Source of the DNA: Martelella sp. AD-3
Lineage (GTDB): Bacteria > Pseudomonadota > Alphaproteobacteria > Rhizobiales > Rhizobiaceae
Direction of reading: 5' to 3'
Length of the DNA stretch: 64,000 nt
Assembly (NCBI RefSeq): GCF_001578105.1
Contig: NZ_CP014275.1
Location: 372,001-436,000, forward strand
Below the pieces are notes generated by a model. It made no database searches. It had not been told where the DNA came from and saw only the letters and a list, made by a program, of their open reading frames with translations. Below, in pieces: positions 1-64,000 of this stretch; positions within the stretch are counted from its first letter, which is position 1, and every line of letters begins with the position of its first letter. The position numbers and the translations under genes are program-made.

Positions 1-2955
1 GCCGGCGAATTCATGACGTTCTGGACCATGGGGCTCAATCAGTCGGTGCAGGGCACGTTCAACACCAATGCGATCTGCAACCTGCATCTGGCCACGGGTA
101 AGATCTGTCACCCCGGCAGTGGTCCCTTCTCGCTGACCGGCCAGCCGAATGCCATGGGCGGGCGTGAGATGGGCTATATGGGCCCCGGCCTGCCGGGGCA
201 GCGTTCGGCGCTGGTGGAGGTTGACCGGCGCTATTGCGAAGAGCAGTGGGGGCTTGAGCCCGGAACGATCCGCGCCGAGGAAGGCACCGGCACCATCGCC
301 ATGTTCGAGGCGATGGCGGCGGGCGCGATCAGGGCCGCCTGGATCATCTGCACCAATCCGGTGGCAAGCGTCGCCAACCGCAAGACGGTGACGGCGGCTC
401 TCGAACGCGCCGAATTCGTGGTGGTCCAGGATGCCTATGCCGAAACCGAAACCACGCCCTATGCCGATATCCTTCTGCCGGCGGCAGTCTCCTTTGAGGC
501 CGATGGCGTCATGGTCAACTCCGAGCGCAACATGGCGCTGACGGCCGCCGCCGCGAAGGCGCCGGGCGAGGCCCTGCCTGATTGGCAGATCATTGCGAAA
601 GTCGCCTGTGCCATGGGCTATGAGAAGGCCTTCAGCTATGAGAGTGCCGAAGAGGTGTTCAAGGAAATCCGGCGGTTTTCCAATCCCGCGACCGGCTACG
701 ATATTTCCGGCGTCACGCATGAACGACTGCGGGAAGGCAGCATCCAGTGGCCGGCATCCGAGGCTGGGCAAGCCACGACGCGCAACCCGATTCGCTACCG
801 CGCGCCTGACGGAGGGGTGAAATTCGCCACCGAAAGCGGCCGGGCGAAGTTCTGGCCGCGGCCGCATGCCGGTCCGCGCGAAATGCCGGATGGCGATTAC
901 CCGTTCATTCTCAACACCGGCCGGCTGCAACACCAGTGGCACACGATGACCAAGACCGGCAAGGTCGCCCGGCTGAACAAGCTCAACGCCGCGCCGTTCG
1001 TCGAGATCAATCCGGCCGATGCTGCGGCGCTCGGGATCGGCGATAATGACCGGGTGTCCGTCACCTCGCGCCATGGCAGCGCGATACTGCCTGCCATCGT
1101 CACCGATCGGGTTTCCCCGGGCGCGCTGTTTGCGCCGTTTCACTGGAACGATGTGTTCGGTGATGATCTGGCGGTGAATGCAGTGACCGGCAATGCCGTC
1201 GATCCGATATCGCTCCAGCCGGAGTTCAAGGTGACGGCGGTGGCGCTCGCCCGCGTGGCGGCGGCAGAGGCCGATGCGCCGGAGGTTGCGCGGGGCAGGG
1301 TCGAGTCCGTGCCGGTGTTGGCGGAAGGTAAGGACGCGCAGCCGGACGCGGACCCGTCAAAGCCCGCTGTCTCCGTATTCTTTGCCTCGCAGACCGGAAC
1401 GGCGGAAATGGCGGCCGCCGATCTTTGCGACGCGCTTGGCGCGGCGGGGTACCGCGCGGCGTTGCGTTCGCTTGACGCGGTTTCCCCGGATGACCTTGCG
1501 ACAAAGGGCCCTGTACTCTTCATCGTCAGCACCTTCGGCGATGGCGATCCGCCCGATCATGCGGCCGATTTCTGGGCGGCGCTCTTGCGCGAGGATGCGT
1601 CGCGACTGGAGGGCCTCAGCTACGCCGTGGTGGCGATGGGCGACAGTTCCTATGATCAGTTCTGCGGATTCGGCAGGAAGCTTGATGCCCGGCTCGAGGC
1701 GCTCGGCGGCGCGCGGCTGGCGACCTGCCGCACGCTGGATGCGGGCGAGGAGGGGGACGCGGTTTCAGCGGCGATGGCCGCTCTTTCGGGGCGTTCGAAT
1801 GGCGCGGCGGCCTCGGCTGAAACCGCCGTCCGATCCAATGGGCGCAAACCGCCGCAAACCGTTGCGGCCAGGCTCAGCGTCAACCGGCTTCTGAGCGGTT
1901 CCGGCAGCGCCAAGGAGGTGCGCCAGTTCGGCTTCCGGGTCGATGGCGCGGCGGATTACGAGGCGGGCGATGCGCTTTCCATCATGCCGCGCAACTGCCC
2001 CGAGCTTGTGGATGAAATCCTGAGTTCCCTGCAACTGCCGGCGGAAACGCCGATTTCCGGCATCAATGGCCACGATATCGGCATAGGCGAGGCATTGCGC
2101 GATCATTTCGAGATCGGCCAGCCGCATCCGGATTTCCTCAAATGGTGGGCGGAATTCAGCGGGCATGAAACGCTGAAGGCGCTGACAAGTTCGGCCAACC
2201 GGAAAGCCCTCAATGACTGGCTGTGGGGTCGGCAGATCGCGGACATTCTCGCCATCGCGCCGAAACCCGTTGCCGGGCAGGACTTCTGCGACCATCTGAA
2301 GAAGCTGCAGCCGCGGCTTTACTCGATTGCCTCCAGTCCGAAGGCGAGCCCGGACGAAATCCATCTGACGGTTTCGGTGCTGCGCCATGCCCGACACGGA
2401 AAGAGCCGCAAGGGAGTCGCCTCCTCCTTTCTGGCAGACAGGGCAGCGGCCGAGCCGGTGCGCGTTTCGGTGAAGAAACAGGCGCATTTCCGCCCGCCCG
2501 CCGATCCCGAGACGCCGGCGATCATGGTCGGTCCGGGCACCGGCATCGCGCCGTTCCGCGCCTTTCTGCAGGACCGGGAGGCGGCGGGCGCGGGCGGGCC
2601 GAACTGGCTGTTCTTCGGCGAGCAATCGCGCGACAGCGGCTATTACTACAGCGACGAAATCGAAGCCTGGCTGAAAGGCGGGTTGCTCACCCGTTTCGAC
2701 ACCGCCTTTTCGCGCGACCAGGCGGAGAAGATTTATGTCCAGCACCGCATGGCGGAAAACGGGCGCGAAATCTGGAAGTGGCTGCAGGAGGGCGCGCATT
2801 TTTATGTCTGCGGCGATGCAAGCCGTATGGCGAAGGATGTGGATGCAGCACTTCGGGCGATTGCCGAGACCCATGGCGGGCTTTCGCAAGCAGCCGCCGA
2901 AGGCTACGTTAAGACGCTCATCAGGGAAAAACGTTATATGCGCGATGTCTATTGA
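1..2955 (+). CDS. nasA: Assimilatory nitrate reductase fused to a CysJ-type flavoprotein reductase (5' end outside window)
   Basis: Reduces nitrate to nitrite in the cytoplasm. The frame is open from base 1, so the N-terminus with the Fe-S site and most of the molybdopterin domain is missing. The visible part starts in the molybdopterin oxidoreductase core ([10 protein letters not shown]) and continues to the molybdopterin-dinucleotide-binding domain (about residues 300-420, [17 protein letters not shown]). A flavodoxin domain follows (SQTGTAE near 460, [11 protein letters not shown]), then a CysJ-like FAD domain (RLYSIASSP near 770) and an NAD(P)H domain ([12 protein letters not shown] near 845, YVCGDASRM, ending in RDVY as CysJ-type reductases often do). 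This makes a self-contained NADPH-to-nitrate electron chain. RefSeq-type annotation of alphaproteobacteria names such fusions bifunctional nitrate reductase/sulfite reductase flavoprotein. It lies 21 bp upstream of nasT. Confidence 0.93.
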
Positions 2956-2976
2956 CCGTTTTGCGGAAGCCGCCTC

Positions 2977-3567
2977 ATGAACACCAGTGATCTCGCGATC
3001 CTTGTCATCGATGAAAACGCGATCCGCGCCGCCATTATCCGGGACGGCCTGCTTAAGGCCGGCCACCATAATGTGACGGTGGTGGAGGAACTGGTCGGCG
3101 TCGCCCGCACGATCGAGCGCCTGTCGCCCGATGTGATCGTGATCGATATCGAAAACCCCAATCGAGACATGCTCGAAAGCCTGTTCGTGCTGTCGCGCAC
3201 GGTGAAGAAACCGATCGCGATGTTCGTCGATCGCTCCGATGCCGAAACCATCCATGCCGCCGTCGAGGCCGGGGTTTCGGCCTATGTCGTCGACGGGCTG
3301 AAGCAGGAGCGGGTCAAGCCGATCCTCGACATGGCGATTTCCCGGTTCAACGCGTTTTCGCGCATGGCGCAGGAGCTGGAGGCGGCGAAGAGCCAGCTCG
3401 AAAATCGCAAGGTGGTCGATCGCGCCAAGGCGCTTTTGATGAAATCGCGCGGCATGGATGAGGAAAAGGCCTATGCGCTCATGAGGCGCACGGCGATGGA
3501 TCAGAACCGCAAGATTGTCGATGTGGCGCAGAGCCTGATCATGACGTTCGAGATGCTGGAGAGATAG
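2977..3567 (+). CDS. nasT: NasT, ANTAR-domain antitermination regulator
   Basis: This 196-residue protein has an N-terminal receiver-like domain (LAILVIDEN, DVIVIDIENPNRDM) and a C-terminal ANTAR RNA-binding domain of about residues 140-194 (VVDRAKALLMKSRGMDEEKAYALMRR). In the known NasS/NasT systems, NasT is released from NasS when nitrate or nitrite is present and binds two hexaloop hairpins in the leader RNA, preventing termination. A matching leader lies 1.6 kb downstream at 5155-5243. The gene starts 21 bp after the nitrate reductase and ends 2 bp before nasS, so the three genes are probably co-transcribed. Confidence 0.92.
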   Translation: MNTSDLAILVIDENAIRAAIIRDGLLKAGHHNVTVVEELVGVARTIERLSPDVIVIDIENPNRDMLESLFVLSRTVKKPIAMFVDRSDAETIHAAVEAGVSAYVVDGLKQERVKPILDMAISRFNAFSRMAQELEAAKSQLENRKVVDRAKALLMKSRGMDEEKAYALMRRTAMDQNRKIVDVAQSLIMTFEMLER

Positions 3568-3569
3568 AG

Positions 3570-4790
3570 ATGCAGGACCTTTCAATCGGATTTGTGCCAC
3601 TTCTCGACAGCGCCATCGTTCTGGCGGCGGAGGCCAAGGGCTTTTTCATCGAGGAAGGGCTCAAGGTCCGCCTCACGAGGGAAACCTCGTGGAGCGCCAT
3701 CCGCGACAGGCTGGCCGTCGGCAGCCTGCAGGCCGCCCATGTGCTGGCGCCGATGCCGATTGCCGCCAATCTCGGCCTGTTTCCGCTGGCGCCGAAACTG
3801 GTGGCGCCGATCGCGCTCGGGCTCGGCGGCAATGCGGTGACGGTTTCGGCGGCGCTGGGTGCCGCCATGGAGGCGGAGGGCGATGAGAGCGATCTTGACC
3901 CGGCCAAGGCGGGTGCGGCGTTGAAACGCGTGATTGCGGCGAGAAAGGCTGAAGGCCTGCCGCCGCTGCGCTTCGGGGTCGTCTACGTGTTTTCCGGGCA
4001 CAATCTCGAACTGCGCTACTGGCTCGCGGCCAATGGCATCGATCCCGACCGCGATATCGAGATCGTGGTGCTGCCGCCGCCGTTCATGCCGGATGCGGTG
4101 GAAGCCGGGCGGATCGACGGCTATTGCGCCGGCGAGCCGTGGAACACGATTGCCGCGCGGCGCGGGGCGGCGCGGATCGTCACCGTGAAGGCGAAGATCT
4201 GGCGCTCCAGCCCGGAAAAGGTGCTGGCGCTGCCGGCCGATTTCGTGGATGCCAACGAGGAGACCGTGGCAGCGCTGCTGCGCGGGCTCTACCGGGCCTC
4301 GCAATGGGCGGCCGCGCCGGAAAACCACCCGGAACTGGCCGCGATCCTCGCCGAGCCGGGCCATCTCGATGTCGACCGGGCGATGCTCGAGCCGCTGTTC
4401 TCCGGAACGCTGGCGATCAGCGACAAGGCGCAAACCACGGTCGAGGATTTCTTCCTGACCTCCGCCAAGGCCGCGACCTTCCCGTGGCAGAGCCATGCGC
4501 TGTGGTTCTACAGCCAGATCGTGCGCTGGGGGCTTTGCGATCACTCGGCCGAGAACGCCGAGATCGCGAAAATGAGCTACCGGCCGGATATCTACCGCAA
4601 GGCGCTGCAGCCGCTGCACACACCGCTCCCGGGCGCGAGCCTCAAGGTCGAGGGTGCGTTGAAGGCGCCGACGCCGGTGGGCGCGAGCGCCAGCGGCCTC
4701 ATCCTCGGTCCCGACGGCTTTTTCGACGGTCAGACCTTCGATCCCGATCAGGTGGGCGCTTATATCGAACAGCAGAAGGCGGCCGTCTGA
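3570..4790 (+). CDS. nasS: NasS, nitrate/nitrite-sensing NrtA-like protein
   Basis: This is a 406-residue member of the NrtA/CmpA nitrate-binding family with no signal peptide (it starts MQDLSIGFVPLLDSAIVL), so it should stay in the cytoplasm. It is a paralogue of the exported NrtA at 5273: both carry an IDGYC-x-GEPWN motif and an LPDIY/RPDIY segment near the end. In characterised systems NasS binds nitrate or nitrite and holds NasT inactive without ligand. The gene starts 2 bp after the nasT stop. NasS rather than a transporter component is inferred from the missing signal peptide and from nasT next to it. Confidence 0.9.
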   Translation: MQDLSIGFVPLLDSAIVLAAEAKGFFIEEGLKVRLTRETSWSAIRDRLAVGSLQAAHVLAPMPIAANLGLFPLAPKLVAPIALGLGGNAVTVSAALGAAMEAEGDESDLDPAKAGAALKRVIAARKAEGLPPLRFGVVYVFSGHNLELRYWLAANGIDPDRDIEIVVLPPPFMPDAVEAGRIDGYCAGEPWNTIAARRGAARIVTVKAKIWRSSPEKVLALPADFVDANEETVAALLRGLYRASQWAAAPENHPELAAILAEPGHLDVDRAMLEPLFSGTLAISDKAQTTVEDFFLTSAKAATFPWQSHALWFYSQIVRWGLCDHSAENAEIAKMSYRPDIYRKALQPLHTPLPGASLKVEGALKAPTPVGASASGLILGPDGFFDGQTFDPDQVGAYIEQQKAAV

Positions 4791-4825
4791 GCCCCTATTT
4801 TGTTAAAGCCCGCTCCGCTCTCCTG

Positions 4826-4978
4826 CGTCATGCTCGGGCCTGTCCCGAGCATCTAAGCACCTCTCAATGCGACAGGCGTGTCGGATGAAAAGCCTGTTTG
4901 AATGCAGTCCATTACGAAACGCCAACGCCGCTCGTGCGGAACTGTGGTTAGATCCTCGGGACAAGCCCGAGGATGACG
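4826..4978 (+). repeat. Pair of inverted 31-bp palindromic repeats (rhizobial intergenic mosaic-type)
   Basis: Two 31-bp units lie in opposite orientation at 4826-4856 and 4948-4978. Reverse-complementing the first gives 28 of 31 matches to the second. Each unit folds into a hairpin (TGCTCGGG/CCCGAGCA at 4831-4838/4844-4851; ATCCTCGGG/CCCGAGGAT at 4952-4960/4966-4974). Two of the three differences are a paired G-C to C-G swap that keeps the stem intact. This resembles the repeated palindromic and mosaic elements common between genes in Rhizobiales; the family assignment is from memory. Confidence 0.65.
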
Positions 4979-5154
4979 TTCGTAGAAGGGATAGGTCTGT
5001 CAAGAAGCGGAACCAAGCCCGTATTTTGTGCGCTTCTCGGATGCAACTGCATAAAATGAAGGCAAACTCTTTCTGAATACATTTTTTATGCAAAAATACG
5101 CCGATGCCGCTTGTCTGGTGCGACATTGTGTGTTTCCATAAGTCTCAAGAATTC

Positions 5155-5243
5155 GGCGCCCAATGGAGGGTGCCAGGCAACGCCGCCAACGCATTCGCGC
5201 CACAACTGGCCCGATGACCGTTAGGCGGCTTTTTTCGTTTTTT
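5155..5243 (+). promoter_or_regulatory. Candidate NasT (ANTAR) antitermination leader with intrinsic terminator
   Basis: Hairpin P1 has a 7-bp stem (5155-5161/5168-5174, one G-U pair) and a six-base loop AATGGA, with A at position 1 and G at position 4, the published ANTAR-target pattern. One base later GGC-AACGCC-GCC (5176-5187) can form a short P2, again a hexaloop with A1 and G4. The P2 3' side overlaps the 5' arm of a terminator, GCCGCCAAC (5182-5190) pairing with GTTAGGCGGC (5220-5229), followed by TTTTTTCGTTTTTT (5230-5243). P2 has only 3 bp, so it is the weaker part. The terminator ends 29 bp before nrtA, as expected for nitrate-dependent antitermination. Confidence 0.75.
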
Positions 5244-5272
5244 CGATCCTCCCCATCCATCAGGAGAACGCC

Positions 5273-6646
5273 ATGCGCCATTTCCTTTGCTCTGCCACCA
5301 TGCTCTGTTCGCTGACCTTCGCGGCGACCGCCGCTCATGCCGAAATGCTGTTTCCGGAAAAGGACGAGCTGACCATCGGCTTCATCAAGCTGACGGACAT
5401 GGCGCCGCTGGCGATCGCCAAGGAGATGCACTTCTTCGAGGATGAGGGTCTATATGTCACGCTTGAGGCGCAGGCGAACTGGAAGGTGCTGCTCGACCGG
5501 GTGATCACCGGGGAACTGGATGGTGCCCACATGCTGGCCGGACAGCCGCTGGCGGCCACCATCGGCTATGGCACCGAGGCGCATATCGTCACCCCGTTCT
5601 CGATGGACCTCAACGGCAATGCGATTACGGTGTCGAACGCGGTCTGGGACCGGATGAAGGAAAATATTCCTGTCGGCCCGGATGGCAAGCCGCAACATCC
5701 GATCAAGGCCGATGCGCTGAAGCCGGTGGTCGAGGCCTACAAGGCCGAGGGCAAGCCGTTCAAGATGGGCATGGTCTTCCCGGTCTCCACCCATAATTAC
5801 GAGCTGCGCTACTGGCTGGCGGCCGGCGGCATCAATCCCGGCTATTATTCGCCGGGCGATATTTCCGGCCAGATTCAGGCCGATGCGCTTTTGTCGGTAA
5901 CTCCGCCGCCGCAGATGCCGGCGACGATGGAAGCCGGAACGATCGACGGTTACTGCGTCGGCGAGCCGTGGAACCAGGCGGCCGTGTTCAAGGGCATCGG
6001 CGTGCCGGTCGTCACCGACTACGATATCTGGAAGAACAATCCGGAAAAGGTCTTCGGCCTGACCGAGGAATTCACGCAGAAATACCCGCAGACGACGCTG
6101 GGGCTGACCAAGGCGCTGATCCGCGCCGCCATGTGGCTGGACGAGAACGACAATGCCAACCGCGAAGAGGCGGTCGAAATCCTCTCGCGGCCGGAATATG
6201 TCGGGGCCGATGCCGAGGTGATCGCCAATTCGATGACCGGTACCTTCGAATATGAAAAGGGCGACACCCGCCCGGCTGCGGACTTCAACGTCTTCTTCCG
6301 CCACTACGCCACCTATCCCTATTATTCCGATGCCGTCTGGTACCTGACGCAGATGCGCCGCTGGGGCCAGATCGCCGAGCCGCAGGAAGACGGCTGGTAT
6401 GACGAGGTCGCCCGCTCGGTCTACCTGCCGGATATCTATCTGGAGGCCGCCCGCCAGCTCATCGATGAGGGCCACGCCACGGAAGCCGACTTCCCCTTCG
6501 ACACCGATGGCTACAAGCCCGCGACAAACGAGTTCATCGACGGCGTGACCTATGACGGCCGCCATCCGAACGCCTATCTCGAGAGCTTCCCGATCGGCCT
6601 GAAGGGGCAAGAGATTGTTGACGGCAACAAGATTGCCGGCCGCTGA
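5273..6646 (+). CDS. nrtA: Nitrate ABC transporter substrate-binding protein
   Basis: This 457-residue periplasmic binding protein of the NrtA/CmpA family captures nitrate (possibly nitrite) for import. An N-terminal signal sequence of about 23 residues ([23 protein letters not shown]) is followed by the family core [21 protein letters not shown], the [12 protein letters not shown] segment and [17 protein letters not shown] sits upstream of the ATG with suitable spacing. It is the first gene after the leader terminator and heads the nrtABC-nirBD-cysG run. Confidence 0.94.
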
Positions 6647-6687
6647 GCGCGATTGACACCAGCACGGACAAGGAAGGCTCAGACGCT

Positions 6688-7764
6688 ATGACCATTGTCA
6701 CAGACATGATGGCCCCCGAAATCGCCGCCCGCCGTGAACGGCGCATCGCCCGGATCAACCGGGCGGGCAAGGTGCTCGCGCCCTTCGGCCTCGGCTTCAT
6801 CGTGCCGCTTCTGAAGCTGGCCGCCGGCGATACCCCGTCCGAGCAATGGGCGGACCTGAAACAGATGCTGCTCGTTCCTCTGATCGGCATCCTTGCTTTT
6901 CTGGCGGCCTGGGCATTTCTGGCGCCGAAGGTCCATACCTCGCTCGGCGCGATCCCCGGCCCGGCGGCGGTGTTCCAGCAGGCCGAGGTGCTGATGGACG
7001 ACCATTTTGCCGAGCGCCAGAAGGCCGAGGAATTTTACGCCCGGCAGGATGAGCGCAACCAGATGTTGATCGCCGAAGGCTATGCCGACCGTGTGAAAGT
7101 GCGGCCCTATACCGGCAAGCCGACCTATCTGGACCAGATCTGGACCTCGCTGCTGACGGTCGCGCTCGGCTTTTTCATCGGCACGGTGATTGCCGTTCCG
7201 GTCGGCATCGCCTGCGGTCTGTCGAAGACCTTCGAGGGCGCGATCAATCCGCTGATCCAGCTGTTCAAGCCGGTCTCGCCGCTCGCCTGGCTGCCGATCG
7301 TGACCATGGTGGTGGCCGCGCTTTACGAAAGCCAGAACGACCTTCTGCCGAAGTCGATGGTGATCTCGGCGATCACGGTGACGCTCTGTTCCATCTGGCC
7401 GACGATCATCAATACCGCGCTCGGCGTCGCCTCGATCGACCGCGATCTCGTCAATGTCGGCAAGGTGCTGCAGCTTTCCACCTGGACGACGATCCGCAAG
7501 CTCGTCCTGCCGTCCTCGCTGCCACTGATCTTCACCGGCATGCGGTTGTCGCTCGGCGTTGGCTGGATGGTGCTGATCGCCGCGGAAATGCTGGCGCAGA
7601 ACCCCGGCCTCGGCAAATTCGTCTGGGACGAGTTCCAGAACGGGTCCTCGGATTCGCTCGCCCGCATCATGGTCGCCGTCATCACCATCGGCCTGATCGG
7701 CTTCTTCCTCGACCGGGTGATGTTCGCGCTGCAGACCGCCTTCACCTATTCGGCGAACCGGTAA
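6688..7764 (+). CDS. nrtB: Nitrate ABC transporter permease
   Basis: Inner-membrane permease of 358 residues, binding-protein-dependent (NrtB/SsuC/TauC) type. The N-terminal part has a membrane segment (about 45-75) and a long non-membrane stretch (about 80-145) before the conserved permease core with about five further helices ([37 protein letters not shown] region). The cytoplasmic EAA-type loop is around [23 protein letters not shown]. It follows nrtA by 41 bp and lies 7 bp before the ATPase gene. Together they form the nitrate importer. Confidence 0.93.
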
Positions 7765-7771
7765 GGAGGGC

Positions 7772-9538
7772 ATGATGTCGACCATTCTTCAGCTCAAGGG
7801 CGTCGAAAAGGGCTTTGGCGAGGGCGTCAAGCGCAACCCGGTCCTTTCTGACATCTCGCTCGATGTGCAGGAAGGCGAATTCATCGCGATCCTCGGCTTT
7901 TCCGGCGCGGGCAAGACGACGCTGATGTCAATGCTCGCCGGTCTCGAAAAGCCGGATGCCGGCGAAATCCTGTTTCGCGGCGCGCCGGTGGAAGGCCCGT
8001 CGCCGAAACGCGGCATCGTGTTCCAGAACTATGCGCTGATGCCCTGGCTTTCGGTGGAGGCCAATGTGCGGCTCGCCGTCGACGCCGTGCATCAGGACAA
8101 GCCGACAAAGGAGCGGGCCGCGCTCGTCGACTGGTATGTGGCGATGGTGGGCCTGAAACACGCCCGCGACCGCAAGCCGTCTGAACTGTCAGGTGGCATG
8201 CGCCAGCGCGTCTCGGTTGCCCGCGCGCTTGCCATGCAGCCGGATTTGCTGCTGCTCGACGAGCCGCTGTCGGCGCTCGATGCGCTGACCCGCGCCAAGC
8301 TGCAGGACGAACTGGCCGATATCTCCGAAAAAGAGAAGAAAACCATCATCCTCGTTACCAATGATGTCGACGAGGCCATTCTTCTGGCCGACCGGATCGT
8401 GCCGCTGACGCCCGGTCCCGATGCCACATTCGGCCCGTCCTTCGATGTGAATATCGCCCGGCCCCGCGAACGCGCGGCGATGAATTCCGACCCCGATTTC
8501 ATCCGCCTGCGCGCGTCGATCACCGAATATCTGATGGATGTCGGCGTCAGCGCCAAGCCGGACACCGCGCGGGTGGAAACGCTGCCCAATGTCGTTCCGA
8601 TTTCGCTCAAGTCGACCTCGAAGCCGCTGCCGGCGGCCTATCGCGAAAAGGCGCAGTCGGCGATCGAGACCGGCTATGTCGAGTTTTCCAACGTCACCAA
8701 GATCTATCCGACGCCCAAGGGTCCGCTGACGGTGGTTGACGGCTTCGACCTGAAGATGAAGAAGGGCGAGTTCATTTCCGTGATCGGCCATTCCGGCTGC
8801 GGAAAGTCGACTGTGCTGTCGATGGCGGCGGGGCTGAACCCGATCAATGCCGGGGGTATCATTCTCGACGGGCGCGAGATTTCCGGCGCCGGGCCGGATC
8901 GCGCCGTGGTGTTTCAGGCCCCCTCGCTGATGCCATGGCTGACGGCCCGCGAGAATGTCGCTCTCGGCGTTGACCGGGTCTATCCGAAGGCAAGCCCTGC
9001 CGAGCGCCGCGATATCGTCGAATATTATCTCGAGCGCGTCGGCCTTGGCGATGCCATGCACCGGCCGGCGGCCGACATGTCGAACGGCATGCGCCAGCGC
9101 GTCGGCATTGCCCGCGCCTTCGCGCTGTCGCCGAAGCTTTTGCTGCTCGACGAGCCCTTCGGCATGCTCGACAGCCTGACCCGCTGGGAGCTGCAGGAGG
9201 TGCTGATGGAGGTCTGGTCGCGCACCAAGGTCACCGCAATCTGCGTGACCCATGATGTCGACGAGGCGATCCTGCTGGCCGACCGGGTGGTGATGATGTC
9301 GAACGGGCCGAACGCCCGCATCGGCAATATCATGGAGGTCGATCTGCCGCGCCCGCGCTCGCGCAAGGCGCTGCTCGACCATCCGGATTATTACGCCTAT
9401 CGCGAGGAATTGCTGGAATTCCTGGAGGCCTATGAAGGCGGTGCCTCGCCCGCCGAGGAACAACTCGCCGCCATCAGGCAGAAACGCGACCAGCGCATCA
9501 GCCGGCAAACCTGCAACAAACGCGTCGCAGCGGAGTAG
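7772..9538 (+). CDS. nrtC: Nitrate ABC transporter, two ATPase domains in one chain
   Basis: This 588-residue protein holds two complete ABC ATPase domains. Domain 1 (about 5-260) has Walker [10 protein letters not shown], signature [10 protein letters not shown] and Walker [14 protein letters not shown]. Domain 2 (about 305-560) has [19 protein letters not shown] and [13 protein letters not shown]. The H-loop histidine is present in domain 2 (CVTHDVDEA) but is asparagine in domain 1 (LVTNDVDEA), which suggests one weakened ATP site. In cyanobacteria NrtC and NrtD are separate proteins; here both nucleotide-binding domains are supplied by one gene. ATG at 7772 or 7775 are both possible. Confidence 0.92.
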
Positions 9539-9543
9539 AAAAC

Positions 9544-11991
9544 ATGGCCCAGAAACTCGTCATCATCGGAAACGGCATGGCCCCCGGCCGCATGCTCGAA
9601 GAGCTGTTCGAGCGCGCCCCCGGCCTCTATGACGTCACCATCTTCAACGCCGAACCCCGGGTGAATTACGACCGCATCATGCTGTCGCCGGTGCTTTCCG
9701 GCGAAAAGACCTATGAAGACATCATCATCCATGGCGATGACTGGTATGAAGCCCGGGGCGTGACGCTGCATCGCGGCGCGAAGGTGTCGAAGATCGACCG
9801 TGAGGCGAGGACCGTGACTGCCGAAAACGGCGTGACGGCCTCCTATGACCGGCTGGTGATCGCCACCGGCTCCGCGCCCTTCATCATCCCGGTGCCCGGC
9901 CACGATCTGCCGGGCGTGCTGGCCTATCGCGATCTCGATGACGTGGACCGCATGCTGAAGATTGCCGAGGGCCAGGGCCATGCGGTGGTCATCGGCGGCG
10001 GGCTTCTGGGCCTTGAAGCGGCCTACGGGCTGAAGCAGCGCGGCATGAGCGTCACAGTGCTGCACCTCATGGATACGATCATGGAACGGCAGCTCGATCC
10101 GGCAGCCGCCTATCTTCTGGAAAAGGCGCTGGACGAGCGCGGCATCGAGATCATTACCAAGGCCAATACCAAGCAGATTCTCGGGAGTGGCAAAGTTGAA
10201 GGCGTTGAGCTGGAAGACGGCCGCATCATTTCCGCCGACATGGTGGTGATGGCGGTCGGCATCCGTCCGGCGGCGGGGCTCGCCAAGGATGCGGGGCTCG
10301 AAACAAATCGCGGCATCGTCGTCGATGACGGCATGGCGACCTCCGATCCCGCCATCTTCGCGCTCGGCGAATGCGCCGAACATCGCGGTACCTGCTACGG
10401 CCTCGTCGCACCGCTTTATGAGAGCGCCGGCGTGCTGGCGGATCGGCTTGCCGGTGGCTCGGCCGAATACAAGGGCTCGCATGTCAACACCAAGCTGAAG
10501 GTCACCGGCATCAAGTTGTTTTCGGCCGGCGATTTCGCTGAGGGGCCGGACCGCGAGGAGGTGGTGCTGCGCGATGCCACGCGCGGCGTCTACAAGCGCG
10601 TCATCCTGCAGGATAACCGCGTGATCGGTGCGGTGCTTTACGGCGACACCGCCGACGGCGCCTGGTATTTCGACATGCTGAAGCGCGGAACCGATGTGTC
10701 GGAGATGCGCGAAACGCTGATCTACGGTCAGGCCTATCAGGGCGGCGGCACGGCAGATCCCGCAGCAGCGGTGGCAGCCCTTCCGGATGACGCGGAAATC
10801 TGCGGCTGCAACGGCATCTGCAAGGGCAAGATCGTCAGCGCAATCAAGGACAAGGGCCTGCCCTCGCTTGACGATGTCCGCGCCCATACCAAGGCCTCGG
10901 CGTCGTGCGGCACCTGCACCGGGCTCGTCGAACAGCTGATGGCGCTGACGCTGGGCGATGCCTATAACCCCGCCGCCGTCCAGCCCGTCTGCGGCTGCAC
11001 CGATCTCGGCCATGACGACGTCCGCCGCCTGATCCGCGCCAAGGGGCTGAAGACCATTCCCGCCGTGATGCAGGAGCTCGAATGGAAGACCTCCTGCGGC
11101 TGCGCCAAATGCCGCCCGGCGCTCAACTATTACCTCGTCTGCGACTGGCCCGGCGAATATGCCGACGACTATCAGTCGCGCTTCATCAACGAGCGCGTCC
11201 ACGCCAATATCCAGAAGGACGGCACCTATTCGGTGGTGCCGCGCATGTGGGGCGGGGTGACATCATCGAAGGAGCTGCGCGCGATCGCCGATGTCGTCGA
11301 CAAATACGAGATCCCGACCGTCAAATGCACCGGCGGCCAGCGCATCGACATGCTGGGCGTGAAAAAGGAAGACCTGCCGGCGGTCTGGGCCGATCTCGGC
11401 AAGGCGGGCTTCGTCTCCGGCCAGGCCTATGCCAAGGGCCTGCGCACGGTGAAGACCTGCGTCGGCAGCGATTGGTGCCGGTTCGGCACGCAGGATTCCA
11501 CCGGTCTGGGCGTCCGGCTCGAAAAATTCATGTGGGGCTCGTGGACGCCGGCCAAGCTGAAGCTCGCCGTTTCGGGGTGTCCGCGCAACTGCGCCGAGGC
11601 GACCTGCAAGGATATCGGCGTGATCTGCGTCGATAGCGGCTTCGAAATCCATTTCGCCGGTGCCGCCGGACTGGAAATTCGCGGCACGGAAGTGCTCGGC
11701 ATGGTCAAGACCGAGGACGAGGCGCTGGAGCATATCGTGGCGCTCACCCAGATGTATCGCGAGCAGGCCCGCTATCTGGAACGCATCTACAAATGGGCAA
11801 AACGCATCGGTTATGACGAGGTCCGCGCGCAGATCATGGACGATGCGGACAAGCGCAAGGCCTATTTCGACCGCTTCGTCGAAAGCCAGAAATACGCGCA
11901 GGTCGACCCGTGGTCGGAACGCGTCTCCGGCAAGGACAAGCACGAGTTCAAGCCGATGGCCGTGGTCGGGCAGACCGAGCCGGCGGAGTGA
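9544..11991 (+). CDS. nirB: NAD(P)H nitrite reductase, large subunit
   Basis: Siroheme-dependent reduction of nitrite to ammonium. The 815-residue chain follows NirB order: FAD/NAD(P)H reductase (KLVIIGNGMAPG, ATGSAPFIIPVPG, VVIGGGLLGLEAAYGLK), BFD-like [2Fe-2S] domain (CGCNGICKGK and CGTCTG, about 418-465) with a second Cys-rich segment near 480-530, then the sulfite/nitrite reductase half-domain with Fe-S/siroheme cysteines (TCVGSDWCRFG, SGCPRNCAEATCKD near 675-695). It starts 5 bp after nrtC, and nirD and cysG (siroheme supply) follow. Confidence 0.96.
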   Translation: MAQKLVIIGNGMAPGRMLEELFERAPGLYDVTIFNAEPRVNYDRIMLSPVLSGEKTYEDIIIHGDDWYEARGVTLHRGAKVSKIDREARTVTAENGVTASYDRLVIATGSAPFIIPVPGHDLPGVLAYRDLDDVDRMLKIAEGQGHAVVIGGGLLGLEAAYGLKQRGMSVTVLHLMDTIMERQLDPAAAYLLEKALDERGIEIITKANTKQILGSGKVEGVELEDGRIISADMVVMAVGIRPAAGLAKDAGLETNRGIVVDDGMATSDPAIFALGECAEHRGTCYGLVAPLYESAGVLADRLAGGSAEYKGSHVNTKLKVTGIKLFSAGDFAEGPDREEVVLRDATRGVYKRVILQDNRVIGAVLYGDTADGAWYFDMLKRGTDVSEMRETLIYGQAYQGGGTADPAAAVAALPDDAEICGCNGICKGKIVSAIKDKGLPSLDDVRAHTKASASCGTCTGLVEQLMALTLGDAYNPAAVQPVCGCTDLGHDDVRRLIRAKGLKTIPAVMQELEWKTSCGCAKCRPALNYYLVCDWPGEYADDYQSRFINERVHANIQKDGTYSVVPRMWGGVTSSKELRAIADVVDKYEIPTVKCTGGQRIDMLGVKKEDLPAVWADLGKAGFVSGQAYAKGLRTVKTCVGSDWCRFGTQDSTGLGVRLEKFMWGSWTPAKLKLAVSGCPRNCAEATCKDIGVICVDSGFEIHFAGAAGLEIRGTEVLGMVKTEDEALEHIVALTQMYREQARYLERIYKWAKRIGYDEVRAQIMDDADKRKAYFDRFVESQKYAQVDPWSERVSGKDKHEFKPMAVVGQTEPAE

Positions 11992-12001
11992 GGAGCGTCT
12001 T

Positions 12002-12337
12002 ATGAGCAACGAATTCATTGCCATTGGTCATATCGATGACATTCCAAGACGCGGCGCGCGCTGCGTGAACACCGCTTTCGGTCGCATCGCCGTCTTCCGC
12101 ACGGCCGAAAACGAGGTCTTCGCCATCGACGACCGCTGCCCGCACAAGGCAGGGCCGCTGTCCGAAGGCATTGTGCATGGCAGGGCCGTGACCTGCCCGC
12201 TCCACAATATGGTGATCTCGCTGGAAAGCGGTTCGGCGCTCGGAGCGGACGAGGGCGAGGTGCAGACCTATCCGGTGCAGGTCGAAGACGGCCGGCTGTT
12301 CATTGCGCTCTCCGCACTGCCGATGGCGGCGGAATAG
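12002..12337 (+). CDS. nirD: Nitrite reductase small subunit, Rieske type
   Basis: The 111-residue NirD partner of NirB. It has a Rieske-like fold with CPHKAGPLS near residue 46 and CPLHNMV near 64. Both Cys-x-His and Cys-x2-His ligand pairs are present, so it may bind a [2Fe-2S] cluster; in some NirD proteins (E. coli, from memory) these ligands are lost. ATG at 12002 follows the nirB stop by 10 bp with GAGGAGCG upstream. Confidence 0.94.
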   Translation: MSNEFIAIGHIDDIPRRGARCVNTAFGRIAVFRTAENEVFAIDDRCPHKAGPLSEGIVHGRAVTCPLHNMVISLESGSALGADEGEVQTYPVQVEDGRLFIALSALPMAAE

Positions 12338-12349
12338 GGGAGGCGGATC

Positions 12350-13879
12350 ATGGCCACCGGACGCACAAAAACACCCGCCCGCATGGAGGACCTTGCCGTC
12401 CTGCCGCTGTTCTTCCGTCTGAAGGGCAAGGCGGTTCTGGTCGCCGGCGGCAGTGATGCCGCCGCCTGGAAGGCGGAGTTGATGGCCGCCACGGGTGCCG
12501 ATGTGACGGTCTTTCTGGGACGCGAGGCTGCCGACGAGGCGCTGCTTGCACTTGAAGCCGACGGCCGGGTGCACGTTTCCGGGGCGGACTGGTCGGCTGC
12601 CGACTGGACGGCGTTTGAACTGGCGCTCGGAGACTGTGTGGATGAGGAGGAAGCGCAGGCCTTCCGCGCGCGGGCGAAGGCGGAAGGCGTGCCGGTCAAC
12701 GTCATCGACAAACCGGATTATTGCGACTTCCAGTTCGGCTCGATCGTCAACCGCTCGCCAGTGGTCGTCGGCATTTCCACCGACGGCGCGGCTCCCATTC
12801 TCGGCCAGGCGATCCGGCGGCGCATTGAAACGCTGCTGCCCAAGTCTCTGAAAGGCTGGGCCGGGCTTGCGGCCGGTTTGCGTGACGGGGTGAATGCCAG
12901 ACTGAAGCCGGGCGGCGCGCGCCGGGCCTTCTGGGAGCATTTCGTCGATCTGAGTTTTTCTGGTACCTCCGGCCCTGATGATGGTGCAGCGGACAGGCTT
13001 CTGTCGCGGGCAACACGGATTGCCGCATCGCCGCAGACGGGCAGCGTCACGCTTGTCGGCGCCGGGCCGGGCGATCCGGAGCTGCTGACGCTGAAGGCCA
13101 TGCGGGCGCTGCAAGCGGCCGATGTCATCCTGTTCGACGACCTGATCTCGCCGGAAATCCTTGAGCTGGCGCGGCGCGAGGCCAAGCGCATGCTGGTCGG
13201 CAAACGCGGCGGGCGGACAAGCTGCCGGCAGGAGGATATCAACCGGATGATGCTTGATCTGGCGCGCGCGGGAAAGCGCGTCGTGCGCCTGAAATCGGGC
13301 GATCCTTCGGTGTTCGGACGGTCCGGCGAGGAAATCACAGCCCTTCGCGAAGCGGGCATCCCGGTCTCCGTGATCCCCGGCATTACCGCTGCAAGCGCGC
13401 TCGCCGCCGGCGCCACCACTTCGCTCACCCATCGCGACTGCGCCCAGTCGGTCCGCTTCGTCACCGGGCACTCGAAAAAGGGCGCGCTACCGGAGGATAT
13501 CGACTGGCGCGCCATCGCCGACCCGACGACGACAACGATGTTCTACATGGGCGGCCGCACCGCTGGCGAAATCAGCGCACGGCTGATCGCCGAAGGCCTG
13601 CCTCCGGAAACCCCGGTCCTGATCGCCGCCAATATCAGCCGACCGGATGAGCAACGCTGGCACGGCTCGCTTGCGGGGCTGGGCGAGGGCATGGCTGAAA
13701 TCGGCCATGACAACCCCGTCCTGTTCGGCGTCGGCCGGGTTTTTGCCCGGAATGAGGCCTTGCGGGAGGCGTCAAAGGATGCGCCGGTTTCGTTCTCTGC
13801 CGGCGGCGCACGGCCCTTGGCGCCCACCATGTCGTCGTATTTGTCGGACGGCACGTTGGCAATGTGCAGGAGCGCCTGA
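12350..13879 (+). CDS. cysG: Siroheme synthase CysG, with an abnormal C-terminal tail
   Basis: Makes siroheme for NirB from uroporphyrinogen III. Of 509 residues, about 20-230 form the precorrin-2 dehydrogenase/ferrochelatase part (LFFRLKGKAVLVAGGSDAA) and about 235-475 the SAM-dependent methyltransferase (LVGAGPGDPELLTLKAMRAL, GKRGGRTSCRQEDINRMM, VVRLKSGDPSVFGR). Normal homology ends near VLFGVGRVFARNEALRE. The last 25 or so residues (from about ARPLAPTM) are read antisense through sulfatase remnants at 13.8 kb, so the original 3' end seems lost. GGGGAGGCGG precedes the ATG, and nirD lies 12 bp upstream. Confidence 0.93.
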   Translation: MATGRTKTPARMEDLAVLPLFFRLKGKAVLVAGGSDAAAWKAELMAATGADVTVFLGREAADEALLALEADGRVHVSGADWSAADWTAFELALGDCVDEEEAQAFRARAKAEGVPVNVIDKPDYCDFQFGSIVNRSPVVVGISTDGAAPILGQAIRRRIETLLPKSLKGWAGLAAGLRDGVNARLKPGGARRAFWEHFVDLSFSGTSGPDDGAADRLLSRATRIAASPQTGSVTLVGAGPGDPELLTLKAMRALQAADVILFDDLISPEILELARREAKRMLVGKRGGRTSCRQEDINRMMLDLARAGKRVVRLKSGDPSVFGRSGEEITALREAGIPVSVIPGITAASALAAGATTSLTHRDCAQSVRFVTGHSKKGALPEDIDWRAIADPTTTTMFYMGGRTAGEISARLIAEGLPPETPVLIAANISRPDEQRWHGSLAGLGEGMAEIGHDNPVLFGVGRVFARNEALREASKDAPVSFSAGGARPLAPTMSSYLSDGTLAMCRSA

Positions 13880-14100
13880 TTTCACCAGTCGAAGAAGGGC
13901 TCCGGTCGAGATCGTAGAGATAGCCCCGGAATTCCTCGAAGCCGTGGGCAAGAATTCGGCGGTGTAGCCGAATTCGCGCAGGAATACTGAATGTAGCCGA
14001 CAGCGTCTGCCATGATGAACATGATGTCGGGCTGTCCGGACGGCGCGCCAGCACTGTCCTGGACCAGGGCGCTCATTCCTGTCAAGGCCGATGCGCAAAG
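13802..14100 (-). pseudogene. Arylsulfatase remnant, broken by deletions and frame changes
   Basis: On the minus strand the pieces of an arylsulfatase appear in order but in different frames. They are an alanine-rich leader-like stretch, GQPDIMFIMADAVGY (sulfatase start, normally xPNILxIMADDxG), LREFGYT, then after a missing block EFLPTAHGFEEFRGYLYDLDR (here AEFLPTA in one frame and HGFEEFRGYLYDLDR in the next), PFFDW and SDKYDDMVGAKG. The catalytic Cys/Ser-x-Pro-x-Arg region is absent. No single frame stays open. The remnant overlaps the 3' end of cysG. The identification rests on recognising these motifs by eye. Confidence 0.6.
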
Positions 14101-14546
14101 GGGCTGTTCGCCGTTTGAATTCGGGGCAGGCGTGGGTGAAGCCGGTCGTCTGTGAGAGAGGGCCGCAATTTCGGGCAGCAGCGAAGATGTCGGCATCCGC
14201 GGTCCATGGGGACGAGCGCGGCGGCATTCGTGTCTTCCTTTCGCGGCCTTTCCGCGGGCCTGCCCTTTTCGTCGGACGCAAAAGCGGATAGGGCTCGGGA
14301 AAGGCTAGATCATCGGGCGGTTAATCTGAACCGCCCGATGATCCATCTCTTTGTTAAGGCGCATCGGGTTATCGAAAAACCGGTAACCACTTTTTCGCCC
14401 GATGCTCTAGCGCGCCCATGAAAAGGGGAGACCGGCTTTCCGTCCGGACGCGCGGAAAAACGAAGGGTGAGAGCGTGTTCGCTATTCAAGGGAACACGGA
14501 CATGCTCCAAGGCCCGGCAATAACCGACTGGTCAGGATGATGCGCG
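14101..14546. other. Intergenic region with three hairpin-forming repeats, no gene seen
   Basis: No convincing gene lies here. A perfect 15-bp stem with a 6-base loop is at 14309-14323/14330-14344. A second imperfect palindrome is at 14362-14406, with arms GCATCGGG/CCCGATGC and inner CGAAAAA/TTTTTCG. A third 7-bp stem (CGTGTTC/GAACACG) is at 14474-14498. The second element resembles a repeat that I recall seeing often between genes of Rhizobiales. The first could end transcription from the cysG side, but no U-run follows. Confidence 0.55.
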
Positions 14547-15842
14547 ATGATGCCGAAACAATATATCATTCCCGGAATGATGATCCGGGATATGCTGGTT
14601 CCGGTGCCGGTCGACTGGACGAAATCCGATGGCGCGTTCATCCAGATTTTCGTGCGCGAGATTGTCGATCCGGTGAAACGGCGTGACGACCTGCCGACGC
14701 TTGCCTTTCTGCAGGGCGGGCCCGGCGGCAAATCGCCACGGCCCATCGGCGGCGGTCCGTCCTGGCTTGCCGAGGCGTTGAAGACCCATCGCGTGATCCT
14801 GATGGACCAGCGCGGCACGGGCCGCAGCAGCCGCATTGAGGCGGAAACCATGTCGCGTTTCGAGAATGGCGAGGCGGCGGCCGACTATCTGATGCATTTT
14901 CGCGCCGACAGCATCGTTGCCGACTGCGAACATGTACGCAAGAACCTGATGGGCGATCGCAAGTGGGAGACGCTCGGTCAGAGCTTCGGCGGCTTCATCA
15001 CGCTCACCTATCTCTCTCAGGCCCCCGAAGGGCTCGCCGCCTGCTACGTGACCGGGGGCCTGTCCGGCCTTTCGGCCTCCGCGGACGAGGTCTATCGCCG
15101 CACCTATCCGCGCGTGGCCGTCAAGAACCGGCAGTATCACAAGCGCTATCCGCATGATGCGGGTCTGTTCTCGCGCATTGCCGATCATGTTGCGGAAAAT
15201 GATGTCCGCCTGCCCGATGGCGACCGGCTCACCGTGCGCCGGCTGCAGACGCTGGGGATCGCATTCGGAGGCGGGGCCGGCTTCGAAAGCGTCCACTGGC
15301 TGATGGACGAGGCCTTTGCCGATCCGGATGAAACGCGCCTTTCCGACAGCTTCCTCTTTTCCGTCATGGCGGCGACCGGCTTTGATGCCAATCCGCTCTA
15401 CGCCCTGCTGCAGGAGAGCATTTACGGGCAGGGAAGCGCGCCGACGAACTGGGCGGCCGAGCGCATCCGCGCCGAGTTTCCGCGCTTTCATCCCGATCAG
15501 CGGCCGCTGATGATGACCGGCGAGATGGTTTATCCTTGGATGTTCGAGGAGATACGGTCCCTGCGCCCGTTCCGGGACGCGGCCGAGGCGCTTGCAGCGC
15601 ATTCCGGCTACCCGCCGCTTTACGATGCGACGCGGCTTTTTGCCAATGATATTCCCGTTGCCGCCGCCGTCTATCACGACGACATGTATGTGGATGCCGG
15701 GCTGTCACTGGAAACGGCTGGGAGGCTCGGCAATTGCCAGGCCTGGGTCACCAATGAATACGAGCATGACGGGTTGCGCCAGAGCCCGGATGTCTTCCGT
15801 CGCCTGCGCACCCTCGTGCAGGAGCGCGGCGGCCCGCTCTGA
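14547..15842 (+). CDS. Alpha/beta hydrolase, proline iminopeptidase-like (peptidase S33)
   Basis: A 431-residue cytoplasmic protein with the S33 pattern: oxyanion segment LQGGPGGKSP (family HGGPG), MDQRGTGRSS, nucleophile elbow GQSFGG near residue 150, and a late EYEHDGLRQSP that can supply the catalytic histidine. S33 enzymes release N-terminal proline or hydrolyse related amides and esters. The length is typical of the longer proteobacterial S33 group. It is flanked by long intergenic gaps, so it is probably transcribed alone. Two in-frame ATGs (14547, 14550) are possible. Confidence 0.85.
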   Translation: MMPKQYIIPGMMIRDMLVPVPVDWTKSDGAFIQIFVREIVDPVKRRDDLPTLAFLQGGPGGKSPRPIGGGPSWLAEALKTHRVILMDQRGTGRSSRIEAETMSRFENGEAAADYLMHFRADSIVADCEHVRKNLMGDRKWETLGQSFGGFITLTYLSQAPEGLAACYVTGGLSGLSASADEVYRRTYPRVAVKNRQYHKRYPHDAGLFSRIADHVAENDVRLPDGDRLTVRRLQTLGIAFGGGAGFESVHWLMDEAFADPDETRLSDSFLFSVMAATGFDANPLYALLQESIYGQGSAPTNWAAERIRAEFPRFHPDQRPLMMTGEMVYPWMFEEIRSLRPFRDAAEALAAHSGYPPLYDATRLFANDIPVAAAVYHDDMYVDAGLSLETAGRLGNCQAWVTNEYEHDGLRQSPDVFRRLRTLVQERGGPL

Positions 15843-15896
15843 GCGTCCTTCCCCGGACCAAAAATCGGAACGAAGCTCTCGGAGTGGCTGATAAAT

Positions 15897-15958
15897 CTCC
15901 CGGATTGCTGTCCGGGAGTGTCAGACATGTCTGCGAACGTCTGTCAGCTATGCGTCAA
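15897..15958. promoter_or_regulatory. Hairpin, 12-bp palindrome and weak Pho-box-like repeat
   Basis: CTCCCGGA-ttgctg-TCCGGGAG (15897-15918) is an 8-bp hairpin about 55 bp after the hydrolase stop and may act as its terminator, although no U-run follows. CAGACATGTCTG (15922-15933) is a perfect palindrome. CTGTCAG-CTAT-GCGTCAA (15941-15958) has the 7-4-7 layout of a PhoB box (CTGTCAT repeats), with 6 and 4 matches of 7. PhoB control would suit a ugp operon starting 230 bp downstream, but the match is weak. The rest of 15843-16187 shows nothing I can name. Confidence 0.3.
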
Positions 15959-16187
15959 GGTCCTAAATTTGTCCCGAGCACGACGAATGTGGGTGACGCG
16001 AGCTTTGTCATCCGTCCGTGAGCGAAGCCGCGCGGTTTTTGTGCAATTCTTCCGCGCGCGTGCATCGCCGCGCCGGTTCGCGCGTGTAAAGAATTCTTCA
16101 TCATCCGTTTAACGAAATGTCGCTTTGCGCGCGTAATTGCAAGTGGCCGTCACTTTGCAATTCTCGTTGCGAAAAAGGATTTTTCGA

Positions 16188-17444
16188 ATGATGAAACTCT
16201 CCGCCTATCTTCTGGCCGGCTCCGTCGCGCTTTCCGCGTCTGCCGCCTTCGCCGATACCACTGTCGAATTCTGGCACAGCTTCTCCGACACCAGCGCCAA
16301 TGGCGAAGCTCTTGCAGAAATCATCGACAATTTCGAAGCCGCCAATCCCGGCATCACCATCGACGCCCAGTTTATCGGCAATTACAACGACATCGTTGCC
16401 AAGCTGCAGGCCGCAATCCCGGCGCGCCGCGCGCCCGACGCGGTGATCATGGAAGTCACCCGTTACGGTCTCTTCGCCGACCGCGGCGTGCTCGATGATC
16501 TCTCCGACCGCCTCGCCAATGATCCGCTCGCCGACAATCTGTTCGATTTTGCCCGCGAGGTCGGCGTTTATGAGGGCAAGAATTATATCGTGCCCTTCAA
16601 CTCCTCGACGCCGGTTCTCTATCTCAACAAGGCCGTCTTCGATGCCGCCGGCTTTGAGGAAGAGCCGAAGCTTGAAACCTATGACGATATCCTGGCTGCC
16701 GCGCAGCAGATCACCGATACCCTGGGTGATGAAGGTATCATGGGTATGACGGCGCCGGGCCAGTTCGCCCGCTGGGGCCTGATCATGTCGAATGACAGCG
16801 ACCTGATCGACTCGAAGACCGGCGAAATTCTGATCGATGCGCCGAACACGGTCGAGGCCTATGAATGGATGGCCTCGCTCGTCGATGAATACAAGGTTGC
16901 CTCGCCGGATGGCGTGACTGACGAGAGCAGGGACAAGCAGTTCTTCCTTTCCGGCAATGCCGGCATGATGATGAACTCGACCGGCAATTACGGCGATGCG
17001 AAGGAAGCGCTCGGCGACGACCTTCTGGTCCGCCCGATGCCTTGCAACAAGACCTGCGCGGTGCCGATCGGCGGCGCCGGCATCGGCATCTTGTCTACGT
17101 CCGAGCCGGAGGTAAAAGACGCGGCCTACAAGTTCATCTCGTTTGCCGCCTCGCCGGAATCGAACGCGATCTGGTTTGCCGGAACCGGCTACATGCCGAT
17201 CAACCGCCATACGGCGGAACAGCCGCGCGCTGCCGAAGCGCTTGCCAACGCGGAAGGCATCGATGTCGCCATCAACCAGCTCGACTTTGCCCGTGGCCGT
17301 CCGCGCCCGGTCGTCGTCACCTGGATGCGCGCCAACGAATATGACGTCTGGCAGTCGATCGCCCTTGGCCAGCAGAGCGCCGAGGAAGCCCTCAGCGACT
17401 TCGCCGAGCGCACCAGGCAGGAAGCCCAGCGTCTTTCCAACTGA
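16188..17444 (+). CDS. ugpB: Glycerol-3-phosphate-type ABC transporter substrate-binding protein
   Basis: A periplasmic binding protein of 418 residues, MalE/UgpB group. The signal peptide ends near ASAAFA-DTTVEFWHS, and EFWHSFSD, the start of mature UgpB-like proteins, follows directly. The core includes PDAVIMEVTRYGLFADRG and VPFNSSTPVLYLNKAVFD. The start at 16188 is chosen because AAAAAGGA sits 8 bp upstream; a longer frame lacks a signal peptide at its start. The operon continues with two permeases, a phosphodiesterase and an ATPase, which suggests glycerol-3-phosphate or glycerophosphodiester uptake. The exact substrate is inferred from neighbours. Confidence 0.85.
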   Translation: MMKLSAYLLAGSVALSASAAFADTTVEFWHSFSDTSANGEALAEIIDNFEAANPGITIDAQFIGNYNDIVAKLQAAIPARRAPDAVIMEVTRYGLFADRGVLDDLSDRLANDPLADNLFDFAREVGVYEGKNYIVPFNSSTPVLYLNKAVFDAAGFEEEPKLETYDDILAAAQQITDTLGDEGIMGMTAPGQFARWGLIMSNDSDLIDSKTGEILIDAPNTVEAYEWMASLVDEYKVASPDGVTDESRDKQFFLSGNAGMMMNSTGNYGDAKEALGDDLLVRPMPCNKTCAVPIGGAGIGILSTSEPEVKDAAYKFISFAASPESNAIWFAGTGYMPINRHTAEQPRAAEALANAEGIDVAINQLDFARGRPRPVVVTWMRANEYDVWQSIALGQQSAEEALSDFAERTRQEAQRLSN

Positions 17445-17464
17445 TTGACGCGCCGAGACATACC

Positions 17465-17492
17465 GCCCGCGCAACGCTTTCGCTGCGCGGGC
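17465..17492 (+). terminator. Hairpin after the binding-protein gene
   Basis: GCCCGCGCA and TGCGCGGGC form a perfect 9-bp stem with a 10-base loop, 20 bp after the ugpB stop and 49 bp before ugpA. There is no U-run. Such hairpins often protect the binding-protein mRNA or cause partial termination, so that the binding protein is made in excess. Confidence 0.5.
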
Positions 17493-17541
17493 ATCTTCCA
17501 ATGACAAGCGCAATGTCTGCGCCTGTGCGAAAGTCCGCCCC

Positions 17542-18411
17542 ATGCCGCGCAAGCTGACGCCCTATCTCTTCGTGCTGCCGCTGATCTCCTTCATCGCGGT
17601 GTTCACCTATATCCCGATCGTCACCAGTATCGATCTGAGCTTCCGGCAATGGGACTTCATGACCGCCGACAAGCCGTTTGTCGGGCTGGAGAATTACCGG
17701 ATCCTGTTCAATTCGCGCGAGTTCTGGAATTCGGTGCGGGTCACGGTGATCTTTGCCCTCGTCTCCGTGCCGATCCGGCTGGCGCTGGCGCTTCTGATCG
17801 CAAGCGCGCTCACGCGCGAGACCTTTTCGCGACGCATCCTGCGCGGCGCGCTGTTCCTGCCCTCGGTCACGTCAACAGTCTCGATTGCGGTCGTCTTTTC
17901 CTGGGTCTTCTCCACCGATTACGGCATGGCGAACGGCCTGCTCTCGTTCTTCGGCGTCGAGAAAATCCGCTGGATGCAGCGGCCGGACCTGGCGCTTGGC
18001 GTGCTGATCTTCATCAACACCTGGAAACAGCTCGGCTATGACATCGTCATCTATATCGCCGGCCTGCAGGCCATTCCGCAGGAACTTTATGATGCCGCCG
18101 CCGTCGATGGCGGCAAGCGCCGTCATGTCTTCCGTCGCGTGACGATACCGCTTGTGATGCCGACGACCTATTTCCTGCTGGTGATCTCGGTGATCGAGGC
18201 TTTTCAGGTCTTCACCCTCGTCTCGGTGATGACCGAGGGCGGACCGGCGGGCGCGACCGATCTTCTGGTGAACCTGCTTTACCGGATCGGCTTCACCTTC
18301 TTCGACATCGGCCAGGGCTCGGCGCTCGCGGTGCTGCTCTTCATCCTTCTCATCGCGCTTGCGGTCATCAAGTCGCGCATTCTCGGCCGGAAGGTGCACT
18401 ATGAAGCCTGA
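17542..18411 (+). CDS. ugpA: Ugp-type ABC permease, first subunit
   Basis: A 289-residue inner-membrane permease of the MalF/UgpA group with about six helices, the first at 8-30 (LTPYLFVLPLISFIAVFTYIPIV). The EAA loop is PQELYDAAAVDGGKRRHVFRRVTIP near residues 175-200, the site that contacts the ATPase. It ends 11 bp inside the next permease gene, so the two are translationally coupled. Confidence 0.88.
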   Translation: MPRKLTPYLFVLPLISFIAVFTYIPIVTSIDLSFRQWDFMTADKPFVGLENYRILFNSREFWNSVRVTVIFALVSVPIRLALALLIASALTRETFSRRILRGALFLPSVTSTVSIAVVFSWVFSTDYGMANGLLSFFGVEKIRWMQRPDLALGVLIFINTWKQLGYDIVIYIAGLQAIPQELYDAAAVDGGKRRHVFRRVTIPLVMPTTYFLLVISVIEAFQVFTLVSVMTEGGPAGATDLLVNLLYRIGFTFFDIGQGSALAVLLFILLIALAVIKSRILGRKVHYEA

Positions 18412-19210
18412 CAATCCGATATTCGCCGCGCTGGCATTGCTGGCGGGCCTCGCCTTCCTGTCGCCCGTGCTTTACTCGATCTGGATGTCGTTCCAGACCT
18501 CGACGGCCTATTACACCGGCACGGTCGATTTCACACTCGGCAATTACCGGCTCGCCATAGGCCAGTACAATTTCGCCCGCTATCTGCTGAACAGCCTGAT
18601 CGTCTCGGGCGCGGTCACTCTCATCGGCATCAGCTTTGCCACCATGGCGGCCTATGCCTTTGCCCGGTACCGCTTCTTCGGTTCCAACCTCTTGTTTGCG
18701 GCGACGGTGGCGACGCTGATGATTCCGAGCCATATCAGCCTTATCCCCAACTATCTGACGCTGGCGAGGGTCGGATTGCTCGACAGCTATGCGGGCCTGA
18801 TCCTGCCGGCGATTTCCAACGGCTTTGCCGCCTTCTTCCTGCGCCAGTATATCCGCGGCATTCCCCGCGCGCTGGATGAAGCCGCCTATATGGACGGGGC
18901 GACGCCGCTCAAGGTGTTGTGGCGGGTAATCGTGCCGATTGCCAGGCCCGCGATCCTCTCCATGGGCCTCTACATCTTCATCACCGAATGGAACAACTAT
19001 ATCTGGCCGCTCGTCGCCACCAGCCGGGAGGACCTCTACACGCTGCAGGTCGGTCTCGCCCGGCTCTACCGCATCAATCCGGGCGAGGGGCTGATCAACT
19101 GGCCGCTGGTCATGGCGGCATCGGCGATTTCCATGCTGCCGGTCATTGCCGGCTTCGTGCTGGTCGAGCGGCATCTGGTGCGCGGCATCACGATGGGCGC
19201 CGTCAAATGA
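18401..19210 (+). CDS. ugpE: Ugp-type ABC permease, second subunit
   Basis: A 269-residue MalG/UgpE-group permease with six predicted helices, the first at about 7-28. The EAA loop is PRALDEAAYMDGATPLKVLWRVIVP near residue 160. The start MKPDNPIFAALALL at 18401 is chosen over an upstream in-frame ATG because it gives the normal short cytoplasmic N-terminus and overlaps the ugpA stop by 11 bp. It ends with the usual RGITMGAVK of this family. Confidence 0.88.
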   Translation: MKPDNPIFAALALLAGLAFLSPVLYSIWMSFQTSTAYYTGTVDFTLGNYRLAIGQYNFARYLLNSLIVSGAVTLIGISFATMAAYAFARYRFFGSNLLFAATVATLMIPSHISLIPNYLTLARVGLLDSYAGLILPAISNGFAAFFLRQYIRGIPRALDEAAYMDGATPLKVLWRVIVPIARPAILSMGLYIFITEWNNYIWPLVATSREDLYTLQVGLARLYRINPGEGLINWPLVMAASAISMLPVIAGFVLVERHLVRGITMGAVK

Positions 19211-19238
19211 CGCTGAATATCAAAAAAAGGAAAAGACT

Positions 19239-19991
19239 GTGACACGCATTGCATCCCATCGCGGCGGAACGCTCGAATATGGCGACAGCACCTTCGCGGG
19301 CTTTTCCGCAACGGCGGCGATGGACGTCGACGAGGTGGAATTCGACCTGCACCCGACCGCCGACGGCCGCATCATCGTCAATCACGACGCAACGCTCGAC
19401 CGGACGACCGACCGCAGCGGCGTCATCGCCGAAATGAAGGCGGCAGACGTGCGCGGAGCAATCGTCAATCATGCCGGCGACGGATTTCGTCACCCGCTTT
19501 TCGTCGAGGAGCTTTGCGACATCTTCAGGCTGAGCAAGGTCGTCTTCCGCTGCGAGATCAAGCCCGGCGCTGACGGGAGGCCCTATGCGGACTTCGTGCC
19601 GCGCGTGGTCGAAGCGCTCGAAAAGGCCGGGCGGCTCGAAACCACGGTGTTTTCCTCTTTCCTGCTTGAAAGTCTCGATGCCCTGAGGCAGGCAGCTGAC
19701 CGGCCCACGCTCTGGCTCGTCAGTCCGCCGGTATTGACCCAGCTCGGGAGCCGCGGCGTCGTCGAGATCGCCCGCCAGCGCAGCATTTCAGAGATTTCCG
19801 TCAACATAGACATGGCCGACGCCTCGCTGAAACAGCGTGCAGAGGATGCCGGTCTCGCCTTCGGCGCCTGGGCCGCCCACACGGCAGCGCAAATTTCGAA
19901 AGCCTTCGCACTGGACCTCAAGGTTTTCACCACCGACCGGCCGCGGCTGGCGATCGATATCCGCAATCAACTGGCGCAGGAGAGGGTATGA
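19239..19991 (+). CDS. ugpQ: Glycerophosphodiester phosphodiesterase
   Basis: Hydrolyses glycerophosphodiesters to glycerol-3-phosphate and an alcohol. The 250-residue protein has the GDPD signatures ASHRGGTLEYGDST at the N-terminus, EFDLHPTADGRIIVNHDATLDRTT and CEIKPG. The usual PENT after HRG is replaced by EYGDST, a minor change. No signal peptide is seen, so it acts in the cytoplasm on imported diesters. The GTG start at 19239 fits AAAAAAAGGAAAAG upstream and places the histidine of SHRGG where family members have it. It overlaps ugpC by 4 bp (ATGA). Confidence 0.88.
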   Translation: MTRIASHRGGTLEYGDSTFAGFSATAAMDVDEVEFDLHPTADGRIIVNHDATLDRTTDRSGVIAEMKAADVRGAIVNHAGDGFRHPLFVEELCDIFRLSKVVFRCEIKPGADGRPYADFVPRVVEALEKAGRLETTVFSSFLLESLDALRQAADRPTLWLVSPPVLTQLGSRGVVEIARQRSISEISVNIDMADASLKQRAEDAGLAFGAWAAHTAAQISKAFALDLKVFTTDRPRLAIDIRNQLAQERV

Positions 19992-21040
19992 TGAGCAGTA
20001 TTGCGCTCAGGAACATCCGCAAGGCCTATGATAACGGCCCAACGGTTCTGCATGGCGTTTCTATGGATATCCAGCCCGGCGAGTTCATCGTCATCGTCGG
20101 CCCCTCCGGCTGCGGCAAGTCGACGCTTCTGCGTCTGATCGCAGGCCTTGAGGATTGCCGCGAGGGCGATATCGAGATCGACGGCAGGCGCGCCAATGAC
20201 GTCTCGCCGCAGGACCGCGATATCGCGATGATCTTCCAGAACTATGCGCTCTATCCGCACATGAGCGTGCGCGAGAACATCGCCTTCGGGCTGGAACTGC
20301 GCGGCGTGGCGAAGAAGGAGCGCAACCGGCGCGCCGAAGAGGTTGCCGCCACGCTGCAGCTCACTCCCTATCTCGACCGCAAGCCCGCCGCTCTTTCCGG
20401 CGGCCAGCGCCAGCGCGTTGCCATGGGGCGGGCGATCGCGCGCGATACCTCGACCTTCCTGATGGACGAGCCCTTGTCCAATCTCGACAATGCGCTGCGC
20501 GTCGTCATGCGCCGAGAGATCAAGGAACTGCACAGGGCGCTGAGGGCAACCATCGTCTACGTCACCCACGACCAGACCGAGGCGCTGTCGCTTGCCGACC
20601 GGATCGCGGTGATGAAGGGCGGCTATCTGCAGCAGTTCGACACGCCCGAGGCGATCTATGACCGGCCTGCCAACCGCTTCGTCGCCTCCTTCATCGGTGC
20701 GCCGGAGATGAACTTTCTCGATGCCGGCTCGATACCCGGCGGCATTGTCGCGGAAGGGCTCACGGTGGGGCTGCGCTCCGACGCTTTGACGATCACGGCG
20801 ACGCGGCCGGACGGCGTGGCGCTGCCGGCGCGCGTTACGTTGAGCGAAATGACGGGGTCGGATGTCGTGCTTCATTGCGAAACGCCGGCGGGCCGGGTTA
20901 CGCTCACGGCGCACCGCGGCGCGCTTCCGGGCGATCTTTCCGACTGCTGGATTGCCTGCGACATGAACGCGGCGCATTTCTTCGACGCGGAGACGGGCGC
21001 GCGGGTTGAAACGCAGCAACAGCTTGTTGTGCAGGACTGA
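19988..21040 (+). CDS. ugpC: Ugp-type ABC transporter ATPase
   Basis: A 350-residue MalK/UgpC-type ATPase that powers the importer. Walker A is GPSGCGKST (near 38), Q-loop IFQNYALYPHMSV, signature LSGGQRQRVAMGRA, Walker B FLMDEPLSNLDN and H-loop VTHDQTEA. A C-terminal regulatory TOBE/MOP-like domain covers about 240-350. The start overlaps the ugpQ stop (ATGA). The next gene, an RpiR regulator, starts 19 bp after the stop. Confidence 0.9.
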   Translation: MMSSIALRNIRKAYDNGPTVLHGVSMDIQPGEFIVIVGPSGCGKSTLLRLIAGLEDCREGDIEIDGRRANDVSPQDRDIAMIFQNYALYPHMSVRENIAFGLELRGVAKKERNRRAEEVAATLQLTPYLDRKPAALSGGQRQRVAMGRAIARDTSTFLMDEPLSNLDNALRVVMRREIKELHRALRATIVYVTHDQTEALSLADRIAVMKGGYLQQFDTPEAIYDRPANRFVASFIGAPEMNFLDAGSIPGGIVAEGLTVGLRSDALTITATRPDGVALPARVTLSEMTGSDVVLHCETPAGRVTLTAHRGALPGDLSDCWIACDMNAAHFFDAETGARVETQQQLVVQD

Positions 21041-21059
21041 GGAAGACGACAGAGCCGAC

Positions 21060-21944
21060 ATGAACATACCCGATGGCATTCCCCAGCACCTGAGCGATCT
21101 CGTCGCGCTGAACTCGGAGCGACTGACCCAGGCGGATACGCGACTTCTCGATGTGCTTCTTCAGAATCCGCTGCGCGCAGCCCTTGAAAACGGCAAGGAA
21201 ATCTCCACCCGGGCCGGCCTTCATCCGTCTTCCGCCGTTCGCCTGGCGCGTCGTCTGGGGTTTGAAGGCTATCCGGAATTCCGCACATTCCTGCAAAACA
21301 GTCTCGCGGGCGAGGATGAGGATTTCGACAACGGCGCTGCCCGCGTTGCCGCCCGTCTCCTGCGGGCCGATGAGGGCCACCTGGTCTCCTCCGTCATCGA
21401 CAGCGAGATCGCAGCGCTGGAAGCGGCGCGCAACAGCGTTGATGACCGGCAGATCCGAAAGTTTGCCGAAACGGTGCGGGATTGCCGCAAGGTCTTCATC
21501 ATCGGCACGGGCCACGCCGGCGCGCTCGCCCAGCTTCTGGGGCTGCGGCTCAATCGTTCGGGCTATGATGCCGTTGATCTCACAGCCACGCCGAACCAGA
21601 TGCGCGAAAAGCTGATGACGATGACGGCCGATGATGTGCTCTGGCTCTTTGCCTTTCGCAAATTGCCGCCGCTGGTCCAGGATATCCGCACCGTCGCCGC
21701 GGATCGGGGCGCGAAAACGCTTGCCGTGACCGATGTGCGGGGCGGACGGTTTTCCCCGCCGCCGGATCATCACATTACCATTTCGCGCGGATCGCTCGGC
21801 CAGTCGCAGTCCCTCGTCATCCCGATGACGGTTGCCAATACCGTGATCCTCGATCTTGCAGCCATCGACAACGGCCGCTCGATCCGCGCCATCGAGCAGT
21901 TCGACCGCTTCCGCGAAGACGGCCCGCCTCTGAGCTGGGGCTGA
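21060..21944 (+). CDS. RpiR-family transcriptional regulator with SIS domain
   Basis: This 294-residue protein has an N-terminal RpiR helix-turn-helix (about 10-90; STRAGLHPSSAVRLARRLGFEGYPEFRTFLQ) and a C-terminal sugar-isomerase (SIS) domain (about 130-270; KVFIIGTGHAGALAQLLGLRL). SIS domains of these regulators bind phosphosugars, so it probably controls the ugp-like operon in response to a phosphorylated intermediate. The start at 21060 is used because GAGGAAG lies upstream; an earlier in-frame ATG overlaps ugpC. It converges on the MaoC gene with 4 bp between stops. Confidence 0.85.
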   Translation: MNIPDGIPQHLSDLVALNSERLTQADTRLLDVLLQNPLRAALENGKEISTRAGLHPSSAVRLARRLGFEGYPEFRTFLQNSLAGEDEDFDNGAARVAARLLRADEGHLVSSVIDSEIAALEAARNSVDDRQIRKFAETVRDCRKVFIIGTGHAGALAQLLGLRLNRSGYDAVDLTATPNQMREKLMTMTADDVLWLFAFRKLPPLVQDIRTVAADRGAKTLAVTDVRGGRFSPPPDHHITISRGSLGQSQSLVIPMTVANTVILDLAAIDNGRSIRAIEQFDRFREDGPPLSWG

Positions 21945-21948
21945 GGGG

Positions 21949-22395
21949 CTATGCCTCTCGGCGCTCGACCAGATAGACATGGTCGCAGGCCATCACGACT
22001 TCTTCGCGCTGGTTGCGGACGCGCACCTCCTCGATGACCCGGCCATGGCCGGGTCGCTTCGGATCGTCCTCGCAGCGCGTGATCGTCAGCACGGTGTGGA
22101 TCGTGTCGCCGATGAAGACCGGTTTGGGGAAGCGCAGCCGCTCATAGCCATAGGTGAAGGAGAGTGGATTGATTTCCGACGCCGACAGGCCGATGCCGAT
22201 GGCAAAGGTCATCGTGCCATGGGCGATGCGCTGTCCGAAGGGGCTATCCTTCATGAATTCGGCATCCATGTGGTGGGGAAAGAAGTCGCCCGTATGGCCC
22301 GCATGGACGACGAAGTCCGTCTCGGTGATCGTCCGGCCATAGGTGCGGCGCTCCTCGCCGACCTTGATGTCCTCGAAATGGCGTGGCCGCTCCAT
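21949..22395 (-). CDS. MaoC-family hydratase/dehydratase
   Basis: A 148-residue hotdog-fold protein of the MaoC/R-hydratase family. The family hydratase motif is visible as DFFPHHMDAEFMKDSPFGQRIAHGTM (Asp/His pair and GxxIAHGxM), and FPKPVFIGDTIHTV is also typical. MaoC enzymes add or remove water on enoyl-CoA-type substrates. It is the last gene of a four-gene minus-strand operon; its ATG overlaps the stop of the upstream gene (ATGA). The CoA-transferase in the same operon suggests a CoA-thioester substrate, which I cannot name. Confidence 0.85.
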   Translation of the reverse strand: MERPRHFEDIKVGEERRTYGRTITETDFVVHAGHTGDFFPHHMDAEFMKDSPFGQRIAHGTMTFAIGIGLSASEINPLSFTYGYERLRFPKPVFIGDTIHTVLTITRCEDDPKRPGHGRVIEEVRVRNQREEVVMACDHVYLVERREA

Positions 22396-23525
22396 CAGAA
22401 GCTCTCCGTAAACAGTGTGTTGATCCGGGCAATGGCGGCACGCGCGTTTGTGCCATCCCGGAGGGCAGCGTTGAGCGCATCGGAGGCCGCAGCCTGGAAG
22501 CGCATATAGCCGTAGTGGCGCGGACGCAGGAACGCTGTTTCCAGCGTTTGCCTTGTGTTGCGATAAAAATCGTGGGTTTTGGCGTTGACGGCATCGTCGG
22601 TCCAGCCGGCGTCATGGCCGGGCTGGCCGCCGGCCTCGGGATAAAGCCCCGACTGAACCGCGGCGCCTGCGACCCAGTAGGCGTAGTCGATTGCCGCTTC
22701 CCGGTTCCCGCAAAAGGCCGAGACGGCAATGCCCGTGCCGCCGAGCGCCGATCCGCAGGGGCCGTTATCGCCAAGTGACGGGATGTCGGCGAAGGTCAGC
22801 CGGTGCGGGCGGAAGCCGTCGACAGCATAATTCACATAGCCGTAGATATAGGGCGAGAGGACTGCCTGCGGCCCAGGCCCGGCCAGCGCCTCGAGCACGG
22901 CAATCGGATCCATGGCGAAGTTTTCCGCCGGCACCACGCGTGCAAGTTCGGCAAGCTTCTCATAAACCGCGATACCGTCATCAACGGCGATCAGCGGTCC
23001 GGGGCTTTCCGTCTGGCAGGGCGTGCCGGTATTGGCGGCAAGCGTATAGAACGTCATCAGATTGTGCGGCGGGCGCAGCGGAAGCATGACGCGGCCTTCG
23101 CAGGCAAGCGCGATCAGGCTTTCCCAGTCTTGGGGCAATTCTTCGATCAGGTCCTCGCGATAGGCCATGACCTGCGCTGCCGCGTCCAGCGGGAATGCCC
23201 ATTGACGTCCATGATAGCCATAGCTCGGGTAGGACGCGCCGACGGAGCCTTTTGCAAGCGCATCCCGCTCATCCTCGCGACCCGGCACATCCAGCGGCGC
23301 CAGGCAGTTCTCCGCCGTGATCTGGCCCACATGCGGGTGATCGATGACGATCAGGTCATATTGCCGGGCCAGTTCCTCGACCGGAAAGCTCTCGAAATCC
23401 TGCAGGCTGCGCTTGTCCCATTCGATCGCGACGCCTGTCTTCCTTCGCCATTCGGCGGCACTTGCCGCCATCGGGTCATAGCCGCGCGGATGGCTCCAGG
23501 TCATGCCTTTCAGTTTGATCGTCAC
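22395..23525 (-). CDS. Solute-binding-protein-fold protein without signal peptide
   Basis: This 376-residue protein resembles family 1 extracellular solute-binding proteins (MTWSHPRGYDPMAASAAEWRRKTG, YDLIVIDHPHVG, PSYGYHGRQWAFPLDAAAQVMAYREDLI). It begins directly with the mature-type sequence (MTIKLKGMTWS) and has no export signal, and no permease or ATPase lies beside it. The GTG start at 23525 overlaps the CoA-transferase stop by 4 bp (GTGA), and its stop overlaps the MaoC start. The frame stays open upstream, but that part is antisense-like shadow of the CoA-transferase. It may be a cytoplasmic ligand-binding or sensor protein, or an enzyme on the same fold. The function is unknown. Confidence 0.75.
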   Translation of the reverse strand: MTIKLKGMTWSHPRGYDPMAASAAEWRRKTGVAIEWDKRSLQDFESFPVEELARQYDLIVIDHPHVGQITAENCLAPLDVPGREDERDALAKGSVGASYPSYGYHGRQWAFPLDAAAQVMAYREDLIEELPQDWESLIALACEGRVMLPLRPPHNLMTFYTLAANTGTPCQTESPGPLIAVDDGIAVYEKLAELARVVPAENFAMDPIAVLEALAGPGPQAVLSPYIYGYVNYAVDGFRPHRLTFADIPSLGDNGPCGSALGGTGIAVSAFCGNREAAIDYAYWVAGAAVQSGLYPEAGGQPGHDAGWTDDAVNAKTHDFYRNTRQTLETAFLRPRHYGYMRFQAAASDALNAALRDGTNARAAIARINTLFTESF

Positions 23526-24685
23526 AGGCCGAACTCCGCGCGTATGGCTTCGCTCTGCTCGCCGATCCTCGGCGCGGCGCGGCCGGTCTGCATGCGCCTG
23601 CCATCGATCCTCAGCGGCGAACGCGTGGTGCGGATCGAGACCCCGTCCTCGCGCGTCACCGTCTGCAACATGTCGAGCACCTTGAAGCCGGCATGGTTCA
23701 TTAGTTCCTGCCAGTCGAGCACCCTGGCGCACCAGACATCGGCCGGTTCCAGAATAGAGAGCCAGTGGTCCGTGGTTTCGGTGGCGAGATGGCCGGCGAT
23801 GATGCGCTTGATGTCGTCGCGCGCGGTAAACCAGAGATCCGGCTTGTCGCGGTAGGGGGCAAGGTCATCGAAGCCAAGCACGTCGGCAAGCTGGTCGATC
23901 GGCATCATCGCGAGCGTCAGCCAGCCGTCGGCGGTCGGATAGACGCCGTAGGGGGCGGAAAGATAGGCATGGGCGGAGCGGTAGGCGGCGCGTTTCGGCG
24001 GCCGCTCGCCGTCATTCAGATGCGTCGTGAGAACCTCGAACTGGAAGTCGATCATCGCCTCCAGCAGGCTCGTCTCCACATGCGCGCCCTTGCCGGTGCG
24101 GCCCTGCTTCACCAGCGCGGCCAGAACGCCCTGCGCCAGCGCGGCGCCCGCCAGCATGTCGGCAATGGCAAGGCCGAAGGGCACCGGGCCCTGGCCGTCG
24201 TCGCCGTTCAGCCACATCACGCCGGAGCGCGCCTGCGCCAGAAGGTCCTGGCCCGGCCGGCTGACCCAGGGCCCTTCGTCACCATAGCCAGTGATCGAGC
24301 CATAGACGAGGCCCGGGAAATCCTGTTTCAGCGTCTCGTAATCAAGCCCGATCCTCTGAATCACGCCGGGGCGGAAATTCTGCAGCACCACATCCGCCTT
24401 GCCGATCAGCGTCTTCAGCGCGGCAAGGTCGTCCGGGTCCTTCATGTCCAGCGCGAGACTTTCCTTGGACCGGTTGATTGCGTGGAAAATCGTGGAATCG
24501 CCGCCGATCTCGGTGTCGGAGAGATAAAGCCTGCGGGAAAGATCGCCAAGGCCCGGACGCTCGATCTTGATCACCCGCGCGCCGAGGTCCTGCAGGCGGA
24601 GCGAACAATAGGGGCCGGAGAGAAACTGGCACATGTCGAGCACCAGCACGCCCTCGAGCGGCAGGTCGGACGTATCTGCGGTCAT
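23522..24685 (-). CDS. CaiB/BaiF-family CoA-transferase (class III)
   Basis: This 387-residue class III CoA-transferase moves CoA between carboxylic acids. Family motifs are LDMCQFLSGPYCSLRLQDLGA, ARVIKIERPGLGD, NRSKESLALDMKDP, LQNFRPGVIQRIGLDY and SITGYGDEGPW. The catalytic Asp expected after LxxxLVxxGRTGKG...ETSLLEA is not in the usual DxS form but may be supplied near GKGAHVETSLLEA. It overlaps the upstream oxidoreductase (ATGA at 24682-24685) and the downstream gene (GTGA). The substrate is unknown. Confidence 0.87.
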   Translation of the reverse strand: MTADTSDLPLEGVLVLDMCQFLSGPYCSLRLQDLGARVIKIERPGLGDLSRRLYLSDTEIGGDSTIFHAINRSKESLALDMKDPDDLAALKTLIGKADVVLQNFRPGVIQRIGLDYETLKQDFPGLVYGSITGYGDEGPWVSRPGQDLLAQARSGVMWLNGDDGQGPVPFGLAIADMLAGAALAQGVLAALVKQGRTGKGAHVETSLLEAMIDFQFEVLTTHLNDGERPPKRAAYRSAHAYLSAPYGVYPTADGWLTLAMMPIDQLADVLGFDDLAPYRDKPDLWFTARDDIKRIIAGHLATETTDHWLSILEPADVWCARVLDWQELMNHAGFKVLDMLQTVTREDGVSIRTTRSPLRIDGRRMQTGRAAPRIGEQSEAIRAEFGL

Positions 24686-25746
24686 GGTCTTTCCTTGATC
24701 GGGGTGGCGGGGCGGGCGCTGCTCTCATAAGCGGCCTCGACCAGCGCCATGGTGTTCCAGGCGTCCTCGACGCTTGTCAGAAGGGTGTCGTCCTCGCCGG
24801 CGACGAAACGCTGGAGATTGTTCATCACACCGATGAAGGCATGCGGGAACCATGTGCCGGAAAGCGCAATCTCTTCCCAGTCGCCGCCCTTTTTGCAGAA
24901 CCAGAGCTCGTCCGGCACGCCCTTGGGGTAGTCGAGATTGACGCCGAGCGTGGTGATGGCCACGCCCCTGTTACCCTCGAAACGGAAGTAGCAATCCTGG
25001 AATTTCGGCCCGAAGTCATGATTGTGATTGACCGACATGACCGCCCGCACGGGCTCGGGATAGTCGAGGATCGCCGATGTGCGCGACTGCGAGACCGTGG
25101 TGTCCGGATGGCCGAGCGTTTTGGCATGGATGCCGCGCGGATTGCCCAGAAAATGGCGCATCAGGTCCAGATAGTGGATCGAGTGCAGCAGGATCTCGAC
25201 GCGCTCCATGCCCTTCAGGAACGGCCAGAGATGCCAGGGCGTCATGATGTTGGCGTGCAGTTCGACATCGACGAGTTCGCCCAGCGCGCCGCTTTTGTAA
25301 AGGTCGTGGATCGCCAGCATCATCGGCGAGAAACGAAGCTGGAAATTGACGGCGGCCGTCAGTTTTTTCTCGCGGGCGGCCTTGAGGATCGCCGTCGCCT
25401 CGGCAAGGTCGCGCCCCATCGGCTTTTGCAGAAGGGCAGGCGCCCCTTCCGGCAGTTTCTCGATCACGCCCTGATGGGCAACCGGCGGCAGCGCCAGGTC
25501 GAAGACGGCGTTTTCGGTCGCGATCGCCTCCTCAAGGCTGGCGAATGGCGTGATGTCCCAGTCGGCCGCAACCTGGGCGGTGCGTTCGGCGTCGAGATCG
25601 AACACGCCGGCGACAGGAATGCCGGCCATGCGATAGGCGGGCAGATGGGCGTCGGTGACGATCGAACCGCCTCCGACGATGACGACAGGCCGTGGTGCAG
25701 TGACCGCCGCCCACTTTTGCGTCGGGCCACGCGATATGTGTGACAA
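24682..25746 (-). CDS. Gfo/Idh/MocA-family oxidoreductase
   Basis: A 354-residue NAD(P)-dependent dehydrogenase, typically acting on sugars or cyclitols. The N-terminal Rossmann domain shows [30 protein letters not shown] and the family motif [22 protein letters not shown], whose Lys-Pro is part of the catalytic site; the C-terminal domain starts near 135. The TTG start at 25746 is supported by a strong GAAGGAGGAG at 25752-25761. It opens the four-gene operon (oxidoreductase, CoA-transferase, binding-protein fold, MaoC). An alternative internal GTG (VTAPRPV) cannot be excluded. Confidence 0.85.
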
Positions 25747-25778
25747 CCTGCTCCTCCTTCAGGCAAGAGTGTCATTCT

Positions 25779-25804
25779 TATGTGAAGAGATTATTCAAAT
25801 TTGG
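25779..25804. promoter_or_regulatory. Candidate operator shared with the fucose ABC operon (site B)
   Basis: A 26-bp segment upstream of the oxidoreductase operon matches 20 of 26 positions of a segment at 28604-28629 upstream of the fucose ABC operon. Both contain GAA-N7-TTCAAAT followed by TGG; this copy reads TGAA-N7-TTCA as a short dyad. An IclR regulator gene sits between the two sites. Operator function and IclR binding are inference. Confidence 0.4.
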
Positions 25805-26014
25805 GCGGAATTCAAGGGGGCGAGTTTGGTTCCTTGTGTTTTCCTTCCGGTCGCTGGCCTGGAACGTGCTGCTCGGCAACCACCCGTTTGCACTCGACAG
25901 GCCTTCTTTTTCGCACTACGAAGCCTTGTTTTCCCGACCAACGCAACATTGCGCCGTGCGGTTTTCGTGGCGCCAATCCGGCTCATCGCAGCGCCAGCAA
26001 TCAGGAGGATGATC

Positions 26015-26347
26015 ATGAGCGAATTGCCGCCATGTCCCAAATGTCAGTCGATTTACGCCTATGAAGACGGAGCGCTGTTGATCTGCCCCGAATGCGGGAA
26101 CGAATGGACGCCGGGGACGGACGAGAGCGGCGGACCGGAATTCAAGGACGCCAATGGCAATCGACTGGCCGATGGCGATACCGTCACCGTCATCAAGGAC
26201 CTGAAGCTCAAGGGTTCGAGCCAGGTTCTCAAGGTCGGCACCAAGGTGAAGAACATCCGTCTTGTCGAAGGCGATCACAATATCGACTGCAAGATAGATG
26301 GTTTCGGCGCCATGAAGCTGAAGTCGGAATTCGTGAAGAAGATCTGA
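26015..26347 (+). CDS. yjdM: PhnA/YjdM-type zinc-ribbon protein
   Basis: A 110-residue protein of the former PhnA family. The N-terminal zinc ribbon has CPKCQS and CPECGNEW (two Cys pairs at about 7/10 and 26/29), followed by the conserved C-terminal domain ([48 protein letters not shown]). Its role is not settled; despite the old name it is not needed for phosphonate breakdown in E. coli. AGGAGG lies 6 bp upstream of ATG 26015. It is transcribed alone, divergent from the oxidoreductase operon, with a terminator at its stop codon. Confidence 0.92.
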
Positions 26348-26374
26348 GGCCCGCCCGGCAGGGGCCTCAGTTTT
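26344..26374 (+). terminator. Rho-independent terminator of yjdM
   Basis: CTGAGGCCC (26344-26352) pairs with GGGCCTCAG (26362-26370), a perfect 9-bp stem with a 9-base loop, followed by TTTTCTT. The 5' arm overlaps the yjdM stop codon. Confidence 0.8.
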
Positions 26375-26457
26375 CTTGAGGCCTGTGCCGCCGCCGCTCC
26401 CGATTCGGCAATGGCGATGATGGCCGCGGCCTGGAGCAGCCCGGGGCTTTGCCGACC

Positions 26458-26787
26458 TCAGTCGAGATGGAACACGTCTTCCATCTCGATCCACCATTCA
26501 TCCTCTTTCGCCGTTTCGAGTGGTTTCTGGCAGGGCATGCAGACCGACCACCATTCCTGCGTTTTCGGATCTGCGGCCATCTTCGCCATGTCGGCCTCGT
26601 AGTCATCGCCGGTATATTCGTAGTAGGAAAACAGGAGGTTTTCCGGCTCCCTGAGGAAAATGGTATAGTTCCGGATATTACATTTCCTGATCATGTCCAG
26701 AATTTCCGGCCAGACGTCGGCGTGCAACCGCTTGTATTCGGCCACCTTTTCGGCGTTGAGCGTCAGGACCATTCCGATGCGCTGCAT
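26458..26787 (-). CDS. L-rhamnose mutarotase family protein, probably L-fucose mutarotase
   Basis: A 109-residue protein of the RhaM family (MQRIGMVLTLNAEKVAEYKRLHADVWPEI, CNIRNYTIFLREPENLLFSYYEY, DEWWIEMEDVFHLD), which interconverts the anomers of 6-deoxy sugars. The conserved His of LHADVWPE and the WW pair near the end are present. The surrounding L-fucose catabolic genes make L-fucose the likelier substrate. It follows the lactonase gene by 47 bp on the minus strand, in the order IclR, lactonase, mutarotase. Confidence 0.9.
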   Translation of the reverse strand: MQRIGMVLTLNAEKVAEYKRLHADVWPEILDMIRKCNIRNYTIFLREPENLLFSYYEYTGDDYEADMAKMAADPKTQEWWSVCMPCQKPLETAKEDEWWIEMEDVFHLD

Positions 26788-26834
26788 GGGTTCCTCCCTG
26801 TTTCAGCAATAAGATGAGGTCGCGTCGATGCCTT

Positions 26835-27659
26835 CTAAAGCCGGTAGACCTTCTCCGCATTGACGCTGAACAGTTTTTTCTGCTCATCGGGACTGGCGTC
26901 GGCGACCAGTTCCTTCGAGGCCGCGACCCAGTCTTCAAGGCTTGCAAACAGCGTACAGACGGGAAAGTCGGAGCCCCAGACGACGCGGTCGAAGGTGAAG
27001 GTGTCGATGACGTGGCTGACATAGGGGCGCAGACCCTCAACGCTCCAGTCCGCGCCGCCATAGGCGATGACGCCGGAGACCTTTGCCGTCACATTGGCGA
27101 GCTTCGCGATCTCGCCGATATGCTCCCGCCAGGGATCAAGTCCGTCATTTTCGATGTCCGGCACGCCGCAGTGGTCGAGCACGAACTGAACCTCCGGGCA
27201 TTTCTGCGCCAGATCGATGGCGAGCGGCAGCTGGCGGGCCAGCACGCAGAGATCGAATGTCATGTCGTGGGCCGCTAGCCGACGGATATTCTCGACAAAT
27301 ATATCCGACTGGGAAAGCGCGTCCGGCATGATATGCAGCACGCGGCGCAGGCCCTTGACGCCCTCGATCGCGGCGATGCGCTCCAGATAGGCGGGGAAAT
27401 CGGGGCTTTCCGGCCGGCCGGCGGCAATGGCGCCTGCAATTCTTTCATGGGCCCCGACGATGAAGGCGCTTTCGGCCTCCATGTCCTCTTCCGCAACGTC
27501 GACCTCCATGTGCAGCGCTTTTTCGATGCCGAGGTCTTCGGCGCGGGCGAAAAAGCCTTCCGCCGTTGCCTGGCGGTCAAGGGCAGGGGCGTCCTTCAGC
27601 CAGGGATAGGAGAAGCGGTCCTTGTAGACGAGGTGGAGATGGGTATCGATGATGCGCAT
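26835..27659 (-). CDS. Amidohydrolase-2 family lactonase, probably L-fucono-lactonase
   Basis: A 274-residue amidohydrolase of the COG3618 type. The metal motif THLHL is at the N-terminus (MRIIDTHLHLVYKDRFSYPWLKD), with FVLDHCGVP and RVVWGSDFPV later, giving the HxH, His and final Asp ligands of the family. Characterised relatives hydrolyse L-fucono-1,5-lactone to L-fuconate, which fits the L-fuconate dehydratase at 34.9 kb. The start at 27659 has GGGAGG just upstream; the longer frame begins in the IclR gene and is not credible. Confidence 0.85.
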   Translation of the reverse strand: MRIIDTHLHLVYKDRFSYPWLKDAPALDRQATAEGFFARAEDLGIEKALHMEVDVAEEDMEAESAFIVGAHERIAGAIAAGRPESPDFPAYLERIAAIEGVKGLRRVLHIMPDALSQSDIFVENIRRLAAHDMTFDLCVLARQLPLAIDLAQKCPEVQFVLDHCGVPDIENDGLDPWREHIGEIAKLANVTAKVSGVIAYGGADWSVEGLRPYVSHVIDTFTFDRVVWGSDFPVCTLFASLEDWVAASKELVADASPDEQKKLFSVNAEKVYRL

Positions 27660-27735
27660 GTGGTCCTCCCTTGGCCCGCGCGCGGGCGTATCTGCCTCTG
27701 TTTGCCCGGCCCGTTCGGGTCGGGCAGTCTTGATC

Positions 27736-28491
27736 TCAATCCTCCGGGCGGCCCTTCGACAGGCTGGCGGCGGCCGCGCGCACCAGTTCAAGCGTATGGG
27801 CGCGGTCTTCGCGGCCATCGCGGTCAAGCCGTTCCGTATAGGGCGAAGTGACGACCGCCATCACCGAGCCGAGCGGGCCGATGACGGGGGCCGACAGGTT
27901 GGTGACGCCGGCGATCTGTTCGGACGGCATCATGGTGTGGCCGTCCCTGCGGATGGTCTCGAGCATCGCCTCGACCTGGGGCGACATCGTTTCGCCCGCG
28001 CCCTTCAGCATCAGCGCCCGGTTCTCGGGTGACGAGAAAGCCAGGAAGACGAGACCGGAGCCGGTCGAGGTGAGCTTGAGCTGGGTGCCGACGCGCACGG
28101 CGAGCGACCAGTAGCTCGGCGCATCCACCTGGGCAACGACGACCGCGGCGTTGCGGTCGAAGACCACGAGATGGCACGACTGTCCGGCATCCTGCGCGAC
28201 CTGCTGAAGCAACGGCATCGCCTGGTTGACAAGTCGCCGCAGCGGCGGACGGGCATGGACCAGTTCGAACATCTTCAGTGTGATCTCGTAGCGGTCCTCC
28301 GGCGTGCGGCGGATATATTCGCGTCGCACCAGCCGGTCGAGCATGCGGTAGATCTCGTTTGGCGTGCGCCCCAGCGACTTGGCAATCTCCGCCTGGCTGA
28401 GAGCCCCGTCCGTTTCCGCCAGCAGCTCGAAAATATCGAGTCCCTTGTCGAGAGCGGGGGCGCGGTAGCGGTCGGATTCATCTGTTGCCAT
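27736..28491 (-). CDS. IclR-family transcriptional regulator
   Basis: A 251-residue IclR regulator. The N-terminal winged helix is about 12-75 (LDKGLDIFELLAETDGALSQAEIAKSLGRTPNEIYRMLDRLV) and the C-terminal effector domain about 90-245 (GQSCHLVVFDRNAAVVVAQVD, TSTGSGLVFLAFS, GVTNLSAPVIGPLG). It is divergent from the fucose ABC operon starting at 28673 and upstream of the lactonase and mutarotase, so it most likely controls both, with fucose or a pathway intermediate as effector. Confidence 0.9.
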   Translation of the reverse strand: MATDESDRYRAPALDKGLDIFELLAETDGALSQAEIAKSLGRTPNEIYRMLDRLVRREYIRRTPEDRYEITLKMFELVHARPPLRRLVNQAMPLLQQVAQDAGQSCHLVVFDRNAAVVVAQVDAPSYWSLAVRVGTQLKLTSTGSGLVFLAFSSPENRALMLKGAGETMSPQVEAMLETIRRDGHTMMPSEQIAGVTNLSAPVIGPLGSVMAVVTSPYTERLDRDGREDRAHTLELVRAAAASLSKGRPED

Positions 28492-28603
28492 GGTCGATCC
28501 TCAAGCGGCGGGTGCGTTTTTCACCCTGAAAATGCAGCGAAACTGCCGGTGTTCCTGTCCAATATCAAGAGCGGCGTTGACGAGCTTGCCGAAATGATGC
28601 TTA

Positions 28604-28629
28604 TATACGAATAGACTTTTCAAATATGG
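28604..28629. promoter_or_regulatory. Candidate IclR operator upstream of the fucose ABC operon (site A)
   Basis: This A/T-rich 26-bp segment contains CGAA-N7-TTCAAATATGG and matches 20 of 26 positions of a segment at 25779-25804 upstream of the oxidoreductase operon. It lies 44 bp before the binding-protein gene and 113 bp upstream of the divergent IclR gene, a usual operator location. Binding is inferred. Confidence 0.45.
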
Positions 28630-28672
28630 AGGATCAAGTCTTTTCTGGGCTTGAATGGATAGGAGGAGAATG

Positions 28673-30001
28673 ATGCGAATGACTTTTCTGAAGGCGGCGC
28701 TTGTCGCCTGCTGCGCCGTGGGCGGCCTCGCTGCCTCGGCCCAGGCCGATGATTTCGACTACGGCAGTTTTCCGGACTATACGCTGAAGGTGAAGCTGAT
28801 CGGCGGCACCCAGTACGAGAAGCTCTATACCCGTATCCCGGAATGGGAAGAAATGACCGGCGCCAGGGTCGAGATCGTTTCCTCGAAGAACCATTTCGAT
28901 CTCGACCGCGAGATCAAGCAGGACATTGCCGCCGGCGACATTTCGTGGTGCGTCGGCTCCAATCATACGAGCTTCGCGCCGCAATACGGCGATCTCTACA
29001 TCGACCTTTCCGAGCATATACCGCCGTCCGAACTCGATAAATATGTCCAGGGCACGCTGAACGCCTCGATGGTGGATGGCCGTCTGGTGCAGTTGCCGCG
29101 CGTCACCGATGTTTCCAACATCTACTACCGCAAGAGCCTTTATGCCGATCCGGCAAACCAGGCCGCGTGGAAAGAGAAGTATGGCACCGAACTGGCGCCG
29201 CCGAAGACCTTCGACGAGTTCCGCGACCAGGTGATCTTCTTCGCCGATCCGCCGAACCTTTACGGCACGGCCTTTGCCGGCAAGGATGAGGGCATGTCGG
29301 GCCGCTTCATGGAAATCCTGCGCGCCAATGGCGGCGATATGTTTGATGAGGACATGAAGCCGGTGTTCAATTCCGAAGCCGGCGTCGAAGCGCTGCAGTG
29401 GTTCATCGACATCTACGAGGCCGGCGCGGTTCCTGCCGGTACGGTCAACTATACCTGGGATGATATCGGCCAGGCCATGGCCGCCGGTCAGCTTGCAGTC
29501 GATCTCGACTGGCCGGGCTGGGCAGCCTTCTTCGCTGATCCGGAAGCCTCCAAGATCGCCGATGATCTCGGCTATGCGGTCTCGCCCGTCGGTTCGTCGG
29601 GCAAGCGCGGCGGCTGGTCCGGCTCGCATTCCTTCTCTGTCACGCAGGATTGCGACAACAAGGACGCCGGCGTTTCCTTCGCCGTGTTCATGACCAATGA
29701 CGAGAGCGAAATGATGGAAGCCATGGCCGGCAATCTGCCGACCCGCACAGCGACCTATGACGAAGTCGTCAAGTGGTTCAACGAGAACGGCAAGGAAAAC
29801 CTCGCCGAGATGTTCACGGTATGGAAGGGCTCGCTTGATGACGCCCGCACGCCGCCGCTCATTCCGGAGTGGATCCAGGTCTCCAACGTTCTGTGGCCCG
29901 AGCTGCAGGCCGCCATCGTCGGCGAGAAAACGGCGCAGGAAGCCCTCGACGATGCCGCCGAGGAAGCGACCTATATCATGGAAGACGCGGGCTACTACTG
30001 A
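28673..30001 (+). CDS. Sugar ABC transporter substrate-binding protein (fucose locus)
   Basis: A 442-residue family 1 solute-binding protein. A signal peptide of about 26 residues (MRMTFLKAALVACCAVGGLAASAQA-DDFD) is followed by YTLKVKLIGGTQYEKLYTRIPEWEEMTG. The second of two adjacent ATGs (28673) is chosen because it lies 6 bp after AGGAGG. It opens a plus-strand operon with two permeases, an ATPase and four enzymes of L-fucose oxidation. L-fucose or a fucoside is therefore the inferred ligand. Confidence 0.87.
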   Translation: MRMTFLKAALVACCAVGGLAASAQADDFDYGSFPDYTLKVKLIGGTQYEKLYTRIPEWEEMTGARVEIVSSKNHFDLDREIKQDIAAGDISWCVGSNHTSFAPQYGDLYIDLSEHIPPSELDKYVQGTLNASMVDGRLVQLPRVTDVSNIYYRKSLYADPANQAAWKEKYGTELAPPKTFDEFRDQVIFFADPPNLYGTAFAGKDEGMSGRFMEILRANGGDMFDEDMKPVFNSEAGVEALQWFIDIYEAGAVPAGTVNYTWDDIGQAMAAGQLAVDLDWPGWAAFFADPEASKIADDLGYAVSPVGSSGKRGGWSGSHSFSVTQDCDNKDAGVSFAVFMTNDESEMMEAMAGNLPTRTATYDEVVKWFNENGKENLAEMFTVWKGSLDDARTPPLIPEWIQVSNVLWPELQAAIVGEKTAQEALDDAAEEATYIMEDAGYY

Positions 30002-30025
30002 CCCCGCCTTTTCTTGCTCAGTACC

Positions 30026-30070
30026 GCTGTCGGCCCTCGGGCCGGCAGCGTGATCCGGCCCCGGGGCCGG
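30026..30070 (+). repeat. Hairpin and 16-bp palindrome between binding protein and permease
   Basis: A 10-bp stem with a four-base loop (30026-30035/30040-30049, one G-U pair) is followed by the perfect palindrome CCGGCCCCGGGGCCGG (30055-30070). No U-run follows. The position after a binding-protein gene matches the hairpin at 17465 and suggests mRNA protection or partial termination. Confidence 0.5.
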
Positions 30071-30108
30071 CTGCTCCTCCCATTCTTTCCAATTCTCGAA
30101 GGCGCGAC

Positions 30109-31011
30109 ATGAAGTTTTTCAGGTCTCCGCAGGCGACGCCCTATCTTCTGCTGCTGCCGGCCATTATCGTCATTCTGGCGGTCGTGCTGGTGCCGCTTCT
30201 CGTGTCGTTCTGGACGAGCTTCACCAGTTACAACCTGGTTCGACCGGACTCCCTTTACAATTTCGTGGGGCTGCGCAATTACGAGCGGCTGATGGGCAAT
30301 GACGATTTCTGGTGGGCCTTCGGGCGCACTGTCGTTTTCATCACCATTGCGCTCAACCTCGAAATGGTCATGGGGCTGGGGCTCGCACTCCTGGTCAACC
30401 GCATCACCTGGGGCCAGCGCACGCTCAGAACCATCATGATGTTCCCGATGATGTTCTCGCCCATTCTTGTGGGCTTCCAGTTCAAATACCTGTTCAACGA
30501 TTCCGTCGGCCTGGTGAACAATGCGCTGTTCGCGCTGAACCTGATCGAAAAACCGATCCCGTGGCTGGTCAATGGCTGGCTTGCGAACTTCTCGATCATT
30601 GTCGCCGAGATGTGGATGTCGACCTCGATCTTCGCCATCCTGCTGATGGCCGGCCTGCTGGCCATGCCGAAGGAGCCGATCGAGGCGGCCAAGGTGGACG
30701 GCTGCAACGCCATCCAGGTCTTCCGCCATATCACGCTGCCTTTCCTGATGCCGTTCATCTGGATCGCGATGACGATCCGATCGCTCGACGTCGCGCGCGC
30801 CTATGACATGGTGAAGATCATGACCAATGGCGGGCCGGCGGGCCGCACGGAACTGATCTGGACGCTGATGACGCGGACAGGCTACCAGAACTCGCAGATG
30901 GGCATGGCGAACGCCATGGGCTACGTCTCCATCCTGCTGTCGATCGCCTTCACCATCATCTTCTACCGCAATCTCTCCAAGTCGCGGCTGTTCATGGGAG
31001 GCGCACAATGA
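30109..31011 (+). CDS. Sugar ABC transporter permease, first subunit (fucose locus)
   Basis: A 300-residue MalF-group permease. The first helix is about 10-35 (TPYLLLLPAIIVILAVVLVPLLVSFW), and the EAA loop PKEPIEAAKVDGCNAIQVFRHITLP lies near residue 190. The start at 30109 is chosen because the frame continues upstream only as shadow inside the binding-protein gene. It overlaps the next permease by 4 bp (ATGA). Confidence 0.88.
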   Translation: MKFFRSPQATPYLLLLPAIIVILAVVLVPLLVSFWTSFTSYNLVRPDSLYNFVGLRNYERLMGNDDFWWAFGRTVVFITIALNLEMVMGLGLALLVNRITWGQRTLRTIMMFPMMFSPILVGFQFKYLFNDSVGLVNNALFALNLIEKPIPWLVNGWLANFSIIVAEMWMSTSIFAILLMAGLLAMPKEPIEAAKVDGCNAIQVFRHITLPFLMPFIWIAMTIRSLDVARAYDMVKIMTNGGPAGRTELIWTLMTRTGYQNSQMGMANAMGYVSILLSIAFTIIFYRNLSKSRLFMGGAQ

Positions 31012-31874
31012 GGAACACCATGACCATCGAGAGGCCCTGGCAGCGCTGGCTGCTCAGGATCACGCTGTTCATCGCCATGATGATCCTCGTCGTGCCAGGC
31101 GCATGGGTGGTTCTGACCGCCTTCCGTCCCAATGTCGAGGTCATGGCGCGTCCGCCGGTCTGGATCCCGCAGCAGTGGACGCTCAACAATTTTCTCGGCA
31201 TTTTCGGGCTTCTGCCGGAGCGGCAACAGGGATTGCCGGTCACGAACTACTTCATCAACTCGCTGGTGATCTCGCTCACCTCCACCTTTGTTGCCATCCT
31301 GATCGGCATGATGGGCGGTTATGCCTTTGCCCGCTATCGGTTCAGGGGCAAGGGGGCGCTGTTCCTCTCCTTCATGCTGTCGCGCACCGTGCCCGGCGTG
31401 GCGCTGTCGCTGCCGCTCTTCATTCTCTGGAGCAGGATCGGGCTGATCGACACCAAGTTCGGGCTGATCCTCGTCTATATGGCGATCAACATCCCCTTCA
31501 CCATCTGGCTGACGGACGGCTTCTTCCGCCAGATCCCGGCCGACCTTTCCGAGGCTGCCCAGATTGACGGCTGCACCCGCTGGCAGGCTTTCTGGAAGGT
31601 TGAGTTTCCGCTCGCCCGTTCCGGTCTTGCCTCAGCCGGCATCTTCGCCTTTCTGACGGCATGGAACGAGTTCGCGCTCGCAAGCCAGCTCACCCGGACC
31701 ACCGCATCGAAGACCATGCCGGTCGGGCTGATGGATTTCACCGCCCAGTTCACCGTCGACTGGACCGGGATGAGCGCCATGGCGGTGCTGATCATCATTC
31801 CCGCGCTCATTCTCACCTTCATCGTACAAAAGCATCTGATTGCCGGACTGACGTTCGGCGGTGTGAAAGGATAA
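31008..31874 (+). CDS. Sugar ABC transporter permease, second subunit (fucose locus)
   Basis: A 288-residue MalG-group permease with six predicted helices; the first is LLRITLFIAMMILVVPGAWVVL near 10-35. The EAA loop PADLSEAAQIDGCTRWQAFWKVEFP is near residue 180, and the C-terminus ends AGLTFGGVKG. It overlaps the first permease (ATGA) and lies 4 bp before the ATPase gene. Confidence 0.88.
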   Translation: MRNTMTIERPWQRWLLRITLFIAMMILVVPGAWVVLTAFRPNVEVMARPPVWIPQQWTLNNFLGIFGLLPERQQGLPVTNYFINSLVISLTSTFVAILIGMMGGYAFARYRFRGKGALFLSFMLSRTVPGVALSLPLFILWSRIGLIDTKFGLILVYMAINIPFTIWLTDGFFRQIPADLSEAAQIDGCTRWQAFWKVEFPLARSGLASAGIFAFLTAWNEFALASQLTRTTASKTMPVGLMDFTAQFTVDWTGMSAMAVLIIIPALILTFIVQKHLIAGLTFGGVKG

Positions 31875-31878
31875 TCCC

Positions 31879-32970
31879 GTGGCCGAAGTGCACCTTTCCA
31901 AAATCGTCAAGCGTTACGGATCGCTGGAAGTCGTTCATGGCATCGATCTTGAAGTCGCGCATAACGAATTCGTCGTTCTCGTCGGCCCGTCCGGCTGCGG
32001 CAAGTCGACAACACTCAGGATGATCGCCGGCCTGGAGGAAATCTCCGGCGGCGAACTGAAGATCGGCGACCGCGTCGTCAATGCCCTGCCGCCGCGCGCG
32101 CGCAACATCTCAATGGTGTTCCAGTCCTACGCGCTCTATCCGCACATGACTGTGCGCGAGAACCTCGGCTTCGGACTGAAGATCGCCGGCATGACGCCGG
32201 AGGATATCAAGCCGCGCGTCGACGAGGCCGCCGCCATCCTCGGCCTCGAGAGCTTCATGGACAGGTTGCCCGCCAACCTGTCCGGCGGCCAGCGCCAGCG
32301 CGTCGCCATGGGCCGCGCCATCGTGCGCCACCCGGATGTCTTCCTGTTCGACGAGCCGCTCTCCAACCTCGATGCCAAGCTGCGCGGCCAGATGCGCGTC
32401 GAGATCAAGAAGCTGCATCAGCGGGTGAAGACCACCGTGATTTATGTGACCCACGACCAGGTGGAGGCGATGACGCTGGCGGACCGGATCGTGATCATGC
32501 GCGATGGCTATGTCGAGCAGGTCGGTACGCCGACGGAGGTGTTCGAGAACCCGGTCAATACTTTCGTTGCCGGCTTCATCGGCTCGCCGCCGATGAACCA
32601 GCTTGACGGCGTGGTGGAAAGCGCCGCAGCGCGCCTTGCCGACGGTACGGTGGTGCCGCTGCCGGAGGATATTGCCGCGAAGCTTTCCGACGGACGGAAG
32701 GTCGTGGTCGGGTTCCGCCCCGACGCTTTTGCGCCCAAGGGCCACTCGCTGCATCCGGAAGACCGCTCTGTCGAGATCGAGGCGCCTGTCATCATCTCCG
32801 AGCCGCTCGGAACCGAAACCATCATCTTCACCCAATTCGGCGGCAAGGAAGTGCAGGCCAAGATGCTCGACCCGCGCCCGCTTGAAGATGGCGAAACGCT
32901 GACCTTCACGCTGGACCTCGAACGCCTTCACGTCTTTGACGGTGAGACCGGCAAGAGCCTGAGGGCCTGA
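31879..32970 (+). CDS. Sugar ABC transporter ATPase, MalK/UgpC type (fucose locus)
   Basis: A 363-residue ATPase with Walker A GPSGCGKST, Q-loop VFQSYALYPHMTV, signature LSGGQRQRVAMGRA, Walker B VFLFDEPLSNLDA and H-loop VTHDQVEA. A C-terminal TOBE domain covers about 280-360. The GTG start at 31879 follows the permease stop by 4 bp. The following enolase-superfamily gene begins 2 bp after its stop, so transport and catabolism are one operon. Confidence 0.9.
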   Translation: MAEVHLSKIVKRYGSLEVVHGIDLEVAHNEFVVLVGPSGCGKSTTLRMIAGLEEISGGELKIGDRVVNALPPRARNISMVFQSYALYPHMTVRENLGFGLKIAGMTPEDIKPRVDEAAAILGLESFMDRLPANLSGGQRQRVAMGRAIVRHPDVFLFDEPLSNLDAKLRGQMRVEIKKLHQRVKTTVIYVTHDQVEAMTLADRIVIMRDGYVEQVGTPTEVFENPVNTFVAGFIGSPPMNQLDGVVESAAARLADGTVVPLPEDIAAKLSDGRKVVVGFRPDAFAPKGHSLHPEDRSVEIEAPVIISEPLGTETIIFTQFGGKEVQAKMLDPRPLEDGETLTFTLDLERLHVFDGETGKSLRA

Positions 32971-32972
32971 CA

Positions 32973-34079
32973 ATGGCAAAGATCGTCCGCGCCGAACTGG
33001 TGATGGTGGACCTGAAACCGAAGGTGACGCGGGTCGACGCGATCCAGACCTTCGTTTCCCAGGAAACCCCTATCGTGCGCATCACCGACGCCGACGGGGT
33101 GATCGGCACCGGCTATTCCTATACGATCGGCACCGGCGGCCCGTCCGTCATGGCGCTTCTGGAAAAGACCCTGCTGCCGGCGGTTATCGGCCGCGAGGCC
33201 TTCGATATCGAGCGGATCTGGCAGGATCTCTCGTTCCTCACCCATGCGACCACGGTCGGCGCCATCACCGCGATCGCGCTTGCCGCCATCGATACCGCGC
33301 TCTGGGATCTGAAGGCCGTCAAGCTCGGCCTGCCGCTTCACAAGCTGGCGGGCGGGGCGAAGGACGAGATACCGCTCTACACAACGGAAGGCGGCTGGCT
33401 GCATCTGGAAACCGAGGCACTGGTGGCTGACGCGATTGCGGCGAAGGCAAACGGCTTTGCCGGCTGCAAGCTCAAGGTTGGGCGCCCGCTTGCCGAAGAT
33501 GTCGCGCGGATATCGGCGGTGCGCGAGGCTGTGGGGCCGGCTTTCGAAATATTCACCGATGCCAACCAGGCCTTTGCCGTGGACGAGGCCGTGCGCCGGG
33601 CGGCGGCCTATCAGCGGCTCGATATCGGCTGGCTGGAAGAGCCTTTGCCGGCGGATGATATCGAGGGCCACGCGGTGCTCTCGAGGCACACAAGCGTGCC
33701 GGTCGCCGTCGGCGAGAGCGTTTATTCGGCACTCCATTTCCGTGAATATCTGGAGCGGCGGGCCTGTTCTGTCATCCAGGTCGATGTCGGCCGCATCGGC
33801 GGCATCACGCCGTGGCTCAAGGTCTCGCATATGGCCGAGTGCTTCAATGTTGCCGTGGCGCCGCATTTCCTGATGGAACTGCATGTTTCGCTGTGCGCGG
33901 CGGTGCCCAATGCGCGCTGGGTGGAGTATATTCCGCAGCTTGACGCGATCACGCTTGAGGGCATGACCATCCGCGACGGACGCGCCATTCCGTCTTCCGC
34001 GCCGGGCCTTGGCATCGCATGGGATTTCGATGCGATCGGCCGCATGGCCGTCGAGGGCTCGCAAAAGACAATCAACTGA
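32973..34079 (+). CDS. Mandelate racemase/muconate lactonizing family enzyme
   Basis: A 368-residue enolase-superfamily protein of the mandelate racemase subgroup. The KxK pair is K166-L-K168; metal ligands are D196 (TDANQ), the Glu of WLEEP near 222 and the Glu of GES near 248; the His-Asp dyad is D271 (VDVGRIGG) and H298 (APHFLMELH). Numbering almost equals that of mandelate racemase. Members dehydrate or epimerise sugar acids. The same operon also holds a true L-fuconate dehydratase, so this second enzyme may act on another aldonate imported by the system. The substrate is unknown. Confidence 0.85.
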   Translation: MAKIVRAELVMVDLKPKVTRVDAIQTFVSQETPIVRITDADGVIGTGYSYTIGTGGPSVMALLEKTLLPAVIGREAFDIERIWQDLSFLTHATTVGAITAIALAAIDTALWDLKAVKLGLPLHKLAGGAKDEIPLYTTEGGWLHLETEALVADAIAAKANGFAGCKLKVGRPLAEDVARISAVREAVGPAFEIFTDANQAFAVDEAVRRAAAYQRLDIGWLEEPLPADDIEGHAVLSRHTSVPVAVGESVYSALHFREYLERRACSVIQVDVGRIGGITPWLKVSHMAECFNVAVAPHFLMELHVSLCAAVPNARWVEYIPQLDAITLEGMTIRDGRAIPSSAPGLGIAWDFDAIGRMAVEGSQKTIN

Positions 34080-34096
34080 CGTTCAAGGGAGCGATC

Positions 34097-34828
34097 ATGA
34101 CCGACCTTTCCGGAAAAACCTGTTTCATCACCGCCGCCGCGCAGGGCATCGGGGCAGCATCGGCCAGGGCCTTCGCCAAAGCGGGCGCCACGGTGATTGC
34201 GACCGACATCAATGCCGAAAAACTCAAGGAACTTGAGGGCATCGAGAACACTTCGACGCGGGTCTTGAATGTGCTGTCGGACGAGGCGGTCACCATCGCC
34301 GCGCAGGAAATCGGGCAGGTCGATATCCTGTTCAACTGCGCCGGCATCGTCCACAACGGCTCTATCCTGGATGGCAAGGAAAGCGATCTCGACCTTGCCT
34401 ATGATCTCAACGTCAAGGCCATGGTGCGCACCATCCGTGCCTTCCTGCCCGGTATGCTCGAGCGGGGCGACGGGGCCATCATCAACATGTCCTCGGTCGC
34501 TTCCAGCATGAAGGGCGTTCCCAACCGTTTCGCCTACACCACCACCAAGGCCGCCGTTCTCGGGCTGACCAAATCGGTCGCCGCCGACTTTGTCTCCAGA
34601 GGCATTCGCTGCAACGCCATCTGCCCGGGCACGGTCGACAGCCCCTCGCTGCAGGAACGCCTGAAGGCGACCGGCGATTATGAAAAGGCGCGGACCGATT
34701 TCATCGCCCGCCAGCCGATCGGCCGCATCGGCACGCCCGAGGAGATCGCCGACCTTGCCGTCTACCTTGCCGGCGCGACCTATACGACCGGCCAGGCCTA
34801 TGCCATCGACGGCGGCTGGACCTGCTGA
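34097..34828 (+). CDS. SDR oxidoreductase, probably 2-keto-3-deoxy-L-fuconate dehydrogenase
   Basis: A 243-residue classical short-chain dehydrogenase. The cofactor motif TAAAQGIGAASARAFAKAGA is at the N-terminus; NCAGIVHNG, the active-site Ser (INMSSVASS), YTTTK (Tyr-x3-Lys) and the C-terminal YTTGQAYAIDGGW are present. In the Xanthomonas L-fucose pathway an SDR oxidises 2-keto-3-deoxy-L-fuconate to the 2,4-diketo acid; the genes on either side fit this step. It could instead be the L-fucose dehydrogenase, which in some bacteria is also an SDR. ATG 34097 is used; the upstream frame extends into the previous gene. Confidence 0.82.
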   Translation: MTDLSGKTCFITAAAQGIGAASARAFAKAGATVIATDINAEKLKELEGIENTSTRVLNVLSDEAVTIAAQEIGQVDILFNCAGIVHNGSILDGKESDLDLAYDLNVKAMVRTIRAFLPGMLERGDGAIINMSSVASSMKGVPNRFAYTTTKAAVLGLTKSVAADFVSRGIRCNAICPGTVDSPSLQERLKATGDYEKARTDFIARQPIGRIGTPEEIADLAVYLAGATYTTGQAYAIDGGWTC

Positions 34829-34864
34829 CTGCCGCCCGAACCGACGCAAGACCGAGTGCAAGAC

Positions 34865-36169
34865 ATGACCACCATCACCGGATTATCCGTCCACGACCTG
34901 CGTTTTCCGACCTCCGCCAAGCTTGACGGTTCGGATGCCATGAACCCCGATCCCGATTACTCCGCCGCCTATGTCGTGCTCAAGACGGATGGCGACCATG
35001 AAGGCCACGGCCTGACCTTCACCATCGGCCGGGGCAATGAAGTGGTCTGTGCCGCGATCGCCGCGCTTGAAAACCGCGTGAAGGGGTTGAGGCTCGACTG
35101 GGTTGCCGAAAACCCGGGCCGTTTCTGGCGGCATGTCACCGGCGACAGCCAGCTGCGCTGGATCGGGCCGGACAAGGGCGCGATGCACCTGGCAACCGGC
35201 GCCGTGGTCAATGCCTTCTGGGACCTCATGGCAAAGACCGCGGGAAAACCGGTCTGGCAGTTCGTCGCCGAGATGACGCCGGAACAGCTCGTCTCGATCA
35301 TCGATTTCCGCTACCTGACCGATGCGATCACGCCGGACGAGGCGCTCGCAATCTTCCGCAAGGCGGAGGCAGGCAAGGCGGAGCGGATCGCGGAGCTGAA
35401 GAAAAACGGCTATCCCTGCTACACGACCTCGGCCGGCTGGCTCGGCTACAGCCACGACAAGCTGCGTCGTCTGGCGCAGGAGGCCGTCGACAGCGGCTTC
35501 ACCTTCATCAAGATGAAGGTCGGGCAGGACCGCGACGAGGATATTGCGCGGCTCAGGATCGTGCGCGAGGTGATCGGCGAGGATCGCACGCTGATGATCG
35601 ACGCCAACCAGGTCTGGGAGGTCGATCAGGCGATCGACTGGGTGAAGGCGCTTGCGCCGTTCCGGCCCTATTTCATCGAGGAGCCGACAAGTCCCGACGA
35701 TGTTGCAGGCCACAGGAAGATCCGCGAGGCCGTCGCCCCGGTGAAGGTCGCGACCGGCGAGATGTGCCAGAACCGTATTCTGTTCAAGCAGTTTATTGCC
35801 GGCGGCGCCATCGATATCGTCCAGATCGATGCCTGCCGCATCGGTGGGCTGAACGAGGTGCTCTCGGTTCTGGTGATGGCGGCGAAATATGGCCTTCCGG
35901 TCTGGCCGCATGCCGGCGGCGTCGGCCTTTGCGAATATGTCCAGCACCTGTCGATGATCGACTATCTCGTGGTTTCAGGCACCAAGGAAGGCCGCGTCAT
36001 CGAATATGTCGATCATCTGCACGAGCATTTCGTCGATCCCTGCCGGATCGCGGGGGCTGCCTATATGCCGCCGCAAATGCCGGGCTTTTCGATTGAGATG
36101 AAGCCGGAAACGCTTCATAACTACGCGCATCCGACGTCTCAGGCGTCGAAAACGGGAGAATTGACATGA
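34865..36169 (+). CDS. fucD: L-fuconate dehydratase
   Basis: This 434-residue enolase-superfamily enzyme dehydrates L-fuconate to 2-keto-3-deoxy-L-fuconate. It is recognised from the full-length pattern: long N-terminal capping domain (DGSDAMNPDPDYSAAYVVL, GRFWRHVTGDSQLRWIGP), KMK at 216-218, metal ligands in MIDANQVW, FIEEPTSPDD and ATGEM, catalytic His349 in WPHAGGVGLCEYVQH, and a C-terminus typical of FucD and human ENOSF1. A GTG nine bases upstream (34856) is an alternative start. The next gene overlaps it by 4 bp. Confidence 0.92.
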   Translation: MTTITGLSVHDLRFPTSAKLDGSDAMNPDPDYSAAYVVLKTDGDHEGHGLTFTIGRGNEVVCAAIAALENRVKGLRLDWVAENPGRFWRHVTGDSQLRWIGPDKGAMHLATGAVVNAFWDLMAKTAGKPVWQFVAEMTPEQLVSIIDFRYLTDAITPDEALAIFRKAEAGKAERIAELKKNGYPCYTTSAGWLGYSHDKLRRLAQEAVDSGFTFIKMKVGQDRDEDIARLRIVREVIGEDRTLMIDANQVWEVDQAIDWVKALAPFRPYFIEEPTSPDDVAGHRKIREAVAPVKVATGEMCQNRILFKQFIAGGAIDIVQIDACRIGGLNEVLSVLVMAAKYGLPVWPHAGGVGLCEYVQHLSMIDYLVVSGTKEGRVIEYVDHLHEHFVDPCRIAGAAYMPPQMPGFSIEMKPETLHNYAHPTSQASKTGELT

Positions 36170-37017
36170 AACTGCTTCGCCTTGGCGCCAGGGGCGCCGA
36201 ACGGCCCGCCATCCTGCATTCCGATGGCACCTACCGCGACATTTCCTCCGTCGTCGTCGACATTGCCGGCGACGCGCTGACGGCTGCCGGGCTGGCGCGC
36301 ATTGCCGCCGCCGATATCGGCAGCCTGCCGGTTCTGCCGCAGTCGAGCCGTATCGGACCCTGCGTCGGCAAGGTCGGAAAGTTCATCTGCATCGGCCTCA
36401 ATTATGCCGACCACGCGGCCGAGACCGGCGCCGAAATTCCGAAGGAGCCGATCGTGTTCATGAAGGCGACCAGCGCCATCATCGGCCCCAACGACGATGT
36501 CCGCATTCCGAGGAACTCGAAAAAGACCGACTGGGAAGTCGAGCTCGGCGTCGTCATCGGCAAGGAAGCTTCCTATGTCGATGAAGCCGACGCCATGGAC
36601 CACGTCGCCGGCTATTGCGTTGTCAACGATCTCTCCGAGCGCGAATTCCAGATCGAGCGCTCCGGCCAGTGGGTGAAGGGCAAGAGCGCCGACACCTTCG
36701 GGCCGATCGGCCCCTATCTGGTGACGCGTGATGAGGTGGAAGACCCGCAGAGTCTCGCCATGTGGCTCGAGGTTGACGGTCACCGCTACCAGGACGGCTC
36801 GACCAAGACGATGATCTTCGGCGTCTCGCACCTCGTCAGCTATCTGTCGCAGTTCATGAGCCTGCAGCCCGGCGACATCATCACCACCGGCACGCCGCCC
36901 GGCGTCGGCATGGGCATCAAGCCGGAGCCGGTCTATCTGAAGGAGGGCCAGACGATGACGCTCGGCATCGAAGGACTCGGCGAACAGAGCCAGAAGGCCG
37001 TCGCCTGGAACGCCTGA
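36166..37017 (+). CDS. Fumarylacetoacetate hydrolase family protein, probably 2,4-diketo-3-deoxy-L-fuconate hydrolase
   Basis: A 283-residue FAH-family enzyme. The conserved metal-binding core is visible: KFICIGLNYADHAAE, PKEPIVFMKATSAIIGPND, DWEVELGVVIGKEA, GYCVVNDLSEREFQ, KSADTFGPIGPYLV and TGTPPGVGMG. The family cleaves C-C bonds of diketo acids. In L-fucose oxidation this step gives pyruvate and L-lactate, matching fucD and the SDR just upstream. Start overlaps the fucD stop (ATGA). A strong hairpin follows at 37028. Confidence 0.9.
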   Translation: MKLLRLGARGAERPAILHSDGTYRDISSVVVDIAGDALTAAGLARIAAADIGSLPVLPQSSRIGPCVGKVGKFICIGLNYADHAAETGAEIPKEPIVFMKATSAIIGPNDDVRIPRNSKKTDWEVELGVVIGKEASYVDEADAMDHVAGYCVVNDLSEREFQIERSGQWVKGKSADTFGPIGPYLVTRDEVEDPQSLAMWLEVDGHRYQDGSTKTMIFGVSHLVSYLSQFMSLQPGDIITTGTPPGVGMGIKPEPVYLKEGQTMTLGIEGLGEQSQKAVAWNA

Positions 37018-37027
37018 TATCCTGCGC

Positions 37028-37053
37028 GACGGCGCGGGGAAACCCGCGCCGTC
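37028..37053 (+). terminator. GAAA-tetraloop hairpin after the fucose operon
   Basis: GACGGCGCGGG and CCCGCGCCGTC form a perfect 11-bp stem closed by GAAA, 10 bp after the stop codon. No U-run follows, so termination efficiency is uncertain. From 37054 to about 37350 I see no convincing gene. Confidence 0.55.
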
Positions 37054-37351
37054 CTGCCGGTTGCCCGGTTCTGATCGGGCGTGTCGGTCCGATCGCCCCC
37101 GAACGCCGCCGTCATGGATAGCGCGATGGCCGGAGCGCGCCCGCTTCCCTCGGGGCCATGTCCGCAGGACCGGAAGGTGTCGGCGCGTCCGGGCGACCCG
37201 AACATCTTTCCGATCTGACCTGCCATATTCGATCAACTCCCCAGCGCCTTCAGTGCTTCCGCCTCGCGGATCAGGACCGGTGATCGCGGTCCCTCGGACA
37301 TCTTCTCGGCGCGAGGTATGTCCGGAGCACATATGAGGGCTGTCAAAGAGT

Positions 37352-37412
37352 CTTGTTGTCAACAAGCGTCATAACCTTTAATTGGTATTTGAGATGCCAA
37401 TTACAGGTTATG
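37352..37412. promoter_or_regulatory. Two adjacent operator-like dyads at the Rrf2/NsrR promoter
   Basis: CTTGTTG-T-CAACAAG (37352-37366) is a perfect 15-bp palindrome. Directly after it, 37370-37412 is an inverted repeat with 21-bp arms around a single central base at 37391; 18 of 21 positions pair. Outer arms are CATAACCT/AGGTTATG and inner arms AATTGG/CCAATT. It ends 7 bp before the regulator ATG. The inner part (TTGGTATTT-g-AGATGCCAA) has the 9-1-9 layout of NsrR sites, so autoregulation is likely; this is inferred. Confidence 0.6.
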
Positions 37413-37419
37413 ACCGTCC

Positions 37420-37839
37420 ATGCGTCTGACAAGCTTCACGGATTACGGACTTCGCGCTCTCATGCGGATGGCAAGCGACCCTGGTCGGGTGTTCTCGACG
37501 GCGGAGATCGCCGAAGAGTTCAACGTCTCCCGCAACCATCTCAACAAGATCATGCAGCGACTTGCCCATCGTGGGATCGTCGATACCCGAAGGGGGGCGG
37601 GCGGAGGCGCGGTGCTGGCGCGTCCCGCCGCCGACATCGGACTTGGCGAAATCATTCGGCTTCTCGAGGAGGATCAGTCTCTCGTCGAGTGCTTTTCGCC
37701 GACCGGCGATTGCAGCGTCACGCCGGTCTGTCGCCTCAAACATACGCTTGCTGCTGCTGAAGCAGCCTTTCTGGCCGAGTGTGATCGCAAGACACTCGCC
37801 GACATTGCCCTGCCGGCCTCGAAGCCGGCAATTGCCTGA
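37420..37839 (+). CDS. nsrR: Rrf2-family regulator, NsrR-like
   Basis: A 139-residue Rrf2 regulator. The winged helix is at 1-60 (MRLTSFTDYGLRALMRMA, STAEIAEEFNVSRNHLNKIMQRLAHRG, GAGGGAVLARP), followed by three cysteines spaced C-x6-C-x5-C (ECFSPTGDCSVTPVCRLKH) near residues 89-102. NsrR proteins bind an NO-sensitive Fe-S cluster through such cysteines, and CxxTPxCRLK is a close match. Neighbouring nnrU supports NO response. Other Rrf2 regulators (IscR, RirA) have different spacing and context. It lies 16 bp before the DUF305 gene. Confidence 0.8.
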   Translation: MRLTSFTDYGLRALMRMASDPGRVFSTAEIAEEFNVSRNHLNKIMQRLAHRGIVDTRRGAGGGAVLARPAADIGLGEIIRLLEEDQSLVECFSPTGDCSVTPVCRLKHTLAAAEAAFLAECDRKTLADIALPASKPAIA

Positions 37840-37855
37840 CTAAAGGAGGCACAGA

Positions 37856-39313
37856 ATGTTCTCATTCAACCAACGAACCAGCCGGATCCTTGCGGGGCTC
37901 CTCGGGCTGTGCGCCGCCCTGGCCCCGATCTCGGCCTCCGCCCATGTTAAGTGGTTTGCGCCCTATATCGTCGATGCCGCGCCAGCACCGCTCACGCGCA
38001 CGCTGAGTGATCCCTATTTCTGGACCGGGATCGTCCTGGTCTTGGTCTTCTTCATCGCCGCGCGACTGATCGAGCGCAGCGCGGCCGGTGTCGCCACGCT
38101 GGATGCGATGGACCGGGTGACCGATCCGCTCTGGCAGCGCCTCGACGCCTTTGTCCGCATCGTCGTTGCCGGCTTCTTCGTGGCGATCTTCGCGGTCGGC
38201 GGCATTTACCTGACGCCCGACCTGCAGACGCCTGCCGAGTGGGTCAGCTGGCTGCAGCTTCTGATCGCCGCCGGCATCGTATCGCGCAAGACCATGCCGC
38301 TGTCCGCAGCGGGCATCATCTTCCTGTGGGTCCTCGCGCTGCGCGACTACGAATTCTTCCATCTGCTCGACTATCTGGCGCTCGGCGTCGCGGTTGCGGG
38401 CTATCTGGTGCTGGAGAGTTCCAGCCGCCCTGACTGGCGCAAGCATCGCTTCGAGCTGTTGCGCTGGGGCGTGGCCGTTGCGCTCATGTGGTCGAGCCTC
38501 GAAAAATTCGCCTATCCGGAATGGTTCTATCCGCTGGTGGTCGAAAAGCCCTTCCTGACATTCGGCATTCCGCGCGACATGTTCATCCCGATGGCCGGCA
38601 TCGCAGAGTTCACCATGGGCTTCGGCCTGCTGGCGACGCCGCTCATCCGCAGGCTTTCGGCGATCGCGCTTTTCGTGATCTTCAACGCCGCCGTCTTCCC
38701 CTTCGGCCGGATCGACCTGATCGGTCACGCGCTGATCATGGCGATTATCGTCGCCATTGCGGTCGACCATACAAGGGAGCTGCATTTCTGGGGCTGGATC
38801 AGGCGCTCGCTCATCGGCGTCCCGCTCGGCCTTGCCTCGGCGCTGGTGATTTTCGCAACCGCCTATTGGGGCCTTCATGCCGCTTTCTTCGGCCCGGACG
38901 CGCAGACCATGGCCGAGTTGCGCACCGAACAGGCCGAGATGGCGACCCACACCTTCTCGCTTGAGCATCCGCACGGGCCAATCGCTTCCCCGGATATGAG
39001 CGGGGACGATAGCGGGCAGGGGGGCGACGCCCCGGACGCCGGCACCCTGACGGTGACCGAAGCCTATGAACAGTCGATGATGGGCATGCATGAAGAGATG
39101 ATGGAAGGCTTGCGTCATGACGATCCCGACGTTGCCTTCGTGCTCGGCATGATACCGCATCACCAGGGCGCGATCGACATGGCCCGCATCCAGCTCGTCG
39201 CCGGTTCGGATCGCACCAATATGGCGCTGGCGCAGCATATCATTGCGGAGCAGCAGAAGGAGATCGACGCGATGCGCGCATGGCTTCGCCAGCGCGGCAT
39301 TGAAAGCGAATGA
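37856..39313 (+). CDS. Multi-pass membrane protein fused to a C-terminal DUF305 domain
   Basis: A 485-residue protein. After a signal-like segment (cleavable near ISASA-HVKWFAP) come about eight predicted helices between 45 and 345, with DoxX-like character (VALMWSSLEKFAYPEWFYPLV, AGIAEFTMGFGLL). The C-terminal 90 residues are a DUF305 domain with Met/His-rich segments (MMGMHEEMMEG, FVLGMIPHHQGAIDMA near 430), possibly metal-binding and periplasmic. A linker at about 355-395 is rich in Asp, Gly and His. AAAGGAGG lies upstream of the ATG. Its position right after nsrR implies control by NO. The function is unknown. Confidence 0.8.
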   Translation: MFSFNQRTSRILAGLLGLCAALAPISASAHVKWFAPYIVDAAPAPLTRTLSDPYFWTGIVLVLVFFIAARLIERSAAGVATLDAMDRVTDPLWQRLDAFVRIVVAGFFVAIFAVGGIYLTPDLQTPAEWVSWLQLLIAAGIVSRKTMPLSAAGIIFLWVLALRDYEFFHLLDYLALGVAVAGYLVLESSSRPDWRKHRFELLRWGVAVALMWSSLEKFAYPEWFYPLVVEKPFLTFGIPRDMFIPMAGIAEFTMGFGLLATPLIRRLSAIALFVIFNAAVFPFGRIDLIGHALIMAIIVAIAVDHTRELHFWGWIRRSLIGVPLGLASALVIFATAYWGLHAAFFGPDAQTMAELRTEQAEMATHTFSLEHPHGPIASPDMSGDDSGQGGDAPDAGTLTVTEAYEQSMMGMHEEMMEGLRHDDPDVAFVLGMIPHHQGAIDMARIQLVAGSDRTNMALAQHIIAEQQKEIDAMRAWLRQRGIESE

Positions 39314-39460
39314 TGCACCGGCCACAGGTTGGCGATCGAGGAGGCGAGCGATGCGCTCGCTTCCTGGCGCCTTGTGTGGGGGGAGATGGCGGCCCTGCCG
39401 CCGGTATTATCCCCCGTCGGCGATGAAACTCATCTTTCGTCGGGAGACGGGACCCAGGAC

Positions 39461-40150
39461 ATGACGAATTTTCTGCTCGCGATCCTCGCTTTCCTTCTGG
39501 CTCATGTGGTTCCGCCGGCGCCGCCCGTGCGCGCCCGTTTGATCGCCCTCTTCGGGCGCCGTGTCTATCTCACTCTCTATTCTCTCGTGTCGACCCTGCT
39601 TCTGGTCTGGATCATCGTTGCGGCGCGACATGCGCCGTTGATTTTCCTCTGGTATCCCGCGCCTTGGCAGGCCCTTGTTCCGGTGATCGCGATGCCGTTC
39701 GCCTTCTGGTTCATCGCCGCGGGGCTTGCGGCGCAAAACCGGCTTTCCATCACCTTCCGGCGCAGTGGCGAAGCGGACTCGCAAGGCCCGATCACCGCCA
39801 TCACCCGCCACCCGGTGCTTGTCGGCTTTCTGATCTGGTCGCTCGCGCACATTCCGCCGAACGGGGATGTTGTGTCGCTGATCCTTTTCGGCGGCATGGG
39901 GCTGCTCGCCCTCGCCGGAACGGCGGTGCTCGACCGCCGGACGCGGCGTCGGCTCGGCGATGCCGAATGGGCGGCTATCCGCGCGCAAACCTCCATCGTG
40001 CCCTTTCTTGCAGTGCTTGAAGGGCGCGCGCATCTGCATGCGGACCGTAACTTCTGGCTCTGGACCGGCCTGGGGCTGGCCTTCTATGTCTGGTTCCTGT
40101 TGCAGGGCCACCGCCTGCTGATCGGCGTCGACCCGCTGGCCTGGCTCTGA
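39461..40150 (+). CDS. nnrU: NnrU-family membrane protein
   Basis: A 229-residue integral membrane protein with about six helices (MTNFLLAILAFLLAHVVPP; VYLTLYSLVSTLLLVWIIVAA; GPITAITRHPVLVGFLIWSLAHIPPNGD; C-terminal WLWTGLGLAFYVWFLLQGHRLL). The HPVLVG and HIPPNGD segments are characteristic of NnrU/isoprenylcysteine-methyltransferase-like folds. NnrU is linked to nitrite and nitric-oxide respiration in rhizobia, but its biochemical role is not settled. ATG 39461 is chosen; the frame extends upstream with no membrane character. It follows the DUF305 gene by 147 bp. Confidence 0.87.
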   Translation: MTNFLLAILAFLLAHVVPPAPPVRARLIALFGRRVYLTLYSLVSTLLLVWIIVAARHAPLIFLWYPAPWQALVPVIAMPFAFWFIAAGLAAQNRLSITFRRSGEADSQGPITAITRHPVLVGFLIWSLAHIPPNGDVVSLILFGGMGLLALAGTAVLDRRTRRRLGDAEWAAIRAQTSIVPFLAVLEGRAHLHADRNFWLWTGLGLAFYVWFLLQGHRLLIGVDPLAWL

Positions 40151-40228
40151 CCGCTTGCGCCGCGGAAAATGAACGGCATTGTCCCTTAAACCGCGAGACG
40201 CCGGGACGCTACGCCGGGAGACGGCGAT

Positions 40229-41008
40229 TCAGACAACAGCCTTGTCGCCCGTGCGGAAATGGACCTGCGGGTGACCGTGATGGGGCGAGATGCTGACAGC
40301 GGCAGCGACGCGGAAAACGCTCGCGATCAGCTCTTCCGTCAGAACGGTCTCAGGCGCACCGGAGGCGATCAGCGCGCCGTCCTTCAACACGATGATCCGG
40401 TCGCAGAACATCGCCGCGAGATTGAGATCGTGAAGCGCCACGATGCTGGTGAGGTTCAGCTGACGCACGGTCTGCAGGATCTCGATCTGGTGATGAATGT
40501 CGAGATGGTTGGTTGGTTCGTCGAGGAACAGAACCTGCGGGCTTTGTGCCAGCGCCCGGGCGATGTGGACGCGCTGCCGCTCGCCGCCGGAAAGCGTCTG
40601 CCAGGACTGGTGCTGAAGATGGGTCATGCCCACCTGCCTCAAGGCTCCGTCCACCGCCTCCTGATCGCTTGCGCGCCAGCCGGAAAGCGCCGAGCGGTGC
40701 GGTGTGCGCCCGAGCCTAACGACATCGCGCACGCTGACATTGGTGTCGGTTGCAGCACTTTGCTGGACGAAGGCGACGTTGCGCGCCAGTTCGCGGCGCG
40801 GCACGTTGGCGATATCGCGGCCCTGAATTTCCACCTGGCCGCTCAGCGGCTGCTTCAGCCCCGCAAGCAGCCTCAGCAACGACGATTTTCCCGAGCCGTT
40901 CGGGCCGATCAGGCCGAGGGTTTCGCCCGCGCGCACCGCAAGGTTGACATCCCTGACGATGGTCTTCCGCTTCACGCCCCAGCAAAGTTTCCTGGCAATA
41001 ACGGTCAT
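40229..41008 (-). CDS. FecE/BtuD-type ABC ATPase (iron-siderophore, heme or cobamide)
   Basis: A 259-residue ATPase with Walker A GPNGSGKSS (near 35), signature LSGGERQRVHIARA, Walker B VLFLDEPTNHLDI and H-loop VALHDLNLA. This belongs to the metal-chelate/vitamin B12 uptake group. ATG 41008 overlaps the permease stop by 4 bp; the open frame that continues upstream is only a shadow of the permease. It is the third gene of a binding protein-permease-ATPase operon and converges on nnrU. Confidence 0.92.
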   Translation of the reverse strand: MTVIARKLCWGVKRKTIVRDVNLAVRAGETLGLIGPNGSGKSSLLRLLAGLKQPLSGQVEIQGRDIANVPRRELARNVAFVQQSAATDTNVSVRDVVRLGRTPHRSALSGWRASDQEAVDGALRQVGMTHLQHQSWQTLSGGERQRVHIARALAQSPQVLFLDEPTNHLDIHHQIEILQTVRQLNLTSIVALHDLNLAAMFCDRIIVLKDGALIASGAPETVLTEELIASVFRVAAAVSISPHHGHPQVHFRTGDKAVV

Positions 41009-42042
41009 GTCTGCGGCCTCGCGCGATAGAGGATGATCGCGAAGAAGGGGACGCCGACCAGCGCTGTGACGACGCCGATCGGCACGGTCTGCTGCGCGAC
41101 GATGACGCGCGAGGCAATGTCGGCGATCACCATGAAGACCGCGCCGAGAATGGCGGAGGCCGGCAAGAGCCGCATATGCACCGGGCCGACGACATAGCGC
41201 GCGGCATGGGGAACCACCAGTCCGACGAAGCCGATGGCGCCGACCTGGCTGACGATGGTGGCCGTCATCAGCGCGGTCACGGCGAACAGGACCAGCCGGG
41301 TGCGTGCGACCGGGATGCCAAGCGCCGCCGCATCCTCGTCGCCGAAGGTGAAGGCATCGAGCGCCCGCGCCATCAGAAAGCAGATCGCAAGGCAGAGCAG
41401 GAGCACGATCACCAGAAGGTGGAATTGCGGCCAGCGCACGCCGCCGAAACTGCCGAGCATCCAGAACATCACGCCGCGCGCCTGCTGGGCGCTGGCGGAT
41501 GTGGTGACGATATAGGCCGTCAGCGCATTGAAGAGCTGCGAGGCCGCGACGCCGGCAAGAATAGTGTGGTTGGGACCGCTGGTTGCGCCGTTGGAAAGCA
41601 GGGCGACCACCGCAAAGGCGGCAAAGGCGCCCACGAAGGCGCCGAGCGAAAGCGAAACAGCGCCGGCGCCGATACCCAGAACGAGGACGGCAACGGCGCC
41701 GGTCGAGGCGCCTGCGGAGACGCCGAGCACGAAGGGCTCGGCCAGCGGGTTGCGCAGCAAGGCCTGCAGGATCGTCCCGCAGATCGCGAGCCCCGCGCCG
41801 CACAATGCGGCGACGAGGCTGCGGCTCAGCCTGAGGTTCCAGACCACGCTCGCCTCGATCTTCGGCACATCCGCAGCCGTCAGCCCGAACTCGTTGGTGA
41901 CCGTCAGCAAAACGGTCCTCACCGGAATATTATACTCACCGATCGCGGTTGCCGCCGCGATCGCCGCGAGAAGCACAAGCGCGGAGACGGCCAGAAGCAG
42001 GAAAAGCCGCATTCCGGCGCCGATGTCCGTGGCCGTTCTCAT
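41005..42042 (-). CDS. FecCD/BtuC-type ABC permease
   Basis: A 345-residue permease with about ten helices, the FecCD topology. Typical segments are WNLRLSRSLVAALCGAGLAICGTILQALLRNPLAEPFVLGVSAGAS (residues 70-115), GAIGFVGLVVPHAARYVVG near 255 and the C-terminal LVGVPFFAIILYRAR. It overlaps both neighbours by ATGA. Confidence 0.93.
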   Translation of the reverse strand: MRTATDIGAGMRLFLLLAVSALVLLAAIAAATAIGEYNIPVRTVLLTVTNEFGLTAADVPKIEASVVWNLRLSRSLVAALCGAGLAICGTILQALLRNPLAEPFVLGVSAGASTGAVAVLVLGIGAGAVSLSLGAFVGAFAAFAVVALLSNGATSGPNHTILAGVAASQLFNALTAYIVTTSASAQQARGVMFWMLGSFGGVRWPQFHLLVIVLLLCLAICFLMARALDAFTFGDEDAAALGIPVARTRLVLFAVTALMTATIVSQVGAIGFVGLVVPHAARYVVGPVHMRLLPASAILGAVFMVIADIASRVIVAQQTVPIGVVTALVGVPFFAIILYRARPQT

Positions 42043-43055
42043 TCGCCGCTGTCGAACGCCTTGATCTGACCGGCGATCTCTTCCGCGCCGTAGAGCGTGC
42101 GGATGCTGGGGTTCATCGCGGCGCCGCTCATGACCACGATCCGGCCATTCTGGACGGCCTCCATCTGGCTCACCGTCGGGTCGTTCTCAAGGAACGCGAT
42201 CTTGTTCTCGGCCTTGTCGAGATCCCAGCGGTTGCGGTCGACCTGGGTGGCGACGATGACGGTCGGATCGGCGGCCATGATGCCTTCCCAGTTGAGCGTC
42301 GGCCATTCCGCCTTGGTGTCGAGCGCGTTGCGGCCGCCCAGAAGATCGGCAATGAAGCCGGAGGGGCCGTTGCCGCCGCCGAGATAGGCATCGTCGGCCG
42401 CCGACGCGCTTGAGAACCAGAACAGGAAGGTCAGGTCGTCATTCTTTGGAAATTGCTCGCGCAGCGCGGCTTCGCGCGCCTTGAAGTCGGCAATCACCGC
42501 GTCTCCGCGTTCCTGAACGTCGAAGATGCGGGCGAGATCGTCGATCTCCTTGTAGAGTAGGTCCATGTTCCACAGCTGATCCCGGCTGCCATAGGCATCG
42601 CCCGTATCCAGTGATGTGGAGCAGGCGCTGGGGGCGAGGTAGGTCGGGATGCCGAGGTCCTCGAAATCGCCGCGCTTGGCAACCCGGCTGTCGGGGCCCA
42701 TCAGCGTCGTCAGCATCGCCGCGACGAAATCCGGCTGCTGCTGCAGAACCGCTTCAAGCGTCGGGAATTCGACGGTCAGCGTCTCGACCTTGTCGTTGGC
42801 CTCCGCCAGTTCGGGCAGAACATCGTTCGGCCAGAAGGCGGTGGCGGCCATCCGGTCTTCAAGGCCAAGCAACAGCATGATTTCCGCGCTGTTCTGGCCC
42901 AGCGCCACGGCGTTTTCCGGCGCTTTCTCGAAGACGACCGTTTCGCCGCAATTCTCGATCTCAAGCGGATAGGATGTGGGGGCGGCGAAGGCCGGAACGC
43001 CCGCAAATCCGGTGATCAGGAAGCCAAGCAGGCCAAGTCTTTTGGTCGTGTTCAT
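42039..43055 (-). CDS. FepB/BtuF-type periplasmic binding protein
   Basis: A 338-residue class III binding protein. The signal peptide ends near AGVPAFA-APTSYPLEIENCG. The core shows VALGQNSAEIMLLLGLEDRM, PDFVAAMLTT and LNWEGIMAADPTVIVATQ, and has two Cys (NCGETV; SACSTS). Such proteins bind ferric siderophores, heme or cobamides; the sequence does not decide which. The 225-bp gap upstream (43056-43280) has an A/T-rich stretch at about 43118-43140 that could hold its promoter, but I see no clear iron-regulator box. Confidence 0.88.
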   Translation of the reverse strand: MNTTKRLGLLGFLITGFAGVPAFAAPTSYPLEIENCGETVVFEKAPENAVALGQNSAEIMLLLGLEDRMAATAFWPNDVLPELAEANDKVETLTVEFPTLEAVLQQQPDFVAAMLTTLMGPDSRVAKRGDFEDLGIPTYLAPSACSTSLDTGDAYGSRDQLWNMDLLYKEIDDLARIFDVQERGDAVIADFKAREAALREQFPKNDDLTFLFWFSSASAADDAYLGGGNGPSGFIADLLGGRNALDTKAEWPTLNWEGIMAADPTVIVATQVDRNRWDLDKAENKIAFLENDPTVSQMEAVQNGRIVVMSGAAMNPSIRTLYGAEEIAGQIKAFDSGE

Positions 43056-43240
43056 ATCGGGTCCAGTGCGCTTGCAAACATTGGACCGCGTTCTAGGATC
43101 GCCGACTTCTCAAATCAAGATAAAAAAACTCATATTTTCTCACGCCGCCCGTTCCGCTGCCGAAAGCCCTGGCGCGATCCGTCGCGCCGGGCTGAAGAAG
43201 GAACCGGGGCGTTGCGTCCCGACGCGCCGATTCAATAGGT

Positions 43241-43283
43241 TAGAGCGTTCTTTGAGCGTCCGAATGGACACTCGGCTACTCTA
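43241..43283. repeat. Imperfect palindrome at the end of the sugar ABC ATPase gene
   Basis: Nested arms TAGAG/CTCTA (43241-43245/43279-43283) and GAGCGTCC/GGACACTC (43254-43261/43266-43273, one mismatch) around GAAT. It overlaps the stop codon of the minus-strand ATPase gene and lies about 185 bp upstream of the binding-protein gene at 43055. It resembles other intergenic palindromes of Rhizobiales and may end transcription. Confidence 0.45.
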
Positions 43284-44360
43284 GAGGCGGGCCCCTGTAC
43301 CTTCTTCGAAGAAGGAGGCCTTGGCGACATCGACGGTGACGGAAACGGTTTCGCCGACGTCGCAATGGTCTTCCTGGCTCAGCCTGTGAGAAAGCGTGAC
43401 GCCCTCGAAATCCGACCAGGCGAGAATGTCGCTGCCCATGGGCTCGACCAGCGAGACCGTTCCGGTCCAGGCCGTATCGCTCGCCCGGGCAAGACGCAGA
43501 TGTTCCGGGCGCAGGCCGAGCGTCGCCTTCTGGCCGTCCTTGACCGCGCCTGCGAAGGGATATGCGCCGACGTCGAGGCGGAAGCTGCCGGACCGGAACA
43601 CCAGGCCGCCGTTCTCCGCTGCAAAGGCGCCGGCAATCTTGTTCATCGCCGGCGAGCCGAGGAAGGTGCCGACAAACTCGTTGGCCGGCTTGTTGTAGAC
43701 GTTGAGCGGCGTATCGAGCTGCTGGATGATGCCGTCCTTCATCACCGCGATCCGGTCTGCAAGCGTCAGCGCCTCGATCTGGTCGTGGGTCACGTAGATC
43801 ATCGTGGAGCCAAGCGCCTTGTGCAGTTTCTTGATCTCGAGCCTCAGTTCGGCGCGCAGCTTGGCATCAAGGTTCGAGAGCGGCTCGTCGAACAGGAAGA
43901 TGTCGGCGTCGCGCACCAGCGCCCGGCCGATGGCGACGCGCTGCCGCTGGCCTCCGGAAAGGGCTGATGGCTTGCGGTCGAGCAGGTGCGTGATCTGCAG
44001 AAGTTCGGCGGCCCACGCCACCTTCTTTTCGATGTCGGCCTTCGGCACACCCGCGATCTTCAGCCCGAACGACATGTTCCGTTCGACGCTCATCGTCGGA
44101 TAGAGCGCATAGGACTGGAACACCATACCGATGCCGCGGTCCTTGGGATCGACCCAGGTCACGTCCTTTTCATTGAAATGGATCGCTCCGCCGCTGACAT
44201 CGGTCAGGCCGCCGATCGCGTTCAGCAGCGTGGACTTGCCGCAGCCCGAGGGCCCGAGCAGGACCAGGAATTCGCCATCCCTGATTTCAAGGTCGAGGCT
44301 TTTGACGACATGCACGCTGCCGTAGCGGATGTCGAGGTTTTGAATGGCTACAGAACTCAT
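43281..44360 (-). CDS. Sugar ABC transporter ATPase, MalK/UgpC type (GH94 locus)
   Basis: A 359-residue ATPase: Walker A GPSGCGKST, Q-loop VFQSYALYPTMSV, signature LSGGQRQRVAIGRA, Walker B IFLFDEPLSNLDA, H-loop VTHDQIEA, with a TOBE domain at about 285-355 (GLRPEHLRLA). It is the last gene of the minus-strand operon, 5 bp after the permease gene. Confidence 0.9.
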   Translation of the reverse strand: MSSVAIQNLDIRYGSVHVVKSLDLEIRDGEFLVLLGPSGCGKSTLLNAIGGLTDVSGGAIHFNEKDVTWVDPKDRGIGMVFQSYALYPTMSVERNMSFGLKIAGVPKADIEKKVAWAAELLQITHLLDRKPSALSGGQRQRVAIGRALVRDADIFLFDEPLSNLDAKLRAELRLEIKKLHKALGSTMIYVTHDQIEALTLADRIAVMKDGIIQQLDTPLNVYNKPANEFVGTFLGSPAMNKIAGAFAAENGGLVFRSGSFRLDVGAYPFAGAVKDGQKATLGLRPEHLRLARASDTAWTGTVSLVEPMGSDILAWSDFEGVTLSHRLSQEDHCDVGETVSVTVDVAKASFFEEGTGARL

Positions 44361-44365
44361 GGGAC

Positions 44366-45253
44366 TTATCCTTTCACGGCGCCGGAAGCGATGCCGCGCA
44401 CGAACCAGCGGCCGGAAACCAGATAGACGACAAGCGGGACCAGCGAGGTCAGAATGGTTGCCGCCATGTTGACGTTATAGGCGCGCTCGCCCGTGGTCGT
44501 GTTGACGATGTTGTTGAGCTGGACCGTCATCGGCAGGTTGTCGCGACCAGCAAAGACCAGGCCGAGCAGGAAGTCGTTCCAGATCGCCGTGACCTGCATG
44601 ATGACCGCGACGATTGTGATCGGCACCGACATGGGCAGGATGATCGAAAGGAAAATCCTCCAGAAGCCGGCGCCGTCGATGCGGGCCGCTTTGAACAGCT
44701 CCATCGGCAGGCCCATGTAATAATTGCGGAACAGCAGCGTCATCACCGGCATGCCGAAGATGATGTGGGTGAGCACGATGCCCGGGAGCGAGCCATAGAT
44801 GCCGGCCTGCGCGTAAAACCGCACCAGCGGGTAGATGAACACCTGATAGGGAATGAACGAGCCCATCAGCAGGCAGGCGAACAGAACATTCGCCCCCTTC
44901 ACCCGCCAGAAGGACAGGGCATAGCCGTTGACCGCGCCGAGCAGGATCGAGAGGATCACGCTCGGGATCAGGATCTTCACCGAGTTGAAGAAGCCGACCT
45001 GAAGGCCGGTGCAGTCGAGCCCGGTGCAGGCGCTCGTCCAGGCCTTGATCCAGGCATCGAGCGAAAAATCCTGCGGCAGCGCGAAGATCAGCCCGAGGCG
45101 GATCTCGTCCATGCTCTTGAACGAGGTGACGAGCATCACATAGAGCGGCAGCAGGAAGAACAGCGCGACGAAGAAGAGAAAGCCATAGACGCCGAAGCGT
45201 CCCCAGACGCGCTCTGCCTTCACCGGTCGCTTTGAGACGGATTTCTGCGTCAT
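44366..45253 (-). CDS. Sugar ABC transporter permease, second subunit (GH94 locus)
   Basis: A 295-residue MalG-group permease. The first helix is about 20-42 (FGVYGFLFFVALFFLLPLYVML). A two-cysteine periplasmic stretch TSACTGLDCTGLQ lies near 75-87, and the EAA loop PMELFKAARIDGAGFWRIFLSIILP near 180-205. The N-terminus of 20 residues is unusually basic. It overlaps the upstream permease by 4 bp. Confidence 0.89.
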   Translation of the reverse strand: MTQKSVSKRPVKAERVWGRFGVYGFLFFVALFFLLPLYVMLVTSFKSMDEIRLGLIFALPQDFSLDAWIKAWTSACTGLDCTGLQVGFFNSVKILIPSVILSILLGAVNGYALSFWRVKGANVLFACLLMGSFIPYQVFIYPLVRFYAQAGIYGSLPGIVLTHIIFGMPVMTLLFRNYYMGLPMELFKAARIDGAGFWRIFLSIILPMSVPITIVAVIMQVTAIWNDFLLGLVFAGRDNLPMTVQLNNIVNTTTGERAYNVNMAATILTSLVPLVVYLVSGRWFVRGIASGAVKG

Positions 45254-46149
45254 GACGTCCTCCCGTTCCTGCGGAAATACTGGGAATAGAGAACCGGGAC
45301 CATGATCAGCAGAACGGTGATCAGAAGTACGGTCGAGGCGGCGGTCGCAAGGCCGATATTGGCGCGCTCGAACAGGTTGTCCATGATGAACTTGGCCGGC
45401 ACCTCACTCGCAGTGCCTGGTCCGCCATTGGTCATGGCGACGACAACGTCGTACATTTTCACGATCGAGATCGACAGAAGCACCAGCGAGGTGATGATCA
45501 TCGGCCGGAGCATCGGCAGAATGATCGAAAGATAGACGCGCCACGGCGGAATGCCGTCGATGCGCGTCGCCGACCAGATCTGGGTGTCGATGCCGCGCAG
45601 GCCCGCCAGAATGAGTGCCATCACCAGCCCCGAGCCATGCCAGACCGTCGCCAGAATGATGGCGTAGAGCACCTTGTCCGGATTGACCGTCCAGTCGAGC
45701 ACGAAATTCGGGAAGCCGAGATCGCGCATGGTTGCCTGGATGCCGAGGTCGGGATTGAGGATCCATTGCCAGATCAGGCCCGCCACCACGAAGGACATCG
45801 CATAGGGGTAAAGGAAAACAGTCCTGAACAGGCTTTCGGCGCGCACATTCTGGTCGATGAAAATGGCCAGCAGCGTGCCGAGAACGAAACAGATCAGAAG
45901 AAAGAAGAAGGCGATGACCGCCAGGTTTTCCAGAGACGTGATCCAACGCGAGGTTTCGAAAAGCCTCGTGTACTGGGCGAAGCCGACAAAGTCGTCCTTG
46001 GGCAGAAGCCGCGAACTGGAAAATGACAGCCGGACGGACCAGAGCATCGTGCCCAGATAGGCAAAGACGACGACAATGGCCATCGGCAGCAGGGCGATAT
46101 AGGCAAACAGGTTGCGCCTGATATGCCGGGTGAAGGCGGCGGCGTGCAA
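45250..46149 (-). CDS. Sugar ABC transporter permease, first subunit (GH94 locus)
   Basis: A 299-residue MalF-group permease; first helix about 13-35 (LFAYIALLPMAIVVVFAYLGTML), EAA-type loop DTQIWSATRIDGIPPWRVYLSIILP near 190-215. The start is TTG at 46149, supported by AAGGGAGG at 46156-46163; no better in-frame ATG precedes the first helix. The binding-protein gene ends 72 bp upstream. Confidence 0.87.
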   Translation of the reverse strand: MHAAAFTRHIRRNLFAYIALLPMAIVVVFAYLGTMLWSVRLSFSSSRLLPKDDFVGFAQYTRLFETSRWITSLENLAVIAFFFLLICFVLGTLLAIFIDQNVRAESLFRTVFLYPYAMSFVVAGLIWQWILNPDLGIQATMRDLGFPNFVLDWTVNPDKVLYAIILATVWHGSGLVMALILAGLRGIDTQIWSATRIDGIPPWRVYLSIILPMLRPMIITSLVLLSISIVKMYDVVVAMTNGGPGTASEVPAKFIMDNLFERANIGLATAASTVLLITVLLIMVPVLYSQYFRRNGRTS

Positions 46150-46221
46150 CGGAACCTCCCTTGAAAACGGGAAGGAAACCGCAAGGGTCCCCTTCCCGCA
46201 TGATTGTTCCAGATGGATGGA

Positions 46222-47466
46222 TCAGCCGTTGAGGGCCTGGTCGAAGCGTTCGACGGCCTCGTCGACCGACATGTCGGTGTTCCAGAGTTCGGTCACGACA
46301 TCCTGGACCGAGCCGTAGATGTATTCGGCCATCATCTGCGAAGCGTCGGGCGCCTGGCGGCTGGGATCGGACATGATCTCAAGGCCGAGCTGGGCGCAGG
46401 CGTCGAGCTTGGAGGCATCGACGTCGGAACGGATCGGGATGGAGCCCTTCAGGTTGTTGAATTCGACCTGGGTTTCCGGATCCGTCATGACTTCGACGAG
46501 CAGGCGCTGTGCCTTGATCTGTTCGGCATCGTCGGTTTTCGGGAAGACGAAGACGTCGCCGCCGAGAACGTAGGGACTGTCGGGACGCAGGCCCGGAATG
46601 CAGCCGTAATCCGTGCCGATTTCCTTGCCGGCCTGCTTGAACTCGCCCTTGGCCCAGTCGCCCATGACCTGGAAACCGGCCTCGTCATTGATCAGCATGG
46701 CGGTCGTGTCGTTCCAGTTACGCCCCGGCGATGCGGCGTCGACATAGGGCTTCAGCGCGATGAAGGTTTCGATGACCTCGCGGAATTCCGGCGAATGGAT
46801 GGCGTCCTCGTCCTTGTCGGCGTAGACCGCCTCCCAGAGCTGGCCGCCGCCGACATTGGTCAGCATCGCCGAGAACAGGGAGTTTTCCTGCCAGCGCTGG
46901 CCGCCAAGTGCCAGCGGCGTGATGCCTGCCTCCTGAAGCTTGTCGAGCGCAGCGAAGAATTCGTCCATGCTTTCGGGCGGGTTCTCGACGCCGGCCTGTT
47001 CCAGCGCGTCGACGGAATACCAGAACCACAGCGGCATATGGATATTCACCGGCGCGGCGTAGTACTTGCCGTCGATCTTCACGGCGTTGACGATCGGCGC
47101 AGGCAGGATCTCATCCCAGTTGTTTTCAGTCGCCACGGCGTCGATGTCGTTGAGCAGGCCTTCCTCGACGATCTCGTGATACTGCTGCGAGGTGTTGAAG
47201 AGCGCCGCCGTCGACGGGTCGCCGCCGATGATGCGGTTGATGGCGGCGCTGCGCGCGGCCGAGCCGCCGGCGACAGCGCTGTCCTGCCAGTTGCCGCCAT
47301 TGGCGTTGTAGGCGTCGGCGAAAACGCCGATCGCGGCGGATTCGCCGCCCGATGTCCACCAGTGGATGACTTCGGCATCAAGCGGTTCCTGGGCGCCGGC
47401 AGCGCCGGACATTGCCACGGTCAGCGCTACGGCCGATGCGGTCACCGCATTCTTCAGAATAAACAT
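46222..47466 (-). CDS. Sugar ABC transporter substrate-binding protein (GH94 locus)
   Basis: A 414-residue family 1 binding protein. The signal peptide ends near SGAAGA-QEPLDAEVIHWWTSGGE. VIHWWTSGGESAAI followed by GGSAARSAAINRIIGGDPSTAALF is typical of glucose/mannose-type binding proteins (GtsA-like). The gene diverges from LacI/GH94, so a beta-glucoside, cellobionate or related disaccharide is the likely ligand (inference). A near-consensus promoter lies at 47546-47575. Confidence 0.88.
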   Translation of the reverse strand: MFILKNAVTASAVALTVAMSGAAGAQEPLDAEVIHWWTSGGESAAIGVFADAYNANGGNWQDSAVAGGSAARSAAINRIIGGDPSTAALFNTSQQYHEIVEEGLLNDIDAVATENNWDEILPAPIVNAVKIDGKYYAAPVNIHMPLWFWYSVDALEQAGVENPPESMDEFFAALDKLQEAGITPLALGGQRWQENSLFSAMLTNVGGGQLWEAVYADKDEDAIHSPEFREVIETFIALKPYVDAASPGRNWNDTTAMLINDEAGFQVMGDWAKGEFKQAGKEIGTDYGCIPGLRPDSPYVLGGDVFVFPKTDDAEQIKAQRLLVEVMTDPETQVEFNNLKGSIPIRSDVDASKLDACAQLGLEIMSDPSRQAPDASQMMAEYIYGSVQDVVTELWNTDMSVDEAVERFDQALNG

Positions 47467-47538
47467 ATGTCCTCCCCAAAGGGTCGTCTGAGGGACCAGA
47501 TGGTCCGTTCAAAAGTGTTTCGATCTCAAAATGGGATC

Positions 47539-47582
47539 GGTTCCAATTACAACGACAGGCACTTGATTTTGTCAATGGTTCC
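47539..47582 (-). promoter_or_regulatory. Sigma-70 promoter of the GH94-locus importer with flanking GGAACC repeats
   Basis: On the minus strand TTGACA (47570-47575) and TGTAAT (47546-47551) are separated by 18 bp, a good -35/-10 pair. GGAACC occurs at 47577-47582 and again at 47539-47544, just outside the -35 and just past the -10. The LacI-family gene starts 115 bp away in the other direction, so these repeats are candidate operator half-sites. Confidence 0.55.
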
Positions 47583-47696
47583 TGCAAAAAAAGATGAGGG
47601 CCCGACCTTGAAGATATTGTTTTTGACCAAAACCCGTTGAATAATAAAATGATATGGCGTTGACGCCGGGCAGAAAGGGTGGAGGGGAGTTCAGAT

Positions 47697-48701
47697 ATGG
47701 CGACAGTGAAAGACGTGGCGAGGCTGGCTGGCGTTGGTTCGGGCACGGTCTCCCGGTATATTTCTGGAAACGGTTCCGTTTCGAGTAAGGCGGCAGAGAA
47801 AATCGAACGTGCGATCAAGCAGCTCAACTACCGGCCCAACAGCATGGCGCGGTCGCTGTCGTCGCGCCGGTCCGATCTGATCGGGGTCTGGGTGCCCTCC
47901 CTCGAGGGCCCCTATTACCACATGATCATCCGCGCGGTGGAGCAGGAGCTCAGGCTTCACAACAAGCACATGATTCTCGCCAATGCGGAGGACGCCCAGT
48001 CCGATGCCGATCGTCGCGCGCATTTTGACTATCTGGTCAACCGCGACTGCGACGGCATCCTGATGTCCTGTTCGCTTCAGGGAACGTTCGAGCTGGCGCG
48101 AACATCCGAGCATTTTGCCAATCTGGTGCTGCTCAACCATCAGGCCGATGCTCTGGCCGGTCAGTGCTTCTTTATCGACCACGAACTGGGCGGGCGGCTG
48201 GCCGCGCGGCACCTTGTCGAGCTTGGTCACGAACGGATCGCGGTGATCACCGGACGGCTTTCCGCGCAGGATGCCCGCCAGCGCCACGACGGATTCCTGG
48301 ACGAGATGGGCAAGCTCGGCCGCTCCATCCCGAGTGATTATGTGGTCGAAGGCGCTTTCAGCTATGCCGCCGCAGAACGGCTGGTCCGTTCTTTCCTCGA
48401 TATGAATCTCGACTTCACAGCCGTGTTCTGCGGAAACGACAAGGTGGCCATGCTGCTGATTTCGGAGCTGAACAATCGCGGCCGCTCGGTTCCGCGCGAG
48501 GTTTCGGTCCTCGGTTATGACGATGTCGATTTCGCCGCCTACACCGCCCCGCCGCTCAGCACCATCCATGCGCCGATCGAGGAGATGGCCCGTTCGGCCT
48601 GCCGGCAACTGCTCAATCTCACCTACGACATGGACCTTCCGTTTCAGGAGCGGTTCGAGCCCTCGCTCTCAGTCAGGCGCTCGACGGCCGCACCGGATTG
48701 A
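47697..48701 (+). CDS. LacI-family regulator (GH94 locus)
   Basis: A 334-residue LacI/GalR repressor: helix-turn-helix ATVKDVARLAGVGSGTVSRYISGNGSVSSKAAEKIERAIKQLNYRPNS-type N-terminus (residues 2-50) and a periplasmic-binding-like effector domain (LIGVWVPSLEGPYYHMIIRAVEQ; VLGYDDVDFAAYTAPPLSTI). ATG 47697 follows GAGGGGAG. It is divergent from the importer operon and 34 bp upstream of the GH94 gene, so it probably represses both. Confidence 0.92.
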   Translation: MATVKDVARLAGVGSGTVSRYISGNGSVSSKAAEKIERAIKQLNYRPNSMARSLSSRRSDLIGVWVPSLEGPYYHMIIRAVEQELRLHNKHMILANAEDAQSDADRRAHFDYLVNRDCDGILMSCSLQGTFELARTSEHFANLVLLNHQADALAGQCFFIDHELGGRLAARHLVELGHERIAVITGRLSAQDARQRHDGFLDEMGKLGRSIPSDYVVEGAFSYAAAERLVRSFLDMNLDFTAVFCGNDKVAMLLISELNNRGRSVPREVSVLGYDDVDFAAYTAPPLSTIHAPIEEMARSACRQLLNLTYDMDLPFQERFEPSLSVRRSTAAPD

Positions 48702-48735
48702 AGGCGAAATACCAACACCAACGCACGAGTGCAGG

Positions 48736-51096
48736 ATGACTTCCTTCATCGAGAACGGACAACGCTTCCGCCTGACCGATCCGACGCTGGCGCCCAACGC
48801 CGCCAGCTATCTCTGGAACCGCAAAATGATGATCCAGATGAGTGCGCGCGGTTACGCCGTGAGCCAGTATATGGATCCCGAGCCGCGCAAATACGCGCAT
48901 GTTCCCACCATCGCCGCGCAGACCTTCATGCAGCCGGAACAGGATTATTTTCCGCATCACCCTGGCCGCTTCTTCTATATCCGCGACAATGAGACGGGGA
49001 AGCTGTTTTCAGCACCCTACGAGCCGGTGCGGGCGAAACTCGACCGCTTCAGCTTCGAGCCCGGCCTTTCGGACATCAGATGGGTGATCGAGAAGGATGG
49101 CGTGCGCGTCGAGTTGCGGCTCGATCTTCCGGTCGAGGACGTCGCGGAAATCTGGTCCGTGCGGATCACCAACCTGACGGACGGAAAGAAAACACTTTCC
49201 TTCGTTCCGTTTTTCCCTGTCGGCTATTCTTCATGGATGAACCGGGGCGGACATTTCGACGCTGATCTCAACGCCATCGTCTGCACCAGCGTGACGCCCT
49301 ATCAAAAGGTCGAACAATACTTCAAGAACAAGCACTTGAAGGATATCACCTTCTTTGCCGCAGACCGAAAGCCCGACCATTTCGAGGTTGCTCAGGTCGC
49401 CTTCGAGGGCGAGGGCGGGCTGCACAATCCCTCCGCCCTTCAGGATGGCGGTCATCTCGCCGGCGGGGATGCCAGCTATGAGAATCCGGCCGGTATCATG
49501 CAATGGGATCTCGTTCTTAAACCCGGCGCGCGCGAAGACTTTCGCTTCGTCTTCGGCCCGGCCGTCGACAAGGCCGAGATCATGGTCCTGACGGAAAGCT
49601 ATCTCAGGGGCGCGCTCGCGCCGGTGCGGCAGGAGTATGATCGCTATATCCGTTCCGGCCTCGGCACTCTCGCGCTTCGCTCGCCCGATGATGATCTCAA
49701 TCACTTCGTCAATTACTGGCTGCCGCGCCAGGTCTTCTATCACGGCGACACCCACAGATTGACCACGGATCCGCAGACCCGCAACTATCTCCAGGACGGG
49801 CTCGGGATGATCTTCATCGCGCCGGAGAGAACGCGTGCGGCGCTCCTCAGGACCGCCAGCCAGCAGTTCTTTTCCGGCAAGGTTCCCGACGGCATCCTGC
49901 TCAGGCCCGATACGGAGCTGAAATACATCAACCAGATCCCGCACACCGATCACGCCGTCTGGCTGGTTATCGCCGCCAAGGCCTATATCGAGGAAACCGG
50001 GGACCGGGCAGTCCTCGCCGAAAACGTCGCCTGGGCCGACAGCGAGGAGGAAGCGACGTTGTATGAGCATGTGACGCGGGCGCTGCGCTTCCTCGCCGGC
50101 GAGGTCGACGAGCGCAACCTTCCTTATATCGCACAGGGCGACTGGTGCGACCCGATGAACATGGTTGGCTACAAGGGCAGGGGGGTCTCCGGCTGGCTGG
50201 CCGAAGCCGCAAGCTATGCGATGACGACCTGGGCCGATATGTGCCGTGCCGAAAACGACAGCGAGGCTGCCGGCTGGCTGGAACGGGAAGCCGGGAAGCT
50301 CAACGACAGCATCAACCATTATCTCTGGGATGGAAAGTGGTATGCCCGCGGCATTACCGATGACGGCGTTGCGTTCGGCGTCCAGACCGACAGCGAGGGC
50401 CGGATTTATCTGAACGCCCAGAGCTGGGCCTTTCTCGCCGGGGCGGCGGACGGAGACAAGCGGGCCAGCATGCTTCGGGCGATCGATGAACAGCTCGACA
50501 CGCCCTATGGCGCAGCCATGTTCGCTCCCGCCTACACGGCAATGCGCGATGATGTCGGTCGGGTAACGCAGAAATGGCCCGGCAACGGCGAGAACGGCGC
50601 GGTCTATAATCACGCCGCCGCCTTCTATGCGGCATCGCTCTACCATATCGGCGAGAATGACCGCGCCTATGCCGTGCTGTCCAAAATGCTGACGCGCCCG
50701 GAGGCAAAGGACATTGCAACCCGCGGACAGCTGCCGCTCTACCTGCCGAATTATTATCGCGGCGCCTATTACCAGTATCCGCGCACGGCCGGCCGCTCAA
50801 GCAACCTGTTCAACACCGGGACCGCCTCCTGGTATTACCGCCTGGTCATCGAACGGCTCTGCGGTCTGCGCGGCGATGGCGACGGCGTCGTCATCGCGCC
50901 GCAACCGCCGGCCGAGTGGGAGTCCTACCAGTTCAGCCGGGCCTTCCGGGGCGCAACGTTTGACGTCGAGGTCAAAAAGGATGCGGCCTTGGAGGGCCCT
51001 GTCGTGGTCGTGGACGCCGAGACGCTTGGCGGCAACAGGATCGAACGCATCGACGCCGGAAAGCACTATTCAATCCTGGTTCGACTTCCGGGCTGA
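48736..51096 (+). CDS. GH94-family phosphorylase (cellobiose/cellobionate phosphorylase-like)
   Basis: A 786-residue cytoplasmic glycoside phosphorylase that would split a beta-glycoside with phosphate into a sugar 1-phosphate. The N-terminal beta-sandwich (about 1-270) includes GRFFYIRDNETG and VRITNLTDGKKTLSF; the helical barrel follows. The catalytic region is GDWCDPMNMVGYKGRGVSGWL (D472 the expected general acid); most family members have GDWNDGMN here. WPGNGENGAVYNHAAAFY and the YYRGAYYQYP segment are also family-like. The length fits cellobionic acid phosphorylases as I recall them. No signal peptide is seen. Confidence 0.82.
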   Translation: MTSFIENGQRFRLTDPTLAPNAASYLWNRKMMIQMSARGYAVSQYMDPEPRKYAHVPTIAAQTFMQPEQDYFPHHPGRFFYIRDNETGKLFSAPYEPVRAKLDRFSFEPGLSDIRWVIEKDGVRVELRLDLPVEDVAEIWSVRITNLTDGKKTLSFVPFFPVGYSSWMNRGGHFDADLNAIVCTSVTPYQKVEQYFKNKHLKDITFFAADRKPDHFEVAQVAFEGEGGLHNPSALQDGGHLAGGDASYENPAGIMQWDLVLKPGAREDFRFVFGPAVDKAEIMVLTESYLRGALAPVRQEYDRYIRSGLGTLALRSPDDDLNHFVNYWLPRQVFYHGDTHRLTTDPQTRNYLQDGLGMIFIAPERTRAALLRTASQQFFSGKVPDGILLRPDTELKYINQIPHTDHAVWLVIAAKAYIEETGDRAVLAENVAWADSEEEATLYEHVTRALRFLAGEVDERNLPYIAQGDWCDPMNMVGYKGRGVSGWLAEAASYAMTTWADMCRAENDSEAAGWLEREAGKLNDSINHYLWDGKWYARGITDDGVAFGVQTDSEGRIYLNAQSWAFLAGAADGDKRASMLRAIDEQLDTPYGAAMFAPAYTAMRDDVGRVTQKWPGNGENGAVYNHAAAFYAASLYHIGENDRAYAVLSKMLTRPEAKDIATRGQLPLYLPNYYRGAYYQYPRTAGRSSNLFNTGTASWYYRLVIERLCGLRGDGDGVVIAPQPPAEWESYQFSRAFRGATFDVEVKKDAALEGPVVVVDAETLGGNRIERIDAGKHYSILVRLPG

Positions 51097-51177
51097 GACG
51101 GCAAGGGGCGGGAACGGAGGTCCGGTTCGGGAGCCTCGCTGCTCCCCCGGCTGATCCTGCACGCCCTCCAGCGCTGC

Positions 51178-52209
51178 CTATTCTATCCGGTTTCCGTTCT
51201 CCCGGAAGGCGTGGATACTGTCCCGGCGGGCCGAAAGGGCAATCCGGGAACCCGCCGCGATCTCGGCGCCGGCCGGCTGTTCCAGTATGACCGGCCCATG
51301 GCCCTCGACGTCGGCGTGAACCAGCCGTGCATTGCCCAGATATTCGGTAAGCCTGACACGGGCTGCCAGCGCGCCTTCGCCATCCGGCGCGATCGTCAGG
51401 CTGTCCGGGCGAATGCCGCAGTAGCGCGCGGAACGGTCCAGCCGAAAGGCCGCGCGCAAACCCTCGAAGCTGCCGGTCAGTTCGAAGATGTTCATCTTCG
51501 GCGCCCCGATGAACTGCGCGGCGAAGAGGTTCTGCGGACGCTCGTAAAGATCATGCGGCGTGCCGACCTGTTCGATCCTGCCATCACGCAACAGCACGAT
51601 CTTGTCGGCGAGCGTCATCGCCTCGACCTGATCATGGGTCACGTAGATCATCGTGCGTTTCAGTCGCTCGTGCAGTTCAGAGATCTGGGTGCGCATATGG
51701 ACCCTGAGCTCTGCATCGAGGTTTGACAGCGGCTCGTCGAACAGGAAGGTTTCCGGCTCGCCGACGATGGCGCGGCCGATGGCGACGCGCTGGCGCTGAC
51801 CGCCGGAGAGTTCGCGCGGATAGCGCTCGGTGAGCTTTTCGAGTTGCAGCATGGTGACGGCGTCGCTCACCAGTTCCTCGATCCTGTCGGCCGCCACCTT
51901 GCGAACCTTCAGGCCGAAGGCGATATTCTCCTTCACCGTCAGGTGTGGATAGAGCGCGTAGGACTGGAACACCATGGCGACCCCGCGCCTGGCGGGGGCG
52001 ATGTCGTTCATGCGCGTGCCGCCGATCTCGAGCGTGCCGCCGGTGATGTCCTCAAGGCCGGCGATCATCCTGAGAAGCGTGGACTTGCCGCAGCCCGACG
52101 GCCCGACGAAGACGCAGAATTCGCCGTCCTCGACGGCAAGATCGATGCCCTTGATGATCTCGACCGAACCGTAGGATTTGCGGATGTCTTTCAGTTCAAG
52201 CTTCGCCAT
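51178..52209 (-). CDS. ABC transporter ATPase, MalK/UgpC type (FAD-oxidoreductase locus)
   Basis: A 343-residue ATPase: Walker [23 protein letters not shown], signature LSGGQRQRVAIGRA, Walker B FLFDEPLSNLDA, H-loop VTHDQVEA, and a TOBE domain at about 270-340. The start MAKLELKDIRKSYG at 52209 gives the usual N-terminus. It lies 4 bp after the FAD oxidoreductase gene and is the last gene of the operon. Confidence 0.9.
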   Translation of the reverse strand: MAKLELKDIRKSYGSVEIIKGIDLAVEDGEFCVFVGPSGCGKSTLLRMIAGLEDITGGTLEIGGTRMNDIAPARRGVAMVFQSYALYPHLTVKENIAFGLKVRKVAADRIEELVSDAVTMLQLEKLTERYPRELSGGQRQRVAIGRAIVGEPETFLFDEPLSNLDAELRVHMRTQISELHERLKRTMIYVTHDQVEAMTLADKIVLLRDGRIEQVGTPHDLYERPQNLFAAQFIGAPKMNIFELTGSFEGLRAAFRLDRSARYCGIRPDSLTIAPDGEGALAARVRLTEYLGNARLVHADVEGHGPVILEQPAGAEIAAGSRIALSARRDSIHAFRENGNRIE

Positions 52210-52213
52210 AGGT

Positions 52214-53833
52214 CTACTCCACGCGCCCGAAGAGCTCGAGCCTCGGGGTTTCACGAATATGCTGCGGCCATGCGAGCGGCACCTCGAAACGGCTCGTCAG
52301 GAGATGCTGGAAATCGGCAAGCCGGTCCGCCGTCTCGCGCACGCCGCGCGGGCTGATGTCGTTCTCGATGCAATAGGCGGCCAGCGCACCGACGCTTTCG
52401 CCGATGTTCCATTCGACCGGGTGGAGGCGATAGCAGCCGTTGGTCAGATGCGTGGTGCCAATATTCTTGCAGGCCGGCAGCATGTTCTCGACCCGCGCAG
52501 GGATCAGGCTGCCAAGCGGGATCTGGAACGGCCAGTTGGCGATGTCGACGTAGTTGCGCGGCGCCGTCGAGGGGTGCAGGTCGATGCGGTAGGAGCCGAC
52601 GCCGACGCTGTCGGCAAACTGTTCGGCGCCGGTGAGACCCTCGCGGGCATCGATGCCGACATGGTTTTCCGTGACCGTGAACAGCGCCTTGATGCGCCGG
52701 CTCTCGCGGATATAGGGGGCGATGGTCAGGCCGTCGAGCGTACCCATCACGGCGCCCGCCGGCTTCAGGCCGCGATAGCCGTAGCCTCCGTCATGGCGCG
52801 GCGCCTCGGTCTGCATCCAGTAGAGCATCGACAGCGACAATTGCCGCGCGCCCTCCAGGTGTTTCTCCGCTTCTTCCGCTGAAACGCCGACCAGCGGACC
52901 GCCGCAATAGTCGATCTGCGGCCAGTTGACGAGGCAGATGTCGGAGTCATAGCGGTTGCCGACATGGTGCCTGCGGTAAAAAATCCGGCGGTAGTGCCAG
53001 TTGTCGGGCGCGAATTTCGCATCGCTGTCGCCGACGAAGAGCGGGCGGTTGTCGGGCTCAAGCGTCACCGGGTTGGGGCCGATGAAGGAGAGCTGGCGGT
53101 CCGGCCAGAAATCGAGCTTGAAGTCGCGCCAGATATCATAGTCGCGCGGCCGCTCGATCGTGTGGTCCTCCTCCGGATGATAGCTCATCGCGAAGCACCA
53201 GCTGACCGCCTGCTGGTCAAACGGATTGGCATTCCCCGCAAGCGCTGCGGGCTCGCCGGTCTCGGCCTGGCTTTCCGCGCCGATGACGTGCTCGACCTTG
53301 CCGAGCTCGAGAAGATCGCCGAGTTCTGTGGCATCGATGAAATAGCGGCCGGTCAGGACCATCTCGCCATATTCGAAAGAACGCACGGTGACCGCCGTGA
53401 AGCGATCACCGTCGGTCTCTGCTGCGACCGGCTTTGCCGACATCAGCACGGTCAGCCGACCGGTCGCAAACCATGGCGCCAGAAGCGCCTCGATCGCGGC
53501 GACGCCCGCGCGCGGCTCGGCGCAGAGCGGCGAGACATTGCCGCTGCCCGGATTGAGCTTTTCATCCGCGCGCGCCTCGTCGGTCAGCGGGTAGTTGCGC
53601 CTGTAGTAGTCGCGCATTTCCGCGCGCAGTTGCCGGTAGCTTGCCGTCGAGCCGTCGCTTTCGATCCATGGGTTTTCGTCCGGCGGCACGGCCTGGGTGG
53701 TGAGCTGGCCGCCAAGCCATTTGAACTCCTCCGTGAGGATGACGCTGCGGCCGAGCTTGAGTGCCGCAAGCGCTGCGGCCACCCCGCCGAGACCGCCGCC
53801 GATGATCACGATATCGCTGGTGAGTTCCTTCAT
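52214..53833 (-). CDS. FAD-dependent oxidoreductase (FAD_oxidored type) within an ABC operon
   Basis: A 539-residue flavoprotein. The N-terminal dinucleotide fold is SDIVIIGGGLGGVAAALAALKLGRSVILTEE (residues 6-36), then WLGGQLTTQAVPPDENPW, RYFIDATELGDLLEL, and a C-terminal GCYRLHPVEWNIGESVGALAAYC that usually contacts FAD. This family is found among bacterial carbohydrate-utilisation genes, but its substrates are mostly unknown. No signal peptide is seen. It sits between the second permease (4 bp away) and the ATPase, so it probably acts on the imported compound. Confidence 0.87.
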   Translation of the reverse strand: MKELTSDIVIIGGGLGGVAAALAALKLGRSVILTEEFKWLGGQLTTQAVPPDENPWIESDGSTASYRQLRAEMRDYYRRNYPLTDEARADEKLNPGSGNVSPLCAEPRAGVAAIEALLAPWFATGRLTVLMSAKPVAAETDGDRFTAVTVRSFEYGEMVLTGRYFIDATELGDLLELGKVEHVIGAESQAETGEPAALAGNANPFDQQAVSWCFAMSYHPEEDHTIERPRDYDIWRDFKLDFWPDRQLSFIGPNPVTLEPDNRPLFVGDSDAKFAPDNWHYRRIFYRRHHVGNRYDSDICLVNWPQIDYCGGPLVGVSAEEAEKHLEGARQLSLSMLYWMQTEAPRHDGGYGYRGLKPAGAVMGTLDGLTIAPYIRESRRIKALFTVTENHVGIDAREGLTGAEQFADSVGVGSYRIDLHPSTAPRNYVDIANWPFQIPLGSLIPARVENMLPACKNIGTTHLTNGCYRLHPVEWNIGESVGALAAYCIENDISPRGVRETADRLADFQHLLTSRFEVPLAWPQHIRETPRLELFGRVE

Positions 53834-53837
53834 TTTG

Positions 53838-54680
53838 TTATCCTTTCACGCCTGACAGGGCGAAGCTTTCGACGATCTGGCGCTGGGCCAGAATGTAGAC
53901 AATGAGCATGGGAATGACGGCAAGCGCGGTGGCCGCAAGCTGCAGGTGCCAGAGCGGCAGGCCGTAGGTGTCGGTGAAGTTGGCGAGTGCCAGGGGAAGA
54001 GTGAAGAGCTTGATGTCGTTGACGAACACCAGCGGCTCGAGGAACAGGTTCCACGAGAACAGGAATGTGATGATGCCGACAGCCGACAGCGCCGGCTTCG
54101 ACAGCGGCAGCGCCACCTTGAAATAGACTCCGAAGCGGGTGAGCCCGTCCATCCGGCCGGCCTCTTCCAGCTCCTTCGGCAGCGCCAGGAAATACTGCCG
54201 CATCAGGAAGGTCGCCATCACGCCCTGCGAACCGAACAGCGGCAGCAGGATCAGCGGCATGTGGGTGTTCATCAGGCCGAGTTCGCGCATCAGGAAGAAG
54301 TTCGGAATGATCGTCACTTCCTCCGGCATCATCAGCGCCGAGATCAGCATCAGCAGCACGAGCGCGCTCCCGGCAAAGCGCAGCCGCGCCAGCGCGTAGC
54401 CCGCCATCGAAGACAGGAAAAGCGTCAGTCCGGTGACGATGACGGCGATATAGAGCGAGTTGAAATACTGCCTTGCGAAAGGCTGGTAGGCAAAAACCTC
54501 GGAAAAGTTCGACCAGTGCGCGGTTTGCGGGATGAGCGAGGCAGAGGAGAACACGTCCGCCTGTCCCTTGAGCGCGCCGGAGAGCATCCAGATGAAGGGA
54601 AAGACAAAGGGGATGGCGAGGGCGGCGAGGCCGACGACCCAGCATATGCGGGTGATTTTCTGTTCCAGCCGGTAATTCAT
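53838..54680 (-). CDS. Carbohydrate ABC permease, second subunit (FAD-oxidoreductase locus)
   Basis: A 280-residue MalG-group permease, six helices, the first at about 12-35 (ICWVVGLAALAIPFVFPFIWML). EAA loop PKELEEAGRMDGLTRFGVYFKVALP near 175-200. The start MNYRLEQKI at 54680 overlaps the upstream permease stop (ATGA); the longer open frame is shadow. Confidence 0.89.
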   Translation of the reverse strand: MNYRLEQKITRICWVVGLAALAIPFVFPFIWMLSGALKGQADVFSSASLIPQTAHWSNFSEVFAYQPFARQYFNSLYIAVIVTGLTLFLSSMAGYALARLRFAGSALVLLMLISALMMPEEVTIIPNFFLMRELGLMNTHMPLILLPLFGSQGVMATFLMRQYFLALPKELEEAGRMDGLTRFGVYFKVALPLSKPALSAVGIITFLFSWNLFLEPLVFVNDIKLFTLPLALANFTDTYGLPLWHLQLAATALAVIPMLIVYILAQRQIVESFALSGVKG

Positions 54681-55576
54681 TTCCGCACCGCCTTCAAGAG
54701 CATCTGCAGGATGGTGAGCGCCAGGATCAGCACGAAGAGCATGACGGCGAGCGCCGAGGCATAGCCGGTGTTGAAGAACTTGAAGCCCTGTTCGTAGATG
54801 TAGAAGGCGAGCACCAGCGTGGCGTTCTGCGGTCCGCCGCCGGTCATCAGATAGATATGGTCGAAAACCTTCAGCGAGCCGACAACGGTGATCACCATGA
54901 TCACCAGCGTCGTCGGCGCCAGAAGCGGCCAGGTAATGCGGCGGAAGATGTCCCAACCATTGGCGCCTTCGAGCCGCGCCGCCTCTTCGTAGTCGCGCGG
55001 GATGGTTTGCAGCGCCGCGATATAGAGGATCATGTTGAGCCCGACGGTCTTCAGGACGCGGGTGACGATGACGGAGGCCATCGCCCAGTTCGGTTCGTGC
55101 AGCCAGTTCGGCCCGTCGATGCCGACGACCGAAAGCGCCTGGTTGACCGCGCCCGATTCATGCTGGAGCAGGAAGGTCCAGATGATCGCCCAGGCGACGG
55201 CGGAGGTGATGACGGGGGCGAAGAACACGGTGCGGAAGATGACGACGCCGCGCATCGGTTTCGACAGCGCCAGGGCAAGGCCGAGCGCCAGCGCCATATT
55301 GAGCGGCACGAGGCCGGCCGCAAACACCAGGGAATTGCCGAGCACGTGCCAGAACGTGTCGTTTGCGGTCAGCGCGTCGACGTAATTGTCCATGCCGACG
55401 AAGCGGGACTGCTGGCTGAGCAGGTTCCAGTCCGTGGTGGAATAGTAGAACACGGCGATCAGCGGGCCGACGAAGAAGATCAGAAAACCCGTCAGTATCG
55501 GGCTTACAAAGAGCCATCCCGCGATTGCCTCGCGCGTTCTGAGCGTCAGGGATGGCCCCGTTCTGGCAGCGGACAT
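54677..55576 (-). CDS. Carbohydrate ABC permease, first subunit (FAD-oxidoreductase locus)
   Basis: A 299-residue MalF-group permease; first helix about 18-42 (AGWLFVSPILTGFLIFFVGPLIAVFYYS), EAA loop PRDYEEAARLEGANGWDIFRRITWP near 195-220. The binding-protein gene ends 97 bp upstream. Confidence 0.89.
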   Translation of the reverse strand: MSAARTGPSLTLRTREAIAGWLFVSPILTGFLIFFVGPLIAVFYYSTTDWNLLSQQSRFVGMDNYVDALTANDTFWHVLGNSLVFAAGLVPLNMALALGLALALSKPMRGVVIFRTVFFAPVITSAVAWAIIWTFLLQHESGAVNQALSVVGIDGPNWLHEPNWAMASVIVTRVLKTVGLNMILYIAALQTIPRDYEEAARLEGANGWDIFRRITWPLLAPTTLVIMVITVVGSLKVFDHIYLMTGGGPQNATLVLAFYIYEQGFKFFNTGYASALAVMLFVLILALTILQMLLKAVRK

Positions 55577-55673
55577 GGTCGCTTCCTTTGCGGGCGGTGT
55601 TGAATGCAGTTCTCTTCTCGCCGCCGGGAGTGCCGGCGGCGAGAATTGTCTTTCCGGAAGGTATTGCGCCCTC

Positions 55674-56924
55674 TCAGAGCAGCGGCTGGATATCCTTGCA
55701 CAGCTTGGTCATGGTCGCCTGAATATCGGCGTCCTCCGACCACAGCGCATCGAAATCCGGCCGCGCCTCAGCTTCGATCTGCGGAAAGCGCTCATGGCTC
55801 GGCAGAACCGATCCGGTCTCGATACCTTCGGCAACGATTTCCATCTGTTCCGGCGTCACGGCCGGGTTGCTCGAAAGAAAGCTCTCGCTTTCCAGCACGG
55901 ATTTGCGCGCCGGGGGGAAGAAGGCAGCCATGGTCGCGACATTGTCCTTGTTGGTCATGTAGGCCAGGAATTCTGCCGCAAGCTCCTTGTTCTTGCCCTG
56001 GGCAAAGGCAACGACGCCGGCCTGGCCGATGGTGGCGGCTTCGCCGGCGGGGCCGGCGGGCAGCGGCGCGATGCCCCAGTCGAAATCGACATCGGCAAGC
56101 TTCGAGACGCGGGAAATCTGCGCGACAGTCAGCGCCGCGTTGCCGGAAAAGAAGTCGCCCTGTTCGCCGGGCGGTACGGCGGAGCCGTCTGCATAGACCA
56201 TATCGTGGAACAGCTTGACCGCTTCGACCGACTGTTCGCTGTCCAGCCGGCAGTTGCCGTCCGTCCAGGCATCGCCGCCATGGGCACGGATGATCGGGAT
56301 CAGGTTGTGCCAGACGCGCGCGCCGTAGCCCTGGCCGTCGACCGTCTCGTAGCCCCAGACGCCGGCATCGGCATCGCGCAGTGCGGCGGCGTCGCTTTTG
56401 AGCTGGTCCCAAGTCCACGAGCCGTCTGCGGCGCGTTCGGTGGGTGTCTCAAGGCCAGCAGCGTCGTAAAGCGACTTGTTGTAGTAGACGATGAAGGGCG
56501 ACGTGGAGAAGGGCACGCCAAAGACGGCGTCATCCTTGACCCAGAGGCCCATGGCCGGTTCGGAAAGGTCGCCATAGTCGTAACCGTCCGTACCATTCAG
56601 CGTATCGCCGACATCGGCCAGCACGCCGGCTTCGACGAAGGCGGGCGCCGAGTTCTCCAGAAGCCAGCCGAGATCGGGCGGGTTGCCGCCGGCAAGCTGC
56701 AGCGTCAGCTTCTGCACATAGTCGCCGAAGGGGATGGTGTCGAACTGGACGGTGACGTCCGGATGGGTTTCGGCGAAACCCTCGGCGATGCCGTTCAACA
56801 TGTCGAGATGGGCCTGGCTGCCGGTCCAGACGGTAAAGCGCAGGTTTTCCGCGCTTGCCGCCGTGCCCATCGCGCCGCACAGCGCCGTTGCAACGATTAA
56901 CCGCTTAATCAATTGACGTGTCAT
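55674..56924 (-). CDS. Carbohydrate ABC substrate-binding protein (FAD-oxidoreductase locus)
   Basis: A 416-residue family 1 binding protein. The signal peptide is about 25 residues (MTRQLIKRLIVATALCGAMGTAASA-ENLRFTVW). The body has HPDVTVQFDTIPFGDYVQKLTLQL and PPDLGWLLENSAPAFVEAG. AGGAATGAG-type sequence lies upstream of the ATG. A likely operator for the adjacent LacI protein overlaps codons 4-10 of this gene. The ligand is unknown. Confidence 0.87.
   Translation of the reverse strand: MTRQLIKRLIVATALCGAMGTAASAENLRFTVWTGSQAHLDMLNGIAEGFAETHPDVTVQFDTIPFGDYVQKLTLQLAGGNPPDLGWLLENSAPAFVEAGVLADVGDTLNGTDGYDYGDLSEPAMGLWVKDDAVFGVPFSTSPFIVYYNKSLYDAAGLETPTERAADGSWTWDQLKSDAAALRDADAGVWGYETVDGQGYGARVWHNLIPIIRAHGGDAWTDGNCRLDSEQSVEAVKLFHDMVYADGSAVPPGEQGDFFSGNAALTVAQISRVSKLADVDFDWGIAPLPAGPAGEAATIGQAGVVAFAQGKNKELAAEFLAYMTNKDNVATMAAFFPPARKSVLESESFLSSNPAVTPEQMEIVAEGIETGSVLPSHERFPQIEAEARPDFDALWSEDADIQATMTKLCKDIQPLL
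56895..56913 (-). promoter_or_regulatory. Candidate LacI operator inside the binding-protein gene
   Basis: On the minus strand ATTGATTAAGCG-GT-TAATC, with the dyad GATTAA-gcgg-TTAATC. The same ATTGATTAAGCG-N2-TAATC occurs at 58011-58029 upstream of the LacI gene, 1.1 kb away. The two sites flank the regulator gene. Confidence 0.6.
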
Positions 56925-56948
56925 GATCTCATTCCTCCCGTTGTCAGA

Positions 56949-57989
56949 TCAGATGGCTTTCAGTGTCTCCCCCGGCACGAAGCCGCAGGGCAAGGTGGTG
57001 TTGGCTATTTCGGCCTCGGGTTTGCGGATGCGGGCAATCAGCTTTTCCACGGCCTGCTCGCCCATGGCTTCGCGCGGGACCGATATCCGCGTCCAGCGCT
57101 CCACGTCTGCGGTCATGGTGAGCGGAGCTGCGAGCGCAACAACCGAAAGGGTTTCGGGTATGCTGCCGCCGCAGGCCGCGACCTGGCGTTCCAGAGCGGT
57201 TGCATGGGCGAAGGTTTCCGTCAGCACCACGGAATATCCGTCCGCTAAGCACCTTCTTGTCCATGCCGCGTCGAGCGCATCCGCGTCGAACCGCTCGACG
57301 GAAAGATCAAGGCCTTGCCGCCGGCTCTGGATAAATCCCTGTTCGCGGTCCTCGTTCTGTTCGCGCACACGGCTGTTACCCAGGAACTTCATCTTGCGGT
57401 GCCCGAGAGCGGCGCAGCGGGAAACAACATCCTCGACCGCTGCCGCATAGTCGGCCGCGACCCAATTGAGTTCTGCGCCATTGGCCACGCGCCGACCGAC
57501 GGTGACGAAGGGGAAACCGGTCTCGCAAAGCCGCTTCAACTCGCTCTTTTCCGGCTCCTCGCCCAGCAGAATCGCGCCATCGGCAACGCCCATGCGGTTT
57601 GTGCCCGCGGGAAAGATGCTGCGCGGCCCCTTGTCGAGCGAGGATGAGGTGAACAGCAGGAGATCCTGCCCAGTTTTCATGGCGCCGCGTTCGATGCCGA
57701 GAAGGAAGGGGTAGAAGAAGTTCTCGCGGTCGGAGGGGAAGACGGCTTCATAGGTGAAGACGCCGATGATGTTGCGTTTTCCGCCTGCCAGCGACTGCGC
57801 CACGATATCCGGCGCATAGCCCAGTGTTTCCATGGCGGCGCGCACGCGCTTTTCGGCCTCCTCGCCGACACGGATGGTCTTGCCGGGCTTCGGCGAGATC
57901 ACGGCGGAGACGACGGCGGTGGAGACGCCGGCCATCGCCGCAACATCGCTTTGGGTTACGCGCTTCGCGCGCCTTTGCCCGGTCGTCAC
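56949..57989 (-). CDS. LacI-family regulator (FAD-oxidoreductase locus)
   Basis: A 346-residue LacI repressor with HTH KRVTQSDVAAMAGVSTAVVSAVI (residues 9-31) and effector domain (NIIGVFTYEAVFPSDRENFFYPFLLGIERGAMKTGQ; LSVVALAAPLTMTADVERWTRISVP). The GTG start at 57989 follows GGAGG; an ATG 7 bp upstream is out of frame. It precedes the importer operon on the same strand, with 24 bp to the binding-protein gene, so it is probably part of the operon and autoregulated. Confidence 0.9.
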   Translation of the reverse strand: MTTGQRRAKRVTQSDVAAMAGVSTAVVSAVISPKPGKTIRVGEEAEKRVRAAMETLGYAPDIVAQSLAGGKRNIIGVFTYEAVFPSDRENFFYPFLLGIERGAMKTGQDLLLFTSSSLDKGPRSIFPAGTNRMGVADGAILLGEEPEKSELKRLCETGFPFVTVGRRVANGAELNWVAADYAAAVEDVVSRCAALGHRKMKFLGNSRVREQNEDREQGFIQSRRQGLDLSVERFDADALDAAWTRRCLADGYSVVLTETFAHATALERQVAACGGSIPETLSVVALAAPLTMTADVERWTRISVPREAMGEQAVEKLIARIRKPEAEIANTTLPCGFVPGETLKAI

Positions 57990-58010
57990 CGATCATCCTC
58001 CAGAAATGGC

Positions 58011-58029
58011 ATTGATTAAGCGTATAATC
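58011..58029 (+). promoter_or_regulatory. Candidate LacI operator upstream of the regulator gene
   Basis: ATTGATTAAGCG-TA-TAATC, 22 bp upstream of the LacI GTG start. It matches the site at 56895-56913 at 17 of 19 positions. It suggests autoregulation. Confidence 0.6.
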
Positions 58030-58124
58030 TAAATGATCGGCTCCGTCAATGGGCGAGCGTGCGCCGACCCCTGAAATGGCTTCCGCCTGCTTGCAAGCCG
58101 TTCTTGTCGACGACCGCGGGGCTT

Positions 58125-58946
58125 CTAGCCCTTCACCGCGCCCGCCGTCATGGAGCCGAAAATCTGCTTGTACATCATCAGGCCGATGACGGCCGGCGGC
58201 AGCGCGCCGATGATCATGACGGCGGAAGCCGTGCCCCAGTTTACGCCGCCGCCCGATGCCGCAAAGAAAAAGGATGCGCCCACCGTCATCGGTACGGCCT
58301 TGCTGGTTGTCAGCATCAGGCCGAACAGGAACTCGTTCCAGGCGGTGATGAAGCCGAAGATGAAACTCGTCAGCATTGCCGGTCTGACGACGGGCCAGAT
58401 CACGCGTCGAAGGGTTGCAAGCGTCGACGCGCCGTCCACCTTGGCGGCTTCGTCGAGTTCTACGGGCACATCGGCAATGGCATTGACGAAAATGACGAGC
58501 GCCAGGGGAATGTTGACGATGGTGAGGATGAGGCCGAGGCCGACCCTGGTGTCGAGCAGACCCAGCCATTGATACATCATGTAGAGCGGGATCGCGAAGA
58601 TGATGAGCGGCACGGCCCTCAGATTGACAACCATCGGGAAGAGCACCCGGCGCCCGGTCTCTGAACGGGCAATCGCGTAGGCGGCGGGGAAGGTGAGAGC
58701 CATTGCCAGCAGCGTTCCGATAAGGGCCGCCATCGTGCTGTTGAAGAGATAGAGCCAGATGTTGAACCGGGTCGTGTCCGTCAGCACCGACAGGTAGTTC
58801 GAAAGCGTCGGAGCGTTGATCCATAGCCCGGCATTGGAGCTGATTTCGCGCGCGCTCTTGAAGGAGGTGATGAGCGTCACGATCACCGGAAAATTCATCG
58901 CGATCGCGGCAACGGCAAACACGATCCAACGCAATGTCCTCATCAT
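58125..58946 (-). CDS. ABC permease, second subunit (NanEK locus)
   Basis: A 273-residue MalG-group permease with six helices, the first at about 7-28 (WIVFAVAAIAMNFPVIVTLITS). EAA loop PVELDEAAKVDGASTLATLRRVIWP near 160-185; the end is FGSMTAGAVKG. It overlaps the first permease (ATGA). No ATPase gene follows: the next gene downstream is the LacI regulator of the other operon. Confidence 0.88.
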   Translation of the reverse strand: MMRTLRWIVFAVAAIAMNFPVIVTLITSFKSAREISSNAGLWINAPTLSNYLSVLTDTTRFNIWLYLFNSTMAALIGTLLAMALTFPAAYAIARSETGRRVLFPMVVNLRAVPLIIFAIPLYMMYQWLGLLDTRVGLGLILTIVNIPLALVIFVNAIADVPVELDEAAKVDGASTLATLRRVIWPVVRPAMLTSFIFGFITAWNEFLFGLMLTTSKAVPMTVGASFFFAASGGGVNWGTASAVMIIGALPPAVIGLMMYKQIFGSMTAGAVKG

Positions 58947-59848
58947 CGTGTCTTCTCCTTCCTGCGGCTGCCGAGCGCCGTCAGGGCATAGAGCACGACG
59001 AGCGAGGCGATGAAGAGAACGACCGAGGCGGCAACCGCCTTGCCGATGGCGCCCTGTTTGAAGAAGGCCTGATAGATATAGATCGAGAGCGACGTCGTGG
59101 AGCCGCCTGCACCCGCGCCGGTGAGGGCATAGATATTGTCGAACACGCGGAAGCCGTCGATGAAGCGGATGAAAAACGCGATGATCAGCGTCGGCTTGAT
59201 CAGCGGGAGCTCAATCTTCGTCAGCAGCGTCCATCCGCGTGCGCCATCGAGCGCGGCGGCCTCCCGCACATCGCTTGGGATGGCGGAATAGGCCGTGTGG
59301 AACAGCAGGAAGGCGAAGGGCGTCCACTGAAGCGTCTCGATGACGACCAGCGTCCTGAAGGCGTTGTCGGCGTCGAGAAAGGCCGGGCTGTCGCCGAACC
59401 ACATCCAGAGATAGTAGGGAACGGGGCCTGCGAACTCGTGCAGGACCAGACGATACATCAGGCCGACCATGGCGGGAGCCACCATCAGGGGCAGCATCAG
59501 CGGCGCCATCAGATAGGGCCTCTTGCCGAGAAGCGGGTTGAGGAAGATCGCCAGAAACAGGCCGATCAGGCATTCGGCGAGCGCGGTGATGATGCCGAAG
59601 CGCAGCGAAAACCAGGATGCCTGCCAGAAATAGCGGTCGCTCAACACGTCGAGATAGTTGCCGTATCCGCTCAATTCCGGCGCGCGCAGGGTTTCGAAGG
59701 TGACCGTCGATATCGAATAGACCAGATTGACGATCGCCGGGAAGCCCAGAAAGAGCAGCAGGAATATGACGAGCGGGGACAGGAAAAGCCGCCCTTCGCC
59801 GCGATTTACAAGTTGCATGTGGTTCGCCGCCGTGGTTCGTCCGGTCAT
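58943..59848 (-). CDS. ABC permease, first subunit (NanEK locus)
   Basis: A 301-residue MalF-group permease; first helix about 22-45 (LFLSPLVIFLLLFLGFPAIVNLVYS), EAA-type loop PSDVREAAALDGARGWTLLTKIELP near 195-220. ATG 59848 is used; an internal ATG (MQLVNRGEG) 30 bp later is equally possible, as neither has a clear ribosome site. It ends RRKEKTR. Confidence 0.86.
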   Translation of the reverse strand: MTGRTTAANHMQLVNRGEGRLFLSPLVIFLLLFLGFPAIVNLVYSISTVTFETLRAPELSGYGNYLDVLSDRYFWQASWFSLRFGIITALAECLIGLFLAIFLNPLLGKRPYLMAPLMLPLMVAPAMVGLMYRLVLHEFAGPVPYYLWMWFGDSPAFLDADNAFRTLVVIETLQWTPFAFLLFHTAYSAIPSDVREAAALDGARGWTLLTKIELPLIKPTLIIAFFIRFIDGFRVFDNIYALTGAGAGGSTTSLSIYIYQAFFKQGAIGKAVAASVVLFIASLVVLYALTALGSRRKEKTR

Positions 59849-59962
59849 GCCGGAATACAGAAGGCTTTTGGCCCGGAGAAAGCTCCCGGGCGGCGCCGTT
59901 CGGGCCGGTCCGGGAGCAATCCGGCGCAGCCGCGATCGCGGCTGGCACCTCGCCGTTCTGCC

Positions 59963-61285
59963 TTACGGGTTCAGCAGGTCCCGCATTTCGGCCTCGGTAT
60001 TGGCCAGCGCCTCGTCGAGGCTTTGCTGGCCCGACCAGTAGCCGGTGAACTCGCGGGCCTGTACTTCGTAGATCGACAGCGCGTTGGCGGATGTCCCGCC
60101 ATCCATCACATAACCATACCGGCTGGCGAAGTTGCCGAGGTCCACCAGGTCCGGCCGGTCATCCGCGATCTTCGCGACCACATCAGGCATGAGGGCCGGA
60201 GAGCCGCCATTTTCGGCGTAAAGCAGGGCGGCGTCCTCGGTTGCAAGCCATTGCAGGAACCTGAGCGCCCCTTCCTTGTTCTTTGCGTTCTTGTTGAGGC
60301 CAAGTCCGAGACCGTGGATATGGTCCGCCCGCCCGTTCGGGCCGGCAGGCGGCGCGACCACGCCGGTCACCTCGGCGACGGCAGGCGTCTTTTCCGGATC
60401 GGTCAGTTCGCCCGCGGCCGCATTCCACTGAAGAGCCGTCGCAACCTGGCCTGCAGCAAAGGCGGCATTGGTTTCCGCATATTCGTAGGAGAGCGAATCC
60501 TTCGGCGTAGCGCCCGCGTCGTAGAGCGTTTTGTAGAGCGCGAGACCCTTGCGGTAGCCCTCGGAATCGATCGTGATGTTGCCCTCCGCGTCCCGCCAGT
60601 CGGCGCCGTCGGAGCGCGGCAGGGACTGGAAGACCATCATGTTGAACAGGAGGTTCTTCATCTGCAGCACCGTGCCGTAGCGCACGGGACTTGCCCGGTT
60701 GATGGATTTGGTAAAGTAGAGCGCCGTTGCCGCCCAGTCATCCCAGGTCCATTCGTCCGCCGGCTTCGGCGCCATCGGCTTGCCGAGATACTCTTCCGCG
60801 ATTTTCGAATATTCGGCCCTGGCATCCTCGTCGCCGAGCAGCGCGTCGAGAAGGTCGGTGCGGTAATACATGAAGTGGAGGGAGAGGTCCGTCGGAACGC
60901 CGTATTGCCGGCCCTCATACTGCATGGTTTCCAGAACGGCCTTGCCGAACACCGTTTCGGCGTCGTCGCCAAGGTCGATGGGCTCCATGTACGGCGCGTA
61001 GCGACCGATCGAATAGGTGGCGATCAGGTTGATGTCGAAAGCATCGGAGCCGGCCGCAAGGTCGGCCTGGAGCTTGTCGAAAAAGCCGTCGCGGCTGAAG
61101 AAGATCAGTTCGACCTTGTCGTCTTCGCGCGCGGTTTCGTTGTAGACGTCCGTTGCCGCCCGCAGCGCGGCTTCCTCCGAGCCGCCCGGCCAGCCGAGCA
61201 CGGTTACGGTTGCATTGGCAATACCCGGCAGGGCCGTGCCTGCCAGAAGCCCGGCAAAGGCCACAATTGTCGTTTTCTTGATCAT
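59963..61285 (-). CDS. ABC substrate-binding protein (NanEK locus)
   Basis: A 440-residue family 1 binding protein. The signal peptide ends near LPGIANA-TVTVLGWPGGSEEAAL. Downstream are AGSDAFDINLIATYSIGRYAPYMEPI and VPTDLSLHFMYYRTDLLDALLGD. It is the first of the importer genes, 50 bp after the NanEK gene, so an amino sugar such as N-acetylmannosamine or sialic acid is a possible ligand (inference). Confidence 0.86.
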   Translation of the reverse strand: MIKKTTIVAFAGLLAGTALPGIANATVTVLGWPGGSEEAALRAATDVYNETAREDDKVELIFFSRDGFFDKLQADLAAGSDAFDINLIATYSIGRYAPYMEPIDLGDDAETVFGKAVLETMQYEGRQYGVPTDLSLHFMYYRTDLLDALLGDEDARAEYSKIAEEYLGKPMAPKPADEWTWDDWAATALYFTKSINRASPVRYGTVLQMKNLLFNMMVFQSLPRSDGADWRDAEGNITIDSEGYRKGLALYKTLYDAGATPKDSLSYEYAETNAAFAAGQVATALQWNAAAGELTDPEKTPAVAEVTGVVAPPAGPNGRADHIHGLGLGLNKNAKNKEGALRFLQWLATEDAALLYAENGGSPALMPDVVAKIADDRPDLVDLGNFASRYGYVMDGGTSANALSIYEVQAREFTGYWSGQQSLDEALANTEAEMRDLLNP

Positions 61286-61335
61286 GTCGAGTTCCCTTCT
61301 CTTTTTGGCATTTGTTCAGTCAGTCACATATCCGG

Positions 61336-62868
61336 TTATGGCTTGCCTTCTCTCGCTGCGGAGCGCGCCAGATCGGCAATTCCGATCAGGCCGGCCTGGG
61401 CACCGCAGCGCGCCGCCCGGATGTCCGGCCTCAGGCGTGCGGGCAGCGCTGCAAGGTTTTTCGAAACCCGCGGCAGGAAACCGTCGGCCAGTCCGATGCC
61501 GCCGCCGATGATGACGATGTCGGGATCGAACATCAGCTTGATATCGGCGCAAAGCGTCGCAACCTTTGCCGCCGAGCCGTCGACGATGCCGGCGGCCCAT
61601 GCCTCGCCTCTGGCCGCGGCCGCGAACACCGAGGGCGTGTCGGCGTCGTGTCCGAGCCGGGCGGCTTCGCCCGCGATAAACTTGCCGGAAACCCGGTCCT
61701 CCAGAGGCCCCGCGCCGCCCGATGCGCCGCGCGTCAGCCCGAAATGTCCGGCAAGCCCGGTCATCAGCCTGCCGTTGCTAACGACGCCGCCGCCGATACC
61801 GGTCGAGATCGTCAGGAAAACGACGGAGCTGACGGCTTCCTTGGCAGCGCGATATTCGCCCCACGCGGCCGCCTGGGCGTCGTTGAGGGCGAGGACGGGC
61901 GCCTTGAAGAGGCTTGCGGCGCGCTCCGCCAGGGGATAGGCGCCGGGAATATTGAGGGTCGCCGTGTTCAGGGCCTGCCAGCGGCCATCTTCCACAAGGC
62001 CCGTCGCCGCGATGCCGACGCAGCCGTAGCGACCGTTCCAGCCGCGGGTTGCCGCCGCGATTGCCGCCAGCCAGCCGTCGGGATTGCCGTCTGCGGCGGT
62101 CGGCACCTGAGCCTTCTCGATGATCGCGCCGGCGGAGATCAGAGCCGCCATCGATTTCGTGCCGCCGATATCTACGGCGAGAACCGGGCTGTCACCAGCG
62201 GCCCGGTATGCGCCGGCGAGTGCATCGCGGAACCAAGCCGTGGTGTGTTCCGTGCGGGTGATGGCGGAGCCGACCGTGACCGCATAGGCGCCTGCCCGCG
62301 CGGCATCGGCTGCCTGCTGCGGTGTCCGGATGCGGCCCTCGGCGATGACATAGGGCGTCAGGGCGGCCATTTCGGTGATGAGGGCGATATCCGGGTCGTC
62401 GGGTTCAGGTCCCTCTACATAGCCGGAAAGGGTGGTGCCGACAAAATCGATGCCGCATTCAAGCGCGTTTCGGGCATCGTCAAGCGACGAACAGTCCGCC
62501 ATGGTCAGCTTGCCGTGGGCGCGGGCGGCGGCGACAAGCGCGGCCAGTTCGACCGGACGCGGCCTGCGGGTTGCATCAAAGGCAATGATATCCGCGCCGG
62601 CGGCGGCAAGTTCGTCCACGTCCGAAAGAAACGGGGTGATGCGGACCGGACTGTCTTCCAGGTCGCGCTTGGCGATGCCGATGATCGGCACGCTGACCTT
62701 CGGGCGCACCGCGCGAACATAGCGTTCGGATTCGATCCTGAGCGCGGCAGCGCCCGCCGCGACGGCAGCCATGGCGAAGCCTGCGACGAAAACCGGCTCG
62801 TCCATCGGACCGCCCGGAACCGGCTGACAGGATACGATCAGGCTGTTTTTCAGAATGTCTGGACGCAC
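61336..62868 (-). CDS. nanEK: Fused N-acetylmannosamine-6-phosphate epimerase and ROK-family kinase (NanE-NanK)
   Basis: A 510-residue fusion. Residues 1-225 are NanE-like (SLIVSCQPVPGGPMD, GIAKRDLEDSPVRITPFLSDVDELAAAGADIIAFDAT, DFVGTTLSGYVEG, VIAEGRIRTPQQAADA). Residues 226-510 are a ROK kinase (LAVDIGGTKSMAAL, GIAATGLVEDGRW, LNDAQAAAWGEY, TISTGIGGGVV). NanK phosphorylates ManNAc and NanE converts ManNAc-6-P to GlcNAc-6-P. The ROK zinc motif (CxCGxxGCxE) is absent; GASGGAGPLED stands in its place after AGHFG. The same GntR-type operator lies upstream. Confidence 0.88.
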   Translation of the reverse strand: MRPDILKNSLIVSCQPVPGGPMDEPVFVAGFAMAAVAAGAAALRIESERYVRAVRPKVSVPIIGIAKRDLEDSPVRITPFLSDVDELAAAGADIIAFDATRRPRPVELAALVAAARAHGKLTMADCSSLDDARNALECGIDFVGTTLSGYVEGPEPDDPDIALITEMAALTPYVIAEGRIRTPQQAADAARAGAYAVTVGSAITRTEHTTAWFRDALAGAYRAAGDSPVLAVDIGGTKSMAALISAGAIIEKAQVPTAADGNPDGWLAAIAAATRGWNGRYGCVGIAATGLVEDGRWQALNTATLNIPGAYPLAERAASLFKAPVLALNDAQAAAWGEYRAAKEAVSSVVFLTISTGIGGGVVSNGRLMTGLAGHFGLTRGASGGAGPLEDRVSGKFIAGEAARLGHDADTPSVFAAAARGEAWAAGIVDGSAAKVATLCADIKLMFDPDIVIIGGGIGLADGFLPRVSKNLAALPARLRPDIRAARCGAQAGLIGIADLARSAAREGKP

Positions 62869-62921
62869 CGGAACCCTCGCTGCTTTTTCCGATATAGCAG
62901 CTCAAGAAAGACCAGAATGCA

Positions 62922-62938
62922 ACCAGTTTATAACTGGT
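62922..62938. promoter_or_regulatory. Candidate GntR operator upstream of nanEK
   Basis: ACCAGTT-TAT-AACTGGT is a perfect 7-3-7 palindrome between the GntR stop and the nanEK start (54 bp upstream of it). The right half plus next bases, ACTGGTATTA, recurs at 63730-63739 upstream of the GntR gene. Confidence 0.6.
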
Positions 62939-62939
62939 A

Positions 62940-63689
62940 TTATCGCCGTAGCTCGAAAACGAAATCATAGACATCGCCGCGGTAGCGCGTCTCGCAATAC
63001 TCGACCACGTCGCCTTGTGGCAGGAAGCACCTGCGCTCGGTGACCAGAAGCGGGGTGAGAGGGGGGCAGGACAGGCGGTCGCTGTCTTCCTGCGAGGCGG
63101 AGCGCGTCCGCATGCGCTGAATGGCACGTTGCGGCAGATAACCCCTTTTTTCCAGCGCGTCATAGAGCGAATGGCCGACCAGTTCGGGTGCGGGGAGAAA
63201 GCGTTGGGGCACGCTGGCGATCTCGACGGCGATCGGCTTTCCGTCCGCGGTCCGGATGCGCTGCATGCGCAATATGCTCTCGTTGCTGCCGATCCCGAGC
63301 GCCATCATTTCGGTCGGGGACGGGCGGCTCATCTGCTTGGAAAGCCAGATACATCCAGGTTCCATGCCACGCGAACGGATATCCTCGGAAAAGCTGGTCA
63401 GGTTCGACAGCGTCTTCTCGACTTTCGATGCAACTTCGGTTCGCGCGCCATGGCGCCTGGCGAGCAACCCGTCTTCCTCCAGAAGCGCGAAGCTCTTGCG
63501 AACCGTTACGCGCGAAAGACCGAGCGATTCGGCCAGAGCGCGCTCGCCCGGCAATCTCTCGCCGGCGTGCAGTTCATTGGAAAGAATGACGGCCTCAATC
63601 GCCGTTTTCAGGCGTTTGTACAGAGGAATATCCGTTGCGCTTCCGGCGAGTTCCGCGCGCACGCGCTTTATGATGTCCGACGTCGCCAT
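62940..63689 (-). CDS. GntR-family regulator of the HutC/UTRA group
   Basis: A 249-residue regulator. The winged helix is at about 20-88 (PLYKRLKTAIEAVILSNELHAGERLPGERALAESLGLSRVTVRKSFALLEEDGLL) and a UTRA effector domain at about 95-245 (ESILRMQRIRTADGKPIAVEIASVP, HSLYDALEKRGYLP, VEYCETRYRGDVYDFVFEL). UTRA domains sense small ligands such as amino-sugar phosphates. It sits upstream of nanEK on the same strand, and candidate operators flank it. Confidence 0.9.
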   Translation of the reverse strand: MATSDIIKRVRAELAGSATDIPLYKRLKTAIEAVILSNELHAGERLPGERALAESLGLSRVTVRKSFALLEEDGLLARRHGARTEVASKVEKTLSNLTSFSEDIRSRGMEPGCIWLSKQMSRPSPTEMMALGIGSNESILRMQRIRTADGKPIAVEIASVPQRFLPAPELVGHSLYDALEKRGYLPQRAIQRMRTRSASQEDSDRLSCPPLTPLLVTERRCFLPQGDVVEYCETRYRGDVYDFVFELRR

Positions 63690-63719
63690 ATGCGATTCCA
63701 GTGAATGCGAAAAAATTAT

Positions 63720-63739
63720 CTGGACTTATACTGGTATTA
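63720..63739. promoter_or_regulatory. Second candidate GntR operator, upstream of the regulator gene
   Basis: CTGGACTTAT-ACTGGTATTA, 31 bp upstream of the GntR ATG; the last ten bases match the site before nanEK exactly, and ATAC-TG-GTAT forms a short dyad. The rest of 63690-63829 shows no gene. Confidence 0.45.
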
Positions 63740-63829
63740 CCTCTTCAATGCAAATAGGTCAGCAATGGCTTGCCTTTGCGAGTCGGGATTGGCCGCGGGG
63801 ATGGCGATATGCATGGTGGCGATGACGGC

Positions 63830-64000
63830 CTATCCGAATTTTCCGCTCAGATAACTCAGGTAGGCGCTGCAATCTCCAGCTTCCGCGCCGATGGCCGAAA
63901 GCGCCGCGTGGCGGCCTCTCGAGCGGCCGTGCCGCCAGACGATCTCGCCGAGTTTTTGCCGCAGCGGCGCAAGATCGCCAGCCCTGGCTGCATCGCGGAG
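63830..64000 (-). CDS. C-terminal end of an unrecognised protein (cut by window end)
   Basis: A minus-strand frame is open from the window end for 56 codons to TAG at 63830. It reads as plausible protein (AARAGDLAPLRQKLGEIVWRHGRSRG; GDCSAYLSYLSGKFG at the end), with helical and basic character. I do not recognise the family. It is upstream of the GntR gene and on the same strand, so it may belong to the same locus. Confidence 0.5.
   Translation of the reverse strand, partial: LRDAARAGDLAPLRQKLGEIVWRHGRSRGRHAALSAIGAEAGDCSAYLSYLSGKFG

Follow-up and report, generated by a model that had tools for sequence, protein, structure and literature searches.

Within the window, by which we mean the whole 64,000-nucleotide stretch of the Martelella sp. 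AD-3 genome analysed here, we found four consecutive open reading frames at the places and on the strand given by the first-pass annotation, and profile scores confirmed the families assigned to them:

24682..25746, minus strand: MocA, a Gfo/Idh/MocA oxidoreductase of 354 aa (family GFO_IDH_MocA), with a TTG start after GGAGGAG
23522..24685, minus strand: CoAT, a class III CoA-transferase of 387 aa (CoA_transf_3, 329.8 bits, cut-off 23.3)
22395..23525, minus strand: SBPc, a CUT1-type solute-binding-protein (SBP) fold without signal peptide, 376 aa, with a GTG start (Pfam SBP_bac_8, 49.7 bits, cut-off 27)
21949..22395, minus strand: MaoC, a hydratase of 148 aa (MaoC_dehydratas)

The genes had been described as joined by ATGA or GTGA overlaps, which holds for MocA/CoAT (ATGA) and CoAT/SBPc (GTGA), but the SBPc/MaoC junction is TGATG with one base in common. 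Next to the operon, at higher positions of the window, lies a sugar cluster with an importer:

26458..26787, minus strand: L-rhamnose/L-fucose-type mutarotase (profile match)
26835..27659, minus strand: amidohydrolase, L-fucono-1,5-lactonase-like (95 bits, below the cut-off of 400)
27736..28491, minus strand: IclR-family regulator (profile match)
28655..30001, plus strand: secreted SBP of the importer, with a signal-peptide-like N-terminus and no Pfam or NCBIfam match; its relatives carry the annotation sugar ABC substrate-binding protein
30112..32970, plus strand: two CUT1 permeases and a UgpC-like ATPase
32973..34079, plus strand: mandelate racemase-family sugar acid dehydratase, talarate/galactarate dehydratase-like
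34019..34828, plus strand: SDR dehydrogenase; the ORF start overlaps the preceding gene and the true start likely lies downstream of 34019
34856..36169, plus strand: enolase-family dehydratase (profile match), which from its context we take to be L-fuconate dehydratase-like
36166..37017, plus strand: FAH-family hydrolase, 2,4-didehydro-3-deoxy-L-rhamnonate hydrolase-like (421 bits, cut-off 500)

The statement that the binding protein has no transporter partners is therefore true of the operon but not of its surroundings, where 28655-32970 encodes a CUT1 importer that comes with a secreted SBP. MocA is likely the sugar 1-dehydrogenase of the oxidative cluster. We searched for the six steps of L-fucose route 3 (mutarotase, 1-dehydrogenase, lactonase, dehydratase, 4-dehydrogenase and hydrolase) and found candidates for all six, none of them above an equivalog cut-off. 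This non-phosphorylative route, for which the window offers mutarotase, lactonase-like, dehydratase, SDR and hydrolase candidates, includes neither a CoA-transferase nor a cytoplasmic binding protein as described in the main text of PMC11199699, where CoA and MaoC are mentioned nowhere. The adjoining mutarotase, lactonase-like amidohydrolase, SDR, enolase-family dehydratases and FAH hydrolase fit the earlier suggestion of fucose as a substrate. However, clusters that contain SBPc are spread over several bacterial phyla and fall into five or more types, each for a sugar or an acid, and hence SBPc does not belong to one fucose pathway.

SBPc was modelled as an intact CUT1 binding protein that aligns over its full length, and the binding-protein fold fills the whole 376-residue model, which leaves no room for a DNA-binding domain. 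Among the matches listed, the closest known systems are CUT1 SBPs, such as the trehalose/maltose-binding protein 1eu8, Arad_9887 (5iai) and SmoF (7ofy), from which SBPc differs in having no signal peptide, no permease in its operon and a coupling to CoAT. Furthermore, the Trp of the LGGW motif in 1eu8 and SmoF is Thr or Ala in SBPc, and SBPc has a family-specific TW-H-RG motif near the N-terminus as well as an invariant D114. That the protein has no signal peptide, as had been claimed, was borne out by the hydropathy of the upstream extension and of 70 aligned relatives. The in-frame extension upstream of SBPc is hydrophilic, with no hydrophobic stretch (maximum 13-residue hydropathy -0.34), and none of the relatives has a hydrophobic N-terminus (maximum over the first 40 residues 1.18, median 0.38), compared with 2.25 for the secreted SBP of the adjoining importer. 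In the alignment of 70 sequences 17 columns are invariant and a further 36 nearly so, including H12 and R14 as well as the invariant D62, D114 and R334. These 53 residues lie in helix (18), loop (18) and strand (17), against 184, 132 and 60 for all 376 residues; they are thus enriched in strands, which says nothing on the cleft. SBPc is also better conserved than the importer's SBP, with 63.1% versus 54.8% identity to the window proteins at the same 59 loci, a comparison confined to loci with an importer SBP of less than 80% identity.

Conserved linkage of the four genes was confirmed for SBPc and CoAT and was uneven for the rest. In stretches of up to 10 kb on each side of SBPc, CoAT was found as a neighbour of SBPc in 78 of 80 named loci, MocA in 48 and a MaoC of the window type in 45. 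All four genes occurred together in 45 of these loci; no more than 12 loci had every one of them inside 3.5 kb of SBPc. A separate draw for gene order comprised 74 places and, with the 432-base fragment G454:C125 left out, gave 73 places for analysis. CoAT adjoins SBPc in 43 of them and lies within about 12 kb in 65, compared with three CoA_transf_3 genes in the whole 5.0-Mb genome of the window; a chance neighbourhood was rejected. Both gene orders exist (CoAT upstream in 26 places, downstream in 15), always on the same strand (41/41), and a MaoC or crotonase is present in 62 of the 73 places. In 22 places SBPc and CoAT share a neighbourhood but do not adjoin, so that the maps do not demand a fixed complex. 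In eight places no CoAT was found in stretches of mostly about 9 kb on each side (G562, G393:C16, G363, G495, G404, G436, G454:C229 and a second copy in the genome of the window), three of which rest on short contig pieces. An SBPc copy on a Microvirga plasmid likewise had no CoAT within 21 kb. Among 397 genomes searched, SBPc was detected in 35 of the 36 with the window's CoAT subfamily; these counts carry no phylogenetic correction and are lower bounds, as the best four candidates per genome were scored (six in one search). On pSymB of S. meliloti the CoAT-SBPc pair occurs with MocA and MaoC not beside it. Bacteroidota operons combine SBPc with two CoATs, SBP2, MocA, MaoC, SusD-type genes and RhaT, and their proteins share 45-46% (MocA), 51-54% (CoAT) and 59-60% (MaoC) identity with those of the window. 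The conserved unit consists of SBPc and CoAT, to which a MaoC or a crotonase is added as the hydratase; the precise four-gene operon is only one of the arrangements that occur. Two findings named beforehand as speaking against the grouping, a signal peptide from an upstream start and a lack of conserved linkage, were both looked for and neither was found. The suggestion of the first-pass annotation that SBPc works with the enzymes is supported.

Fusions of SBPc with CoAT and of MaoC with CoAT exist, all in single-member clusters and two of four with garbled junctions. Only P0308 and P0332 are clean; P0312, with a garbled SBPc C-terminus, is probably a frameshift, and P0307 is doubtful. An apparent in-frame fusion in G537 was rejected after a three-frame reading put both genes in different frames. 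The fusions only suggest a physical interaction between SBPc and CoAT. Fusions of CoAT with CoAT are numerous (at least 96, or 98 with two pieced ones) and are no evidence on SBPc. The partial distance correlation, computed over those 63 of the 80 named loci in which each of the five proteins reached at least 85% length, was 0.59 between SBPc and CoAT and -0.17 between SBPc and the importer's SBP. The co-divergence of SBPc and CoAT persists when permease and IclR are regressed out, although co-divergence of adjacent genes can also stem from shared transfer.

The enzymes appear to be intact at their catalytic positions. We take the Asp in the LAIAD-type segment of CoAT to be the catalytic nucleophile. 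This Asp is present in all five sequences of the subfamily that were compared and aligns with 10uh. The MaoC of the window, with 4ffu as the closest solved chain, carries the motif TGDFFPHHMD, in which, by motif and spacing, the Asp/His dyad is retained. A second protein of this kind, MaoC1, is a neighbour of CoAT in 56 of the 80 named loci and has no close copy in the genome of the window; judging from the motif in two sequences, it appears to lack the dyad His.

We consider it about an even chance that SBPc is an importer binding protein turned cytoplasmic substrate-binding partner of the class III CoA-transferase. The fold, the missing signal peptide, linkage, co-occurrence, co-divergence, fusions and kept catalytic positions support this reading. 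A sugar-importer binding protein would have lost its export signal but kept its cleft, which would bind a sugar-derived acid. SBPc would then hand the acid to CoAT or regulate CoAT, whether it is built in as a subunit or associates with it transiently, CoAT would make the CoA thioester, and the hydratase (MaoC, or crotonase in other clusters) would work on that thioester. The parts that we infer are the physical complex, the class of ligand, which way CoA is transferred and what reaction the hydratase carries out.

It is less probable, but still to be reckoned with, that SBPc has the binding-protein fold yet is a catalyst in its own right, whose step immediately precedes or follows that of CoAT; it might, for instance, open a lactone or carry out an epimerisation or elimination on a sugar acid. 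SBPc and CoAT would then not have to form a complex, in keeping with the several kb that at times separate the two genes inside the same cluster, and the number of invariant columns is enzyme-like and conservation exceeds that of the importer's SBP. This is countered by the full-length match to an intact CUT1 binding protein and by fusions and co-divergence that single out CoAT. Among the matches listed there was no enzyme on the SBPc fold except MBP fusion constructs, which excludes nothing. The association with CoAT, in co-occurrence and fusions, makes it quite unlikely that SBPc serves in the cytoplasm to sense or buffer a ligand, signalling to a regulator or modulating flux. An IclR or LacI regulator does lie near SBPc in many clusters, and the second copy in the genome of the window adjoins a LacI gene and a xylose-isomerase-type operon, but the type of regulator varies among clusters, the model cannot house a DNA-binding domain, and co-divergence with CoAT is still seen once IclR and permease are regressed out. 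An ordinary importer binding protein with a missed signal peptide or another export route is very improbable, and on hydropathy and neighbourhoods we rejected SBPc as an importer component. Although SBP_bac_8 scores above cut-off and a CUT1 permease lies within the stretch in 63 of 80 named loci, the importer's own secreted SBP is present in 64 of them, neither the relatives nor the upstream extension have a hydrophobic N-terminus, and at two Bacteroidota loci an incomplete gene table spanning about 47 kb lists no ABC permease.

As a wider and rather doubtful extension of SBPc as partner of CoAT, we considered a non-phosphorylative sugar route via CoA thioesters of sugar acids, in which CoAT and SBPc would charge the aldonate with SBPc as the specificity subunit. 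Crotonase or MaoC would dehydrate or cleave the thioester in place of the usual aldonate dehydratase, and CoA would then be passed on to the next acid. Of eight genomes whose CoAT/SBPc/crotonase cluster is of type II or close to that type, none had an IlvD/EDD gene inside 15 kb, two had an enolase-family gene within 10 kb, and several crotonase-type clusters encode a long FAH protein related to 2-keto-3-deoxy-D-arabinonate dehydratase, which together leave the dehydration step without an assigned gene. Against such a route, fucose-type clusters carry enolase-family dehydratases too, and a dehydratase from another family or encoded elsewhere in the genome may do the step.

CoA-transferase/hydratase modules for organic acids have been described for mesaconate, with succinyl-CoA:mesaconate CoA-transferase and mesaconyl-CoA hydratase (PMC5592240), and for itaconate degradation (PMC12290011). 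The modules resemble the window operon in teaming a CoA-transferase with a hydratase on an acid, but they serve organic acids, whereas the setting of the window operon is sugar catabolism. The two-subunit benzylsuccinate CoA-transferase (9fn0) consists of two class III chains, like the CoAT-CoAT pairs and fusions. CoAT scored 202 bits against the succinyl-CoA:mesaconate CoA-transferase family, below the cut-off of 700, and no itaconate enzyme was among the seven families that it matched in the curated listing. The mesaconate and itaconate modules are not known to contain an SBP-fold protein, nor is benzylsuccinate CoA-transferase known to have a binding-protein subunit. Among the papers listed in literature searches, mostly outside subscription journals, none described an SBPc-CoAT module in its title or the start of its abstract.

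If the proposed partnership of SBPc with CoAT is true, a transport-protein fold would have been recruited to assist a metabolic enzyme in the cytoplasm. The name 'extracellular solute-binding protein' would then be wrong for a large number of the proteins that bear it (3283 matches, checked in part). The partnership would also hint that rhizobia, other Alphaproteobacteria, Variovorax, Streptomyces and Bacteroidota handle sugar acids in a CoA-dependent way.

The window carries four overlapping genes on its minus strand, and the Pfam family of each was confirmed:

25746-24682, minus strand: MocA, Gfo/Idh/MocA oxidoreductase
24685-23522, minus strand: CoAT, class III CoA-transferase
23525-22395, minus strand: SBPc, CUT1-type solute-binding-protein fold without signal peptide
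22395-21949, minus strand: MaoC, hydratase

The first-pass annotation had described a four-gene operon joined by ATGA/GTGA overlaps. All four families and their order stood; the junctions are, in this order, ATGA, GTGA and, differing from that description, TGATG. The source genome is of Martelella: among named relatives of SBPc the nearest, from Martelella lutilitoris, is 95% identical, and a further relative is 98% identical. On reading the sequences, the Asp position of CoAT and the Asp/His dyad of MaoC were found to be kept, which we take to be the catalytic motifs. The operon adjoins an L-fucose-type oxidative cluster with mutarotase, lactonase-like amidohydrolase, IclR regulator, two enolase-family dehydratases, SDR, FAH hydrolase and a CUT1 importer together with the secreted binding protein that belongs to it. 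In a profile scan of this cluster none of the neighbouring pathway enzymes reached the NCBIfam equivalog cut-off, and 'fucose' is therefore to be read as 6-deoxy-hexose type. Between operon and mutarotase gene lies a small zinc-ribbon protein gene (26015-26347, plus strand), presumably resembling PhnA/YjdM. A second importer cluster (16137-21944), flanking the operon opposite to the fucose-type one, encodes a binding protein, two permease-like genes, a UgpC-like ATPase and a phosphodiesterase-like ORF, all from ORF reading, and an RpiR regulator, from the family scan.

Conserved linkage of the four genes had been named as a check on the operon, and it held chiefly for the CoAT-SBPc pair. All 13 genomes of the genus searched gave a strong SBPc match (E <= 1.2e-156), although in one of them (G001) the sole match is a solitary copy that lacks CoAT (L014, identical in place to L071). 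Among the 80 named loci CoAT adjoins SBPc in 78, the exceptions being L071 and L081, whose contig begins 404 bases upstream, but the compact arrangement of the window occurs in only 12. MocA is present in 48/80, window-type MaoC in 45/80, a second type (MaoC1) in 56/80 and some MaoC in 73/80. MaoC1 (L026:8262-8825 and relatives) adjoins CoAT in its 56 loci; in two sequences read the Asp is kept and the His of the hydratase dyad apparently absent, and the window's genome holds no close copy.

Because these loci represent closest relatives only, 397 evenly sampled Hyphomicrobiales genomes were added. SBPc was detected in at least 53 of them at 74 places, 73 of which were fetched. CoAT lies within about 500 bases at 43/73 places (41/71 stretches, the window itself and G497) and farther away, within about 12 kb, at another 22 (8 and 11 from stretch reading, 3 from CoAT search positions); in the stretches fetched it was not found at 8/73. 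With no more than three CoA_transf_3 genes in the window's genome, about 0.1% adjacency would be expected by chance. All 41 adjacent pairs from the 71 stretches share a strand, with CoAT upstream in 26 and downstream in 15. MaoC or crotonase is near SBPc at 62/73 places (50/71 stretches, 10 more, the window and G497), and all four gene types occur together in 12/71 stretches, which reach about 6 to 10 kb to either side. The CoAT subfamily of the window (E <= 1e-90) was found in 36/397 genomes, 35 of them with SBPc (Fisher p = 1.2e-35, with genomes taken as independent and phylogeny ignored); the lone genome without SBPc, G642, is a partial match. Among the remaining 18 SBPc genomes, 12 have, in the fetched stretch, a crotonase together with a CoAT of the second subfamily.

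The distances of SBPc and CoAT correlate at 0.88 across 63 loci, those of SBPc and the importer binding protein at 0.78, and those of the latter and its permease at 0.94. With permease and IclR regressed out, the first two values become 0.59 and -0.17. Joint transfer of neighbouring genes could contribute to the SBPc-CoAT correlation. A joined CoAT-SBPc query matched 257 proteins, and the 120 listed comprise 4 SBPc-CoAT, 1 MaoC-CoAT and 98 CoAT-CoAT fusions, 15 CoAT alone and 2 SBPc alone. Clean junctions were read in P0308 and P0332; P0312 looks frameshifted and P0307 is doubtful, and neither was counted as clean. The four SBPc-CoAT sequences each form a single-member cluster and probably come from metagenomes. 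The many tandem CoAT-CoAT proteins (about 780 residues, within P0214-P0313; named sources include Hymenobacter, Pelagicoccus and Planctomycetota) join two CoATs like the side-by-side pair of the Bacteroidota operons.

By our own grouping of the neighbourhood maps, six cluster types surround SBPc:

Type I: fucose-type cluster with MaoC
Type II: MocA, AP_endonuc_2, DUF4432, SDR, CoAT, SBPc, crotonase; often a long FAH protein akin to 2-keto-3-deoxy-D-arabinonate dehydratase
Type III: CUT1 importer with SDR
Type IV: alcohol dehydrogenase and SDR
Type V: CUT2 importer with IclR; CoAT about 6-7 kb away
Type VI: sets with aldehyde dehydrogenase; TRAP transporters in some

SBPc, CoAT and a CoA-type hydratase recur across these types.

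When the phylum was sampled evenly, 13/299 genomes, two outside the class, gave an SBPc match at E 1e-20 or better. Matches over most of SBPc were found in 145 plasmid records, 90 of them named Sinorhizobium. S. meliloti pSymB carries a CoAT-SBPc pair with neither MocA nor MaoC adjoining; plasmids of Streptomyces, Azospirillum and Variovorax bear SBPc-CoAT-crotonase sets, and on a plasmid of Microvirga a 21-kb stretch around SBPc contains no CoAT. The Bacteroidota Rufibacter tibetensis and Persicobacter psychrovividus show the order SBPc-CoAT-CoAT-SBP2-MocA-MaoC, the latter with alcohol dehydrogenase-SDR inserted between MocA and MaoC. Identities to the window proteins are 35-41% (SBPc), 51-54% (CoAT), 45-46% (MocA) and 59-60% (MaoC). 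Both sets lie inside polysaccharide loci that also encode TonB receptors, SusD-type proteins and a RhaT symporter, and no ABC permease is annotated in these 47-kb stretches, the gene table of which is incomplete. SBP2, a second protein of the binding-protein fold directly upstream of MocA, lacks a hydrophobic N-terminus in Persicobacter (0.62) and Rufibacter (0.54; the annotated start may be too late). Relatives, 41% identical, precede MocA in two alphaproteobacterial loci. The coordinates of these SBP2 proteins and relatives are:

L250:13667-14791
L251:13451-14680
L127:14983-16164
L128:15766-16929

The window's genome also has a second SBPc, 54% identical (G000:C1:3390805-3391929; L126:9302-10429), standing alone upstream of a LacI gene and of ORFs that, by their N-termini, we take to resemble xylulokinase and xylose isomerase; the 19 kb fetched showed no CoA-transferase. 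Five further genomes from this genus (L242-L246) have an SBPc adjoining the LacI gene.

In the simplest reading SBPc would choose which sugar-derived acid enters CoA transfer, with the hydratase then working on the resulting thioester. A bolder reading is that this CoA-thioester route replaces aldonate dehydratases. Such replacement fits the type II clusters, since in 8 genomes IlvD/EDD lies within 15 kb in 0/8 and an enolase-family gene within 10 kb in 2/8, and it suits fucose-type clusters less well, because such dehydratases are present there. Among the papers listed by searches of open full-text literature, mostly outside subscription journals, none describes the module. Binding-protein folds have been repurposed in other settings, and CoA-transferase/hydratase modules for organic acids are known. 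A cytosolic CUT1-type protein acting with a CoA-transferase in sugar catabolism, by a putative reaction, would match neither of these.
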